Below, piece after piece: positions 1 through 64,000 of a DNA stretch of 64,000 nt (positions are counted from its first letter, which is position 1; each line of letters starts with the position of its first letter). A program made the position numbers and the translations under genes. The stretch comes from Pristionchus mayeri (lineage: Eukaryota > Nematoda > Chromadorea > Rhabditida > Neodiplogasteridae), in assembly GCA_036245805.1 (NCBI GenBank), contig BTRK01000005.1, forward strand, positions 41,403,216-41,467,215. The letters are read 5' to 3'. Under the pieces are notes generated by a model that ran no database searches, was not told the origin of the DNA, and saw only the letters and a program-made list of their open reading frames with translations.

Positions 1-110
1 AGAACACTTTGAATTAAGGCAGTAATTTCTAGGGTTCTCTTGTTGGAATTGTGTTGTATCATTTTCAGATATGTTTCATGTTCGCTATACATAGAAGCTA
101 TATGAGTGAT

Positions 111-285
111 CGGCGAGAGAGCACGCATAATGAAGAGAGTCATTCCTTGCGAAGCCATTAGAGTTCGAGAAACGATACCACGCTCTCTTCATTCTATGCA
201 CTCTCTCGCCGATCGACCGGTCTAGATAGTGTGTAGAATGAAGAGAGCGTTGTATCGTTTCTCGAACTCTAGAAGCCATCCCTAA
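111..285. repeat. Nested hairpin element (GAGAGCG family)
   Basis: Several inverted pieces built from CTCTCTTCATT, CACGCTCTCTCGCCGATC and their complements make two nested foldbacks. The start of this hairpin is where the third copy of the triplicated segment begins (8161). The same family recurs at 520-640, 25018-25112, 40108-40190 and 51660-51790. Confidence 0.7.
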
Positions 286-519
286 TTTGTAACCATTCCT
301 GATAATTGACAACAATTCGTAGAAGATGCTACATGTGATCAATACGCATACTGACCACAGTAACACGAACGTGATAATTCAATATAGGCGCATGAAGGCA
401 AACACGATTCCAGTTAGTCGGTACAACGGTGTGTTGGCCACGGATTACCTTTCATTGGTCGAAATCGGATGAAAATTGTTGTCGACGGGTATCAGACCAT
501 CCGTTTTGGTCTAACTCTC

Positions 520-640
520 GGTGCTCTGACAGTTGAGAAATCGTCTGACTCTCTTCGGTTTGCACGCTCTCTCGTCTCTGTGACCGGCGAGAGAGCGTGC
601 AAACTGAAGAGAGTCAGACCATCGCTCTGACAGTTAGAGA
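520..640. repeat. Hairpin element (GAGAGCGTGCAAACTGAAGAGAG family)
   Basis: A near-perfect foldback: GTCTGACTCTCTTC and TTTGCACGCTCTCTCG on the left are mirrored by GAGAGAGCGTGCAAAC and GAAGAGAGTCAGAC on the right around a short GGTCACAGAG-like loop. An outer CTCTGACAGTT inverted pair flanks it. It is also present in the other two copies of the segment. Confidence 0.75.
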
Positions 641-839
641 ATGCGATTTCGGGGAACCCAAATCTGTTTACATGCAGTTTGAACGAGACGACAAACATTA
701 CGATCAATTTGAATAATATGTCTTTCTCTCTCTATTTCTCTACATCTGATCGATGCTCTACCTTATCTAACAAGAGATATTATTCGAATTCGAGAGGTAG
801 ATTAGTTGAGCTGGCTAGAGATCGGTTACCATGTGCGGG

Positions 840-848
840 TATAAAATA
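840..848 (+). promoter_or_regulatory. TATA box of the secreted peptide gene
   Basis: TATAAAATA lies about 80 bases before the ATG at 927. Immediately before the ATG is TTTTCAG, a splice-acceptor consensus, so the 5' end is probably trans-spliced or joined to a short upstream leader exon. Equivalent boxes lie at 7301-7309 (minus) and 8890-8898. Confidence 0.5.
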
Positions 849-926
849 ACGAATGACATCGGCTGCTCATCATCCACTGATCTCGTCTGAATTTCGGGTG
901 ATTTCACCTCCATTCATTGTTTTCAG

Positions 927-1433
927 ATGTCAATCAAGGTCCTCTTCTTCCTTCTCTTTGTCACCGTCATCGCAGTTGATGCTGGTATTTACTCAATTCT
1001 CTTTATTTTTTGTAAATGAAAAGTGTTTTAAATGACCATTTTGAGCTTCTTACTTCGTTCCACCATGTAATGAAGTCTGCCCGAGAACCAAGGCGGAGCA
1101 CGATGAATGCTGCAGGTTTGCTCATTCATAGTTATTGCTTTCCATGACCACTGATATGTCAAAGGTATATCAAAGATAGACCAAAGGCAGGCAAGACGCC
1201 AAAGTTCTCATCCGACCTAGTGCCATACTGTGTAATGCCCACACATTAGTGACTGACCCATAGTGGTGATGAAGTTTATTTTCTTTTCGAATGCTGTGAT
1301 TGATTTTGTAAAAGACCTCAGACGATTTTCTGTTTTTATTTTGTTTATATGTACCCACTGCAGAGCCCATGGCTACCTCAGATCGGTGGATGGATTCTGT
1401 CGCTTCATGAAGGTCATGGCTTGTGAGAAGTGA
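927..1433 (+). CDS. Six-cysteine secreted mini-protein, copy 1
   Basis: Three exons, 927-984, 1046-1115 and 1364-1433, join in frame (phases 1 and 2) with GT-AG introns to give 65 residues. The first 19 residues (MSIKVLFFLLFVTVIAVDA) are a classic signal peptide. The predicted mature peptide of about 46 residues has six cysteines spaced C-x3-C-x9-CC-x12-C-x7-C, the C-C-CC-C-C order shared by inhibitor-cystine-knot (knottin) peptides. It contains HDECC and AHGYLRS before the fifth cysteine and ends MACEK. The spacing and signal peptide are read from sequence; a knottin fold, and any antimicrobial, inhibitory or signalling role, is inference. Near-identical copies sit at 6716-7222 (minus) and 8977-9483. 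I do not recognise a named family. All exons are coding-compatible, so this copy looks functional. Confidence 0.75.
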
Positions 1434-1771
1434 ACGGCTCACTGTGAAGCACCAACCCGTGAATATGGTTCTCTTATTGGAATTGTTTTTTTATCATTTT
1501 CAAATATGTTTCATGTTCGCTTTAAATAGGAGCTATATCGTGAACATGTGTGGTTTCTGTATGGTCAAATTTATGATTAATCTGTTTACATGAACGATTT
1601 GCATGTTTATGATAAATGTACATATTTGCTGCTGCATCTCTCCATTCGAACTATGCAAATCGGAATAGTTTGCATGTAATTATTTGCAAATAATGCAGTC
1701 GATATAGTAAGGCCCTTCGTAATCCGATTTCCATCCGTCATTCTCTACTCGTAGACTTGGAAAATGCATGG
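1434..1771. other. Intergenic, AT-rich
   Basis: Between the convergent 3' ends of the peptide gene and the PAN-like gene. Near 1480-1540 it repeats a phrase also found at 40-90 (ATTTTCAAATATGTTTCATG beside ATTTTCAGATATGTTTCATG), a short repeat of unknown origin. No gene seen. Confidence 0.5.
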
Positions 1772-4042
1772 CTAGACGGTTCTCCTTTTTAGTTTGGCAC
1801 CTTGGAACGAGTTGGGACACACCGGCTTATTATTTCTGCAAACATATTTCCCATCAAATTGATCTTTGTAATGGAGAGTAAACTTACGCGAAATGACCGT
1901 TTATTATAGGGAACACATATGTTATAGCAGTATCGTCGAATGTTCGGCCTTTGAAACTGCAATCTGCAAGAAAAAAATCGCAGTAATTCAGAGGATCACC
2001 CCAGGATGATAATCAAACCCCCCCCCCTAACAATAAGGCAGTTTGCATCCTACGTTTAACATCCTGGGGAACGTACTCTTATTGCTTATCATACGGAAGC
2101 AGTAATCATCCGACCTAGACACAATGGTTCTCAATATGCGGGTTTCAATTTTCAGTCAATTTTGGGAGATTTTCGGATCCGCTACAGATGCGCTTGATAT
2201 CTGCTCGTGCTCATGATCTATAGCTAGTATCTCACCCGAAAATAAGCCAAAATGACCTGAAAAGGGAATCCTCACTCAATGTTCACATTAGGGTTGCAAT
2301 TTTCAGGGGAATTTCAATAATTTTCGGATAAGTTTTAAATGTGCTGCAAAGATAAATTAAAACAGTAAAAAATTAACTGCAGCATACCTGATGTTTTCTC
2401 CAGCCCTGCTAAGAACAATGACGTGTAGTTATTAAAATTCCCACTAATCTGCCAGAACGTTCTCTATAATTTAAAGAATGTGTCAAAGTTAAACTTTTGA
2501 CGATCTCATAACCATGATCTAGCCCTGCGTAGGTCATAGCGCGAGCTAGGAGGGTAGAACACTATCTGTTGATAGCTCAGTCGTAAAGCAACCGCCATGT
2601 GATCGGATGATTCGGTTCGATTCCCGCCAAGATTCTTGACAAATCTTCGAGATATTTGAATTCCCGTGAATAGCCTGACCTATCAAGGGCTATCAGCGCT
2701 AATGACACTCTCCCAACTAATGATAACTCGGTTCAAAATATAGATGTTAATGTGAAATTTTCAGAATCTCTTATGGTTGTGCAAAGCTAGGCCATGGTTA
2801 TGACACCGCAAAAGTTCAACCTTGTCCTTTTTTAATAAGCATTCAGTAGACTCAATTATATACCTTAGATCCTAGAAGATCTAGGTACTTACTTTTTTCT
2901 GTGGACTGTAAAGGCAATTTAAAACCCACTTTTGCTTTTTTCTGACTTTTGTCAGCGCAAACAAACCAATACGATACCAACTTTCCATTACATGATGAGG
3001 AAAAGGAAAATTCAATTGTTTAAACTTTCATATGCTCGGCCTAGATCTCCCCAACGATAAGAAGTTCCGAAATTTGCACATTGATATCTCCATTACGAAC
3101 AGAGCTATCGGTAGTTGGCGGGGAGCCAAATCAGGGAAAGCTCACGCAATGAGCGAAAGAGCACGTGACTGGAAGAGAGTTCTCCTCCAATTGAAACATA
3201 CTTCAACCGGGCGCGCGTTTGGCTTTACTCCTTCTTTAAGATAACTACATGTAACATTCACCAAAGGTAAATGCGTTTTTTCGTGACTATACCACCTCAA
3301 GAACAATACCTGGGCCTGCTGAATCAGCTGAATTTTCGTCCCAGTCATGTAGGAACCATCTTTCATATGCACGTATAGATCATTTCTACCATTGCAGTAG
3401 CAGGTCTTTGTCGCATCTTCACAATGGAAATTGTTCTGCGGGTTTGTCTCAGTCTTCATTCGTTCGTAATCTGCAATTTTTTTTAGATATTTTTATATAA
3501 TTTAAATTGTGGTTCACAGTCTGGAACCGGAGTCGTCGTTAGCGCACTGGTTGACGTTGCTTCGCCAAGCTGTGGCTCGTCTAAAAAAATGCATTTTTCA
3601 TATTCGAATAATCATTTCACGTGGTGTCCGTGTATGATAAAGTTATTTTTATGCAAACCTTGACATGCCGACTTAATTCCGATCGTTTCGTCCTTGTCTG
3701 GCACAGTGCACTTCTCTGACGGTCTTTCATCTCCGAGGATAGCACATTTTGCGTTTTTGTATGAATAGGCGAGACAAGTGCTCTGCAAGGCGTTAATTCA
3801 AAACTTTTTAAAAAAATTTTTGAGTGAGCAGAGATATGAAAGTTCGGGAATTCAAATAAGTCCTCTTCTACTCTACTTTTTACACGGCATCAGTAAGGCA
3901 CTCTCCTTGCAGTATTCCAGCAATTGGCCTTGCAAGTATCCAGATCTGCAACAGTCTCAGACGCTTTGACGATTGCTCTCCGAGCATTGGTTGACGGAAT
4001 TTTTTGTTCGGTAAAGCACATTCCGAAGGTGAAGTTCGCTTG
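1772..4042 (-). pseudogene. PAN-like secreted protein gene, copy 1, missing signal-peptide exon
   Basis: Same exon series as the complete copy at 9822-12310, shifted by -8050: 4042-3911, 3782-3659, 3580-3518, 3470-3310, small linker exon(s) such as 2905-2893, then 1963-1888 and 1835-1772 (TAG stop). The exon that supplies the start codon and signal peptide in copy 3 (12310-12275) is not present here. The conserved sequence stops at 4205, where the inverted copy begins, so this copy has no recognisable promoter or start. Its coding exons show no damage, which fits recent loss. A new start could exist but I see none with a signal peptide. Confidence 0.65.
2565..2640 (+). repeat. tRNA-derived (SINE-like) sequence
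   Basis: GATAGCTCAGTCG resembles a pol III A box and GGTTCGATTCC (2614-2624) is a perfect B box about 40 bases later. No full cloverleaf can be folded, so this is a tRNA relic or SINE head rather than a tRNA gene. Copies lie in the other two segments (about 5506-5581 minus; 10615-10690). Confidence 0.45.
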
Positions 4043-4205
4043 CTGAAGGTGCAATATTTGTTCATCATTTCTTACTCTACCGCTCGAAAGTGCATAAGAA
4101 TAATAGACGATCACACGGAATCCGCACTCTAGTGACTAATGATAGTAGTCCAAGCGGAAGCGATCAAGATAACGAGAGGGAAGTAATGGTGATGTTCGAG
4201 CTAAC

Positions 4206-6376
4206 GATACTTGCAAGGCCAATTGCTGGAATACTGCAAGGAGAGTGCCTTACTGATGCCGTGTAAAAAGTAGAGTAGAAGAGGACTTATTTGAATTCCC
4301 GAACTTTCATATCTCTGCTCACTCAAAAATTTTTAAAAAAAGTTTTGAATTAACGCCTTGCAGAGCACTTGTCTCGCCTATTCATACAAAAACGCGAAAT
4401 GTGCTATCCTCGGAGATGAAAGACCGTCAGAGAAGTGCACTGTGCCAGACAAGGACGAAACGATCGGAATTAAGTCGGCATGTCAAGGTTTGCATAAAAA
4501 TAACTTTATCATACACGGACACCACGTGAAATGATTATTCGAATATGAAAAATGCATTTTTTTAGACGAGCCACAGCTTGGCGAAGCAACGTCAACCAGT
4601 GCGCTAACGACGACTCCGGTTCCAGACTGTGAACCACAATTTAAATTATATAAAAATATCTAAAAAAAATTGCAGATTACGAACGAATGAAGACTGAGAC
4701 AAACCCGCAGAACAATTTCCATTGTGAAGATGCGACAAAGACCTGCTACTGCAATGGTAGAAATGATCTATACGTGCATATGAAAGATGGTTCCTACATG
4801 ACTGGGACGAAAATTCAGCTGATTCAGCAGGCCCAGGTATTGTTCTTGAGGTGGTATAGTCACGAAAAAACGCATTTACCTTTGGTGAATGTTACATGTA
4901 GTTATCTTAAAGAAGGAGTAAAGCCAAACGCGCGCCCGGTTGAAGTATGTTTCAATTGGAGGAGAACTCTCTTCCAGTCACGTGCTCTTTCGCTCATTGC
5001 GTGAGCTTTCCCTGATTTGGCTCCCCGCCAACTACCGATAGCTCTGTTCGTAATGGAGATATCAATGTGCAAATTTCGGAACTTCTTATCGTTGGGGAGA
5101 TCTAGGCCGAGCATATGAAAGTTTAAACAATTGAATTTTCCTTTTCCTCATCATGTAATGGAAAGTTGGTATCGTATTGGTTTGTTTGCGCTGACAAAAG
5201 TCAGAAAAAAGCAAAAGTGGGTTTTAAATTGCCTTTACAGTCCACAGAAAAAAGTAAGTACCTAGATCTTCTAGGATCTAAGGTATATAATTGAGTCTAC
5301 TGAATGCTTATTAAAAAAGGACAAGGTTGAACTTTTGCGGTGTCATAACCATGGCCTAGCTTTGCACAACCATAAGAGATTCTGAAAATTTCACATTAAC
5401 ATCTATATTTTGAACCGAGTTATCATTAGTTGGGAGAGTGTCATTAGCGCTGATAGCCCTTGATAGGTCAGGCTATTCACGGGAATTCAAATATCTCGAA
5501 GATTTGTCAAGAATCTTGGCGGGAATCGAACCGAATCATCCGATCACATGGCGGTTGCTTTACGACTGAGCTATCAACAGATAGTGTTCTACCCTCCTAG
5601 CTCGCGCTATGACCTACGCAGGGCTAGATCATGGTTATGAGATCGTCAAAAGTTTAACTTTGACACATTCTTTAAATTATAGAGAACGTTCTGGCAGATT
5701 AGTGGGAATTTTAATAACTACACGTCATTGTTCTTAGCAGGGCTGGAGAAAACATCAGGTATGCTGCAGTTAATTTTTTACTGTTTTAATTTATCTTTGC
5801 AGCACATTTAAAACTTATCCGAAAATTATTGAAATTCCCCTGAAAATTGCAACCCTAATGTGAACATTGAGTGAGGATTCCCTTTTCAGGTCATTTTGGC
5901 TTATTTTCGGGTGAGACACTAGCTATAGATCATGAGCACGAGCAGATATCAAGCGCATCTGTAGCGGATCCGAAAATCTCCCAAAATTGACTGAAAATTG
6001 AAACCCGCATATTGAGAACCATTGTGTCTAGGTCGGATGATTACTGCTTCCGTATGATAAGCAATAAGAGTACGTTCCCCAGGATGTTAAACGTAGGATG
6101 CAAACTGCCTTATTGTTAGGGGGGCGGGGGTTTGATTATCATCCTGGGGTGATCCTCTGAATTACTGCGATTTTTTTCTTGCAGATTGCAGTTTCAAAGG
6201 CCGAACATTCGACGATACTGCTATAACATATGTGTTCCCTATAATAAACGGTCATTTCGCGTAAGTTTACTCTCCATTACAAAGATCAATTTGATGGGAA
6301 ATATGTTTGCAGAAATAATAAGCCGGTGTGTCCCAACTCGTTCCAAGGTGCCAAACTAAAAAGGAGAACCGTCTAG
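4206..6376 (+). pseudogene. PAN-like secreted protein gene, copy 2, 5'-truncated
   Basis: It begins inside exon 2 at the codons for DTCKANCWNT (4206-4235), followed by a GC-AG intron (GCAAGG donor) and the exon encoding CLAYSYKNAKC. The long exon 4687-4847, a 13-base candidate microexon 5241-5253, another candidate microexon 5741-5758, and the final exons 6185-6260 and 6313-6376 (TAG at 6374-6376) are all present. The first exon and most of exon 2 are missing at the inversion joint, so this copy and copy 1 stand head-to-head as broken genes. Confidence 0.65.
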
Positions 6377-6715
6377 CCATGCATTTTCCAAGTCTACGAG
6401 TAGAGAATGACGGATGGAAATCGGATTACGGAGGGCCTTACTATATCGACTGCATTATTTGCAAATAATTACATGCAAACTATTCCGATTTGCATAGTTC
6501 GAATGGAGAGATGCAGCAGCAAATATGTACATTTATCATAAACATGCAAATCGTTCATGTAAACAGATTAATCATAAATTTGACCATACAGAAACCACAC
6601 ATGTTCACGATATAGCTCCTATTTAAAGCGAACATGAAACATATTTGAAAATGATAAAAAAAACAATTCCAATAAGAGAACCATATTCACGGGTTGGTGC
6701 TTCACAGTGAGCCGT

Positions 6716-7222
6716 TCACTTCTCACAAGCCATGACCTTCATGAAGCGACAGAATCCATCCACCGATCTGAGGTAGCCATGGGCTCTGCAGTGGGTACAT
6801 ATAAACAAAATAAAAACAGAAAATCGTCTGAGGTCTTTTACAAAATCAATCACAGCATTCGAAAAGAAAATAAACTTCATCACCACTATGGGTCAGTCAC
6901 TAATGTGTGGGCATTACACAGTATGGCACTAGGTCGGATGAGAACTTTGGCGTCTTGCCTGCCTTTGGTCTATCTTTGATATACCTTTGACATATCAGTG
7001 GTCATGGAAAGCAATAACTATGAATGAGCAAACCTGCAGCATTCATCGTGCTCCGCCTTGGTTCTCGGGCAGACTTCATTACATGGTGGAACGAAGTAAG
7101 AAGCTCAAAATGGTCATTTAAAACACTTTTCATTTACAAAAAATAAAGAGAATTGAGTAAATACCAGCATCAACTGCGATGACGGTGACAAAGAGAAGGA
7201 AGAAGAGGACCTTGATTGACAT
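6716..7222 (-). CDS. Six-cysteine secreted mini-protein, copy 2 (inverted)
   Basis: Exact structural counterpart of 927-1433 on the opposite strand: exons 7222-7165, 7103-7034 and 6785-6716. All splice sites, the signal peptide, the six cysteines and the TGA stop are preserved, and the TATA box lies at 7309-7301. The gene sits wholly within the repeat arm, so unlike the neighbouring PAN-like gene it is not cut. Dosage of this peptide is therefore potentially tripled in the haplotype shown. Confidence 0.72.
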
Positions 7223-8158
7223 CTGAAAACAATGAATGGAGGTGAAATCACCCGAAATTCAGACGAGATCAGTGGATGATGAGCAGCCGATGTCATTCGT
7301 TATTTTATACCCGCACATGGTAACCGATCTCTAGCCAGCTCAACTAATCTACCTCTCGAATTCGAATAATATCTCTTGTTAGATAAGGTAGAGCATCGAT
7401 CAGATGTAGAGAAATAGAGAGAGAAAGACATATTATTCAAATTGATCGTAATGTTTGTCGTCTCGTTCAAACTGCATGTAAACAGATTTGGGTTCCCCGA
7501 AATCGCATTCTCTAACTGTCAGAGCGATGGTCTGACTCTCTTCAGTTTGCACGCTCTCTCGCCGGTCACAGAGACGAGAGAGCGTGCAAACCGAAGAGAG
7601 TCAGACGATTTCTCAACTGTCAGAGCACCGAGAGTTAGACCAAAACGGATGGTCTGATACCCGTCGACAACAATTTTCATCCGATTTCGACCAATGAAAG
7701 GTAATCCGTGGCCAACACACCGTTGTACCGACTAACTGGAATCGTGTTTGCCTTCATGCGCCTATATTGAATTATCACGTTCGTGTTACTGTGGTCAGTA
7801 TGCGTATTGATCACATGTAGCATCTTCTACGAATTGTTGTCAATTATCAGGAATGGTTACAAATTAGGGATGGCTTCTAGAGTTCGAGAAACGATACAAC
7901 GCTCTCTTCATTCTACACACTATCTAGACCGGTCGATCGGCGAGAGAGTGCATAGAATGAAGAGAGCGTGGTATCGTTTCTCGAACTCTAATGGCTTCGC
8001 AAGGAATGACTCTCTTCATTATGCGTGCTCTCTCGCCGATCACTCCTATAGCTTCTATGTATAGCGAACATGAAACATATCTGAAAATGATACAACACAA
8101 TTCCAACAAGAGAACCCTAGAAATTACTGCCTTAATTCAGTGTTCTGGTGTCCGTATG

Positions 8159-11100
8159 ATCGGCGAGAGAGCACGCATAATGAAGAGAGTCATTCCTTGC
8201 GAAGCCATTAGAGTTCGAGAAACGATACCACGCTCTCTTCATTCTATGCACTCTCTCGCCGATCGACCGGTCTAGATAGTGTGTAGAATGAAGAGAGCGT
8301 TGTATCGTTTCTCGAACTCTAGAAGCCATCCCTAATTTGTAACCATTCCTGATAATTGACAACAATTCGTAGAAGATGCTACATGTGATCAATACGCATA
8401 CTGACCACAGTAACACGAACGTGATAATTCAATATAGGCGCATGAAGGCAAACACGATTCCAGTTAGTCGGTACAACGGTGTGTTGGCCACGGATTACCT
8501 TTCATTGGTCGAAATCGGATGAAAATTGTTGTCGACGGGTATCAGACCATCCGTTTTGGTCTAACTCTCGGTGTTCTGACAGTTGAGAAATCGTCTGACT
8601 CTCTTCGGTTTGCACGCTCTCTCGTCTCTGTGACCGGCGAGAGAGCGTGCAAACTGAAGAGAGTCAGACCATCGCTCTGACAGTTAGAGAATGCGATTTC
8701 GGGGAACCCAAATCTGTTTACATGCAGTTTGAACGAGACGACAAACATTACGATCAGTTTGAATAATATGTCTTTCTCTCTCTATTTCTCTACATCTGAT
8801 CGATGCTCTACCTTATCTAACAAGAGATATTATTCGAATTCGAGAGGTAGATTAGTTGAGCTGGCTAGAGATCGGTTACCATGTGCGGGTATAAAATAAC
8901 GAATGACATCGGCTGCTCATCATCCACTGATCTCGTCTGAATTTCGGGTGATTTCACCTCCATTCATTGTTTTCAGATGTCAATCAAGGTCCTCTTCTTC
9001 CTTCTCTTTGTCACCGTCATCGCAGTTGATGCTGGTATTTACTCAATTCTCTTTATTTTTTGTAAATGAAAAGTGTTTTAAATGACCATTTTGAGCTTCT
9101 TACTTCGTTCCACCATGTAATGAAGTCTGCCCGAGAACCAAGGCGGAGCACGATGAATGCTGCAGGTTTGCTCATTCATAGTTATTGCTTTCCATGACCA
9201 CTGATATGTCAAAGGTATATCAAAGATAGACCAAAGGCAGGCAAGACGCCAAAGTTCTCATCCGACCTAGTGCCATACTGTGTAATGCCCACACATTAGT
9301 GACTGACCCATAGTGGTGATGAAGTTTATTTTCTTTTCGAATGCTGTGATTGATTTTGTAAAAGACCTCAGACGATTTTCTGTTTTTATTTTGTTTATAT
9401 GTACCCACTGCAGAGCCCATGGCTACCTCAGATCGGTGGATGGATTCTGTCGCTTCATGAAGGTCATGGCTTGTGAGAAGTGAACGGCTCACTGTGAAGC
9501 ACCAACCCGTGAATATGGTTCTCTTATTGGAATTGTTTTTTTATCATTTTCAAATATGTTTCATGTTCGCTTTAAATAGGAGCTATATCGTGAACATGTG
9601 TGGTTTCTGTATGGTCAAATTTATGATTAATCTGTTTACATGAACGATTTGCATGTTTATGATAAATGTACATATTTGCTGCTGCATCTCTCCATTCGAA
9701 CTATGCAAATCGGAATAGTTTGCATGTAATTATTTGCAAATAATGCAGTCGATATAGTAAGGCCCTTCGTAATCCGATTTCCATCCGTCATTCTCTACTC
9801 GTAGACTTGGAAAATGCATGGCTAGACGGTTCTCCTTTTTAGTTTGGCACCTTGGAACGAGTTGGGACACACCGGCTTATTATTTCTGCAAACATATTTC
9901 CCATCAAATTGATCTTTGTAATGGAGAGTAAACTTACGCGAAATGACCGTTTATTATAGGGAACACATATGTTATAGCAGTATCGTCGAATGTTCGGCCT
10001 TTGAAACTGCAATCTGCAAGAAAAAAATCGCAGTAATTCAGAGGATCACCCCAGGATGATAATCAAACCCCCCCCCCTAACAATAAGGCAGTTTGCATCC
10101 TACGTTTAACATCCTGGGGAACGTACTCTTATTGCTTATCATACGGAAGCAGTAATCATCCGACCTAGACACAATGGTTCTCAATATGCGGGTTTCAATT
10201 TTCAGTCAATTTTGGGAGATTTTCGGATCCGCTACAGATGCGCTTGATATCTGCTCGTGCTCATGATCTATAGCTAGTATCTCACCCGAAAATAAGCCAA
10301 AATGACCTGAAAAGGGAATCCTCACTCAATGTTCACATTAGGGTTGCAATTTTCAGGGGAATTTCAATAATTTTCGGATAAGTTTTAAATGTGCTGCAAA
10401 GATAAATTAAAACAGTAAAAAATTAACTGCAGCATACCTGATGTTTTCTCCAGCCCTGCTAAGAACAATGACGTGTAGTTATTAAAATTCCCACTAATCT
10501 GCCAGAACGTTCTCTATAATTTAAAGAATGTGTCAAAGTTAAACTTTTGACGATCTCATAACCATGATCTAGCCCTGCGTAGGTCATAGCGCGAGCTAGG
10601 AGGGTAGAACACTATCTGTTGATAGCTCAGTCGTAAAGCAACCGCCATGTGATCGGATGATTCGGTTCGATTCCCGCCAAGATTCTTGACAAATCTTCGA
10701 GATATTTGAATTCCCGTGAATAGCCTGACCTATCAAGGGCTATCAGCGCTAATGACACTCTCCCAACTAATGATAACTCGGTTCAAAATATAGATGTTAA
10801 TGTGAAATTTTCAGAATCTCTTATGGTTGTGCAAAGCTAGGCCATGGTTATGACACCGCAAAAGTTCAACCTTGTCCTTTTTTAATAAGCATTCAGTAGA
10901 CTCAATTATATACCTTAGATCCTAGAAGATCTAGGTACTTACTTTTTTCTGTGGACTGTAAAGGCAATTTAAAACCCACTTTTGCTTTTTTCTGACTTTT
11001 GTCAGCGCAAACAAACCAATACGATACCAACTTTCCATTACATGATGAGGAAAAGGAAAATTCAATTGTTTAAACTTTCATATGCTCGGCCTAGATCTCC

Positions 11101-12255
11101 CCAACGATAAGAAGTTCCGAAATTTGCACATTGATATCTCCATTACGAACAGAGCTATCGGTAGTTGGCGGGGAGCCAAATCAGGGAAAGCTCACGCAAT
11201 GAGCGAAAGAGCACGTGACTGGAAGAGAGTTCTCCTCCAATTGAAACATACTTCAACCGGGCGCGCGTTTGGCTTTACTCCTTCTTTAAGATAACTACAT
11301 GTAACATTCACCAAAGGTAAATGCGTTTTTTCGTGACTATACCACCTCAAGAACAATACCTGGGCCTGCTGAATCAGCTGAATTTTCGTCCCAGTCATGT
11401 AGGAACCATCTTTCATATGCACGTATAGATCATTTCTACCATTGCAGTAGCAGGTCTTTGTCGCATCTTCACAATGGAAATTGTTCTGCGGGTTTGTCTC
11501 AGTCTTCATTCGTTCGTAATCTGCAATTTTTTTTAGATATTTTTATATAATTTAAATTGTGGTTCACAGTCTGGAACCGGAGTCGTCGTTAGCGCACTGG
11601 TTGACGTTGCTTCGCCAAGCTGTGGCTCGTCTAAAAAAATGCATTTTTCATATTCGAATAATCATTTCACGTGGTGTCCGTGTATGATAAAGTTATTTTT
11701 ATGCAAACCTTGACATGCCGACTTAATTCCGATCGTTTCGTCCTTGTCTGGCACAGTGCACTTCTCTGACGGTCTTTCATCTCCGAGGATAGCACATTTT
11801 GCGTTTTTGTATGAATAGGCGAGACAAGTGCTCTGCAAGGCGTTAATTCAAAACTTTTTAAAAAAATTTTTGAGTGAGCAGAGATATGAAAGTTCGGGAA
11901 TTCAAATAAGTCCTCTTCTACTCTACTTTTTACACGGCATCAGTAAGGCACTCTCCTTGCAGTATTCCAGCAATTGGCCTTGCAAGTATCCAGATCTGCA
12001 ACAGTCTCAGACGCTTTGACGATTGCTCTCCGAGCATTGGTTGACGGAATTTTTTGTTCGGTAAAGCACATTCCGAAGGTGAAGTTCGCTTGCTGAAGGT
12101 GCAATATTTGTTCATCATTTCTTACTCTACCGCTCGAAAGTGCATAAGAATAATAGACGATCACACGGAATCCGCACTCTAGTGACTAATGATAGTAGTC
12201 CAAGCGGAAGCGATCAAGATAACGAGAGGGAAGTAATGGTGATGTTCGAGCTAAC
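8159..12255 (+). repeat. Triplicated segment, copy 3 (direct)
   Basis: Matches 109-4205 at a constant +8050 offset. Between the end of copy 2 and its start lie about ten bases (GGTGTCCGTAT) with no obvious source. Identity ends exactly after CTAAC at 12255, the base at which copy 1 turns into the inverted copy. Beyond it, the native flank continues with the first exon of the PAN-like gene, so copy 3 appears to keep the ancestral junction. Confidence 0.95.
8977..9483 (+). CDS. Six-cysteine secreted mini-protein, copy 3
   Basis: Exons 8977-9034, 9096-9165 and 9414-9483, identical in coding sequence to 927-1433 as far as I can see. It encodes the same 65-residue precursor: 19-residue signal peptide and a C-x3-C-x9-CC-x12-C-x7-C mature domain. 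The TATA box is at 8890-8898. It is convergent with the only complete PAN-like gene (9822-12310). Confidence 0.74.
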
Positions 12256-12310
12256 TAAACATATAGTAACTTACGCTCAATATGAGGAGTAGTACGGTGG
12301 AAGTCCACAT
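9822..12310 (-). CDS. PAN-like secreted protein, complete copy
   Basis: Exons (minus): 12310-12275 (MWTSTVLLLILS, signal peptide, donor GTAAGT), 12092-11961, 11832-11709, 11630-11568, 11520-11360, one or two linker microexons (10955-10943 is 13 bases and restores phase), 10013-9938 and 9885-9822 (TAG). Exon 2 ends with a GC donor (GCAAGG). The first domain has MCFTEQKIPSTN, then TCKANCWNT and CLAYSYKNAKCAIL, the cysteine and aromatic pattern of PAN/apple-like domains in nematode secreted proteins. A Thr/Ser-rich linker follows, then HCEDATKTCYCNG, and a third module CSFKGRTFDD...YVFPIINGHF near the C-terminus. PAN modules usually bind proteins or carbohydrates; the ligand is unknown. Phases agree at every junction except the uncertain microexon step. 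A diverged relative lies at 28521-30127. Confidence 0.68.
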
Positions 12311-12850
12311 CCTTCCACTGAGGTGGATGGGATAGCTGTCAGCGCCTTGACTTCCCGGCTTCCAGAGAGCAAGGAAACCACGTATAAATCACATTTTTCC
12401 ACAGTCGTAAACGCACTTGATAAATGTTTCGGAGAAGCGAGAGGAAAATGCAAGTTTTGGCCGCAACTGTATAGCAGCATCCAAATTAGTAGTTGATCCA
12501 AATTTGACTTTACACAAATCTACAGCGAAAGTGTAAAGCTGCAGCCACAGCACGCCATATGCAAGTATGAAATAAAATTTAAAAAAATGTGAAGCTCTCC
12601 GTTCACGATCAGCTCAATTGTTTCCACACTGAAATGTTCATGGGCAATGCAATTCGGCGCTCAATCTATGTTATTGACTGATGTAGGCCTGAAACGAAAT
12701 TTTGCGCTGTCTTAACATCGCCGCGAGCAAAAAAGATCTAAATCCCCTCCCAATAAGTCTGGATAAATTTCTGAAGCATTATTGATCCTGCCTTCATTGT
12801 GCATGATGTAAAGCAGTGGCTAGAATTGATGAAGATAACCATTTTGCAAA
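12311..12850. other. Upstream region of the PAN-like gene; no gene recognised
   Basis: Presumed promoter region for the minus-strand gene starting at 12310. A 74-codon open frame overlaps on the minus strand (12501-12277), but it runs through the signal-peptide exon in another frame and looks accidental. No repeat recognised. Confidence 0.4.
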
Positions 12851-13115
12851 TAAAGGTAAAAGGTAAAGGTGTTAAGCATTATTACACGCAAGGGCGGTCT
12901 CTGCCACCCCATCGTCTATTAGCAACTAGGTCCTATCCTGAAAACCAGTGGCCTGTTGCGAGACTTCAAACCGCCCGTGTTGTGTGCACGTGGTTGGGGA
13001 TTTCCTTATAGTGATTTTTGAATCACTACCAACATTTCTTAACCCCCTTGGTCTGGGTGGATCTGTGGACGCGGGCGGGAGTCGAACTCATGACCCTTCG
13101 ATCGCAAGTCGCAAG
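12850..13115 (-). repeat. Probable tRNA-derived SINE
   Basis: One end carries (AAAGGT)-like runs (12853-12870). The other, read on the minus strand, has GAGTTCGACTCCCGCC, a pol III B box, preceded by GGCGCGGCGACTTG, an A-box-like sequence. Composition (GGGCGGTCTCTGCCACCCC) differs from the AT-rich surroundings. It is a SINE by structure only; no second copy is in the window. Confidence 0.35.
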
Positions 13116-13402
13116 TCGCCGCGCCAAATGTCAATCGCTTTACTATCGTTGTTTATACGAGGACATATGTTAACTTTACGTTAATGCCCCAATTCAAAGA
13201 ATGTCCTAAATACGATTGTGCTGACAAAATGTAAGGCATTGCATTTTACGGTTTTTTAATGGACTCATGATACGTTTGTTGTCCATTAGGATAATCCATT
13301 AAAGGAAATATGAGTAATTGAAGGAGTATGGTATTAAACTTAATGATGAAGGTGATCTTTAAAATGTCAGACGCATTATATCCCTAGTTCTCTGGAAAAT
13401 CA

Positions 13403-13636
13403 TTAGCAATGTTCGTGAATGAACTCAATTTCATCGAAAATATGAGTGCGCGCAGGTGTTCTTGGCATGAATACGCATGGCATTTCTGAGCATTTATCTT
13501 CACAGTACAAATATCCGCTATTATACCACCTTTTTACAATCATAACGTCCCCTTGAAGCACTTCGGACAACTGGAAGGATTCATAGTCCAAGCATGCGTA
13601 TCTTGACGACTGTAAAATTGCTTGGCATTTCTGCAC
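13403..13636 (-). CDS. Possible cysteine-containing exon, unidentified
   Basis: An open stretch of 77 codons ending HEHC before a stop, with an acceptor-like TTTTACAG just before SSRYACLDYESF. It contains five cysteines in a WYNSGYLYCEDKCSEMPC-like region. I do not recognise it. It is head-to-head with the chemoreceptor gene at 13669 and could be the last exon of a lost gene or chance. Confidence 0.2.
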   Translation of the reverse strand: MQKCQAILQSSRYACLDYESFQLSEVLQGDVMIVKRWYNSGYLYCEDKCSEMPCVFMPRTPARTHIFDEIEFIHEHC

Positions 13637-13668
13637 TTTTACCTTGCTTTAACTTTCAACAATCAACA

Positions 13669-16600
13669 ATGACGGAGCTCCCGCTATGGATCCACCAGGT
13701 TTGAATCTAATTAAACTGATCACTTTCAAACGTGTGCTCCTTCTCCCTCTCTCATTCGGTCAGAAGAGCGTTTGAAATGAAGATACGGTAATCTGAAACT
13801 ATTGAAAAAAACAAGAAATTTTTCAGATTTTCCTGTACTCCTTTGCCGTCTGCTCAATCACTTGGAACTCCTTTCTCATCTTCCTCGTAGTTCAGCCTTC
13901 GAATCGCAATTTAGGCAACTATCGGGTGCTATTGTGCACTTTCGAGGCTGTCGATATGGCGATATCCCTCTATCATGCACTGATAGTGCCGGTAAGGGTA
14001 TCTAAGTCTCTTATTTTAAACTTGCACACTATATCATCGTTTTGGCGAGATAAAACAAGTAACGTGTATAATTCTCGGTGGAAAATCTACTAATAATATG
14101 AATGAAGAAACAATGTATTAGGCTGTCCAGAAAGTAACGCTCCATTTGAAACATGAAGTTTGAGCTCGCATACAATCCTTTTCTTTAAAGATTTCAAGCT
14201 ATCTCAATAGCATGTATTAGGAGTTTACTTGGGCAATATATGCATGTGTTCCAATGGTATCATGTATTTTGGATATCCCTAAAATCCAAGTTTTATCAAA
14301 AGTGATATTTTCACACTTGTCTTAAAATATTTTCTGCTTCTCATATTTTGAGGGGGGAAATAGCTGTAAAATCTCATATAGCGGAATAAGAAGGCCGTTG
14401 GTAGTTCTCTCCAAAAATAGGTCTAAGGTCATTCCTACCTCGACATAACTCGAGTAAAACACCGTTGGATTCAACTCTTACCGAGGAAAGACGTATCAAG
14501 CGATTACGTTTCCTGCTTCGAGATTCATCCAGACTGGTTTCTAAATGAGGGCACCTCCATGATATACTATGTTGCTACATATCGCAGAGAAACATTTAAA
14601 CTCATGCCTTTTCTACTCTTAGGGAACATAGATTATCAGTAGTGTTGAATAACTGCCAATATTGCCAAAATTTCGACTTTTGGTGTTCGGAGAATGAATA
14701 AATTTCCTCAAAAGGGAGCTATCCCCTGACAGTCCTGCCGACTACGGATAGATAAAGAGTTGCTTTAACAATTTTCGAAAAAAAGTTAGGACTTGTCATC
14801 AATGCTGGAAACAGGAAGTTTTGAAATATTCGAGTTTCGATGTTCAAATTTCGTTGTTGTGTTGATGAATGTTGCACATTTTGCTGGAAGTGTTGTATGT
14901 TCATAGAAATACAATTTTAAGTTAAAGAAGGTGTAACACGAATACGAGATGAGAAGGTAATGCATTCTGATGAGCGTGTTGGGTAGATATAATGTTTCAC
15001 CTCGGCCCGGACCAACGGTGATTATAGCGCAGTGGGTAACTCATGCGCGCCAAGCGCAATCTACGTGGGTTCGAATCCGGCTATGAGCACTAGTTGTTGC
15101 TGTTTTTCTCATTCATTTCAAATGCGCGCGCTTCGCCTGCGCTGAGGCCCGATCTTCTCATTCTCATATCTCGTGATAGACTCTTCTGTGTCACTTCGGA
15201 TAAAGTGATTTCTCATCGGATTTTTGTCCTCTACGACAACCACTATTCCACATGTACAATCTATTTTTCGTGTTACTCCTTCTTTAAACGTAGAAAGTAC
15301 GTTTCGTTTTACTACATTTTTGATCGATATTGTGTCGGAAACTCGGTAAAAACAAGTATTTCTGTTGATGTTCAGGTAGGGTGAAGTTCACAAATGAGTT
15401 TATTTTCTAACAATCCTTTTACAGCAAACTATATTCACATGTTGACCTGTAATATCCGTATGCAGTACTTTTCGCATGTGACATAATATTTGCCTTATCA
15501 AAGCTATACATGGAATGCTGGGCCGTAATCAGAAAAAAAAACAACATGGAAACGTAATCAGTTCAACCCTTCGTAGGTGTACATTTGACTTCATCCTGTG
15601 GCCTCAATACCAATTGGACAGGTTTGAACCAATGCACGATAGAAAGAGTATCAATGCATTCAACGAACATATCCATACCTATATATAAAGCGCTGTGTGC
15701 GTCTGTCCGTCTGTCCGTCTGTCCGGATTGCGAAATAGGGAGGGGAGGGATGGATGATCTTAGCAGGGAATCGGACCACTACCGTATACCAATCAATAAT
15801 TAACATTGGGTCAACTACCGTATGCCAATCGATAATTAGCCATGGGTCACCTATTATTCCGCGAGTCAGATTCATGATTTTGATCTTTGATCTTTTAATT
15901 ACCGTATGCCAATCAATAATTAGCATTGAGTCAACTACCGTATGCCAATCGATAATTAGCCATGGGCCACCTATTATTCCGGGGGTCAGATTTATGATTT
16001 TGATCTTTGATCTTTCAATTACCGTATGCCAATCAATAATTAGCATTGGGTCAACTACCGTATACCAATCGACAATTAGCCATGGGCCACCTATTATTCC
16101 GGGGGTCAGATTTATGATTTTGATCTTTGATCTTTCAATTACCGTATGCAAATCAATATTTAGCATTGGGTCAACTACCGTATGCCAATCGATAATTAGC
16201 CATGGGCCACCTATTATTCCGTGGGTCAGATTTATGATTTTGGTCTTTGATCTTTCAATTACCGTATGCCAATCAATAATTAGCATTGGGTACCTACAGT
16301 ACACCAATCGATAATTAGCCATGGGTCACTTATTATTCCGCGGGTCAGATTTATGATTTTGATCTTTGATCTTTCAATTACCGTATGCCAATCAATAATT
16401 AGCATTGAGTCAACTACAGTATGCCAATCGATAATTAGCCATGGGCCACCTATTATTCCGTGGGTCATATTCATGATTTTCCCTCACCCTATGGAGTTTC
16501 GAAAGTTTTCGCAAGCCTCCCCCCAACCTGAGGAGTTTCGAAAGTTTTCGAAAGTCCCCTATATAAGGAGAGCTCAGATCAGAACTACAACTCAATTGTC

Positions 16601-19600
16601 TACAAGCAACCATGCACCCGTCCACTTCGCGCACCGACCAACCGCCCATCGACCCTCCGCCTGAACCTTCGCCCTCTACATCGACATCACAGGGGCCAAT
16701 CGCAGGGTGGACTCGCTCGCGGACGAGGTGAGTGATTTTAGAATATTAGGTGAATTCTTTTGAAATACTTTCGAAATTCTGTAAAGTTCTTGAACTTTCT
16801 ATGGTCATGCATTGACTCTCTTCATTCTGCGTGCACTCTCCCCGGTCAGAAAACGAGCATTTACTGTAATCTAACCATATACCGACTAATGAATATTTAG
16901 AAACATCGCCGATGCGGAAAGAAAACGGGTCTCACGTGCAAGCGAAACTCCACAGGAAAAAGACACGAGACTCGCTGCTGATCGAGAGAGACATAGACGG
17001 AGGAGAGCATCGATGAATCAAGAGGAGAGAGAAGAGTTCAGAGACGAGGATAGACAACGGAAGAGGATCAGTAGGAAAGACGAAGAAGATGATGATCGAG
17101 AAGAGAGAAGGAAGGAAGATCGAGAGAGGAAGAGGGAGAGGATGACTGAAGAGGACGAGGAAGTTAGTGAGCGGAGGAGGTCTGAGGATCGAGAGAGGAA
17201 GAGGGAGAGGAGGATTGAAGAGGACGAGGAATTGAGTGAGCGGAGGAGGTCTGGAGATCGAGAGAGGAAGAGGGAGAGGAGGATTGATGAGGACGAGCAA
17301 GACAGTGAAAGAAGGAGGGCCGATAACCGAGATAGGATGATAGTTAGGAGAAATGAGGAGAGGGAAAGACAGGCGACCGAGCCGAACTATCTCGGCGCAA
17401 TGGATATCACGTGCAGCCACTGCGGCGCCCGCTTCTTCACAGGTATGCCAAGTTAAATATTACCGTAATTCCATTTGGCCGCATTACCTTTCGTCGGTCA
17501 GAAAAAGCGAGATAGTGAAGATGGAGAGAGCGTTACATAAATTGATCAGAAACTCCAGAACATTCCAAAAGGGCTATGAAAAGGTTGTCTCCGTTATGCA
17601 TGCTATCTCGCCAATCGAGATAAAAATGAAAACGTGTGTAAATTAGATACCGACAACAGTCATATCCCGTTATTCTACCGTAACCTCTCTGCAGGAGAAG
17701 TGAGCGGCAGTACAGATAAAATCAATCTGTGCTATAATTTTGGGTTGGCGACCACAATTGAGGACAAGTTCGCTGATTTTCCGGCTGAAATCCGCTCTCT
17801 CCTCCTCGACGATTCCTCAGATGCCAAGAATTTCCAGAAGTTCATTCGGCAGTTTAACTCTGCCCTCTCAATGGCATCCATGGGCGCACAACTCGATATC
17901 CCGAGAGGGCGCGGCCCATACTGCTTCCGTATTCACGGGCAGGTGTGCCATCTGGCCGGTCCCCTCCATCCAGAACCTGGCCAAAGACCATCTTACGGTC
18001 AGATCTACATTCTGGATACCGCCCAAGCAGCCAGCGAGAGACTGGGCAATCCTGCCAATGTGAACTGTGATCCTCAAGTGATGGCCGATCTCAGCAGCCT
18101 GATCTCGAGGGTCAATCCCTTTGCCCAAGCATACCAAATGCTGGCTGAGGTGGAGGAGAAAGAGGAGAGAGATGCAGCCGAAGAAGGCCGACCTGCCGCC
18201 CCCGTCCGAATGATCTTTGATCCCACTACGTCAAAGGATCCCCGTAGGTACAACGTGCCTCAAACAAACGAAGTGGCCGTTGTCTACGTGGGTGAAGACG
18301 ATGATGTACCCGCCACTCGATCTCTGGCAGTACATCCCCGAGGGGGAGGACTCACAACGATTCGGGATATCGACAAGATCTGCGATCCCCTCACATATCC
18401 CGTGTTCTTCCCCACGCGAAAGGACGGGTGGCACCCAGGACTGGCGAAGAAGCCATCGGACAGGAAGAGGACTCGCATCACTCAGAAGGAGTATTACAGC
18501 TACCTACTGATGGTGCGGGAAGGGAAATTCAACCCCATCCACCATGGAAAAGCCCTCTTCCAGCAGTTCGCTGTTGACTCCTGGGTCAAGGTGAGTACTT
18601 CGTCGCATGGAATTCACTTTACAACCTCTATAATTTTGACTTTCCATGAATTTTAGATCGAACAGAATCGACTCAACTATTTCCGCTCCAATCAAAACCA
18701 GCTTCGGAGCGCCTCCTACAGGGCTGTACAGGTGACAAAAATTAAAATATTTTTCAAAAAAGAATTTAATTGAGTTCTCGGTGTCATGCTTTGATATTTC
18801 AGGACTACCTTGCCGGAGATTCAGATGTTCCGGGAAAGAGGACCATCCTCCCTTCGACTCATCCGGGTAGTCCTCGAGCCATGACCCAGGATTTCCAAGA
18901 CGCAATGGCGATCGTCTCCAAGTACGGCAAGCCGGATATCTTCTTTACCTTCACGTGCAACCCTGCGTGGAAGGAGATCACTGAGAATCTCGAACCCGGT
19001 CAGACTGCCTCTGATCGACCTGATCTCATCGCAAGGGTCTTCAAACTAAAGGTTAGTTCAATGTTCGCTGCTTCTTCTCAATTGACTATCCTAATTTGCG
19101 TGTCTCAGGTCGACAGAGTGTTCGATGATCTGTTCCATCGTAACAAGCTCGGTCGCGTCGTAGCCTACATCGCAGTGTTCGAGTGGCAGAAGAGAGGCCT
19201 CCCTCATGTTCACATTCTACTCATCATGAGTGAGGACACTAAGCCGCGCACTCCCGAGGACGTCGACAGGTTAGTCCAAGCGGAGATCCCGAACCCCGAG
19301 ACGGATCCCGAGCTGTACCACATCGTCACCACGAACATGCTCCATCGACCTTGCGGTGTACTCAATCCAGATTCACCCTGTATGAGAGATGGGCAATGCT
19401 CCAAACACTTCCCCAAAGAGTTCCGGGACAGTACAAATCTCGACGTCGACGGATACCCCCAGTACCGTAGGAGGGATGACGGGAGGGTCGTCGAGTACGG
19501 AGGACACAATCTCGACAACCGGCACATTGTGCCCTACAATGTTTACTTCCTGCTGATGTACAATGCGCATGCCAACGTCGAAATCTGCGCTTTCATCGAA

Positions 19601-22600
19601 GCAGTGAAGTATCTCTTCAAGTACGTCTACAAAGGACCCGATCGCGCCTATCTCAGCCTCTTCTGTACCGGACAGAGGGACGGAGACGGAATCATCGTCG
19701 ATGAGATCCGCGCCCATCTCGATGCACGATATGTGTGCGCCCCAGAGGCGATCCATCACATTTTCGGATTCAAAAACGAAATAAAGTCGGACACAGTTTA
19801 CCGTTTGGCAGTTCACGAACCAAACTTCCAAGAGGTCACCTTCGATCCCACCGAACCCCATGAGCAACTACGGGCTAAGGCTGCCAAAGACACTACTCTA
19901 ACAGCTTGGTTCAAGCTGAACAAGGAAAGTGTGGAGACTGTCGAGAGCGGCGCCATCCCTCCCTCTTTCGTCGATTCCCGCCAATTCTTCTACATCGACC
20001 TCCCCATTCGCTTCACTTTTTCCAAACAGGACGGCAAATGGACTGTGCGCAAGAGCGGAACAAGACAGATTGGACGAATGTACACTGTCCCTCCCCACGA
20101 CACCGAGCGATACAACCTCCGCATCCTCATCCTCAACGTCAAGGGACAGATTTCATTCGAGGATCTCCGTACTGTTCCGGATTCCAGTGGAGTGCCAGTG
20201 ACCTACCCCACTTTCGGAGAAGCAGCAAAGGCTCGCGGCCTTCTGAAGGACGACAGTGAGTACCTCCAGTCCCTGAAGGAATGGGCTGGCCACTCCGTTC
20301 CCGCTGCTCTCCGATCCGCCTTCACTGCCATTCTTCTCTTCAACGAGGTCCATGACCCACTGGCACTCTGGGAAGCAATGAAGAGGGATCTCAGCGAGGA
20401 CTACCGTCATTTGGGAGCAGGAGAGGAGGAGGCAGAGGCACTCGCGTACTTCCGAAGGTAAAACTACTTATTATTTGCTGTGCATGAACAAGTACGAAAT
20501 TGCCTCTTTCAGGGCAGGAAACGACTTCTCCAGATTCGTTCCTGAGCCAGCCGTCCGCCCTCCACTCAGAAATCTGAACCTAGCCAATCCCGCTTATTGT
20601 GCTGCAGAAGGCGAGAGACTCTACGCGACTCTGAACCCTCAGCAACAAGCCGCGGCTGACGCGATTCTGGGAGTGTTGGAGGATGAATCTCTGCCCCGCC
20701 TCTTTCACCTTGACGGACCGGGTGGAAGCGGGAAGACCTACCTGTACACCACACTCTACAACATCTTCGTCGGAAGGGGACTGAAGGTGAGATTTCTGCA
20801 TATCCACATTCTAATTACAATACAACAATGCCTTTAGGTTGTCTGCACAGCCTGGACAGGAATCGCAGCCAATCTTCTCCCTGGCGGTCGAACCTCGGCC
20901 TCACTCTTCAAGCTCAACATCAGCAATCGATGCGAGTCATCAAACCATCGAAGACAAGAGCAAGACGCCAGGGAACTCGCCGAGAATGACGCCATCATCT
21001 GGGATGAGTCGTCGATGATCCCTAAGGTAAGATTCCCTTTTTTTACTCATCGCTTACAGTATACAACCCCCCCCCATTTTTCCAGGCGGCACTGAATACA
21101 TCCGATGCTGTTCTCAGGGATATAACCCAGATCGATCGACCATTCGGAGGGAAACTAATCATTCTCGGTGGAGACTTCCGTCAGATTCTCCCCGTGGTGG
21201 AGAAGGGATCGAGAGCCGATCAAGTCGATGCGTGCATCAAGAGATCTCCTCTCTGGAGTGAATTTCGATCACTCACTCTCATCTCGAACATGAGAGTCAC
21301 TTCGGGAGATACCCAATGGATCGAGTTCCTCCTCAAAGTGGGAGACGGGTCGGCCAACGATGCCGAGTCCAAGGTGACTCTCCCCCTCTCGAACATGTGC
21401 GTTGGAAACATCGTAGAGAGAGTGTTCGGAGAAGTAATCGACCCCTCCACTGACCTCTGCGACAAGGTCTTTTTGACCCCCAAAAATGTAGATGTGACCC
21501 GTCTGAATGACGATGTACACGAGCGTATGCTTGGCGAAGAGAGGATCTACCTCTCGCGAGATGAGGTTGTATCTGATGAACCATCCGATCACACCACATA
21601 CGCTACTGAGTTCCTCAACAAAATGGCCCCCTCTACTCTTCCTCCCCACATTCTCAAGCTGAAGAAGAGCTCTGTTGTTATGCTGCAGAGGAATCTCTAC
21701 GTTTCTGCCGGCCTATGTAATGGTACCCGACTTATCGTAGAACATCTAGGCCCCCGCTCCCTCGGTTGTCGTTTCGCATGCGGCGATCGAAAGGGAGATT
21801 TCGCTGTAATTCCCCGTATTGACTGTTACTATGATAAGAACCTTTCCTTCAAAGTTAGACGTACTCAATTCCCCGTTCGCCATTTGTATGCCCTCTCCAT
21901 TAACAAGTCCCAGGGCCAGTCCTTTTCTAACATTAGCCTCTGGATCCCTTCAGAAGTGTTCTCTCACGGTCAATTGTATGTAGCTCTTTCCCGTGTTCGT
22001 TCAAAGGAAGGTCTAATTGTACAGTCTGATTCCAATCGATTGACTAACATTGTATTCGAAGAAGTTCTCTGAATAAATTTCAAGAATATCGAGTTGAGAT
22101 GCACGGGAACAATTGAAAACTAACCCAACTGAGAACACAGGCCGGCGCATGCCAGTCGATTGCGCGCGCGATCGGCTGGTATAAGAATATGATAATCAGG
22201 CCGCAACAAAAGACAGGGCATCTTAGAATCGAAAATTTGAAAATCGAGCGTTACTTTCTGGACAACCTGATATTTACCCTTTGAGAATTTCGTCCTCATC
22301 GAGTACGGATACGGTGTTTTTGCCTATGCCGCTCTGCACCTTCCACCGACTTTTGGATATGGGCTCATTGAAGGCTACATATCCCTCTTCTTTGAGCCAT
22401 TCATACTCGTATCATCTCACTTTTTCTATCGGCTGCTTTCAGTGACGAGGTATGATATTTGAAGAGGGCCTTTCGAATACAGATATTAGAATGTGCACAG
22501 AGTTGGTGAAACGTACCACACTCCCTTCATTATAAGCACGTTCTTCACTCAACCAGTGGAGTGAATGGTTAAAATGAAAATAGCGATGTAATGTTTCTCC

Positions 22601-23988
22601 AGCCCTAGTTGCTTAGCTCAGTCGTTACGCAAGTGGACACAGATGGACAAATTCAGGCCTGACGTACTGCGAACGCACTTCGGTCTCGGAGTTTTCCTCG
22701 CAATATGCGTGAATACTCTCATTTTGTTCATGAATCTCGTCGACGTGTGGATCACATTGTAGTGTCTTTTACAAAAACAAACTGAATGCAAATTGTAGCC
22801 CGGAAATTCCCGAGAACTACTTTGCGGACACTATGATGCGAGAGTTCGGCGTGGATCTAACAGCGGATCCACCGCCCAACTTCATCCCCTTCCACTATGT
22901 CGTAAGATACTTTATACAGTCCCGAATTAATATGTAATTATTTAGTTTGGAGAATAATGCATGGGTATATATTTTATTATATTTTCGTTTACGATGTATC
23001 TACCAGCATTTGTTGTTGTCTCGTAAATTATTTTAATCATTGGTATTCTCAGCGTGCACCATCCTTTGGCGGCGGGCTTAACTGGCATTCCATGATTGCG
23101 ACGATTAATTGCGGCGGCGTTGCCGCCTTCATGTACGCCTTCAACGCAGCCTGCTCAATATGCATCATTCGGAAAATTAAGAAAAGGTAAGGTGCTTGGC
23201 AACAATTTCAAAAAAAATGAATACATACCTCATCAGCAACATCTCCGAGGCATCGCACCGTCTACATTTGGCGCTACTGCGAACGCTCATTATTCAAGTA
23301 AGCTGAGAAGGCACTAGGTCAGATGAGAAATATTACGTCATGCCTCCTTTGATAGAGCAAAGGCGGCATGATGTAATAGTTCTCATCCGACCTAGTTCTT
23401 CTGAGAGTATTGTTTTGGCGCCCTGGACTGGCTAATCGGTTCTTCAGTTCTCCGTACCCGCCGTCCTTTGCGGGATTCCCTTCTTTCTTAACATAGGATT
23501 ACCCATAACAGGACGACCGTTCGTCTTCACCGGAAATGTTCTGGGTAAACTGTTGTAAATGTCGAATTCCATCGAGTGCACTAATCTTTTACGATCATTA
23601 TAACTTCAACAATGCACGTAGTTCCATAGCTGTGGCAATATGAATGGTTGTGTGTTTACGTGTACTAGTGTATTTTGGAATCTCAAATAATGATATTTTC
23701 AGGCTTGATGGTCTCGTTCTTTCCCGTGGTCGATCCAATATGCATGATTCTCGCCTACTCAAAGTGAGGATTGACAAGATGTAAACAATCAAAAATGAGA
23801 TTTTACTATTTGTCGGTTACTATATTTGACCTTCCAGATTCCGAATTGCGCTGAAGAATTTGATTCGGAACATCGTCGCGAGGACTTTGCTAGGAGATGC
23901 CAACATTCTAGCAACGACAGGTTACCCACCGACTGAAGTGTCGACGACACGAGCAGTTCACCCGGTTTCCATTGGGCACCATGCATGA
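13669..23988 (+). CDS. Str-family seven-transmembrane chemoreceptor with transposon-filled intron 2
   Basis: Exons: 13669-13698, 13827-13991, 22286-22441 or -22449, about 22620-22761, 22799-22901, 23053-23186, 23237-23297, 23448-23544, 23703-23763, 23838-23988. Phases agree except at the exon 3/4 join, where the donor is ambiguous. TM1 is NSFLIFLVV followed by LGNYRVLLCTF (TM2). TM3 ends SSHFFYRLL. TM5 lies in WHSMIATINCGGVAAFMYAF. The loop SHRLHLALLRTLIIQ, TM6 FSVPAVLCGIPFF and TM7 FFPVVDPICMILAYSK fit the nematode Str superfamily of G-protein-coupled olfactory-type receptors in chemosensory cilia. About 340 residues, normal for the family. Intron 2 is 8294 bases and contains a mariner-type element holding a Helitron; the mariner right end is only 15 bases from the exon 3 acceptor. 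No stop or frameshift seen in the exons. Confidence 0.8.
15011..15088 (+). repeat. tRNA-like sequence (pseudo-tRNA or SINE head)
   Basis: It has TATAGCGCAGTGG (A-box-like, with a GCGC/GCGC D-stem) and GGGTTCGAATCC (B box). The acceptor and T-stem lengths do not close a standard cloverleaf, and no clear anticodon loop forms. More likely a tRNA-derived repeat than a functional tRNA. Confidence 0.35.
15778..16475. repeat. 120-bp tandem array (Helitron-associated minisatellite)
   Basis: About six copies of a 120-base unit, with starts of ACCGTATGCC at 15901, 16021, 16141, 16261 and 16380. Each unit contains the phrase CAATC(A/G)ATAATTAGC twice plus TGATCTTTGATCTTTCAATT. The same unit appears reverse-complemented at 63673-64000 beside the second Helitron. 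Long open frames across it on both strands result from the period being divisible by three. Confidence 0.9.
16560..16566 (+). promoter_or_regulatory. TATA box of Helitron gene
   Basis: TATATAAG lies 46 bases before the ATG at 16612. Directly upstream are two GAGTTTCGAAAGTTTTCG repeats (16498-16514 and 16533-16556). A triple-pentamer heat-shock-element-like GTTCTTGAACTTTCT occurs in intron 1 (16786-16800). Confidence 0.5.
16612..22072 (+). CDS. Helitron Rep/PIF1-helicase transposase
   Basis: Nine exons (16612-16727, 16901-17442, 17695-18590, 18657-18731, 18803-19051, 19109-20457, 20513-20786, 20838-21026, 21086-22072) join in frame to 1558 residues with no stop. Residues about 40-215 are a highly charged Arg/Glu-rich coiled-coil ending CSHCGARFF. 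The Helitron-like N domain follows. The HUH Rep centre is GLPHVHILL (about 660), with catalytic tyrosines in YLFKYVYKG (about 795), the two-Tyr signature of eukaryotic Helitrons. The PIF1-type superfamily-1 helicase has Walker A DGPGGSGKT (about 1145), Walker B IIWDESSM (about 1222), GGDFRQILP (about 1260) and C-terminal [11 protein letters not shown]. The protein nicks and unwinds DNA for rolling-circle transposition. All motifs are intact, so this copy may be active. It lies in the same orientation as the host chemoreceptor gene. Confidence 0.9.
22152..22181 (+). other. Helitron 3'-terminal hairpin
   Basis: CCAGTCGAT ... ATCGGCTGG with a GC-alternating loop, followed by TA. The partner at 57678-57717 is a longer, almost perfect stem. 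Such subterminal hairpins end rolling-circle transposition; a canonical CTRR terminus is not seen here. Confidence 0.65.
23311..23396. mobile_element. CRE-core palindromic MITE
   Basis: GCACTAGGTCAGATGAG at the left mirrors CTCATCCGACCTAGT at the right, with TACGTCATGCC and GGCATGATGTAAT inside. It lies in an intron of the chemoreceptor gene between exons 7 and 8. Family consensus core: ATGACGTCAT flanking CCTTTGATATATCAAAGG. Confidence 0.75.
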
Positions 23989-24655
23989 CAGATGATGTTG
24001 TATTTTATATTGTATTATTTGATAAATTGGAAACGTGCAAATCGCGAGTTGTGTATAATAGGCGCTTGAATGCACCTCTCCCACTGATCCCCGAGGAATG
24101 TATCAAGACCCGATTACATCGATTAGAACGAAGATAATGTGCGATGATTATCGAGCTACAGTTACAGCAAAACGCAAATACAATAGGGTGAATAAAGGCT
24201 ATAATTGGCAATCGGGCCCTCACATTCTGATAATTTATTCTTTTGAAGTTATTCAAAAAAAAACTTATCGTGCGTCAAAAAAAAACCACATGGTCACTTA
24301 CCACATGGTGAACTTGATTGTTTATCATGATTTATGTGAATATTTAGGAATTAATGATCAACATCAGTGATGAAGCGAGTAGGTGATAGGAAGAGTTGCT
24401 TTTTGTGCTAATCCGGACTATAATCTCACAATCTATATAATCTATAATGTCAGCACAGCTTTCAACAGCAGAGCAATAAACACAGATAAGGAAGCCATTT
24501 CCACGTATTTTATAGTTTGTGTTACCATTGTTAATACGCCCTTCTAGCTATCGCCGTGATACTTTTCTGTACATTTACATTATTCGTTGCCCATGGCTCT
24601 TTAGCATTCTACAGGGTAGTCAAGCGCTCGTTATTCATGCAATTTGTTTTCTCGG
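23989..24655. other. Intergenic, no gene recognised
   Basis: AT-rich 3' flank of the chemoreceptor gene, including GAATAAAGG (24190) and a short ACATGGT inverted pair near 24290. No convincing coding exon or repeat. Confidence 0.4.
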
Positions 24656-24745
24656 GCACTAGGTCGCACGAGAACTGTGACGTCATTCCGTGACGTCAAG
24701 ATATGAAAGGTGACAGGATGTCACATTTCTCATCCGAGCTAGTGC
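24656..24745. mobile_element. CRE-core palindromic MITE
   Basis: GCACTAGGTCGCACGAGAAC is mirrored by CTCATCCGAGCTAGTGC, with three GACGTCA cores inside. A partial further copy (24785-24880) carries TAGGTCGGACGAGAACTG and two ATGACGTCAT sites. Both are just upstream of the lectin gene starting at 24903. Confidence 0.75.
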
Positions 24746-24902
24746 TGCTTTGTCGCAACTCGCCCTTCCGAAAAATAACTGCCACTTGGGCAGTAGGTCG
24801 GACGAGAACTGCATCATATCGTCTTTGATAGATCACAGGCGCCATGACGTCATTGTTTTGATAAATGACGTCATCGCATACAACCTAATGCAACCATTTC
24901 AG

Positions 24903-26266
24903 ATGACGGTCACCCTTCTCTCGCTTCTGCTTCTATTCACTTTCTCGAATTGCGCTCCCTGCCCAGGTGCATATACTCAGGCGCCAAACGGGGGAGATTG
25001 TTTCAAGGTATTTGGAGTGAGCAATGGTCTGACTCTCTTCAGTTTGCACGCTCTCTCGCCGGTCAGAGATATGAGAGAGCGTGAAAACTGAAGAGAGTCA
25101 GACGGTTGCTCATTTGGGGTACTGCGTCGGATGAGAGCTATGACGTCATGTAACCTTTGATATATCAAATGAGGCATGACGTCACAGTTCTCATCTAACC
25201 TACTGTCGGTAATTGACATGTTCTTTGTCAAAAATGACACGTTTGCAAGCATTGCAAGTGCATTGATAGTTGCTCACATTTCACATAGATTAACACAAAA
25301 TTGCAGATAAAATGGTACTGGAACACCTTCATCGGGCAGTATTATCCGCCGATGTCATACGATCAAATGGACAATGAATGCAATAATGCTGGAACTACTA
25401 CAGTAACAGGGGGCATGCTAGCGTCCATTCACAGTGCTGAGGTTTTTTTATTTGTTTGCACTTATCAGGGTATTTCCGGTAATTTTTCGAATTTCATGCA
25501 GGTGTGCTAGACAGCTGGTGAGCTCACGAGTTATGTAGAGCACCTGAAACATCCCGGAGATGAGAATAAATTACCTCAAATTTGAAACCCTAGTACATAT
25601 TGCCAAAGTACGAGTTATTATTTTACAGTGTATTCATAATGCATCGCTTTTGACAACTTTGATGGCCAACCCCTATATTTCCCCAAACACGCGCATTTCT
25701 GTATTCCATTTCTTAGTCTTCAGTCATGCAACCCTAATCTATTGACCTGCAGAGATATCAATACTTTCATTTCGTTTTTCTTTAACGTCGTTTTGCAGGA
25801 AAATGCAAATGTCCTAACGCTCATGCAGACTGCTAATGTGTACGAAGTGGTTCATAATAAATTGGAAAATGCAAATTATTTCAATGGCATTCTTATGCAT
25901 ATTCATTGTGCACACAGACACAATAATTGAAGATACGCTTATCCGAATTTTGAACCATAATTTGCAGACATAGGTATGGGCTATGAAGAATACACACTCA
26001 TCTGAGCATCTGCCTGATTTAATAAATTGATTGGTTGATTGATTTTTTTACAGGTACTGTGGTGGAATCAGTACGAACATCGGTCTGCGATGTACGGGGA
26101 AATATTATACTGCAGATGGGACGACGGGTCACCTGTGACATACACGAACTTCGGGATAGGTGGTTTATAAAATAGTGTTTCTTCTTAATGTCAATTTCTT
26201 AGAACCATACGATGATGGAAAGACACGGTGCTATGGCGTGCAGTACGGAATTCTCACTTGGAATCC
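24903..26266 (+). CDS. Secreted C-type lectin-like protein, 3' end not found
   Basis: Exons 24903-25007 (signal peptide MTVTLLSLLLLFTFSNC, then CPGAYTQAPNGGDCFK), 25307-25441 (QMDNECNNAG ... GGMLASIHSAE), 25799 to about 25900 (ENANVLTLMQ), 26054-26159 (CRWDDGSPVTYTNF) and 26203-26266 (TRCYGVQYGILTWNP). The order CFK, LASIHSAEN, WDDGSP, W is that of a C-type lectin-like domain. The third exon has no clean donor in the right phase. The last exon ends in a GTAAGT donor with no recognisable partner before the mariner end at 26473, so the final cysteine exon is lost or unseen. Nematode genes of this class are often pathogen-induced; calcium and sugar binding cannot be judged. Intron 1 contains a hairpin and a MITE. 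Confidence 0.65.
25018..25112. repeat. Hairpin element (GAGAGCGTG family)
   Basis: GAGCAATGGTCTGACTCTCT continues to TTTGCACGCTCTCTCGCC and is mirrored by GAGAGAGCGTGAAAACTG and AGAGTCAGACGGTTGCTC around GGTCAGAGAT. It begins 10 bases after the exon 1 donor of the lectin gene. Same family as 520-640. Confidence 0.8.
25119..25206. mobile_element. CRE-core palindromic MITE
   Basis: CTGCGTCGGATGAGAGCTATGACGTCATG is mirrored by CATGACGTCACAGTTCTCAT around CCTTTGATATATCAAATGAGG. It lies in intron 1 of the lectin gene. A decayed relative (GTCGAATGAGACTCG ... GGAATGACGCCATAGTTC) is in the region 26280-26355. Confidence 0.75.
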
Positions 26267-26472
26267 GTAAGTCGACACAACGTCGAATGAGACTCGTACT
26301 GCATTTACCGCGTTAGATATATCATAGGCGGAATGACGCCATAGTTCGCAGTGACCGTAAGTCTCAGTTTACTTATCAAGAGTCTTTTCCAAGGAGCCCG
26401 AGTGAAACACAATGGAGGGTATTGAATCAAATTCTTAAAAAAAACGATATACGGACATACTAACACAAATTA

Positions 26473-28001
26473 TTAGGTTGGTGCAAAAGTTTCGCAACAA
26501 AATCTCGATTAAGGTTTTCGAGCTCTATCGTGCTTCGGTATTGAGCAAATCTCATGCGATTTCTTGTATAATATTAGTACATGTGTGCTCTATATAGCGC
26601 ACACTACATCGCATCTCATCAATCAGTAATACCAATGAGAGAGCATTTCAAAGTCGAAATATGGTATTTATGGATGCGCCCTTTCTTTGAGTGGTTCCGC
26701 GGAATATATCTACACTATTTGGAACCATTATAATTCAATTGCGCCCACGCCAAAAGTTGAGAAGGGTCAAAATGACGATTTTTGAATTTCCGGTCATACT
26801 GTAGTTTTTGACCAATGAAAGTGGTACAACTAGTCGGGAAACAATTTCAAATCTTTTTTTGATTGACTTTCGAGTTATTTGACCTCATTAGCTGTAAATG
26901 GAGGTCTTAGAAGTGTTGAAACCGTGTAAGGGGTTTACCCACTTTTGGGGCCACCGGACAAAAAACAGCGCCCTTTTTTTTTACCACCTCCGATTTCTTA
27001 GATTTTTCACGTATAGTTAGTCACCCATAGGCACCATCGATCGCTCATAGGGGCTTTAATCACTTTTTCCGATTTCCAGAATTCGGTAGTTTTTGGTTCA
27101 CCCGACAACCCCGCACTGGGACGTACACAGGGAATGATATGTTCAACATAAAAGTTGTAGAGAATGTTTTCAGATTTCTTTCTGAGCAAAGAACGAGTTT
27201 CTATCGTCATTGTAAGCGGCTTTATGATCGTTTAAGTGAGCTCGATTTGATCATGAAATAGTGAGTGTACCATGTTTGGCCTTCTGAATCTCGAACATGA
27301 CGACAATTATCAAAATTCTGACAACGCAGTTTGAAAGAGCATCACTTGTAATACTTTGTCATACATTTTATTCCGGATACGACGATTTTGATTCCTACCG
27401 CCGCTAACCCCCCTAAAATAGGCAATTATCTCGCGATTCGTCTCATATACGCCATTTCTACTCTGACTGGGACGAGATGAAAAGGAGAAGATCAATGGAA
27501 TACCTGGTGGGTTGCCGTATACGATCATCCAATCGCCCATAGCGCAGTAAATGGAATGGATGGCCCCGTTCTTCCTTGTCTGACACAATATGACGAAAAA
27601 CACGGATATCATAGTGGTGGATGTCACCTCGGAGGAAAATAAATAATTGATACCTGTACTTCGTAGAACGCATTAGTCCTTCGCTTGTACCGAACCCTAT
27701 CAAGCATTTTTTTTGTTATCATTGATGAATATCCAACGCATCTGGATGTACTAAATAGATGCACATACATCAATCCTTCCGGGCATGCGGGTGCTGAGTC
27801 CAGGTTTGGCACGGGTTGTGTGGGATGCAGTGTCTGGCTTTGCATGTCGCACCTCCGGAAAGGAAGCGAAGGTACGCAGGCAACCTCGATCGGGAGAGGA
27901 GTGCATCCGCAGCCGGGCAGAGCTCCAAGGGTTCGTTGTAATAATTGTAGAGTATAAGCCCGTGTTGTGTTATATTTAGTTGGAACATAAGTAATGTGAG
28001 A
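26473..28001. other. Lone mariner-type end, then unassigned DNA
   Basis: TTAGGTTGGTGCAAAAGTTT at 26473, flanked by TA, is a standard mariner-type terminus, but I find no matching right end. Beyond it are AT-rich sequence to 27300 and some open stretches on the minus strand (27310-27700) without a recognisable domain. A GC-rich patch at 27770-27955 has coding-like composition in several frames but no domain I recognise. Confidence 0.4.
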
Positions 28002-28165
28002 GTAGAATGCGTAGCAATATGGTGTCATGATACAATTCTTCACACATATTTACAAGCGGAAATGGAACAGAATTTACTGTGAATACTTTTCCATTCCGCG
28101 AGTAGTGTTGCACGTTAAGCAGTTTATTATGACACCATGTTGCTACGCATTATATTTTCACAATG
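28002..28165. mobile_element. MITE with 30-bp terminal inverted repeats
   Basis: TAGAATGCGTAGCAATATGG and GTGTCATGATA at the left are mirrored by TTATGACACCATGTTGCTAC and GCATTATA at the right. The internal 90 bases are AT-rich and non-coding. Confidence 0.65.
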
Positions 28166-28520
28166 AACGAACGCAAAAAACGACGCGTAATCTTAATTTC
28201 TCGCATAATTTCAGAAAAAAATTAAAAGGAATTAGGCGTTGAATACGCGTACCAAGTGCGGGAGGCAGTATGCAGGTAGCGCATGAAAGGTACATTCGTA
28301 CTTTACTGTAGTCGTGGTACCATGCGCCTGAGATATTGCCTTTTCATTAATTAACGTGATCAGTTCTATGGAAATCACTCCCAGATCTGTTCAGTTTCCT
28401 GTCAAATAACTATACAGTGGACTATTTCATGAGTTTATGTTTTTTTTTCCTGAAAAAATGTAGCACACCATATTGCCTGTGTTTTTAGTTTACAGTCACG
28501 CATTTATCAGAATACCTCAC

Positions 28521-30127
28521 CCAGATATGCGTCCCACTGGACGAATCCCCACGGATAATTCTCCATGTATGTGTGCGTTCCATCCAGGCCGATTATACTG
28601 AAACAAAATAATACCTGACTTTAAACATTTACACATGGAAAGTGCTTAGAACTGTGAAGAGGTTCGTGAAATGCATATTTTTCTATTCGATCAATGTTTT
28701 TTCTTCCAAATAACCAACTCGAGCATGGCGCGGACCGGCGCTTCGCCGGGCTTTCCGCACACTGGTTGTGCTCCTGCCATCGGCGGCCCGATTACATCGT
28801 TAGCTGTTGAACATGACCCTAAAATAGTGTACATTTTGTTAACCAGGCCTACTTGCCATTCTCAAGAAAGCTTGTTTGACTAATATCGGGTTACATTGTA
28901 TGATTACACAAATGGTTTTCGTGAAAGGAGCGAGCATGTAACAGCGATCGATCGGCGTCGGTGTGAGCACTGAATTCAAGAAAATTTGTTTAATTTCCCA
29001 CATTGGAACTGTACTGGTCGCCTACTACTCGCCGTAAGAGTGTCATATTCCGACGCTTCACTTTTTACTTCCTATTTCTCCTCCTCTTCATGTGCTTTAC
29101 TCCCTGTAGGCTAGGATGACGCGATGGCATCAATGATCAAGTCTGCGGTGAGTGGTAACTGAGCAACCCTACTCGCAGACACTCTACCCAGTGGGTGAAA
29201 GCGTATTTTTGGAATATGCATAGATATTGACTAAACCTGTCCTTATTTCGCAAAAAAACAATCTATCCATGATATCAAATGAGACTAGTAGGAGAAAATT
29301 TAGAAGGCATATCTTTGCTTGACACGATGTTCTTCATTTCATTTGCTATCTCACCTATTTTATTAACGAGATTTAACGCTAATTGAACAGATTCAAAGAA
29401 CATAACCATCTCACAAGTAGATAAATGTTGACGTTACAATTCACCTGGGCAAGCTGTATTTCGTCTCTCGTAGCAGGTGAATGGCGCAGGGCAGGTACCA
29501 GGCAGTGTAGCCTCAGATGGCTGACCCATCATGGCGCAATTTCTTGATTCCGCGTAGAACATGCAGGCATCACACTGCAGGGATACAGATTCCGAAATGT
29601 AGGTCATATCCCTCTAGTTAGTAGCGTTCTTATTCCGAGCGCTCATCGATCGGCGAGCGATGGGAAATGAGCGAGTGCTCTAGCGCTCACCCTATCATTT
29701 CACACAGACGAGCGCTCGAGCGCTCGGTCATTTCCCATCGCTCGCCGAGCGATGAGCGCTCGGAATAACAATACTACTAGTTACGCGAGTGTTATGGCGA
29801 ATTTCAATCTAACCCTGATTTCACTTATCAGTCGAACAAATGTAAAATAATGTAGTATACGCATTTCAAGCTACGTATAATTACGAACCCCGGGCGTATC
29901 CCTACAGATAACATTGCAGTGGGTCTGGGAGACAGCTGGCTTAACAGCTACTGCGTCTCGGCGGGTTGTAGAGATCACTTTAACGAAGCAGAGCTGTTCG
30001 GATACCTGAAATTGAATGAATGCGTGCACTTTTACATCTAACGACTGGACGCAAATTACGACCAGTCCTTTCTTCAACTTACCACATTTCTCGAGACGAG
30101 TAACAGGAGCACAAGAGAAGACAACAT
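28521..30127 (-). CDS. PAN-like secreted protein, relative of the 9822-12310 gene
   Basis: Exons (minus): 30127-30083 (MLSSLVLLLLVSRNV, signal peptide, donor GTAAGT), 30005-29889, 29574-29445, 28818 to about 28715 and 28597-28521. The first domain aligns with the other gene: LCFVKVISTTRRDA beside MCFTEQKIPSTNARRA, then HCNVICRDTPG beside TCKANCWNT, then CMFYAESRNCAMMGQPSE beside CLAYSYKNAKCAILGDERPSE. The later exons encode SCSTANDVIGPPMAGAQPVC and a Trp-rich stretch, IIGLDGTHTYMENYPWGFVQ. Phase does not close between those two, so the 3' half is provisional and may be partly decayed or belong elsewhere. A long-armed MITE (29630-29768) lies in the intron after exon 2. Confidence 0.55.
29630..29768. 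mobile_element. Long-stem palindromic MITE
   Basis: TTATTCCGAGCGCTCATCG continues to GCGAGCGATGGGAAATGA; the exact mirror closes the element at TGAGCGCTCGGAATAA. Arms are about 42 bases around a loop that itself contains GAGCGCTC palindromes. It differs in sequence from the other MITE families in the window. Confidence 0.75.
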
Positions 30128-30624
30128 TTCGGACTGACTAGTCGTGAAAGTGGAAAAAGGATGAGCTGCTTGGTAAACTGGATGACGTGGTTGCTAGGGG
30201 CGATAGGAGGAGGATAGGCTAGGGATGGCTTCGCAAGAATAGGTTCAAACTGCACGCTCTCTCGTCGGTAAGACGGGTGAGTGAGAAAGCATAATGAAGT
30301 GAGTCATTACGTCAAATGATCTCTAGGAGACGCTTGTTGAAGCAAACTGAAAGGGATCAAGCACCGGCGTCATTCCAATTATGGAAAGAAACCAATACTA
30401 CCCTGTTACTTGTTACTCGACAACAGTTTTGCCAATGATGTTCACTAATTCATGATGAACTTACGTGGAGCGCGCCAAGAAGGGCAGTTCAAACATACGC
30501 GTCCGTTCTCTGACCCACACACACTCCCCTTTCCTTTTGAGTCTCTCCCCCATCTAGACTATGTCCAATGAGCTTAGGTGCAGGCTTATTTCATTGTTAC
30601 TTTATTGTTGAAGGACTTCATGTA
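30128..30624. other. Upstream flank of the minus-strand PAN-like gene
   Basis: It contains a degenerate GAGAGCG-family hairpin (GCACGCTCTCTCGTCGGTAA at about 30252, with AGTGAGAAAGCATAATGAAG beyond). No coding exon recognised. Confidence 0.4.
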
Positions 30625-31444
30625 TTAGGGTGTCCAATAAGTCTTGTCGTTTTTTTTTCTTTTTACTTTCCCAAGCAAGTTACAACGCGATTTTCTTAAT
30701 AATATATTTAATATAAAACATCTATCTCTGATTAATTTTTCTCAACGTTCATTGAAGGAATAAGTTGCGTAGTGATGACGAAATGGGTCAAAACGTTTAT
30801 TTCCTACCCCATTTTCGGAATTTTCTCCTCCTTTTCAAAATAAAGTTTGGAATCCCTAATTTATTATGCATGAGAAGGACTCATTGTAGTTTACTAAGAT
30901 GCATCAAAAGTAAATGAATCTTGCAAGGATCAAGAAGAATTAAGAAAAAAAGCAAAACATTCGATTTTGCATATATTCGATTTTGTAATTTTTTTCGTTT
31001 TTTTCGAATATTAACCAATTTCTGAAACTCAATTGGCTATGATAATTAGTTTTAAATTAATTAAAATAGGTTGCAACATTCGGAAGAGTCAAAGTCTGTA
31101 AAAAAATTCAAAATACGTTGAAAAATTCGAGTTTCGTAGCACAGCCACGCAGCGTTTTAGAAGGCCGGGATAGTATCCAGTAAGCTTCTCGTCAACTACG
31201 AAGTCGTAGGACATCATTAACTCATTTTTATATCTTTATAGGATAGGAAATTTTTATAGGCAATTTGTGTAGCATGCATTGAAAATGATGCGATCAATCC
31301 AAATTGCTTCCAATTCGCCTTCTCAAGCGCTGAAATCGAAGAGCTCTGGTTGGCCAGTATAACGCGGCTTATAATAAATTTAAAATTATACTTCGGAGAA
31401 AAATATTTTTAAAAATTGGCGACAAGACTTATTGGACACCCTAA
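30625..31444. mobile_element. Non-autonomous mariner-type element, 820 bp
   Basis: TTAGGGTGTCCAATAAGTCT begins at 30625 and its mirror AGACTTATTGGACACCCTAA ends at 31444. Both are flanked by TA. The interior is AT-rich with no recognisable transposase. Confidence 0.8.
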
Positions 31445-31835
31445 TATATTTCGCGCGCTTCGATAGGTAATATTATATTTCGCGTATGTTTTTCCTGTTT
31501 TTTTTCAATGGAATTTGAAATAGTGACAATCCGGGGCGTGCTCTCCTTTTTTGCATACTATCTAATTATGTTCGACTGGAGAGATAATACAATGAATGAG
31601 TGAGAGTATACGATTTCATGAGAATCCATTCCTATTTTGTAATATCCCAATCAGGATGCATTATAATCTCAAAGTGCGGTTTTTTTGATGGACCTGGGGT
31701 GTGAGTCTCAGGCGAATGCACTGATATCACCTCCTCTCCCCTCTCGCCTTATTTACACTATCCTACTCGTGTACACTCTCTCGCGGTTCCAACCAGAGGT
31801 GATAGATATTGATTTTTCGTTCCATCCGGGCACAG

Positions 31836-32306
31836 GTCACTTGCAGGGTCGCGCAGAGAGTGGCGGGAATTGATGTGACCGAAAACGAACATCATATGAT
31901 GGTTTCCAATCTGGATGCATCTAACGTGAGTGATTTTTAAATGTCTTAAAACCTTAAAAGGATGTCTGCGCAAGAAATTACTATATGCTTACGCGTGACA
32001 GATCAGACAAGTGAGAAAGCACTATGCCAGATGAGCACGATGACGTCATGCGGCCTTCATATATCAAAGGCGACATGACGTCATAGCTCTCATCCGACCT
32101 AGTACCAGCAAGAGAGCACTCAGAATACAGAGATGATCTCTTTCGAAGCGATTCCAAGAATGATTGTGAAGCGATAATGTGCGGATGAATTGAAGGTCCG
32201 ATACTCCTCCTTCTCCCTGTACTGCAACGAGTCCCTCCACTTTGACTGTGACGACTCCACCAAACCGTGCATTCCATACGAGTGGGTCTACGATGAAATG
32301 AAGTGA
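31836..32306 (+). CDS. Unrecognised two-exon coding fragment
   Basis: Exon 31836-31925 (VAGIDVTENEHHMMVSNLDASN, donor GTGAGT) and exon 32196-32306 (VRYSSFSLYCNE ... CIPYEWVYDEMK, stop TGA) are separated by an intron that holds a CRE-core MITE. Composition and splice sites look genic. The NLDAS motif resembles ANLDGSS in the 33540-34117 stretch, suggesting a local duplication. I do not recognise the protein, and no start exon was found. Confidence 0.35.
32015..32104. mobile_element. CRE-core palindromic MITE
   Basis: GCACTATGCCAGATGAGCAC with ATGACGTCATGCGG is mirrored by GACATGACGTCATAGCTCTC and ATCCGACCTAGTAC. It lies between two unrecognised exons; a decayed relative is at 32350-32410. Confidence 0.75.
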
Positions 32307-33009
32307 AGTGCGCGACTGCATCAATGGACAGGTTCAAGATATTCAGCGCTTGATCCGATGATAAAAAATATAATGTCATGCCGCCGTTGATATATCATTT
32401 ACCTAGTGCAAACCTAGCACCATATATGTTGTATAATATAAGAAGATGTAGCGTTTCTCGCTTCAAGGAACGTTCTCTATCTTCGGGCGATTGTAATAGG
32501 CTCGGAAGACGAAGGCGCTGTGGTATCCACTTTTAAATAAAACGTTCCGCGCACCTTTAGAAATGGCCGAAAGGCTATAAACAAATTCTCTGGCAGGAAA
32601 GCACACTAGAATTGCTTCGAAACTCGAATGTCCAGATGCAATGTCTAATCTACCATTTAGAGTTATATTATTGAAATTGTTAGTTATCTATTACATTAGG
32701 CTTCGGTCGTGCTAAATATGCAAAATATCATTATATACTTAGCGCACCTGACACATTTTCATTCGAAGTTAATACGATGCCTTTTAAATACTAGTTTAGG
32801 GACTGTAATCATTAGTGATGATCCTCACCCTGTATCACTAGGCAGGCAAGAGAGAGATCATGCAAAATGAAGATACGATTTCGTGCAAAGTCATCAGCGT
32901 CCGATAAACGTACCACGATGTTTGCTTGAAATCTTCGCGAGGCCGAAAATTGTACAAGATGCGTTGATTATCATCGGAGTTTATTGAGACGTTTCGAGCC
33001 TTCGCGGGT
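32307..33009. other. No gene recognised
   Basis: Mostly AT-rich. It includes a degraded CRE-type MITE (32350-32410) and a fragment of the GAGAG hairpin family near 32845-32880. Confidence 0.35.
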
Positions 33010-34117
33010 GTATATGGGCAATGCGATTATCGTGTACGGTACTCCTTCAGGACGAGACTGGCTGCCGTGACCTTCCCGGGTGCGGATCTCAGCTATGCTG
33101 CGATCGGAGATTTGCTCCAACGAGGTACATATGCGACGGAGAGGTAAGTCCATCGCTATTATTTAGGGGGTTTAAGGTCATTTAAACGCATTTTCGGGTA
33201 TGTGACAGGGGCGCTACATAGCTTGCGAACTTATCAGCTATTTATCGCACCTGCAACACATCCGAAATTAACCCAAAATTATCTGAAAAAAAATAGTTGA
33301 AATCCTACTATAATAGTTTTACAATTCGTGAAATGATACTACGGTCTGTTAATTATTCGCGCTCTTTCGACGATCGGAAGAGTCTAGCATGACGAATGTC
33401 TACCTAAAAGTCGAAATGACGTCCCTTGACGATAAGATCTATCCCCCCTATTCTCCCCCGTTCTCATCGCTGTCATTCGGATGTGTAGATACGGATAAAC
33501 GCTGGTCTTTACCACTGAAGCCTCGATTCAACCACTAATCACTTAACCACTAATGATCGATTCTTTTACTGGTACGGACGAGGAAGGATGCGCTGCGATG
33601 TATGAGATCATGAAGAAACTGGCGGGGACCGGGATGGACCATACAATTACGTTTGCCAATCTGGATGGATCAAGTTTGAGAATGAAAGGATGAAAGGACG
33701 AATTGGTGGCTGGACGGGTAGTGGATAACACAATGAGTTGTCCCTCGGCCACCACGTCTGAGGCATGGAATACTTCGGTGTTGGAGCGAATGCATTCGAT
33801 GAGCAGCCAGTCGAGGGCCGATGTAAGGATTCACACGTGAGTACAAATTTGGAGGGGGAGATCGGGAGGTCTCACGTATCGTAAGTAGAGAAATGTTATG
33901 ACTTATTTTGAGCACTAGAGAGAGACCGACTAATCCAATGCAGATGAAAGGGAGCATGCCGTGCAAGATGTGGGTTCTTGGGGAGGACAAGGCTACCCTG
34001 ATGGATTGTGCGGTGACGAGGAATACGATAGACGACGAGTGGCAGATGTCGTACTTGCAGATGCAGGTAATGGATGAGTATTTCAAGATTAGGAGAATGC
34101 GTATGGATCATGCGTAG
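33010..34117 (+). CDS. Unrecognised coding exons
   Basis: Separate GC-richer stretches read as CDYRVRYSFRTRLAAV (33030-33146), MYEIMKKLAGTGMDHTITF then ANLDGSSL (33570-33680), CPSATTSEAWNTSVLERM (33735-33840, donor GTGAGT) and GSMPCKMWVLGEDKATL to a stop at 34115-34117. RVRYSF and ANLDGS echo VRYSSF and SNLDAS in the 31836-32306 fragment, so the two look like diverged tandem copies. I could not thread them into one frame-consistent gene. Function unknown. Confidence 0.35.
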
Positions 34118-35098
34118 GAAATTGTAATTTTTTGTAAGATTGTTCCGCGCATTCTTAATCTCACGCACAACTTTAATCTCTTTATTTATCTGCTGAATAA
34201 ATCTTTAAAATGTTTCATACTTTTCCTCTGAGTGGTCAGATATGATAGCGTTGTCACGCTGATACGCCTGCACAACCATCCTTATTCAGGATGTGGTCTC
34301 AATTAGAGTGACGTTTTCGTATTTCAAAACTCACTCAACATACTGGTGATTGTGCTATATTTTTTCTGGTGCGCACACCACTTGAATTACAAAAAAAGAT
34401 CTGAAATCGAATACATATATCGTATCTCATTGCATCAATAGCAATGCACACAATGAGTGCAATGAACGTACTTATTACGAGAGCATGGGTTATACAATTA
34501 TTAAAGGCGTAGTGAGCCGAACTGTGACAACAAGTATATTGACGAATCCTGGGCAATAGACATTCACAAACTAGCAACTGCTCTTCAGATGAGCAGAGAG
34601 GGAATGAGAAGGGGAACATGAGAAGGTGACTCGGATGCGAAGAGTGAGTAGTGAAAGTGACTCATATCAGTGTGCAAAGGGATCAGTATTAGGTCGGATG
34701 AGAACTATGACGTCATGCCGTCTGGCGATACATCAAAAGCGGCATGACCTCATACGAACAAATGCGAGGGAGACACGAGCAGTTTCTTGTATATCAGGAG
34801 GGATATAGAAGCTGGATAGGGATAGCTTCACAACAAATGGCTCTTCTCATTCTGCGGGATCCTTGCCTAGGAGATAGTACACATAATGAGTCTTGCCAAG
34901 CCACGTATACTATGTAGAGAAAAATATTGCCGAGTGTGGGGCACATACTGCTGCTTTTAGGTACCATCCCGACAGTATGTGTAGGTGCGATCTGATTCAC
35001 AATATCAAATATCTACATTACATCGAATTCCATTTTATCCAGCTTTGCAATTTGCGGTTTCCAAAAACATAATGTTGATCAATGAAATGACATTTGCT
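34118..35098. other. Intergenic with one MITE
   Basis: It contains a CRE-core MITE at 34686-34765 (TTAGGTCGGATGAGAACTAT, ACGTCATGCCG and its mirror) and a decayed hairpin near 34840-34900. No gene recognised. Confidence 0.45.
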
Positions 35099-35254
35099 TC
35101 AGGCGTTTGGGCAGCACCACTGATTGGCGATGCCGCAAGACTGCCCTCCGAGACACTCGTTGCTGATGCAGGGACCGGAAGAGGCGGAACCATCGCAGGC
35201 AATGGCCGAGGCAACCGCCAGTAGCAGAAAGAGAGTGAGGAGAAGGCGGATCAT
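35099..35254 (-). CDS. Small secreted cysteine-rich peptide (WCC type)
   Basis: A single open exon of 51 residues plus stop. MIRLLLTLFLLLAVASAIA is a strong signal peptide. The mature part, CDGSASSGPCISNECLGGQS then CGIANQWCCPNA, has six cysteines and ends in WCC. The GPCI-N-C-G-C-WCC pattern recurs in the minus-strand exon at 35782-35958 and in diverged form at 40201-40405. Unlike those, it lacks the N-terminal GLCP module. The likely role is a secreted defence or cuticle-associated peptide, by analogy only. Confidence 0.6.
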   Translation of the reverse strand: MIRLLLTLFLLLAVASAIACDGSASSGPCISNECLGGQSCGIANQWCCPNA

Positions 35255-35781
35255 GACTGCAATATGATTACTCAAAAACTGGTAAGTAGACGGCGCAATT
35301 CGGAGATTCGCCTCTTAATTTTAGACACTATGATTGACAAGCGTGTGTGAATAATGAAGAAACAATTATAGAATTACGAGTGCTTAGCAAATCAACATTG
35401 TATTTGAACATATGTAAAACGCGTTGGCGTCGGACGTGGGTTTGTGTGATGTAGTGGGGTTAGGGAGGCAGTTATGGCGAATTGAATCGCTTTTCAATGC
35501 CAACAGTTGGGCGTGTTCGATCTAGTAAACAACCGATTATCGTTTGCTTGAAATTGCAGAACGGTCACAGTCAAAACTGCCACACTCAGATTCGAATTCT
35601 CACTCGCTAAATTCGTTGTTCATGGTTCGCTCTTGCAAACCGCATGTACCCCGTTGAAATGGCCACACATGTATAATCAGTCTCACTAGTGGTAGTCGGT
35701 ACTTCCACACCAGCCTATCGAATACGATATGTTCATTCAACAACGAGCAAGGCGATTCAGCAGTGTTGAGAATCATCATAT

Positions 35782-35958
35782 TTATCTGTTCCGATTGCGA
35801 CTTAGACAGCACCACTCATTGATGACGTCACATGCGTATCCGGGAGTGGGGCATCCGTCGTTGATGCAAGGACCGTCGGAGAGGGAGACTTCACAAGTAG
35901 GCAAACAACAGAAGTCACGAACACGCAGTGTTCCATGCGGGCAGAGGCCGTTGTCAGT
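35782..35958 (-). CDS. Cysteine-rich exon, WCC-type paralogue
   Basis: The exon opens after the acceptor CTCCATTCAG and reads NGLCPHGTLRVRDFCCLPTC, then GPCINDGCPTPGYACDVINE and WCCLSRNRNR before TAA. It thus joins a GLCP...FCC module to the GPC...WCC module of 35099-35254. The signal-peptide exon was not found; a foldback element begins at about 36031, where it could be expected, so the 5' end may have been displaced or destroyed. Confidence 0.5.
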   Translation of the reverse strand, partial: TDNGLCPHGTLRVRDFCCLPTCEVSLSDGPCINDGCPTPGYACDVINEWCCLSRNRNR

Positions 35959-36030
35959 CTGAATGGAGAGTTGGAAAACCTATTGTGAATATGAGGCTGT
36001 TTGCCTAAGAACCGGGCAAATTCAGAGAGT

Positions 36031-36985
36031 TCTGGCACATCTCAAAAATCTTGATTTTCTGTAACTCTGTGTTTTGGGGTTATTTTTGGTGCTGAACGCG
36101 GTGAGCACATTTATTTTGTCCTCAGAGTCGCCGTTGGCTTCAGACGACGTCACGTCGAGAACACATTTTCGAATATGGTGCTGCTCTCAAATGTGCTAAA
36201 ATTACGTGAACATGGTTTCCGGGGTAGAATTTCATGTTGATTACTCCTATCTACTTCATTTGTCATGAATTTTAAAAATAAATTTTAAAAATTCAACTTT
36301 GCTCTAAGGCAAAAGTGACCGTAGTGACCTACCTTAAAATGACCGCCGTGCCGAGAGGATTCAGAATCTCTATTTTCGACCATTTTCATACACGGAGTTT
36401 TATTATTGCCAACTTTTATTGATTCCAAAACGTAGGCAATCGTAGAAGTTTCGCCCATCCACTCTCGTCCCTCGTCTGTTTACCCCCTGGCAGTTCTCTC
36501 GCCTCTCTGCGCTCTCTCTCAAACGCACACTCTTTCGCTTCTCTCGAAGAGGGAAGGGAGAGGAGGGGTGAGGCTGGTACGTTTGCCCACGTTCAGGAAT
36601 CAGTAAAATTTGGCAATAATAAAACTCCGTGTATGAAAATGGACGAAAATAGAGATTCTGAATCCTCTCGGCACGGCAGTCATTATAAGGTAGGTCACTA
36701 CGGTCACTTTTGCCTTAGAGCAAAGTTGAATTTTTAAAATTCATGAAAAATGAAGTGGATATGCGTAATCAGTATGAAATTCTACCCCGGAAACCATGTT
36801 TACGTAATTTTAGCACATTTGAGAGCAGCGCCATATTCGAAAATGTGTTTTCGACGTGACGTCGTCTGAAGCCAACGGCGACTCTGGAGAAAACATGAAT
36901 GTGCTCACCGTGTTCAGCACCAAAAATTACGCCAAAACACAGAGTTACAGAAAATCGAGATTTTTGAACTGTGCTGGGTCTTGCT
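36031..36985. mobile_element. Foldback DNA transposon, about 950 bp
   Basis: Two arms of about 390 bases mirror each other: 36031-36425 (for example GTAACTCTGTGTTTTGG, GGTTTCCGGGGTAGAATTTC, CACGGAGTTTTATTATTGCC) against 36605-36985. They flank a 180-base unpaired centre that contains CT-rich sequence. Arms differ by scattered substitutions. No coding capacity. Confidence 0.85.
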
Positions 36986-37021
36986 CGACTCTTAGGCAAA
37001 CGGTCTCACATACTCTAGATT

Positions 37022-39986
37022 ATGGAACACATGAATCTAACAAGCTTATATGATCCTTTCTCCATTCTCCATTCGTGCGCCCGTGAGGGGTGGTCGTACT
37101 CCGATCGCCTCCTCTCTGGCGTGCGTTTGGGAGCCCCCAGTCGTCAGCTTGGACAACCGTACTGGGTCTCGCCTGTCCATCGGATGCAGCCTTCTACCAT
37201 CCGCGTCGGTTCTCTCAACGTACGAACTCTCCGAACAGCCGACCGAGTCGCCGAACTAGAAGATTGCGTGAGTGGGGTGCAATTCGATATAATCGCCCTC
37301 CAGGAACTAAAAAGAATTGGCCGTACGTCCCTGACCTTGAATGCCAGTGGCCATTTATTGGTTGGATACGGTACCAAGTCCGCCAATGGAACCGGATTTC
37401 TTGTGGCGCAGCAACTCGCCTCTCACGTAATCTTCCACTCGGTGAATGACAGATTGTCGTTCATTGACGTCCCACCTCTTGGCTTGCGTGTCATCACCGT
37501 ATACGCCCCTACGACCAGTCACTCGGACCAAGATTACGACGCCATTTTGAATGAGTTAGGTGCACTCGTGGATTCCTCCTCCCGTAGTGTTCGTCTACCT
37601 GGGGGAGGTAGGGGTCACGTAGTTGTCACTGGCGACTTCAATGCGAAGATAGGACGACGTCTGTCGGAGGATGAGCACTATATTGGACGACACGGCCTAG
37701 GAGACAAAAATGATCGAGGCCAATGTTTCCTCGACTTTTGCACTGAGTCAAAACTGTTCGTTCACAACACGCGATTTGACAAACGGGACTCGAGGAAATG
37801 GACGTGGATGTCCCCAAACATGCAAACACGAAACCAAATTGACTACATTATATCCCGCAATAAGTCAATAATACAAGATGTGAATGTGGTCGGTCGATTC
37901 AACTTTACAACCGATCATCGACTAGTTATGGCTCGTCTGAAAGTTCTGAACAAATCAAGGAGGTTTTAAAATCAGCCTCGCCCTCTTCTGCAATTTGACC
38001 GAACACTGTTTACAAGAAAGATCATTTCGAAGTCTAAGGATGACTTCATGTGCTACAAGAAGATCACATGCACTATAGGAGAAATCGCACACGAATCGCA
38101 CACGGTTCCGTGGCATCAAGACGAAAGATTTTCAAAGACGACAAAGGATCTATTCGAGAAAAGGAGGCGTATTAGAGATGTCACACCAAATGCTCATAAT
38201 CGGATTGACTTTTGCCAGACAAACAAACTACTAAGATTCACTGTAGCCGAAGATCTGCGAAAGAAGCATTTGGAAGTGGTGAGAGAAGCTGTTAGATACG
38301 GGTACAGTACACGAAGAGCGCTACGATCGTCGCAAATCGGAAATGCTCAAATGAATCAGCTGGAAAAGCCCGTTGGTTCTATCGCCTACTCCAAAAATGA
38401 CTTAAGACATGTTGTGAAATCTTATTATGATGATTTATTTGCAAGCAGACAAAGACCGTCTAGAGTGACGTGTAAATCAACTGAAACCTTCTTGCCTATT
38501 CTCAAAAGTGAAGTTGAATGCTCAATCAGGAAATTGAAGAATGGCAAGTCTCCTGGCCCAGATAAGATTACTGCAGAAATGTTGAAGAGTGGAATTGATA
38601 TAATCTCCCAACCTCTTACTTCATTATTCAACGAATGGATCGCCAAGGAGGAAGTGCCCGACAATCTCTCGAATTCACATCATTTCACTCATATTCAAGA
38701 AGGGGAATCAGTTAGATATCACAAACTACAGACCGATAGCGTTGCTAAATCTGATCTACAAAGTTTTTACATCCACGATCGATACACGAATAGAGTGTAC
38801 GTTAAATGCAAGCCAAACTCACGATCAAGCCGGATTCAGAAGGAATTATTCAACACTTGATCACTCCTTTATTATAAGCGAGATTATAAGCAAATCAATG
38901 GAATATGACTTTCCCTGTTTCATGGTCTTCATTGACTATACCAAAGCGTTTGACAGCATCGAATTCGGTTCGGTTTGGGCAGCATTGTCAAAACAAAGAA
39001 TACATTCTAAAATTGTGAACGTTATGAGAAATGTGTACAACAAAAGTCAAGTATGTGTGAGATTGGGCAAGGAAAAAGTTCCTATTGACATAGCAAAAGG
39101 TGTCCGACAAGGAGACCCACTATCCCCTCATTTATTCAATGCAGTGCTGCAAGAATGTTTTAGTGAGCTGAACTGGCAGAATTACGTAATAAATATAGAT
39201 GGAAAACGGCTGAACAATCTCATATATGCGGATGACGTCGTATTGGTTTCTCATTTTGCGCAAGAAGCTCAAACAATGATAGATGATCTATGCACAGCAA
39301 GCAGGAAAGTCGGGCTCGTTGTAAACAAGAAGAAGACTGTTGTTATGTCAAATCGAAACCAGCCACGACTAATCGCTGACCACGAAGCTCTGAAATACGT
39401 CAATTCTTTCATCTACCTTGGAATACGCGTCTCTTTCTATCAATGCCTAATGCAAGAAATTAATCGCAGGATCGGAAGTGCATGGAGAGGGTTTAACCGG
39501 TTTCACGAGTTCCTCACGAACAGAAAGATTGAAATGGGACTGAAGAGACGAGTGTACATGATGTGCGTTGTGCCAGCTCTGTTATATGGATCTGAACTAT
39601 GGAGTCCGACGAAAAAGATACATACTCGGCTCATTGTAGCACAGTGTAGTATGATGCGGAAAATGTGCGGAGTAACAAGATTGGAACGCCGAACGAATGA
39701 TTGGCTGTCTCTAAAAGTCCCTCTCCCAGATATCCGAGCACAGGCAATGGAAAGGAAATGGTTTTGGGCCGCAAGACTGGCATATATAAATGACGACAGA
39801 TGGACAAAACGTGTGATGGACTGGACTCCGTACGATCGAGCCAGGCCAATTGGCAGACCAAAAACAAGATGGAAGGACGAATTTGTGAAGCAACTTGGAG
39901 CTAATTGGGGGAGCGTTTGCACAAGAGACCCCGATAAATGTAAGAACTGTATCATCCACCAGGCCCAGACCTTGATCAATGGATAA
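37022..39986 (+). pseudogene. RTE-type LINE, endonuclease and reverse transcriptase, broken
   Basis: The N-terminal APE-type endonuclease spans about 37190-37960: GSLNVRTL, ALQEL, GDFNAKIG and TDHRLVMARL. An in-frame TAA (37967-37969) separates it from the RT region. The RT (38530-39300) has GKSPGPDKITAEM, FIDYTKAFDSI, GVRQGDPLSP and the catalytic YADDVVL. Between 38660 and 38730 the frame shifts (the first frame ends at 38860, the second carries ITNYRPIALLNLIYKVF onward), so no single protein can be made. The C-terminus ends KCKNCIIHQAQTLING, followed by a (TAA)n tail (39984-40010), typical of RTE elements. It copies itself by target-primed reverse transcription; this copy is dead. Confidence 0.88.
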
Positions 39987-40107
39987 ATAATAATAATAAT
40001 AATAATAATATGATCATTAACACAACTGTGAAGGTCCAGAAATAAGGCAAGAGTGGACATTTTTGACATTTTGCATCCACAAATAGTGTTACTAGGGTAC
40101 GCAATTC

Positions 40108-40190
40108 GGGTCATGGTCTCTTCATTTCAAACACTCTCGCATCGTTCGACTGGTCGAGAGAGTGTGCAAAATGAAAAGATGATTACCCGA
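40108..40190. repeat. Hairpin element (GAGAGTGTG family)
   Basis: GGGTCATGGTCTCTTCATTT and CAAACACTCTCGC are mirrored by GAGAGAGTGTGCAAAATG and AAGATGATTACCCG around TTCGACTGG. Between the LINE tail and the cysteine-rich fragment. Confidence 0.65.
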
Positions 40191-40200
40191 ATTGCGCACT

Positions 40201-40405
40201 CTAGTTGTTACTGACGGGTCCAACGAGCGAGGTGCCGGAGGGACAAGTATCGGGGCGGCAGTACAGGTTGACGATGTCACAGGGGTAACCGGGAATGGGG
40301 CAGGAGTGGTTGATGCAGGGGCCGTTGGAGAGGGAGACATCGCAAGGTGCGTCAGACTGACATCACAATTCGCCGACACGGAGTAATCCAGTAGGGCAGA
40401 GTCCG
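40201..40405 (-). pseudogene. Cysteine-rich exon, WCC-type paralogue with in-frame stop
   Basis: After the acceptor CAACTGTCAG it reads SGLCPTGLLRVGEL, then TGA, then CQSDAPCDVSLSNGPCINHS and CPIPGYPCDIVNLYC, ending VSNN and TAG. It matches the 35782-35958 exon position by position (GLCP, RV, CDVSLSNGPCIN, PGY-CD). The TGA stands where FCC occurs in the paralogue, and WCC has become YCR. No signal exon was found. Either a pseudogene or a gene with an unrecognised tiny intron at TTGTGATGTCAG. Confidence 0.5.
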
Positions 40406-40556
40406 CTGACAGTTGGAAATGTTAGAAATTAGCTACAGAACAACGGGGTGTTGTTTTCGCATACAATTCATTGTGTGTTTCATCATGTTATTTTCAACCC
40501 AGCCGCGTGTGTGCCTAGGGTTAGGGTCGGTGATGAACTCAAGGGTCCCATAAGCG

Positions 40557-41310
40557 TTGTTCCAGCGGAGTGTTATTTCTAAGTCGATCGATAACAATGT
40601 TGAGACCTTATTCGGCCCTATTGGTGGAGTCTGTTGTTATCATACTGTAAGTGTCGTATATCTCATCAAATGCTCCCTTTGTTCTCAATCTTACGTCGGT
40701 GAGACCGGTAGACCTCTCGATCTCAGAGCTTACGGCCACTGTAAGTCAGCTCGAAACCCAACTTGAATTAGCTATAGACACAACTCCTTTGCAATCCATT
40801 CTAAGAGTGACCATAACAGTGTTCCCATTTCACTAACTGGATCCATTCGCCATTGTGAATGCAATACTTGTCGTCGTAAGAATTGCTGAGGCAATGTATA
40901 TTGTCAAATTAGATCCTGCTTTGAAAACAGGGTAGAACTCTCCAAGGAGAGTGCTCCTATTACCCTTCAAACCCTTAACATCTAATCCATTCTCTCTTCT
41001 CACTCACCTTCTCACCTTCCTCCCTTTTTCTCCCTCGCCATGCTTCCCCTTCCTCTTTCCTCCCTCTCTTTTTCTGTGCCATCTCCAATCCACACACTCT
41101 CTCAGTCCCATCATCTTCGCGCTTCCCCATTTATTCATCCTACTAGTTGTATATTTCTCAAACTGCTTTATTGATTCATGTTCCTCTCGTTTTATCGATT
41201 GTCGATTGTCCACTCCTACTAGTTCTCTTTCATGTGGTTTTACTGACTGATGATGGGCTGTGGCCCGAAACGTCTCGCCGATAAACGCTGATGCGCTACC
41301 TCCTCCTGTC
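40557..41310 (+). mobile_element. Penelope-like retroelement 3' remnant
   Basis: The frame 40557-40766 contains VVYLIKCSLCSQSYVGETGR then PLDLRAYGH, the GIY-YIG endonuclease signature (here VYLI...YVGETGR with R downstream) of Penelope-like elements. It is broken soon after. The downstream pyrimidine-rich stretch and GGCTGTGGCCCGAAACGTCT at about 41255 resemble the 3' non-coding end of such elements. No reverse transcriptase domain remains. Confidence 0.6.
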
Positions 41311-42041
41311 TCCCCTTCCGGCTTTACGAAGATAACAAGCAGTAATTCTACGCTATGACATGAATCACCGGATATTTTTCATAAAGCTTCTAGTCTTATG
41401 AGATCGCATATACATCATCTTCACCTACAATGATATCACCCTGGATGGTTACTCTCATATGAAAACATCCTCCGCATTATCCCAAATAACAATGCATCTC
41501 ACTGTCGTGAGCGTTGCAGACAACAAAAATCCTTTGTAGTCTGCGTGTATGATCACCAAAGAGTTATCGTACGTGATGGAAATATAGGAACGTATACCGA
41601 GAAATTTCTAAAAATATCACCTTTGTGGGATTATGGTGAATATACATTTTTGTGACTTGATTTTTTTCATTCTTTTTTTCATATACGTTTGCATAAAACG
41701 GATGGATTTTTTTCCATGATAAGTGGCTAAATAATATATAAAAGATAAAATAAAAATTGAATAAAATTTCGAAAATTCCACTACCGTAATCGCAGTTTCG
41801 TCACTGCGTCCGCGAGCGGCCTGAATTTCGCAATGCCCCGCTCCTACTTATTTTCCTTCGGATTTCTTATTATATTGTTCAATTAAGTTTAATTTTAATT
41901 AGCTTCGCACTCTCATCTGCCCAGTTTCCTAAAGTAGCATTGCCACTAGTTTTAAGCAGTTTATGCGCATTTTGTCATGAGACTTAAAATGTAATTTTGT
42001 GTTGTTTACGTTCATTTTTGTTGACTACCTTTGATTTGCAG
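41311..42041. other. No gene recognised
   Basis: AT-rich sequence between the Penelope-like remnant and the orphan exon. No coding or repeat signal that I can support. Confidence 0.35.
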
Positions 42042-42141
42042 AACCGAGAACGTCGAGAAGGCTTGGACCGAGGCCGAAATTTCCTATGAAGTGGGAGGGA
42101 AGCACCTGGGCCAAGCTGCCCGCAAGCTTGTAAGCGAATAA
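42042..42141 (+). CDS. Orphan exon, unidentified
   Basis: After the acceptor GATTTGCAG, one frame reads TENVEKAWTEAEISYEVGGK then HLGQAARKLVSE and TAA. An alternative is that CTT/GTAAGC is a donor, making this an internal exon. Codon composition is gene-like and unlike the AT-rich flanks. No neighbouring exons found; probably a remnant of a gene disrupted by the flanking elements. Confidence 0.35.
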
Positions 42142-42377
42142 TTTGACGGAGCGATGCGTACTAAAAAATTGATAGCCCTCTCCCCATTATCTTACCATAG
42201 AATGTTACTCACCAATGACGACTAATTGTTCAATAATGGCCCTACATATGTAAATAGTAGTGACATTATTACTCATCCGGAACGTAAGAGCATATAAATT
42301 AAATTACAAATCTTACCGGCACAATGCTACATTAGCATCCTCAAATTGATCTGTTCGAAAATATGTACAATATTTAA

Positions 42378-43536
42378 GAGACCTTCCACGAGAAAACGTA
42401 GCTTTTAGGAGGGGTCGACGGATGACTTTTCTGCTTTTCTGCATCTTTTCTGCAAATTCGGCCTTAAAACAGAACTCGGCCAAAGTCGGGGCATCAGGAA
42501 CTGACTTTCTTGTGCCCCGAGGGCAAATGAAGAGCGATCGATACCAAACTTTCTGGGTCATCTAGGGTCATAATAAAGATCGTTTTTCTTCTTTCCACGA
42601 GTCTCTAGCTTGTCTAGAAGCTGAGCTATAAATTTGCAGCCTCCAACTTGCAGCTTCTGCAGCAAAAATGCGCGAGGTCGCAGCCACTTGAAAATTGTTT
42701 TCTGGATAGCCCTATGGCACCTCTCAACCCTCAGAAAGTCCGGTAAGCACGAAAAATTTCTACGAGGAAATAATCCATTTCGGAAAAGTGTATTGTGATT
42801 GCGTCATCACTATGCAAGAGCGAAAAATTGTGAAAAGTAGTCTATAAGTCCATCGGATTCCCCGATGAATTTCCTATCTACAGTTAAAATTTCAGCACGA
42901 TTCGGCAATCGGCTCAAAAATTATAGGGCTCCAAATTTTTGGAAGAATACTTATGATCGATACTGTATTTCAAAATATTATGCATAACTGACGTCAGCGA
43001 TGACGGATTGTGGTCAAATTTTTTTTTCGACATAACTTTTCATGCTCTTTCAAATGAGCTATGTCACGACACCGAAATCTAAAGTTTGAAACATTTCGTA
43101 GCTGAGTAGGTCATGATCAAATTCTTATAATTTCTTCGCACATCGGTAAAATTTGCTGAAAATCGAGTAAATTATGTAGTTTTGCACGGGGAATCTGAAA
43201 ATGAGGAAATCTCAGGGATACGCGGAGAAAATTTTTTCAGGGGAGCTAAAAAACTTCGTTTTGGACACTTTCTCGATGTCTGATCGCTGTCAAAGTATGT
43301 TTTTTTGTTATTTTCATCGAGAAGTACACCAGAAAAAACTATAATATCATACTTTTTGAAAAGTTGAATTTTTCGATTTTTTAGGGCCTGGTCTGGCATT
43401 TTTCGGAAAGTGCACCAGAGGCACTCATATTGGGCCAAAATCAGCACTCGGTATGGGAACTTCACCAGCAGAATATTCAAGGGGGTTGCAGAAAAGTCAT
43501 CCGTACGGTTCCTACGTTTTCTCGTGGAAGGTCTCT
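42378..43536. mobile_element. Non-autonomous DNA transposon, 1.16 kb
   Basis: GAGACCTTCCACGAGAAAAC at the left is mirrored by GTTTTCTCGTGGAAGGTCTC at the right, and GATGACTTTTCTGC by GCAGAAAAGTCATC, each end bordered by TTAA or TTA. The left half (42520-42740) is clearly related to part of the foldback element at 46572-47903 (shared ACCAAACTTTC, GGTCATCTAGGGTC, ACTTGAAAATT). No transposase. Confidence 0.75.
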
Positions 43537-43838
43537 TAAAAACAAACAAATATGACTAATATTGCATTGATCATGGTGTCATGCTCTTATATATTATTCA
43601 TATTAAAATAATTTGAGTCGAAAAAGAAGCGAATGCGTTTTTCATAGTTTACAAACATCACAATCTCGATTAATTTGCCGCACCTTGTTTTGTGATGAGC
43701 AATAGTGTATAAAACACCGAAAATCGCCAGTTTGATAACACCTACTAGTGCTAGATCAGGTATACCCTCATAATTGTGACTATTTCATGTTGCACCATTA
43801 TTGGAATTGAACATATGCAGGTCAACAAGAGCACACCG

Positions 43839-44667
43839 ATGAGAGTTTGCCAACTGATGATTGCTCTATTCACCGCGGTAGCTGCTTCTGTGCTACCTGG
43901 GAACGGCATCAATGGAGGAATAGCAGGTTCGGCTCAATGATATTTAGTATTTTGGACGAGTGTTCAATTTCAGCCTGGGCCGACTGCCGTTCCGGATTCA
44001 CCTACTATCAAGGGTGGTGCGTGTACGTGTACAATTATTACACTGATATGAATCATTGCCGTACAGTGGGAGCTTTTGCGCCATCAGTTCACAGCCAAGA
44101 CGTTAGCCATTTCCCAATTATTAAATGCATTTCCATTAGTAGAGTTCGAGAAAGGGTACCACGGTAGGCAATCAGTCCATAATCAAATGGAGTAGTATAT
44201 AATCGAAGAAACGGCGAATTCGAATTACATACAATTACCCATAATATTTCAGGAACTTGATTTCTGGGTCAACATTATGAAGTATTTCAACGTAGCAAAT
44301 TCGCAATACTGGCTGGATGCATACTGTCCTAGTGAAGGAGAACCTTATAAATGGCAGGATGGTACTCCAACCGACTTTTTTGGGCCGGACGACAGTGCGG
44401 ATAAGCACCTTATTTGCATATATGGATACTATTTAAGAACTGGCCTCTTGTCTTCCGCAGACTGGAATGCAAATACATACCAACGGTTTCGTACGCTACT
44501 ATGATTTTGCAACTGCTCCGGCCGTATGCGTGTACGATAAACTATCGACGATGACGACTGGCACTACCACTACCGGCACTACTACACACAACCTGACACA
44601 ACCGACGACGACCACAATCATTATGCAATATGATGCAATAATAGTTTTTCGCCCATATCTCGCTTAA
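43839..44667 (+). CDS. Secreted C-type lectin-like protein, probable frameshift near the C-terminus
   Basis: Exons 43839-43926 (signal peptide MRVCQLMIALFTAVAASV), 43974-44101 (ADCRSGFTYYQGWCVYVYN, NHCRTVGAFAPSVHSQD) and 44253 onward (ELDFWVNIMKYF, WLDAYC, KWQDGTPTDFF). The WQDGTP and C...W order is a C-type lectin-like fold. The frame carrying the CTLD body stops at 44502-44504. A frame shifted by one base carries the expected ending, ATAPAVCVYDKL, followed by a Thr-rich tail, from about 44467 to 44667. No plausible intron joins them, so a one-base indel or read error is likely. The Thr-rich tail runs directly into the repeat shared with 53635-53940. Confidence 0.6.
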
Positions 44668-44990
44668 ATGTGACCGCCCAGACCTCCGACCTTGACCAAT
44701 CCCAACTTTTTAGGATCGCCCGAGGCCCCACGAGCCTTTTACAACGTTTTAAGCATGCTCTCACCAGCCGATTACAATTATTTGCATGCCTAAAACTGAT
44801 ACTAAACGTGGTCCACTGACATTCCCTGCGTTTTTTTAAGCAAAAATGCTTCCCAACCTGCTGCTCTCATCCCCCGCAGCGTGAGCGTAGACACCACAGA
44901 GTGTGCCTAAAACAACTTTTTCGGATCGCCCGAGGCCTCACGAGCCTTAACACCTACTAGTGCTAGATCACGTCGCCCGAGGCCTCAGAA
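44620..44990 (+). repeat. Dispersed repeat shared with 53635-53940
   Basis: TTATGCAATATGATGCAATA, CGCCCATATCTCGCTTAAAT, GATCGCCCGAGGCC and CACTGACATTCCCTGCG occur in the same order in both places. The phrase AACACCTACTAGTGCTAGAT also occurs both at 43737 and 44948, bracketing the lectin gene like a direct duplication. Confidence 0.7.
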
Positions 44991-45715
44991 GTTAAAAACA
45001 AAACTTCCGAAAACTGACAAAGTACAGAAACGTAAAGGAGTGTCCATAGTAAATCAATATCTGGAAAATGTTGTGACAATGTTAAAATTACACCAAAATC
45101 GATAAACTGCAAATATCACAAAATTCAGTGGATGAACCTGCTCAGGATCCGCAATGCCTGCACAATAACTAAGCACTACGAAATCCGAAATGCAAAATGT
45201 TTCCCGCGTGGTTCCATTGTCGTACACATAATTTTATTAGGTGAAGGTCTGTCACGACTCTTCAGTCCATGGCGTTTAATGGCAATTTTATACCATAGTC
45301 AAATCACTTCTATCCTGCCCAAATTATTGAAATATTAAAATTATTTTTTTTGTTTTGAAACAATCGGCCGTATTCGAACTGCAAAAACGTATTCACACGC
45401 TTCAATAACAAGTTTTGTAAGATCTTTCTACAAATGTCGATGCAAACGCGTATAAATATAAGCACTTTCGTTCAATTAGAAGAAATCCCTCCCTAGGGAT
45501 GAACAAGTTCTGTTTCTCCCTCTTCTCTTATCTATCTGCATCGACGAAAAAACGTTAACAAGAAAAAACTATTCGATACTGTGTGCAAGTATATTCTTGA
45601 TGAAGAGCAATATTTATTTTTTCATTTATCGACGTTAACTATTGTTTAGCATCATTAATGGATGGTCTACGTTGATAGAAACATGAAATGCAGGTAAGGA
45701 AATGCGATGGAGGTG
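44991..45715. other. No gene recognised
   Basis: AT-rich, no exon or repeat that I can support; 3' flank of both the lectin gene (plus) and the CTLD-CUB gene (minus). Confidence 0.35.
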
Positions 45716-48700
45716 TTAAACAGCGCGGTACGAGAACTGAAATGAATTCGAAGATTTCTTTAATATTCCTGAATCCAGTACCATGGCTCCTCGCACATTC
45801 ACTCCTCCGTCCGGAATCCAGGAGACTCTCATCAGGTTGGACGACTTCGTTGTGTACGTGTTTCCCGATGCTGTGCCGGTCAAGCTAGAAGAAATGCTTA
45901 GAATCGAGGATGAAGTGGTTTTAACTTGTAACAGGTACCTATCATATGCCACCCCACTCCGTTTTCACCGGGATTGCTGTGATCAAACCAAAATACCAAC
46001 TATTCCCTCACTGATGGTTAACGGTGCTTAATACGTTGGGGTGATACAAATTAAAGAATATGCACGATTTGTCACTTTGCAAGGATGTTCCCGCCAATGT
46101 AGCTGTCTGAGACTATGAGATGATCACAGCACGTGTTAGCCTCGAGTAGCTGGATCTAAAACATTTGACTGGAAGTAGCAATATCGCAGAGTTCAAAAGC
46201 TCATCTTACTGTATTTAGCGAACAATACCGCAACAAAAGTTTTAAAGACACTGTGAAAAGGAATAGTCTTTCCCAATAAGTATTCTAATTACCTTCAATT
46301 CGATTTTCCTCCCAGCGTCCACAGTCAGGAAAAAATCGCATTGAACGGATGCATCGTACGGATATCCCGGAGTGTAAATCTGAAGTATTCGTTCCGTAAG
46401 TGTTTATTGTTTAATCTGCATACAATCTGCCCTTCCTTCCACGGTCCCGTGGAGCAAACGTCTGCGTATGATGAATTGGCTGAAATAATCACAATAGGGA
46501 ATCACTATAAGTGCAATATTTCATTAAATTCCTCGAATGTGGAATATGTAAGTATGTAATGTAAGTACGTACAGTATCGCCGGAAAGTATTGGCCAGCTT
46601 TTTCTTTTCGTCATAGTTCGTGAACGACTCGAGATATTGAGCTGAAAATTGAACTAGACATAGCAAATCTAATGGGGAACAAAATGCTGTTAATGCGAAC
46701 GTATGCAAATTTCTCATTCTTGCGTAGTGATGACGCAATCGCACAACACTTTTTCGAAAAATTATATTTCTTACAAGAAAATTGTCATACACCTGCAATT
46801 TCTTGGGTATTGAGACATGTCCTAGGACTACACAGAAAATAATTTTCAAGTTGCTGCGACTCCGCGCCTCGTTGCCGCAGCGGCTGCAAGTTGAAGGCTG
46901 AAAACACAGCGAAGCTAGAGACTAGTCCAAAGCAGAAATATGGTCGCAATCACGACCCTAGATGATCCTGAAAGTTTGGTATTGATTGGTTTTCATTTGT
47001 TTTCAGAGCACAAAAAAGTCACTTTTTCGTATGACCGAACTTTGGCCCATTACCATTTCAAGAGTTCATTAGTATAAAATGCGGCTCCTGGGCAGGAAGT
47101 TTCAAAAACCATCCACGAATCGATTCCCAACTTTTGGTAGACTTGGGTTCGCGTTCCGGTCCTCAGCGAGCGATTTACGGGCGCGCGCTCCTCTCGTGCC
47201 CACTGCATTTCCCTACACGACGAGAGAGCGGTGGGCGAGCGGCGCGAAGAGAGATCGTGCGTTTCGAGAAGGGCGCGCGTCCGTAAATCGCTCGCCGAGG
47301 ACCGGAACGCGAACCCAAGTCTACCAAAAGTTGGGAATCGATTTGTGGATGGTTTTTGAAACTTCCTGCCCAGGAGCCGCATTTTATGCTAATGAACTCT
47401 TGAAATGGTAATGGGCCAAAGTTCGGTCATACGAAAAAGTGACTTTTTTGTGCCCTGAAAACAAATGAAAACCAATCAATACCAAACTTTCAGGATCATC
47501 TAGGGTCGTGATTGCGACCATATTTCTGCTTTGGACTAGTCTCTAGATTCGCTAGAAGCAGAGTTATGTGTTTTCAGCCTTCAACTTGTAGCCGCTGCGG
47601 CAACGAGGCGCTGAGTCTCAGCAACTTGAAAATTATGTTCTGTGTAGTCCTAGGACATGTCTCAATACCCAAGAAATTTCAGGTGTATGACAATTTTCTT
47701 GTAAGAAATATAATTTTTCGAAAAAGTGTTGTGCGATTGCGTCATCACTACGCAAGAATGAGAAATTTGCATACGTTCGCATTAACAGCATTTTGTTCCC
47801 CATTAGATTTGCTATGTCTAGTTCAATTTTCAGCTCAATATCTCGAGTCGTTCACGAACTATGACGAAAAGAAAAAGCTGGCCAATTCTTTCCGGCGATA
47901 CTGTAAGTATACATGACATGTTAAATCACAAGGAATATGTACAAGTTATATAAACCTACGTTGACGAACGCAAGCCACCGATTGTTTGGTGTTGCAATCC
48001 ACGTTCATCCATTGCCCAGAGCTTCCCAGGGTGTCCATGGTCAGACACTCACCCAGTCCATCGATTGGGAATCCTAGAAATGAATAAATTGGCTGGAAAA
48101 ACGGGAGGGTGACATTTGTCAAATGAGTCACCGTTCGCTTGCAATTCGGCAAAGCGACTTGGAAGTTTTTTTCATTGTAACCATTATGTGTTCCCCTACA
48201 TTTGCATATATAGGTCTTGTTTCCAGGCGAACATGAGTTTCAACGTATAGGGGGTCATGGAAACGCATAAACCACGAACCCCTGTACGTTGATTTGGAGA
48301 AAAACTCAAGATCGCCTGGTAACAATACTTTTATGCGTAAGTAGAGGAGCAGATACTGGTTACAATGAGTCAACTCCCAAGTCGCAATGCCGAATAGCAA
48401 GCGAACGGCGACTCGTTTGACAAATGTCGGTTTGGCAAATTTCACCCCCCGGAAAAACATTCAAAACTGTACCTGGATAGAAATTGAAATAGTCCCAGTT
48501 CGATCCATCCACCCATCCATATTCCTTGCCTTTGCCCGTGATTGTTCCACCGAGGAAAACACCATTCACAGCGCCGTCGGCAAGAGCCAATTTTTTAACG
48601 AAGCTATTTTCCTGCGATTTATGCATGCTATTGAAGTTCTCCTTGTGCTAGGTAAACCTGGTAGTTGTGAATCGATGCAAGGTTAGCTCCATATTGTCGG

Positions 48701-51384
48701 CATTCCATCTGTGCATCTTGCCAATTTGAAGTGGCCTTGCCTATCTTTAAAAAACTACAATACAATATTTATGTTGTCGCTTTCTGGGCGCTGATCAAGA
48801 TGTGGGTCAGAAAAGGTCGTTTTTCTCATTTCAAGATGGTCATTTGCGGTGTGCTTGCGAGAGGATGTAGGATTGTATTTTATAGATATACTCTTACTAT
48901 AGGTCATAAACGAAGCCTTGCGTGTTCTAGAATCTTCTCTGCTCGAATCCTCCAGGCTCGATGATCAATCGTTCAACGAGATGATCGAGCCTAGATTCTG
49001 ACGAACGAAACATCTCAGTAGATCATACCCATCCCACGGTGACCACTCCGGCTTGGATGGGGATTCCTTTCTTGATGAGTCGAAGCGAGGGGTATTAAGG
49101 GAAACCACTCCGAATCAGAGAGAAAGGAGAGAGGGACCGCTCGCGACGACTAACAAGGAATGGAATGAACTACGAATTCATAAAATCTAATGTTAATACG
49201 GAGAGAAGTTCCATCCGCTTGAAGTGGGCCTGATCACAAACCTGATAACAGGCACCGTCATCGCTGTCGTTTTCAAAGTTGTCACAATCCTTGAGTGCGG
49301 GTTGATCCACGGGAATAACACACCACAGATCAAAACTGGTTGTCGTATGATCGCATTCTGGAAAAAAATAGATTAATTTCGAAATATCTTGAAATGTATG
49401 ATGATAGCTCTAATGTCGTTTTAAATGGATTCAATACATACTATGATTCCATTGCTTGCTGTCTGCTATGTACCATACACATCCGGTAGCGCATTCACCA
49501 TCTAATTCTGAGATGGATGATTATTGGATTATCTGTTTGCTTGCCAGTTACCCTTATCGTAGCTTCCAGAATTGGGCTTGTAGTCTACAGCCGATCCGTC
49601 AATCCATTCCCAACGTTTCTTATTCACGTTACAAGTCAGCCCTTATGGATTATTAATTTGGCTAGTGCAAGTGATGCAACTCTCACCCAGAATAAGGTTG
49701 TCGTACTCCTTGTTTTTGTAAAAAGTGCCATCCTAAAACAATCGATGAAACGTTCTCTTATGAGCTTGCTTACTTGATCATCATGTATTATTACAGGGTG
49801 GCCTTGGACAGATTGGCATTGCTGAATAGCTTCTCCAAGTGCTTGATCGTAGTAATGTGATACTCTTGATTCCATTTTTCTACACTCTCCATTCCGAACA
49901 AGTTCGTATCCCGAGGGACACGAACATTCAGCGAATTCTGTAATTAAATGATCCTTCTGTACGTTAATTCATTCAAAAATATAATTTCAAAATGAACTAA
50001 GGAAATATTAGGTTGGTCATAAAGTTTTGCGCGATTTCGGACCCCAAGTTTGAGTTCGTATATTTTATTTTGCTCAAATCGCCTGATGATGTTATATAGG
50101 GACATGTTCGACCTTTAGAAAAATATAGTTGAAATATTCCAAGTATCTCTACTATGCGAGAAATCAAGATCTGCGTAACTGTAAATTTTTCAGAAAAAAT
50201 AAAATTTTATTTAAAGTTGCTGTACTTCGCAGATGGCGTACACTACCTAGTTTCAAAAAGAGAGATCTGCCTTATTGGAAATGGGCTTCGTAGAGGTCAA
50301 TGAAACACGGGCACTTAGAAAAATAAGATTTCTATCGAGCAAATCACCTGTTTCGAGGATTGACGCGGGTGACCTCTACCAATGGGCGCTGTAATCACTA
50401 CGTACATGGTTCTCTATTATATCAATATTTAAGAGCACACTTTCTTTTCTCATCTAAAAAAAGTGATATTTGTATCTCAATTATTTTGCAAAGAAAACGT
50501 CAAAAAACCTGACATTGAGGGTCTTCAAGCACGGCTCACCCTAGAAAAAGTAGCGACATCCACAATATTCCTAAATAGTGAGTGATAGGGCAAGGGTTGT
50601 TCGTTAATTTTAACCGGAAAGTACCGCCCTTCAAACCACATCTCTAGCACAAAAAAGCCTGAAGTGTGTATTTCGATGTTCTAAATTGGGCACCTGCAAT
50701 CCGAAGAACCGTGTTCGTGAATGGAGAGCTCCATTATCCCCCAAAGGGAATTGTGACTTGTACTAGAAAGGTAGTTCACAATCATGAATAATTGAAATCT
50801 CTAGAACTGTCGGCATAGATATAGTACTCCAAAACTTATCTTGACAAGTGCCATTAAAACCCACATTCGGATTACGCGCATATTTCTAATATGCTCTTTG
50901 TGGCTGGTCAGTCTCAACATCACCAGTACGATATATTCCCATCATACTTTACTACTGTGGTTAAAACTGGGTCCTATCTCCGTCCTAAATGAAAAGCAAA
51001 TCCTTTGAAAAGTCAGGTCGTTGATCAACCACATGAAGTTTGGTGCATCGCCGTATTCTTTTCCTTGATCGGACAGATCTATGATAGTGTACTCTAAAGA
51101 GAGTATAAAAGCCCCTATCTATCACTAAAAGATCTAAGTTGATTGGACAACAACGAACGATTGTAGATGGCAGAATGCACTTTAGTAAAAATCGCGCAAA
51201 ACTTTATGACCAACCTGATAGTTACTGTTATATTTTTTCATTTGGAGCTTTCAATTACTGTAAAAGGGAACTTTTTTGGAAACTCGGAATGACAAAATCT
51301 CACAAACTTTAAATTTTCATAGTGAAACTTAGTTAAAGATGGAAACCTACGCAGTACAGAGAAAAGCATAAGAAGAATCCGCAT
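45716..51384 (-). CDS. Secreted double C-type lectin plus CUB protein
   Basis: Fourteen exons (minus): 51384-51351 (MRILLMLFSVL, signal peptide), 49937-49774, 49732-49687, 49641-49552, 49507-49442, 49357-49242, 48735-48658, 48611-48473, 48073-47960, 46461-46424, 46379-46293, 46155-46076, 45884-45782, 45736-45716. Phases agree throughout. First CTLD: CSCPSGYELVRNGECR, RWEWIDGSAVDYKPNSG, CVWYIADSKQW. Second CTLD: CYQ, ATSNWQDAQMECRQYGANLA, FLGGTITG, WVDGSNWDYFNFYPG, FPIDGLGECLTMD, VACVRQ. CUB: CSTGPWKEGQIIYTPGYP, CDFFLTVDAGRKIEL, ANTCCDHLIVSDSYIG, MRVSWIPDGGVNVRGAM. This architecture is common in nematode clec genes, mostly secreted and infection-responsive. Intron 1 holds a mariner, intron 8 a MITE and intron 9 a foldback element; none damages coding sequence. 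Confidence 0.8.
46572..47903. mobile_element. Tc1-like foldback element, 1.33 kb
   Basis: An almost complete palindrome centred at about 47231 with arms of about 650 bases. The ends read CAGTATCGCCGGAAAG and its mirror, flanked by TA at 46570-46571 and 47904-47905. Identical frames on both strands (47050-47382 minus, 47079-47411 plus) simply reflect the symmetry. It lies in intron 9 of the CTLD-CUB gene, between the lectin and CUB coding halves. Confidence 0.88.
48100..48445. mobile_element. MITE with about 60-bp terminal repeats
   Basis: GTGACATTTGTCAAATGAGT, CACCGTTCGCTTGCAATTCG and GCAAAGCGACTTGG are mirrored with several mismatches at 48375-48445. A second inverted pair (CCAGGCGAACATGAG with CTCAAGATCGCCTGG) is nested inside. 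It lies in an intron of the CTLD-CUB gene. Confidence 0.65.
50008..51218. mobile_element. Mariner-type element, 1.2 kb
   Basis: TTAGGTTGGTCATAAAGTTT plus TGCGCGAT at the left mirror ATCGCGCAAAACTTTATGAC plus CAACCTGA at the right; TA flanks each end (50006-50007 and 51219-51220). The length fits a full mariner, but I could not find an intact transposase frame, so it is probably a decayed copy. It lies in intron 1 of the CTLD-CUB gene. Confidence 0.8.
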
Positions 51385-52167
51385 GCCTGTCGAAGGAGTG
51401 AGTGAGGAGACGGCATTGTTTGCGCTTATATTCCTTTTCGATGTCTTATCAATGAGCATCAGCGAGTGAAACTGAAAAGAAACGCCGACATTAGCGTTAG
51501 CATATTGGATCGGTCAGGTAGAAGATGTATTCCGGTACAATGCACCGATTTAACTACCGGATGTGTGAGATTGCTCCATTTTCTTGCCTGTTCGAATGAT
51601 GAGAAGTATCTGAGACGATTGGAAAATGAAGAGCATTGTAACTCGTATTTGTAACTCGCTTGGTCACATGGGCGCTCTCTCCTTATTACACGCTCTCTTT
51701 CTTATCTCTGACCGAACCCCAAGTTGGGATCAAGTAAATTTTCAAGTTGGCCCCAACGAGAGAGCGTGTAATAAGGACTTGGAGTGGCACACCAGAGTAG
51801 TTCCCTCGCCTCTTCAGGGATAAACAACTCAGTGAGGACAATCGAATTTGATGGCAAGTTTCATATCGAAGTTGAATCACGAAGCAGAATGAGAGCAAAC
51901 AAAGCCGAAAGCATCGATAGCGTTATCATAACGATTCGCAGAATGATTATTCTGATTCAATACACGATCGATCCAATCGCCAAAATACCCTACGAAAATG
52001 TCGATGTGTACAATACGCGAATTCACTAGTGCCCGTTCTTCTTTTGATTTCACATATCGATTTCGCAGATCGGATCTCACAGACAGAAGATATCATCGAT
52101 TTATCGGAATGCAAGCTTAGATGAATCAAAAGTTATCACTCAATTGGAGAAAGTGGTTAATTGAAGA
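51385..52167. other. Intergenic with a GAGAGCGTG hairpin at 51660-51790
   Basis: CCTTATTACACGCTCTCTTT is mirrored by GAGAGAGCGTGTAATAAGGA about 60 bases on, a member of the dispersed hairpin family. Upstream region of the CTLD-CUB gene; no other exon recognised. Confidence 0.5.
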
Positions 52168-52749
52168 TCAATAAATCGTGAACGACATCTGAATGGATTT
52201 ATTTGAGATTTTGCGTAAGAAATTGCGCTCACCATCACTCCCCTCACATTGACTCCACCATTCGGTTGCCAACTGATCCTCATTGTATTCGAGGTACTCG
52301 TGTGGTACCACTTATCGATCACCTCTCCAGTCAGACTGAAATTTCGCTATCCATCTGAACCCTTTTGTTTGTTCCACTGCATTATACTCCCCCCCCCCCG
52401 TAGCTTAACAGAGTGTGGCAATGAAGACTATAATGTAGTGTGTGAATGCATCTGTCTACTTCCTAAATAATGTAGATGCTTATGCAAATACTGTGAGTAG
52501 ATTGTATTGGAGATGTGTCAATCTATAATGCACACTTACCTGACCTTCTTTCCACGGTCCTTCGTAGCAAACAGGTTTGGGACCGCTGTCTGATAAAGAC
52601 AATTGGGTTATGGTCAACATTATCCTACGAACATTGCGGTCGCGAGCATACTACAGGCAGTTTTGCAGTGCAATCCGTATTAATCCACTGCCCAGCAGTG
52701 GTTACGGTATCCATCGAAAGACACGCGCCGAGACCGTCAACGGGAAAAT
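52168..52749 (-). pseudogene. Partial CTLD-CUB paralogue
   Basis: Exons (minus): 52749-52629 (FPVDGLGACLSMDT, QWINTDCTAKLPVVC, donor GTAGGA), 52585-52540 (GPKPVCYEGPWKEGQ, donor GTAAGT), 52335-52233 (TSTSNTMRISWQPNGGVNVR) and 52188-52168 (MSFTIY, stop). They equal exons 9, 10, 13 and 14 of the 45716-51384 gene; the last two pairs have identical lengths (103 and 21 bases). The two middle CUB exons are missing between 52336 and 52539, and no upstream CTLD exons lie between 52749 and the tandem repeat at 53000. Probably a deleted tandem duplicate. Confidence 0.65.
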
Positions 52750-52999
52750 CTAAAGAGTGAAGGCATCTACGATTTCAAAATGTTCAAAATATTTCAAAAA
52801 TAAGACAAATTACTATGTAGAAAAAAGACAAAACGTCTGCCTGTCTGTAGGTCTGTCTGTCTGTATGTCAATCACGCTCTTTTTCGCTTATATCATGGCT
52901 CAAAATCACCGTAGAACCTTATGGCTTGGACCGTTCGAACCCCCAGGCCGACCATTTTCAGAATATGGTCTTACATCATCAATATGTAATATGACGCAA

Positions 53000-53690
53000 T
53001 CGATATTTCGCATATGACGTAATTTTCGTTTTTCGGCTGTAATTCGCTTCAAACCCATCGCCTCGACCCCGGACATTGACCAATCGACTCCCCAGAGTGA
53101 GCTCTTTCAAAATTTGGTATTACATCATCATTATGCAACATGATGCAATAATCGTTTTTTGTCCATATCTCGCTTTAAAGCGGTCGCCCAGACCCAGGAC
53201 CTTGACCATTAGACACCCTAGAGTGAGCTCTTTCAAAATTTGGTATTACATCATCATTATGCAACATGATGCAATAATCGTTTTTTGTCCATATCTCGCT
53301 TTAAAGCGGTCGCCCAGACCCAGGACCTTGACCATTAGACACCCCAGAATGAGTTATTTCAAAATTTGATATTACATCATCATTATGCAATATAATGCAA
53401 TAATAGTTTTTCACCCATATCTCGCTTCAAAGTGGTCGCCTTGACCCCGGACATTGACCATTAGACACCCCAGAGTGAGTTCTTTCAAAATTTGATATTA
53501 CGTCATCATTATGCAATGTGATGCAATAATAGTTTTTCGCCCATATCTCGCTTCAAAGTGGTCGCCCTGACACCGGAACTTGATCATTAGACACCCCAGA
53601 GTGAGTTCTTTCAAAATTTGATATTACGTCATCATTATGCAATATGATGCAATAATAGTTTTTCGCCCATATCTCGCTTAAATGTGACCG
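53000..53690. repeat. 126-bp tandem array
   Basis: About five units with a period of 126 bases (TACATCATCA/TACGTCATCA starts at 53121, 53247, 53373, 53499, 53625). Each includes TTATGCAA(C/T)ATGATGCAAT and CATATCTCGCTT. The unit is shared with the single-copy repeat at 44620-44990. The open frame across the units follows from the period being a multiple of three. Confidence 0.9.
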
Positions 53691-53904
53691 CCCAGACCTC
53701 CGACCTTGACCAATCCCAACTTTTTCGGATCGCCCGAGGCCTCACGAGCCTTTTACAACGTTTTAAGCAGGCTCTCACCAGTCGCTTACAATTATTTGCA
53801 CGCCTAAAACTGGTACTAAACGTGGTCCACTGACATTCCCTGCGTTTTTTTAAGCAAAAATGCTTCCCAACCTGCTCTCATCCCCCGCAGCGTGATGCGT
53901 TGTG

Positions 53905-53942
53905 AAAGGCTCGTGAGGCCGAGGGCCTCACGAGCCTTTTAT
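53905..53942. repeat. Perfect GC-rich hairpin at the end of a repeat
   Basis: AAAGGCTCGTGAGGCC-GAG-GGCCTCACGAGCCTTT forms a 16-bp perfect stem. It ends the 44620-type repeat and abuts a lone mariner terminus, TTAGGTTGATGCAAAAGTCT, with no right partner found. Confidence 0.7.
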
Positions 53943-54250
53943 TAGGTTGATGCAAAAGTCTTGCGGTTTTTTGTGTCCTTGCTTTGAACTATCATAATTC
54001 TCTCGTCCCAAATCACGATGACTAATAAACATAGCAATGTTTAGAGGTATGTTTGTACTTTACATACACGCATTTCAATCAATCCGATATCGCAATCAAC
54101 GCAATAAATTATGATAAAGCCAATTAGAATTTATTCTCAAAATTTTGCATTAAATGTATTTTACTGGATATTTGTTGTCAAAATTCACGAAACCTACCCA
54201 TACTGATGTCTGAGAAGTATTACGTATACCCTTTCAGAAAATATGTTAAG
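53943..54250. other. Lone mariner end, no gene
   Basis: Follows the hairpin; AT-rich. The signal-peptide exon of the VWA-CTLD gene should lie here or further upstream, but I found none, so it may have been displaced by repeats. Confidence 0.35.
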
Positions 54251-57227
54251 GCTGTCTCTCGATGCAATCCTCTTCGGACGCTACCGCCAACTACTGCTCG
54301 TGCACCCCAAGCACGATCTGCCTGGACATCGTCTTCATCGTTGACACATCGGATGAAACAACGTGGATTGCCGTCGGAGATGTGAGCTGAAATAATCAAG
54401 GGGGAATGCGCAGAAATGGATCATCAGTTCTCTCTCCCCGGACCGGCCGGTGAGAACTAGACAAGAACTAGAGATACAGAGAGACCAGAGAGAGAGAAAG
54501 AAATCTAGGCGAGACAAGGAACGGCGCACTGACAATTCGAAGACACCCTAGTTCGATCATAATCCAATCACAATATGCCCATTTTCAATTTCTTTCAGGC
54601 TACCGCAACTATTAAATCAATTCTTTACGCTCTCACTTTTGGAACGAATCCGTATCAATTTAATGTTGCTGTACTAGCCTATGCGGAAAGTGTTCAGGTT
54701 AACATATAAATTCGCAGTAGAATTATTTGAAGAGATGCGTTAAGGTTATTCGTAACTTCGGAGACTTCAAGTCTTCCAAGGATATCAGTGGCTTTTCACT
54801 CCCGTTTCTTGGCGGTTCTTCGGACAAATTGGAAGAGTGCGGTTTAATATATAAATGTCGAGATAACTACAGTATCTTATTTCTAGACACAGATATGTTT
54901 TCCCTTTCTTGCTTAATAATCGAAAGAATGTGGAAAATCAAGTGTATGTGATCAAAATTTTGAACTAGCGCAGCACCTGAATGATACGAAAAATACGATT
55001 TTCAGTGCGATCAAGCAAGCACACTCGATGATTATTACGAACGGTCGGAACTTTGCGAGAGGTGTTATCGTGCTCCTGAGCAATACCTTCAAGTATGCAT
55101 TTCATATTTTACAAGATATTGGGTTCGTGAAGACGAAAACAAAATTAAATGTGCATAGTTGAATATTCCACATGCTGAAGTATTCGCATGAGACGTCATT
55201 GTTCAGTAACACCCTCGTTAGATAAGATATTATGATAACGAGCCAAACTGAACAGATCACCAGTATTTGCAAAAATCAAAAGATTGTGCCTTTATCATGA
55301 TTTTTCGATTACTAAGCGTGACTGTAAGGCGCACATCTAGAATTCACACGAATGAGCACGTGAATGATAGACAATTGTCCCTATTTCGGCACTTCTTTGA
55401 TAATTGCCCCCCTCCTTCTTCATCTACTCACTCATTTTTATGTGCCATTCCTTGATTTTCGGTCGCAGAGCCCCTTTGTGATGGGGAGAGAATGAGAAAT
55501 AATCCCTATTATTTTCCATTATCACAAAGGGGGTGCGAGACCGAAAATCAAGGAATGACACCTAGAAACGAGACATATTATCACAAAGGGGGTGCGCGAC
55601 CGAAAATGCAGGAATGACACCTAGAGTAGATGAAGATGGAGGGGGGAGGGCCAAATATTCAAGAATTACTCATATTTCTATCTCGTTTTGCACATTGCAG
55701 TCAGCGACACTCAGCTGGCATTGGAGACGCGTCTAAAGCGTTCAAGGACGATGGTGGTGTGATCTTCACGATTGGTACTCTTCCTATCAGTTTCAAAAAA
55801 TGTATGCCTTTTCAGACTACTCTGATGGCCTGGGAGTCCAGGGCCTAGAAGATATCACCAGTCCCGGATTCTACCTTAACGATACATCGACTAGCACTGA
55901 ACTCGATTCGGATGTGCTTTATGCGCTTTGTGATGGTAAGTTTCAATATGAGTTTCGGCGTAAGAAAAAAATGATTGATTTGTAGCAAACTGCTTCTGTA
56001 GGAAAGGTCTTACGTCATACGATGTCATTAACTCTAGAGGACGCGAGATTCCAAGAGGTTGGTTAAAAAAATGACTCTGTCGTCTCTTGACGACTAAATT
56101 GAAGGGAACAATAAGAAAAACTGCGAGGGAGCTCACTGAATGAAGACATAAATTTCTAGCGAAACCGAGATACGATTATCTAGGTTTCATTTTTTATCTG
56201 ACTAAACGTGCATGCTTGAGGTTGCTTCCACGTCTCCAGCTTCTCTGCAGTCTACAACGCAGCCGATGACAACTGTCAGGTAGAGCTCGTAATTCGGGAA
56301 ATCGGCTCTTTTTGTGCACACAATTCTGAATTAGTCGTTGCGGCGCTCTGTAAGAGTTATGACTGTCTTCATTTCCCCCCGCACTGTCTTCACTCAACTG
56401 TTCTAGATTGTGTGGGGAATGAAAGTACGATTACACGAATTTCGATCTCTATTGCCAGGGGCTGGGAGGATTCGTCGCCACGGTGCACGACGATGCCAAG
56501 GAGTTGTTCATGCTCTCGCGTGGGTATTGTATCGAATACTTAGAACGAAGATACAATTGTGAACAATTCAAATTTGCATGAACTTTTGTTTCAGAATTGA
56601 AAACAGTTATTAAAACGAAGTGCCATTTCAGTTTTCCCACCAAAATCGAAGTTCTGGGTCGGCCTGAGAATGAACGGAACCGAACTCGTCTGGGCGGATG
56701 GGGTAAGTTCGTGGCCATTTTGCAAGGAGTATGCTTCGCTAAGGTTTAAATATCTTACATAGGATCGAATACGAGATTAGGCGCTCCGAAATTAGCTAGC
56801 ATAGCCTCGCCTAATGACCTAACAGTGTGAAACCCGCTGGTAATATTTTTGCCTTTTACATATCGTTAAGTCATACGACGACTTCACACTGTGGGCACCC
56901 GGTAACCCTGTGACCGGTCAGGATTGTGCATATGGACAGCAGCAAACGGGCTTCGTCTCTTCGTGGTAATATTTCTCCCTTATCAGTTGTAGTTTCATAC
57001 TTATCGTATATTTATTCAACAAGTGCAGAGTGTGCGAGCGCAAGCAATTGTAATATCGTTCATTTGTATGAATATCGCTCAATTTTCGGTATATTTGTGT
57101 TTATCAGTTCCAATAAAAGTTAAACAAAATCAGGTTCTCCGCCCCGTGTACTGATCCTCTCACGAACTCGATGCGGTACGCGTGTCAGCTGCGCCCCTGC
57201 GGCACGGACTGCAATTGCTTCGACTGA
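54251..57227 (+). CDS. VWA plus C-type lectin secreted protein, possible frameshift in VWA
   Basis: Exons: 54251-54381 (CSCTPSTICLDIVFIVDTSD), 54599-54697 (FNVAVLAYAESVQ), 54745-54836 (FLGGSSDKLEE), 55006-55092 (RNFARGVIVLLSN), 55701-55935 (GIGDASKAFKDDGGVIFTI, GLEDITSPGFYLN), 55986-56057 (ANCFCRKG), 56221-56279 (GCFHVSSFSAVYNAADDNCQ), 56459-56519 (GGFVATVHDD), 56632-56702 (KFWVGLRMNGTELVWADG), 56871-56965, 57134-57227 (ends CGTDCNCFD). DIVFIVDTS is the start of a VWA domain, a metal-dependent adhesion fold; the second half is a CTLD. Phases agree everywhere except in the fifth exon, where FTI and WYSSYQF lie in different frames at about 55772, suggesting a small indel. The first exon (start and signal peptide) was not found. 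Confidence 0.7.
55438..55625. mobile_element. MITE with partially duplicated arm
   Basis: GCCATTCCTTGATTTTCGGTC plus CCCCTTTGTGAT is mirrored by ATCACAAAGGGGGTGCGAGA plus CCGAAAATCAAGGAATG. The right arm is then repeated directly (55576-55622, with one GCAGG change). It lies in the intron before the fifth VWA-CTLD exon. Confidence 0.7.
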
Positions 57228-57675
57228 TTATATCACTAACGTATCGTGATGAAACTCCACTTATTCGTAAAATAAATGTGCTCGCAATCTTCTATTGGTC
57301 TGTCTCAACAAAGTGTGAATTTCTACAGGGTGGGGATGAGTGTTCACAGAAGCTGCGAAAAATATGTGTTTACATTTGCTCTGGCGAGTAACTTGAAGAA
57401 AATGGTGCTTTCATTGTGAAAGCAAGCCGCCGTGTCAAAACCTCGAATCGAAAAAAAATCGTATTAAACGTTTTTTTTATCAGCTGGATAATCAGACGTT
57501 GTTAGTTATCATTATCATAAATAATTCGCCGTAGTTATCCTTGACCGAACGGAAACAAGACTCTGACTCCCGCATTCGTGCCTCCATTACAACTTCCGGT
57601 GTGCGTATCGATCCTAGGATTCCATTCGCGAAGAGTACTAATGCTGTATCTCAATGATCCAGTAAACTTATTATG
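57228..57675. other. No gene recognised
   Basis: 3' flank of the VWA-CTLD gene up to the Helitron 3' end. AT-rich, no exon or repeat that I can support. Confidence 0.4.
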
Positions 57676-57677
57676 TA

Positions 57678-57717
57678 CCAGCCGATTGCGCGCGCCACGG
57701 CGCGCGCAATCGACTGG
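57678..57717 (-). other. Helitron 3'-terminal hairpin
   Basis: CCAGCCGATTGCGCGCGCC-AC-GGCGCGCGCAATCGACTGG (plus strand): a 19-bp stem with one mismatch or wobble. It is longer and more regular than the equivalent at 22152-22179. Confidence 0.75.
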
Positions 57718-57804
57718 CGTGCGCCGGGTCGTTTTCTTAGTTGGCTAGCTTTCAAGTGTCCCCATAGGTTTCTCAACTCATCGATTTATTCTTTCGCAAT
57801 TTAT

Positions 57805-60800
57805 TCAGAGAACTTCTTCGAATACAATGTTTGTCTGTCGATTAGAATCAGCTTGAACAATTAAACCTTCCTTTGAACGAACTCGGGAAAGAGCTACATA
57901 CAATTGACCGTGAGAGAATACTTCCGAAGGGATCCAGAGGCCAATGTTAGAGAAGGACTGACCCTGGGACTTGTTAATGGAGAGTGCATACGAATGGCGA
58001 ACGGGGAATTGAGTACGTCTAACTTTGAAGGAAAGGTTCTTATCATGATAACAATCGATACGGGGAATGACAGCGAATTCTCCCTTTCGGTCGCCACATG
58101 CGAATCGACAACCGAGGGAGCGGGGTCCTAGATGCTCTACGATAAGTCAGGTACCATTGCACAGGCCGGCAGAAACATCTAGATTCCTCTGCAGCATGAC
58201 AATAGAGCCCTTCTTCAGCTTGAGAGTGTGGGGAGGGAGAGTAGAGGGAGACATCTTATTGAGGAGCTCAGTGGGGTATGTGGTGTGATCGGATGGTTCA
58301 TCAGATACGACCTCATCTCGCGAGAGATAGATCCTCTCTTGCCCAAGCATCCGCCCATGTACATCGTCATTCAGACGGGTCACATTCACATTCGTAGGGG
58401 TCAGAATGACCTTCTCGCAAGGGTCAGTGGAGGGGTCGATTACTTCTCCGAACACTCTCTCTACGATGTTTCCAACGCACATGTTCGAGAGGGGGAGAGT
58501 CACCTTGGACTCGGCATCGTTGGCCGACCCGTCTCCCACCTTGAGGAGGAATTCAATCCATTCGGTATCTCCCGAAGTGACTCTCATATTTGAGATGAGA
58601 GTGAGGGATCGGAACTGACTCCAGAGAGGAGATCTCTTGATGCACGCATCGACTTGATCGGCTCTCGTTCCCTTCTCCACCACCGGGAGAATCTGGCGGA
58701 AGTCTCCACCGAGAATGATTAGTTTCCCTCCAAATGGTCGATCGATCTGGGTGATGTCCCTGAGAACAGCATCGGCTGTGTTCAGCGCCGACTGGAAGAA
58801 TGGGGATTGTATACTTTAAGTGATGAGTAAATAGAGGGAATCTTACCTTTGGGATCATCGACGATTCGTCCCAGATGATGACGTCATTTTCGGCAAGTTC
58901 CTTGGCGTCCTGTTCTTGTCTTCTATGGTTGGAGGACTCGCATCGATTGCTGATGTTGAGCTTGAAGAGAGAAGCGGATGTTCGACCGCCTGGGAGAAGA
59001 TTGGCTGCGATTCCTGTCCAGGCAATGCAGACAACCTAGACATGAAGATTATATTGAACTGAAAATGTAGATGCAAAAATCTCACCTTAAGTCCATTTCC
59101 GACGAAGATGTTGTAGAGTGTGGTGTAGAGGTACGTCTTCCCGCTTCCACCCGGTCCGTCAAGGTGAAAGAGACGGGGGAGAGAGGCATCCTCCAACACT
59201 CCCAGAATCGCGTCAGCAGCGGCTTGTTGCCGAGGGTTCAGAGTCGCGTAGAGTCTCGCGCCTTCCGCAGCACAATAAGCGGGATTGGCAAGGTTGAGGT
59301 TTCTGAGTGGAGGGCGGACGGCTGGCTCAGGAACGAATCTGAAGAAATCGTTTCCTGCCCTGAAAGAGAGAATTTTATATTTGTTCATGCAAAGTTATCA
59401 ATATGCAGAATCACCTTCGGAATCGATCAGCAATATCGAAGTAGGCGAGTGCCTCAGCCTCCTCCTCTCCTGCTATGACGGTAATCCTCACTGAGATCCC
59501 TTTTCATTGCTTCCCAGAGTGCCTGTGGGTCGTGGACCTCATTGAAATGAAGAATGGCAGTGAAGGCGGATCGGAGAGCAGCGGGGACTGAGTGGCCAGC
59601 CCATTCCTTTAGACACTGGAGATACTCACTGTCGTCCTTAAGAAGGCCGTGAGCCTTTGCTGCTTCTCCGAAAGAGGGGTAGGTCACTGGCACTCAGTTG
59701 GAATCCGAGACAGTACGGAGATCCTCGAATGAAATCGGTCCCTTGATGTTGAGGAGGAGGATACGGAGGTTGAATCTCTCGGTATCGTGGGGAGGGACCG
59801 TATACATGCGTCCGATCCGTCTAGTTCCGCTCTTTCGCTCACTCCATTGGCCGTTCTGCTTAGTGAAAGTGAAGCGAGTGGGGAGGTCGAAGTAGAAGAA
59901 TTGGCGAGAATCGACGAAGGAGGGAGGGATAGTGCCACTATCGATAGTCTCCGCAGACTCCCTGTTCAACTTGAACCATGCTGTGAGAGTAGTACCTTTG
60001 GCAGCCCTAGCTCGAAGCTGCTCAGGAGGCTCGTTGGGGTCGAAGGTGACCTCTTGGAAGTTCGGTTCGTGAACGGTCAAGCGGTACACAGTGTCCGATT
60101 TCCTTTCGTTCTTGAAGCCGAAGATGTGATGGATTGCCTCTGGGGCGCACACATATCGGGCATCGAGATGGGCACGGATTTCATCAACGATGACTCCGTC
60201 CCCGTCCCTCTGTCCGGAACGGAAGAGGCTGAGAGAGGCGCGATCGGGCCCTTTGTAGACGTACTTGAATAGATACTTCACTGCCTCGATAAATGCGCAG
60301 ATTTCGACATTGGCGTGCGCATTGTATGTCAGCAGGAAGTACACATTGTAGGGCACGATGTGACGGTTGTCGAGGTTATGGCCTCCGTACTCGACTACAC
60401 TCCCGTCATCCCTCCTACGGTACTGAGGGTATCCGTCGACATCGAGATTTGTACTGTCCCGGAACTCTTTGGGGAAGCGTTTGGAGCATTGCCCATCTCT
60501 CATGCATGGTGACTCTGGATTGAGTGCACCGCAAGGTCGGTGGAGCATGTTCGTGGTGACGATGTGATACAGCTCCGGGTCCGTCTCGGGATCAGGGATC
60601 TCCGCTTGGACTAACCTGTCGACGTCCTCGGGAGTGCGCGGCTTTGTGTCCTCACTCATGATGAGGAGGATGTGAACGTGAGGGAGACCTCTCTTCTGCC
60701 ACTCGAACACTGCGATGTAGGCAATGACGCGGCCGAGCTTGTGGCGATGGAGCAGATCGTCGAATACCCTGTCGACCTGATACACGCAAATTAGGATAGT

Positions 60801-63051
60801 CAATTGAGAAGAGAGAGTTAATATTTAACTCACCTTTAGTTTGAAGACCCTTGAGATGAGATCAGGTCGATCAGAGACAGTCTGACCGGGCTCGAGATTC
60901 TCGGTGATCTCCCTCCACGCGGGGTTGCACGTGAAAGTAAATAAGATGTCGGGCTTGCCGTATATGGAAACAATCGCCATCGCGTCTTGGAAGTCCTGGG
61001 TCATCGCTCGAGGACTACCCGGATGAGTCGAAGGGAGGATGGTCCTCTTTCCCGGAACATCAGAATCTCCCGCAAGATAGTCCTGAAAAATCAAAGCATG
61101 GGAATCAAACTCTGAGAAATTCTATTTTGAAAATTATTTTAATTTTGCATGCCTGTACAGCCCGGTAGGAGGCGCTCCGAAGCTGATTTTGGTTTGAGCG
61201 GAAATAGTTGAGTCTATTTTGTTCGATCTAAAATGGATGGGAAGTCAGATATATTGTGGTAGTAAAGCGAATTCTAAGTGAAAATGTACTTACCTTGACC
61301 CAGGAGTCCACGGCGAACTGCTGGAAGAGGGCTTTTCCATGGTGGATGGGATTGAATTGTCCTTCTCGCACCATCATGAGGTAGCTGTAGTACTCCTTCT
61401 GGGTGATTCGAGTCCTCTTCCTGCCCGATGGCTTCTTCGCCAGTCCTGGGTGCCACCCGTCCTTTCGCGTGGGGAAGAACACGGGATATGTGAGGGGATC
61501 GCAGATCTTGTCGATATCCCGAATCGTCATGAGTCCTCCCCCTCTAGGATGTACTGCCAGAGATCGAGTGACAAGCACATCGTCGTCTTCACCCACGTAG
61601 ACAACGGCCACTTCATTTGCTTGGGGCACATTGTATCTACGGGGATCCTTAGACGTAGAGGTATCAAAGATCATGCGGACGGGTCAGCTATTCGGCCTTC
61701 TTCGGCTGCATTTCTCTCCTCATTCTCCTCCACCTCAGCCAGCATTTTGTAGGCCTGGGCATAGGGGTTAACCCTTGATATCAGGCCGCTGAGATCAGCC
61801 ATCACTTGAGGATCACAGTTCACATTGGCGGGATTACCCAGCCTCTCACTGGCTGCTTGGGCGGTATCCAGAATGTAGATCTGACCGTAAGATGTTCTCT
61901 GGCCAGGTTCTGGATGAAGGGGACCGGCAAGATGGTACACCTGCCCGTGAATACGGAAGCAGAATGGGCCACGTCCCCTCGGGATATCGAGCTGAGCGCC
62001 CATGGAAGCCATTGATAAGGCAGAGCTAAACTGCCGAATGAACTTCTGGAAGTTCTTGGCTTGAGGGTAATCATCGAGGAGGAGAGTGCGGATTTGGTCG
62101 GGGAAATCAGAGAATTTGTCCTCGATTGTGGTTGCCAAACCGAAGTTACAGCACAGATTGATTTTATCTGTGCTTCCACTCACTTCTCCTGCAGAGGGAT
62201 TACGGTAGAAATGAGATATCGAATTGCTCCGCATTAATATTCCTTCAATTAGCGAAAGAACATGGAGAGAGCGTAGAATGGAAAGAGATATTTCATAACA
62301 TCATGGAATGTTCTAGAATCTCCTGGATTTTCTGAGCAATTTCTGAGGCGCTCTCTCCATAGCACACACTATCTCGTTTCCTATGATCGGCGAAAATCAC
62401 GCAAAATGCACCGTCACATTGGATAACGGTAATATTAAACTTGGCGTACCTGAGAAGAAGCGGGCCCCGCAGTTGCTGCATGTGGTGTCCATTGCGCCGA
62501 GATAATTCGGCTCTGTCACCGCTCTTTCCCTCTCCTCGTTCCTGTGTGCTTTCATCCTCTCTCTATGATCCATCCTTCTTTGTCCTCCTTTTCCATTCGT
62601 TTCTTCCTCTCTCCTCTTACTGTCTCGTTCTCTATCCCGTTCTCTGACCTCTTCTCTCTCCTCTTCAGTCATTGATGCTCTTCTCTTCCTCTGCCTTTCC
62701 TGATCTGCGGTGCGTCTCGTTTCCGTCTGCTGCGGATTTTCGCTCGCACGGCGTGATCTGCTCCTTTCCGCTTCAGCAGTGTTTCTGAATTATTTAATAC
62801 TAAGTATAGATACTTATGGTAAAAAGTGGTGTTAATGAACTTAGGAATGCACTAAACACGAATTAAGTTCACTATCTCTATTATGCTAATTACAATCTCG
62901 GTTCCAGTGAACAACATTAAATAAGCTTTCACCTCAGCCGTGAGCGAGTTCTGCTGGCGATTGGCTCCTGTGATACGGACGGAGAGGGAGGAAGGTTTAT
63001 GAGATGAGCATCGGTTGGTGGGGCGTCGTTGGACGAAGTGGACGGATCCAT
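57805..63051 (-). pseudogene. Helitron Rep/PIF1-helicase, inactivated
   Basis: Start ATG at 63051; exons 63051-62933, 62784-62450, 62188-61294, 61227-61153, 61082-60834, 60776-59415, then the helicase exons down to TGA at 57805-57807. Against the copy at 16612-22072 I see a 1-base deletion near 61672 (frame lost after AAEEGR), a GGA-to-TGA stop at about 59692, a 5-base deletion near 59475, and a CGA-to-TGA stop at about 58150 after LCNGT. The donor after 61153 is GC instead of GT. Copy 2 also keeps six residues (DIADRF) absent from copy 1 just before a splice site. The Rep motif GLPHVHILL, YLFKYVYKG and DGPGGSGKT are still readable. No functional protein expected. Confidence 0.85.
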
Positions 63052-63239
63052 GTTTTTGTAGACTATTGACTACTGTTAGAGTTCCTTGTCTAGTGCTTTC
63101 CTTATATCACTTTTCATGGTAAATTTCCTGAACTTTCTGGAAGTTTCGAACAATCGATTATAGAAAGATCTAGTACGCTCTGGAACTTTATATGAGGGTT
63201 TCGAAACTCTTGACGTTAAGAGGACACCTTACAACATCG

Positions 63240-63335
63240 GCAAAAGGTTCCTTAATCGCGCGGGATTCGAACCCCCAGTGTCATTAGTTCAACTCCAACC
63301 ATCAACCTCTCAGCCACGAGGGCTCAGCGGGAGAG
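63240..63335 (-). repeat. tRNA-like segment inside Helitron leader
   Basis: On the minus strand CTCGTGGCTGAGAGGTTGAT (A box) and GGGGGTTCGAATCCCGC (B box and T-stem) are separated by an anticodon-like stem TTGG/CTAA. The acceptor stem does not pair and position 33 is not T, so it is a pseudo-tRNA or captured tRNA relic. Confidence 0.4.
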
Positions 63336-63404
63336 GAGGAACTTCCGGGTTATGATGGAAGGAGCGCGCGCTAAAGTCCAATGTGAAATTGCTGCTATTC
63401 ATGC

Positions 63405-63672
63405 TCGATTCAAAAGATCTTCTAGAATGTTCTATATTCTTTGCCGCACCTATGCAGAAATGCCTACATTTCTTTTAAATCACTGATTTGAATGTTCCGG
63501 AACATTCTAGAAGCTTTGGAACTTTTCAAACTTTCTGGAACATTCTAGAATCATTGGAACATTTTTGAAATTTCTGTAACATTCTAGAAGCTTTGGAACA
63601 TTTTCGAATTTTCTGGAACATTCTAGAAGCTTTAGAATATTTTCGAACGTTCTGAAACATTCTAGAAGCTTT
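63405..63672. promoter_or_regulatory. Heat-shock-element array in Helitron 5' region
   Basis: About 180 bases (63490-63672) consist of near-continuous alternating nGAAn/nTTCn pentamers, for example GGAACATTCTAGAAGCTTTG, repeated about four to five times with a period of about 37-40 bases. An isolated triple (CTTCTAGAATGTTCT) lies at 63419-63433. Trimers of this pentamer are the binding unit of HSF. The array lies about 450 bases upstream of the transposase ATG. Confidence 0.75.
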
Positions 63673-64000
63673 GACCCATGGCTAATTATCGATTGGTATA
63701 CGGTAGTTGACCCAATGCTAATTATTGATTGGCATACGGTAATTCAAAGATCAAAGATCAAAATCATAAATCTGACCCACGGAATAAGAGGTGACCCACG
63801 GCTAATTATCGATTGGTATACGGTAGTTGCCCCCAATAATAATTATTAATTGGCATACGGTAATTCAAAGATCAAAGATCAAAATCATAAATCTGACCCA
63901 CGGAATAAGAGGTGACCCACGGCTAATTATCGATCGGTATACGATAGTTGACCCAATGCTAATTATTGATTGGCATAGGGTAATTCAAAGATCAAAGGTC
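63673..64000. repeat. 120-bp tandem array, Helitron copy 2
   Basis: GACCCA(T/C)GGCTAATTATCGA recurs at 63673, 63793 and 63913 (period 120). This is the reverse complement of the unit at 15778-16475. The array continues past the window end. Confidence 0.9.

What the first reader, a model, noticed from the sequence alone, without database searches (positions are those of the whole stretch)
1..12255. Direct-inverted-direct triplication of a 4-kb gene pair, breakpoints resolved to the base
Copy 1 (1-4205) turns into its own reverse complement at 4205/4206 and back into direct orientation at about 8159, at a constant +8050 offset. The copies differ by only a handful of substitutions. Copy 3 alone keeps the native flank beyond 12255. 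This matches a template-switch product (DUP-TRP/INV-DUP-like) or a very recent palindromic amplification. A long-read hairpin chimera would look similar, but scattered substitutions and the asymmetric 265-base loop argue against a pure artefact.
Basis: seen in the sequence. Interest (0 to 1): 0.8.

Follow-up and report, generated by a model that had tools for sequence, protein, structure and literature searches.

The report
Inverted triplication of an antimicrobial-peptide gene
In what looks like a Pristionchus-type roundworm genome, a 4-kb stretch carrying an antimicrobial-peptide gene exists as forward, backward and forward copies, most likely made when a broken chromosome end folded back and copied itself; this kind of rearrangement is known, but it is rarely caught this intact.

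Summary
The direct-inverted-direct structure is confirmed. A 3.84-kb unit (Y) is present three times: 107-3940 (+), 4206-8042 (-), 8157-11990 (+). The return joint is at 8039-8042, not about 8159. A 114-bp spacer (X) and a 265-bp spacer (Z) are each present twice, giving the 1-2-3-2-1 copy numbers of DUP-TRP/INV-DUP. But X in copy 1 is inverted and, just outside the window, is joined through a templated filler to a 5'-truncated Helitron. Two single-copy paralogues on the same chromosome gave the ancestral order and polarised the differences. Copy 2 keeps the ancestral state at three places where copies 1 and 3 share a derived one, which a hairpin-read artefact does not predict. The X joint has 3 bp of microhomology and lies 6 bp inside the end of a transposon still present in both paralogues; the Z joint is blunt. 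All three copies keep the same intact diapausin gene; a neighbouring, weakly PAN-like gene is apparently cut in copies 1 and 2, so this is not a triplicated gene pair. Best reading: a real, recent germline inverted triplication made by fold-back or template-switch repair at a transposon end. Read-level proof is missing and a scaffold gap lies 9.35 kb to the left.

The parts
1..109 (-). X': inverted copy of the 114-bp spacer X at the left end of copy 1 (continues to -4, i.e. C5:41403211)
   Evidence: -4..109 matches paralogue B 14317..14430 in the orientation opposite to the rest of copy 1
107..3940 (+). copy 1, segment Y
3941..4205 (+). spacer Z, copy 1 (loop between copies 1 and 2)
   Evidence: absent from copy 2, present in copy 3 at 11991-12255
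4205..4206 (.). joint J_Z, blunt (0 bp microhomology); falls inside a predicted exon of the PAN-like gene
   Evidence: sequences on both sides; reading frame
4206..8042 (-). copy 2, segment Y' (inverted)
8039..8042 (.). joint b, microhomology TCA; the X side ends 6 bp (GAGTGA) inside the terminal inverted repeat of a TE present at this place in paralogues B and C
8043..8156 (+). spacer X, native to copy 3 (loop between copies 2 and 3)
   Evidence: collinear with paralogue B
8157..11990 (+). copy 3, segment Y
11991..12255 (+). spacer Z, copy 3
12256..26654 (+). native right flank, collinear with paralogues B and C apart from the insertions at 14927-15283 and 15672-22179; homology ends at 26654
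927..1433 (+). diapausin gene, copy 1 (exons 927-984, 1046-1115, 1364-1433; 65 aa, hand-predicted)
   Evidence: PF08036 E 1.7e-10, 41.3 bits against a cut-off of 25; model
6716..7222 (-). diapausin gene, copy 2, same coding sequence
8977..9483 (+). diapausin gene, copy 3, same coding sequence
3142..4205 (-). PAN-like gene, copy 1, cut at its upstream side by the 4205/4206 joint (limits approximate)
   Evidence: weak PF08277 match, 16.9 bits, below the cut-off of 21.1; frame
4206..5004 (+). PAN-like gene, copy 2, begins in mid-exon at the joint (limits approximate)
11192..12255 (-). PAN-like gene, copy 3, the only copy whose native upstream side continues (limits approximate; its first exon was not identified)
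8158..8321 (.). nested hairpin-forming inverted repeats beside joint b (8158-8189/8233-8264 and 8209-8256/8274-8321)

Best explanation
This is a real, recent germline rearrangement: an inverted triplication with two surviving palindromic junctions. Proposed course: (1) Locus A was a duplicate of a segment that also lies at 42.45 Mb and 4.46 Mb of the same chromosome, with a transposon with long inverted repeats next to X. (2) A break arose at, or 6 bp inside, that transposon's end. The exposed end folded back across the 114-bp X, annealed by the 3-bp TCA, and copied Y into an inverted arm. (3) A second fold-back, or an end joining between two such arms, 265 bp apart at Z, gave another inverted arm that carries the same b-joint. 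(4) The left end of this array was sealed, with a templated filler, to a broken inverted Helitron. Shown here: the order, the joints, the transposon end, the filler and the polarised variants. Inferred: the break, the fold-back priming, the order of steps and the enzyme (polymerase theta-like). Consequence: three identical intact diapausin genes at one locus, and two cut copies of the neighbouring gene.
For: Structure and paralogues. Joint b with TCA microhomology, and J_Z blunt. The X edge lies 6 bp into a TE whose ends read GAGTGACTATCTGA...TCAGATAGTCACTC between ATAT repeats in paralogue C; the 4 other genomic copies compared show the same terminus with different flanks. The filler at -24/-4 contains an 11-nt and a 9-nt copy of the adjacent Helitron sequence; 4 of 2000 random window 22-mers reached 11 nt. 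Helitron H' has its own canonical 3' end and flank but is truncated where a family copy at C5:45.73 Mb continues. Copy 2 carries the B/C state where copies 1 and 3 share a derived one at 3 of 3 such places (1717, 3750, 3810-3811). A 1138-bp piece of the paralogues' native left flank is matched in full only at B and C, 2 of 41 rows, all 40 candidates scored.
Against: No reads or coverage could be examined, and a 500-N gap lies 9.35 kb left of the window. Copies 1 and 2 share joint b and should be closest relatives, yet over Y copy 1 matches copy 3 better (2 substitutions, no gaps in 3834, against 5 substitutions and 3 gap positions to copy 2); this needs later gene conversion between the direct copies, or copy 2 templated from another haplotype. 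Copy 2's three private differences are two indels in homopolymer runs and one substitution, so some may be consensus errors.
Confidence: 0.55

Rival explanations
1. Library or assembly artefact: hairpin or chimeric reads near a contig end were assembled into a false palindromic array.
For: A scaffold gap lies 9.35 kb to the left and the identity is very high; palindromic chimeras are a known error class (general knowledge).
Against: A copied hairpin should be identical apart from errors, and errors would not be expected to restore ancestral bases; copy 2 has the state seen in both paralogues at three places where copies 1 and 3 agree on another. The spacers are 114 and 265 bp with 3-bp and 0-bp joints, one edge falls at a TE end and another has a templated filler. 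A missed-adapter read would give a spacer of zero (general knowledge).
Confidence: 0.17
2. ODIRA: replication forks switched strands at short inverted repeats, a hairpin-capped extrachromosomal molecule formed and reintegrated as a perfect inverted triplication, and its palindromic centres were later eroded into the asymmetric X and Z spacers.
For: PMC10766186 (section 3 whole and parts 1-2 of 3 of section 4 read) describes this end state: 1-2-3-2-1 copy number and, after erosion, joints with little or no microhomology. The erosion step would also excuse the spacer lengths.
Against: No inverted repeat of 4 bp or more within about 12 bp of the two Z edges; at the X edges only the 3-bp TGA/TCA pair of the native order (the longer pairs that one search lists there are just the rearranged arms). 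The spacers of 114 and 265 bp exceed the 40-80 bp reported for yeast. The inverted X with a repeated b-joint on the left is not predicted without a further step (inference). No replication origin could be tested.
Confidence: 0.22
3. Breakage-fusion-bridge: a fold-back at b, then sister fusion at Z, then a bridge break at the X loop that was healed onto the Helitron fragment. (This overlaps with step 3 of the best explanation, so the odds given need not add up to one.)
For: Explains the shared b-joint in copies 1 and 2, and the left edge lying only 6 bp from the X/Y stem-loop boundary (B 14317 against 14311).
Against: Predicts copies 1 and 2 closest, which is not seen; bridge logic is unclear in holocentric nematode chromosomes (general knowledge).
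Confidence: 0.15
4. The inverted Helitron at left and the one at right are arms of one larger palindrome that later lost 8.6 kb.
For: The two match at 99.9% over 5.4 kb in the collinear inverted order.
Against: The left Helitron ends exactly at its 3' terminus and has its own flank, and its 3' hairpin is longer than that of the right copy, so it looks like a separate insertion.
Confidence: 0.05

Closest known systems
DUP-TRP/INV-DUP rearrangements (human PLP1 and MECP2 loci), as tabulated in PMC10766186
   Same: Copy numbers 1-2-3-2-1, inverted middle copy, a joint of 0-4 bp in most tabulated cases
   Different: The tabulated cases usually have their other joint in a repeat (RE, LCR or IR), with DUP segments of a few kb to thousands of kb; here the DUP segments are 114 and 265 bp, the left one (X) is inverted and edged by a filler joint, and both palindromic arms are still almost whole
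ODIRA inverted triplications at yeast SUL1 (PMC10766186)
   Same: Interstitial triplication with an inverted centre and interrupted palindromic junctions
   Different: Longer spacers, no short inverted repeat found at the Z edges, origin untested
Small inverted triplications of FEN1/rad27 mutants (PMC13334657, abstract and outline only)
   Same: DUP/INV/DUP order
   Different: Those average 148/160/148 bp with 30-bp spacers; the inverted copy here is about 24 times longer
Pristionchus diapausins (PF08036; PMC3175473, PMC10506718, PMC11180206, passages only)
   Same: Hydrophobic leader plus a six-cysteine mature peptide, small multi-copy family
   Different: Five copies with the same 198-bp coding sequence, spread by segmental duplication and inverted triplication

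Membership tests
DUP-TRP/INV-DUP | Central segment in three copies, the middle one inverted | tested here: met
   Y at 107-3940, 4206-8042 (inverted) and 8157-11990
DUP-TRP/INV-DUP | Flanking segments on both sides in two copies | tested here: met
   X twice and Z twice, judged against single-copy paralogues B and C
DUP-TRP/INV-DUP | Both duplicated flanks in native orientation and joined to native flanking sequence | tested here: not met
DUP-TRP/INV-DUP | Breakpoint joints with little or no microhomology, or in inverted repeats | tested here: met
   3 bp (TCA) and 0 bp
ODIRA product | Joints at pre-existing short (5-6 bp) inverted repeats 40-80 bp apart | tested here: not met
   X edges: 3 bp with a spacer of about 114 bp; Z edges: no inverted repeat of 4 bp or more near the edges, spacer 265 bp. 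Later erosion could have removed them
ODIRA product | Replication origin inside the amplicon | not testable with these tools
   No origin map at hand for this species
Diapausin (PF08036) | Pfam score above the curated cut-off | tested here: met
   41.3 bits against 25, E 1.7e-10
Diapausin (PF08036) | Six-cysteine motif | tested here: met
   Six cysteines after the leader in the 65-aa model; splice sites predicted by hand, no transcript data
Diapausin (PF08036) | Antifungal or calcium-channel activity | not testable with these tools
   Function stated for the family in PMC3175473 (passages)

The most novel reading that the evidence does not exclude
The array records a transposon-end break that was repaired by repeated fold-back synthesis in a holocentric germline. 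It left two nearly intact long palindromic junctions that have persisted long enough for direct copies 1 and 3 to be homogenised, and it raised the dosage of an antimicrobial peptide thought to have been acquired horizontally. That would make it a natural test case for how inverted triplications form and why their palindromes normally erode.
Probability: 0.25. Interest if true: 0.65.

Novelty: new variant of a known kind. Interest (0 to 1): 0.45.

Why it matters
Inverted triplications are proposed to be the unstable precursors of many inverted copy-number variants, and intact palindromic junctions are rarely recovered (PMC10766186: none unambiguously intact in its limited human survey). A germline example with both junctions readable, ancestral single-copy references on the same chromosome and polarised mutations would allow the order of events to be tested. 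It would also show one route by which a small immune-peptide family can gain copies quickly.

Tried and rejected
Giant-palindrome idea (left and right Helitrons as arms): dropped because the left Helitron ends exactly at its own 3' terminus with a different flank. Gene-pair triplication: dropped because the PAN-like gene is apparently cut. Helitron terminus at 16787: dropped because a family copy continues past it. Lost native left flank elsewhere in the assembly: of 41 rows, 2 cover it in full (B and C) and 39 are short repeat matches; an earlier query over the transposon beside it found B and C plus many repeat copies. The sequence left of H' was found in full only at its own place; the other 132 of 133 rows are partial repeat matches. 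Protein homologue search with two diapausin models found no candidates, so it gave no species name. Species: called Pristionchus-like from Rfam mir-8364 matches and the diapausin; the one paper listed for mir-8364 is on P. pacificus (listing only). No absolute age is given, because no mutation rate was found in the passages seen. Literature: 'inverted triplication' with 'nematode' gave 0 papers (one library, those two terms only); none of the 10 papers listed by a broad diapausin and copy-number search mentions diapausins.
Full report
What is there. The window lies at C5:41403216-41467215 of a 290.8-Mb, 73-contig genome. Self-comparison confirms three copies of a 3.84-kb segment Y: 107-3940 (+), 4206-8042 (-) and 8157-11990 (+). 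A 265-bp segment Z follows Y in copies 1 and 3 and is missing from copy 2. A 114-bp segment X precedes Y in copy 3. Coordinates below 1 mean bases left of the window (0 = C5:41403215).

The single-copy references. Two relatives of the segment lie on the same chromosome: B at about 42.45 Mb and C at about 4.46 Mb. Each has X-Y-Z-W once; C has about 1.25 kb extra inside Y. B and C match each other beyond both edges of locus A, so A is probably the shortened or derived copy: its homology runs from X to 26654. Substitutions over Y: c1-B 37/3829, c1-C 49/3823, B-C 56/3833; c1-c3 2/3834, c1-c2 5/3834, c2-c3 7/3834. The three copies are thus roughly 5 to 19 times closer to each other than to B. Gene conversion could make them look younger than they are.

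The joints. J_Z (4205/4206): GAGCTAAC|GATACTTG, with no base shared with either native continuation. Joint b (8039-8042): Y' reaches GATCA and continues as X from TCACTC, 3 bp shared (TCA). The X side of b is the reverse complement of ...GCTATAT-GAGTGA. In B and C this is followed by CTATCTGA..., the end of a transposon with long inverted repeats (about 2.4 kb in C; about 3 kb in B, where another 0.6-kb repeat sits inside it). In C its ends read GAGTGACTATCTGA and TCAGATAGTCACTC between ATAT repeats, and the 4 other genomic copies compared show the same terminus with different flanks. So b lies 6 bp inside a TE end (3 of the 6 are also in the microhomology). Nested hairpin repeats lie beside it. 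Left joint: X' (-4..109) is inverted relative to the rest of copy 1, carries the same joint b, ends 6 bp from the X/Y boundary, and is joined to a Helitron through about 20 bp of filler that repeats the neighbouring Helitron sequence (11 nt and 9 nt; 4 of 2000 random window 22-mers reach 11). Such fillers are typical of polymerase-theta end joining (general knowledge).

The left Helitron. H (15672-22179) has the marks of a complete Helitron: 5' TC, 3' CTGG, inserted between A and T, with empty sites in B and C. H', left of the window, matches H inverted at 99.9% over 5.39 kb, with one or two substitutions and a few short indels. It ends at its own 3' terminus with a different flank and a fuller 3' hairpin, but its 5' side stops at the equivalent of 16787, where another family copy continues. 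I first read H'/H as arms of one giant palindrome and dropped that.

Polarised differences. Copy 3 alone is derived at 524 and 707 (copy 1 numbering). Copy 2 alone has +T at 1485, +CG at 2021 and A to G at 2229. At 1717, 3750 and 3810-3811 copies 1 and 3 share a derived state while copy 2 has the state of both B and C. The X beside copy 3 has two changes against B and X'. Copy 1 has no private change in Y. Copies 1 and 2 share joint b, so they should be sisters; the shared derived states of 1 and 3 therefore ask for gene conversion between the direct copies, or another haplotype as template for copy 2. This counts against a simple one-pass model, and more strongly against a hairpin-read artefact.

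Artefact question. Against an artefact: the polarised sites, two different non-zero spacers, the TE-end position and the templated filler. For it: a 500-N gap at -9851..-9352, high identity, and no reads. I put the artefact at 0.17.

Genes. Y carries a diapausin: exons 927-984, 1046-1115, 1364-1433, 65 aa, PF08036 41.3 bits against a cut-off of 25. The coding sequence is identical in all three copies, B and C. Among A, B and C, 0 of 198 coding columns vary against 72 of 3620 other gap-free columns of Y (3.9 expected, chance about 0.02), in line with purifying selection. The family search of the genome, at E up to 10, gave 20 rows, 7 over the cut-off alone and one more with its neighbour; 5 of the 20 rows are these five genes; in the 14 control genomes it rang in 1, over the cut-off in 0. 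The second gene, on the other strand, is weakly PAN-like (16.9 bits, below the cut-off of 21.1). The 4205/4206 joint falls inside one of its predicted exons, so copies 1 and 2 should be cut; its first exon was not identified. Diapausins in nematodes occur mainly in Diplogasteroidea (PMC10506718, passages), have been proposed to come from insects (PMC3175473, passages), and five of eight annotated P. pacificus diapausins rise about 4- to 8200-fold on grub carcasses (PMC11180206, passages). With Rfam mir-8364 matches this suggests a Pristionchus-like worm; the species is not established.

Mechanism and comparison. Brewer and colleagues (PMC10766186; section 3 and parts 1-2 of 3 of section 4 read) argue that inverted CNVs start as inverted triplications with palindromic junctions that erode by end joining, recombination or break-induced replication, and report no unambiguously intact palindromic arms in their limited human survey. 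This locus looks like such a structure caught early, but two ODIRA marks are not met: spacer length, and short inverted repeats at the Z edges. Its left X is inverted, which canonical DUP-TRP/INV-DUP lacks. The best fit is fold-back synthesis from a break at the TE end, a second fold-back or fusion at Z, and sealing of the left edge to a broken Helitron. Only the joints and the order are shown; the steps are inferred.

Noticed in passing
15672-22179: Helitron with canonical 5' TC and 3' CTGG ends, Helitron_like_N and PIF1 domains and repeats of about 120 bp near its 5' end; empty sites in both paralogues give its exact insertion point.
   Followed up: yes
57676-62543: Another Helitron of the same family in inverted orientation, about 89% identical.
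   Followed up: no
14927-15283: 357-bp insertion absent from paralogues B and C, with terminal inverted repeats and TTAA at the edges; looks like a small non-autonomous DNA transposon.
   Followed up: partly
550-610, 7539-7599, 8600-8660, 25034-25096: Rfam mir-8364 matches (5 rows); at 25034-25096 both strands match, so this 'microRNA' family may be a hairpin transposon. The genome-wide count could not be obtained.
   Followed up: partly
X at 8043-8156, compared with paralogue C (L014): X and the sequence beyond the TE in C look by eye like the two halves of a hairpin repeat, so the TE seems to have inserted near the loop of a hairpin element.
   Followed up: partly
46554-47919: 1.37-kb self-inverted repeat (92.9%), probably a fold-back transposon.
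   Followed up: no
37022-39986: Non-LTR retrotransposon frames: endonuclease (PF03372) and reverse transcriptase (PF00078).
   Followed up: no
C5:42442001-42472000 (L011, L012, L051) and C5:4445001-4475000 (L049, L013, L014): Segmental duplicates B and C, 38 Mb apart on one chromosome; the five main aligned pieces span some 20 kb, four at 98.3-98.6% identity and one at 95%.
   Followed up: partly
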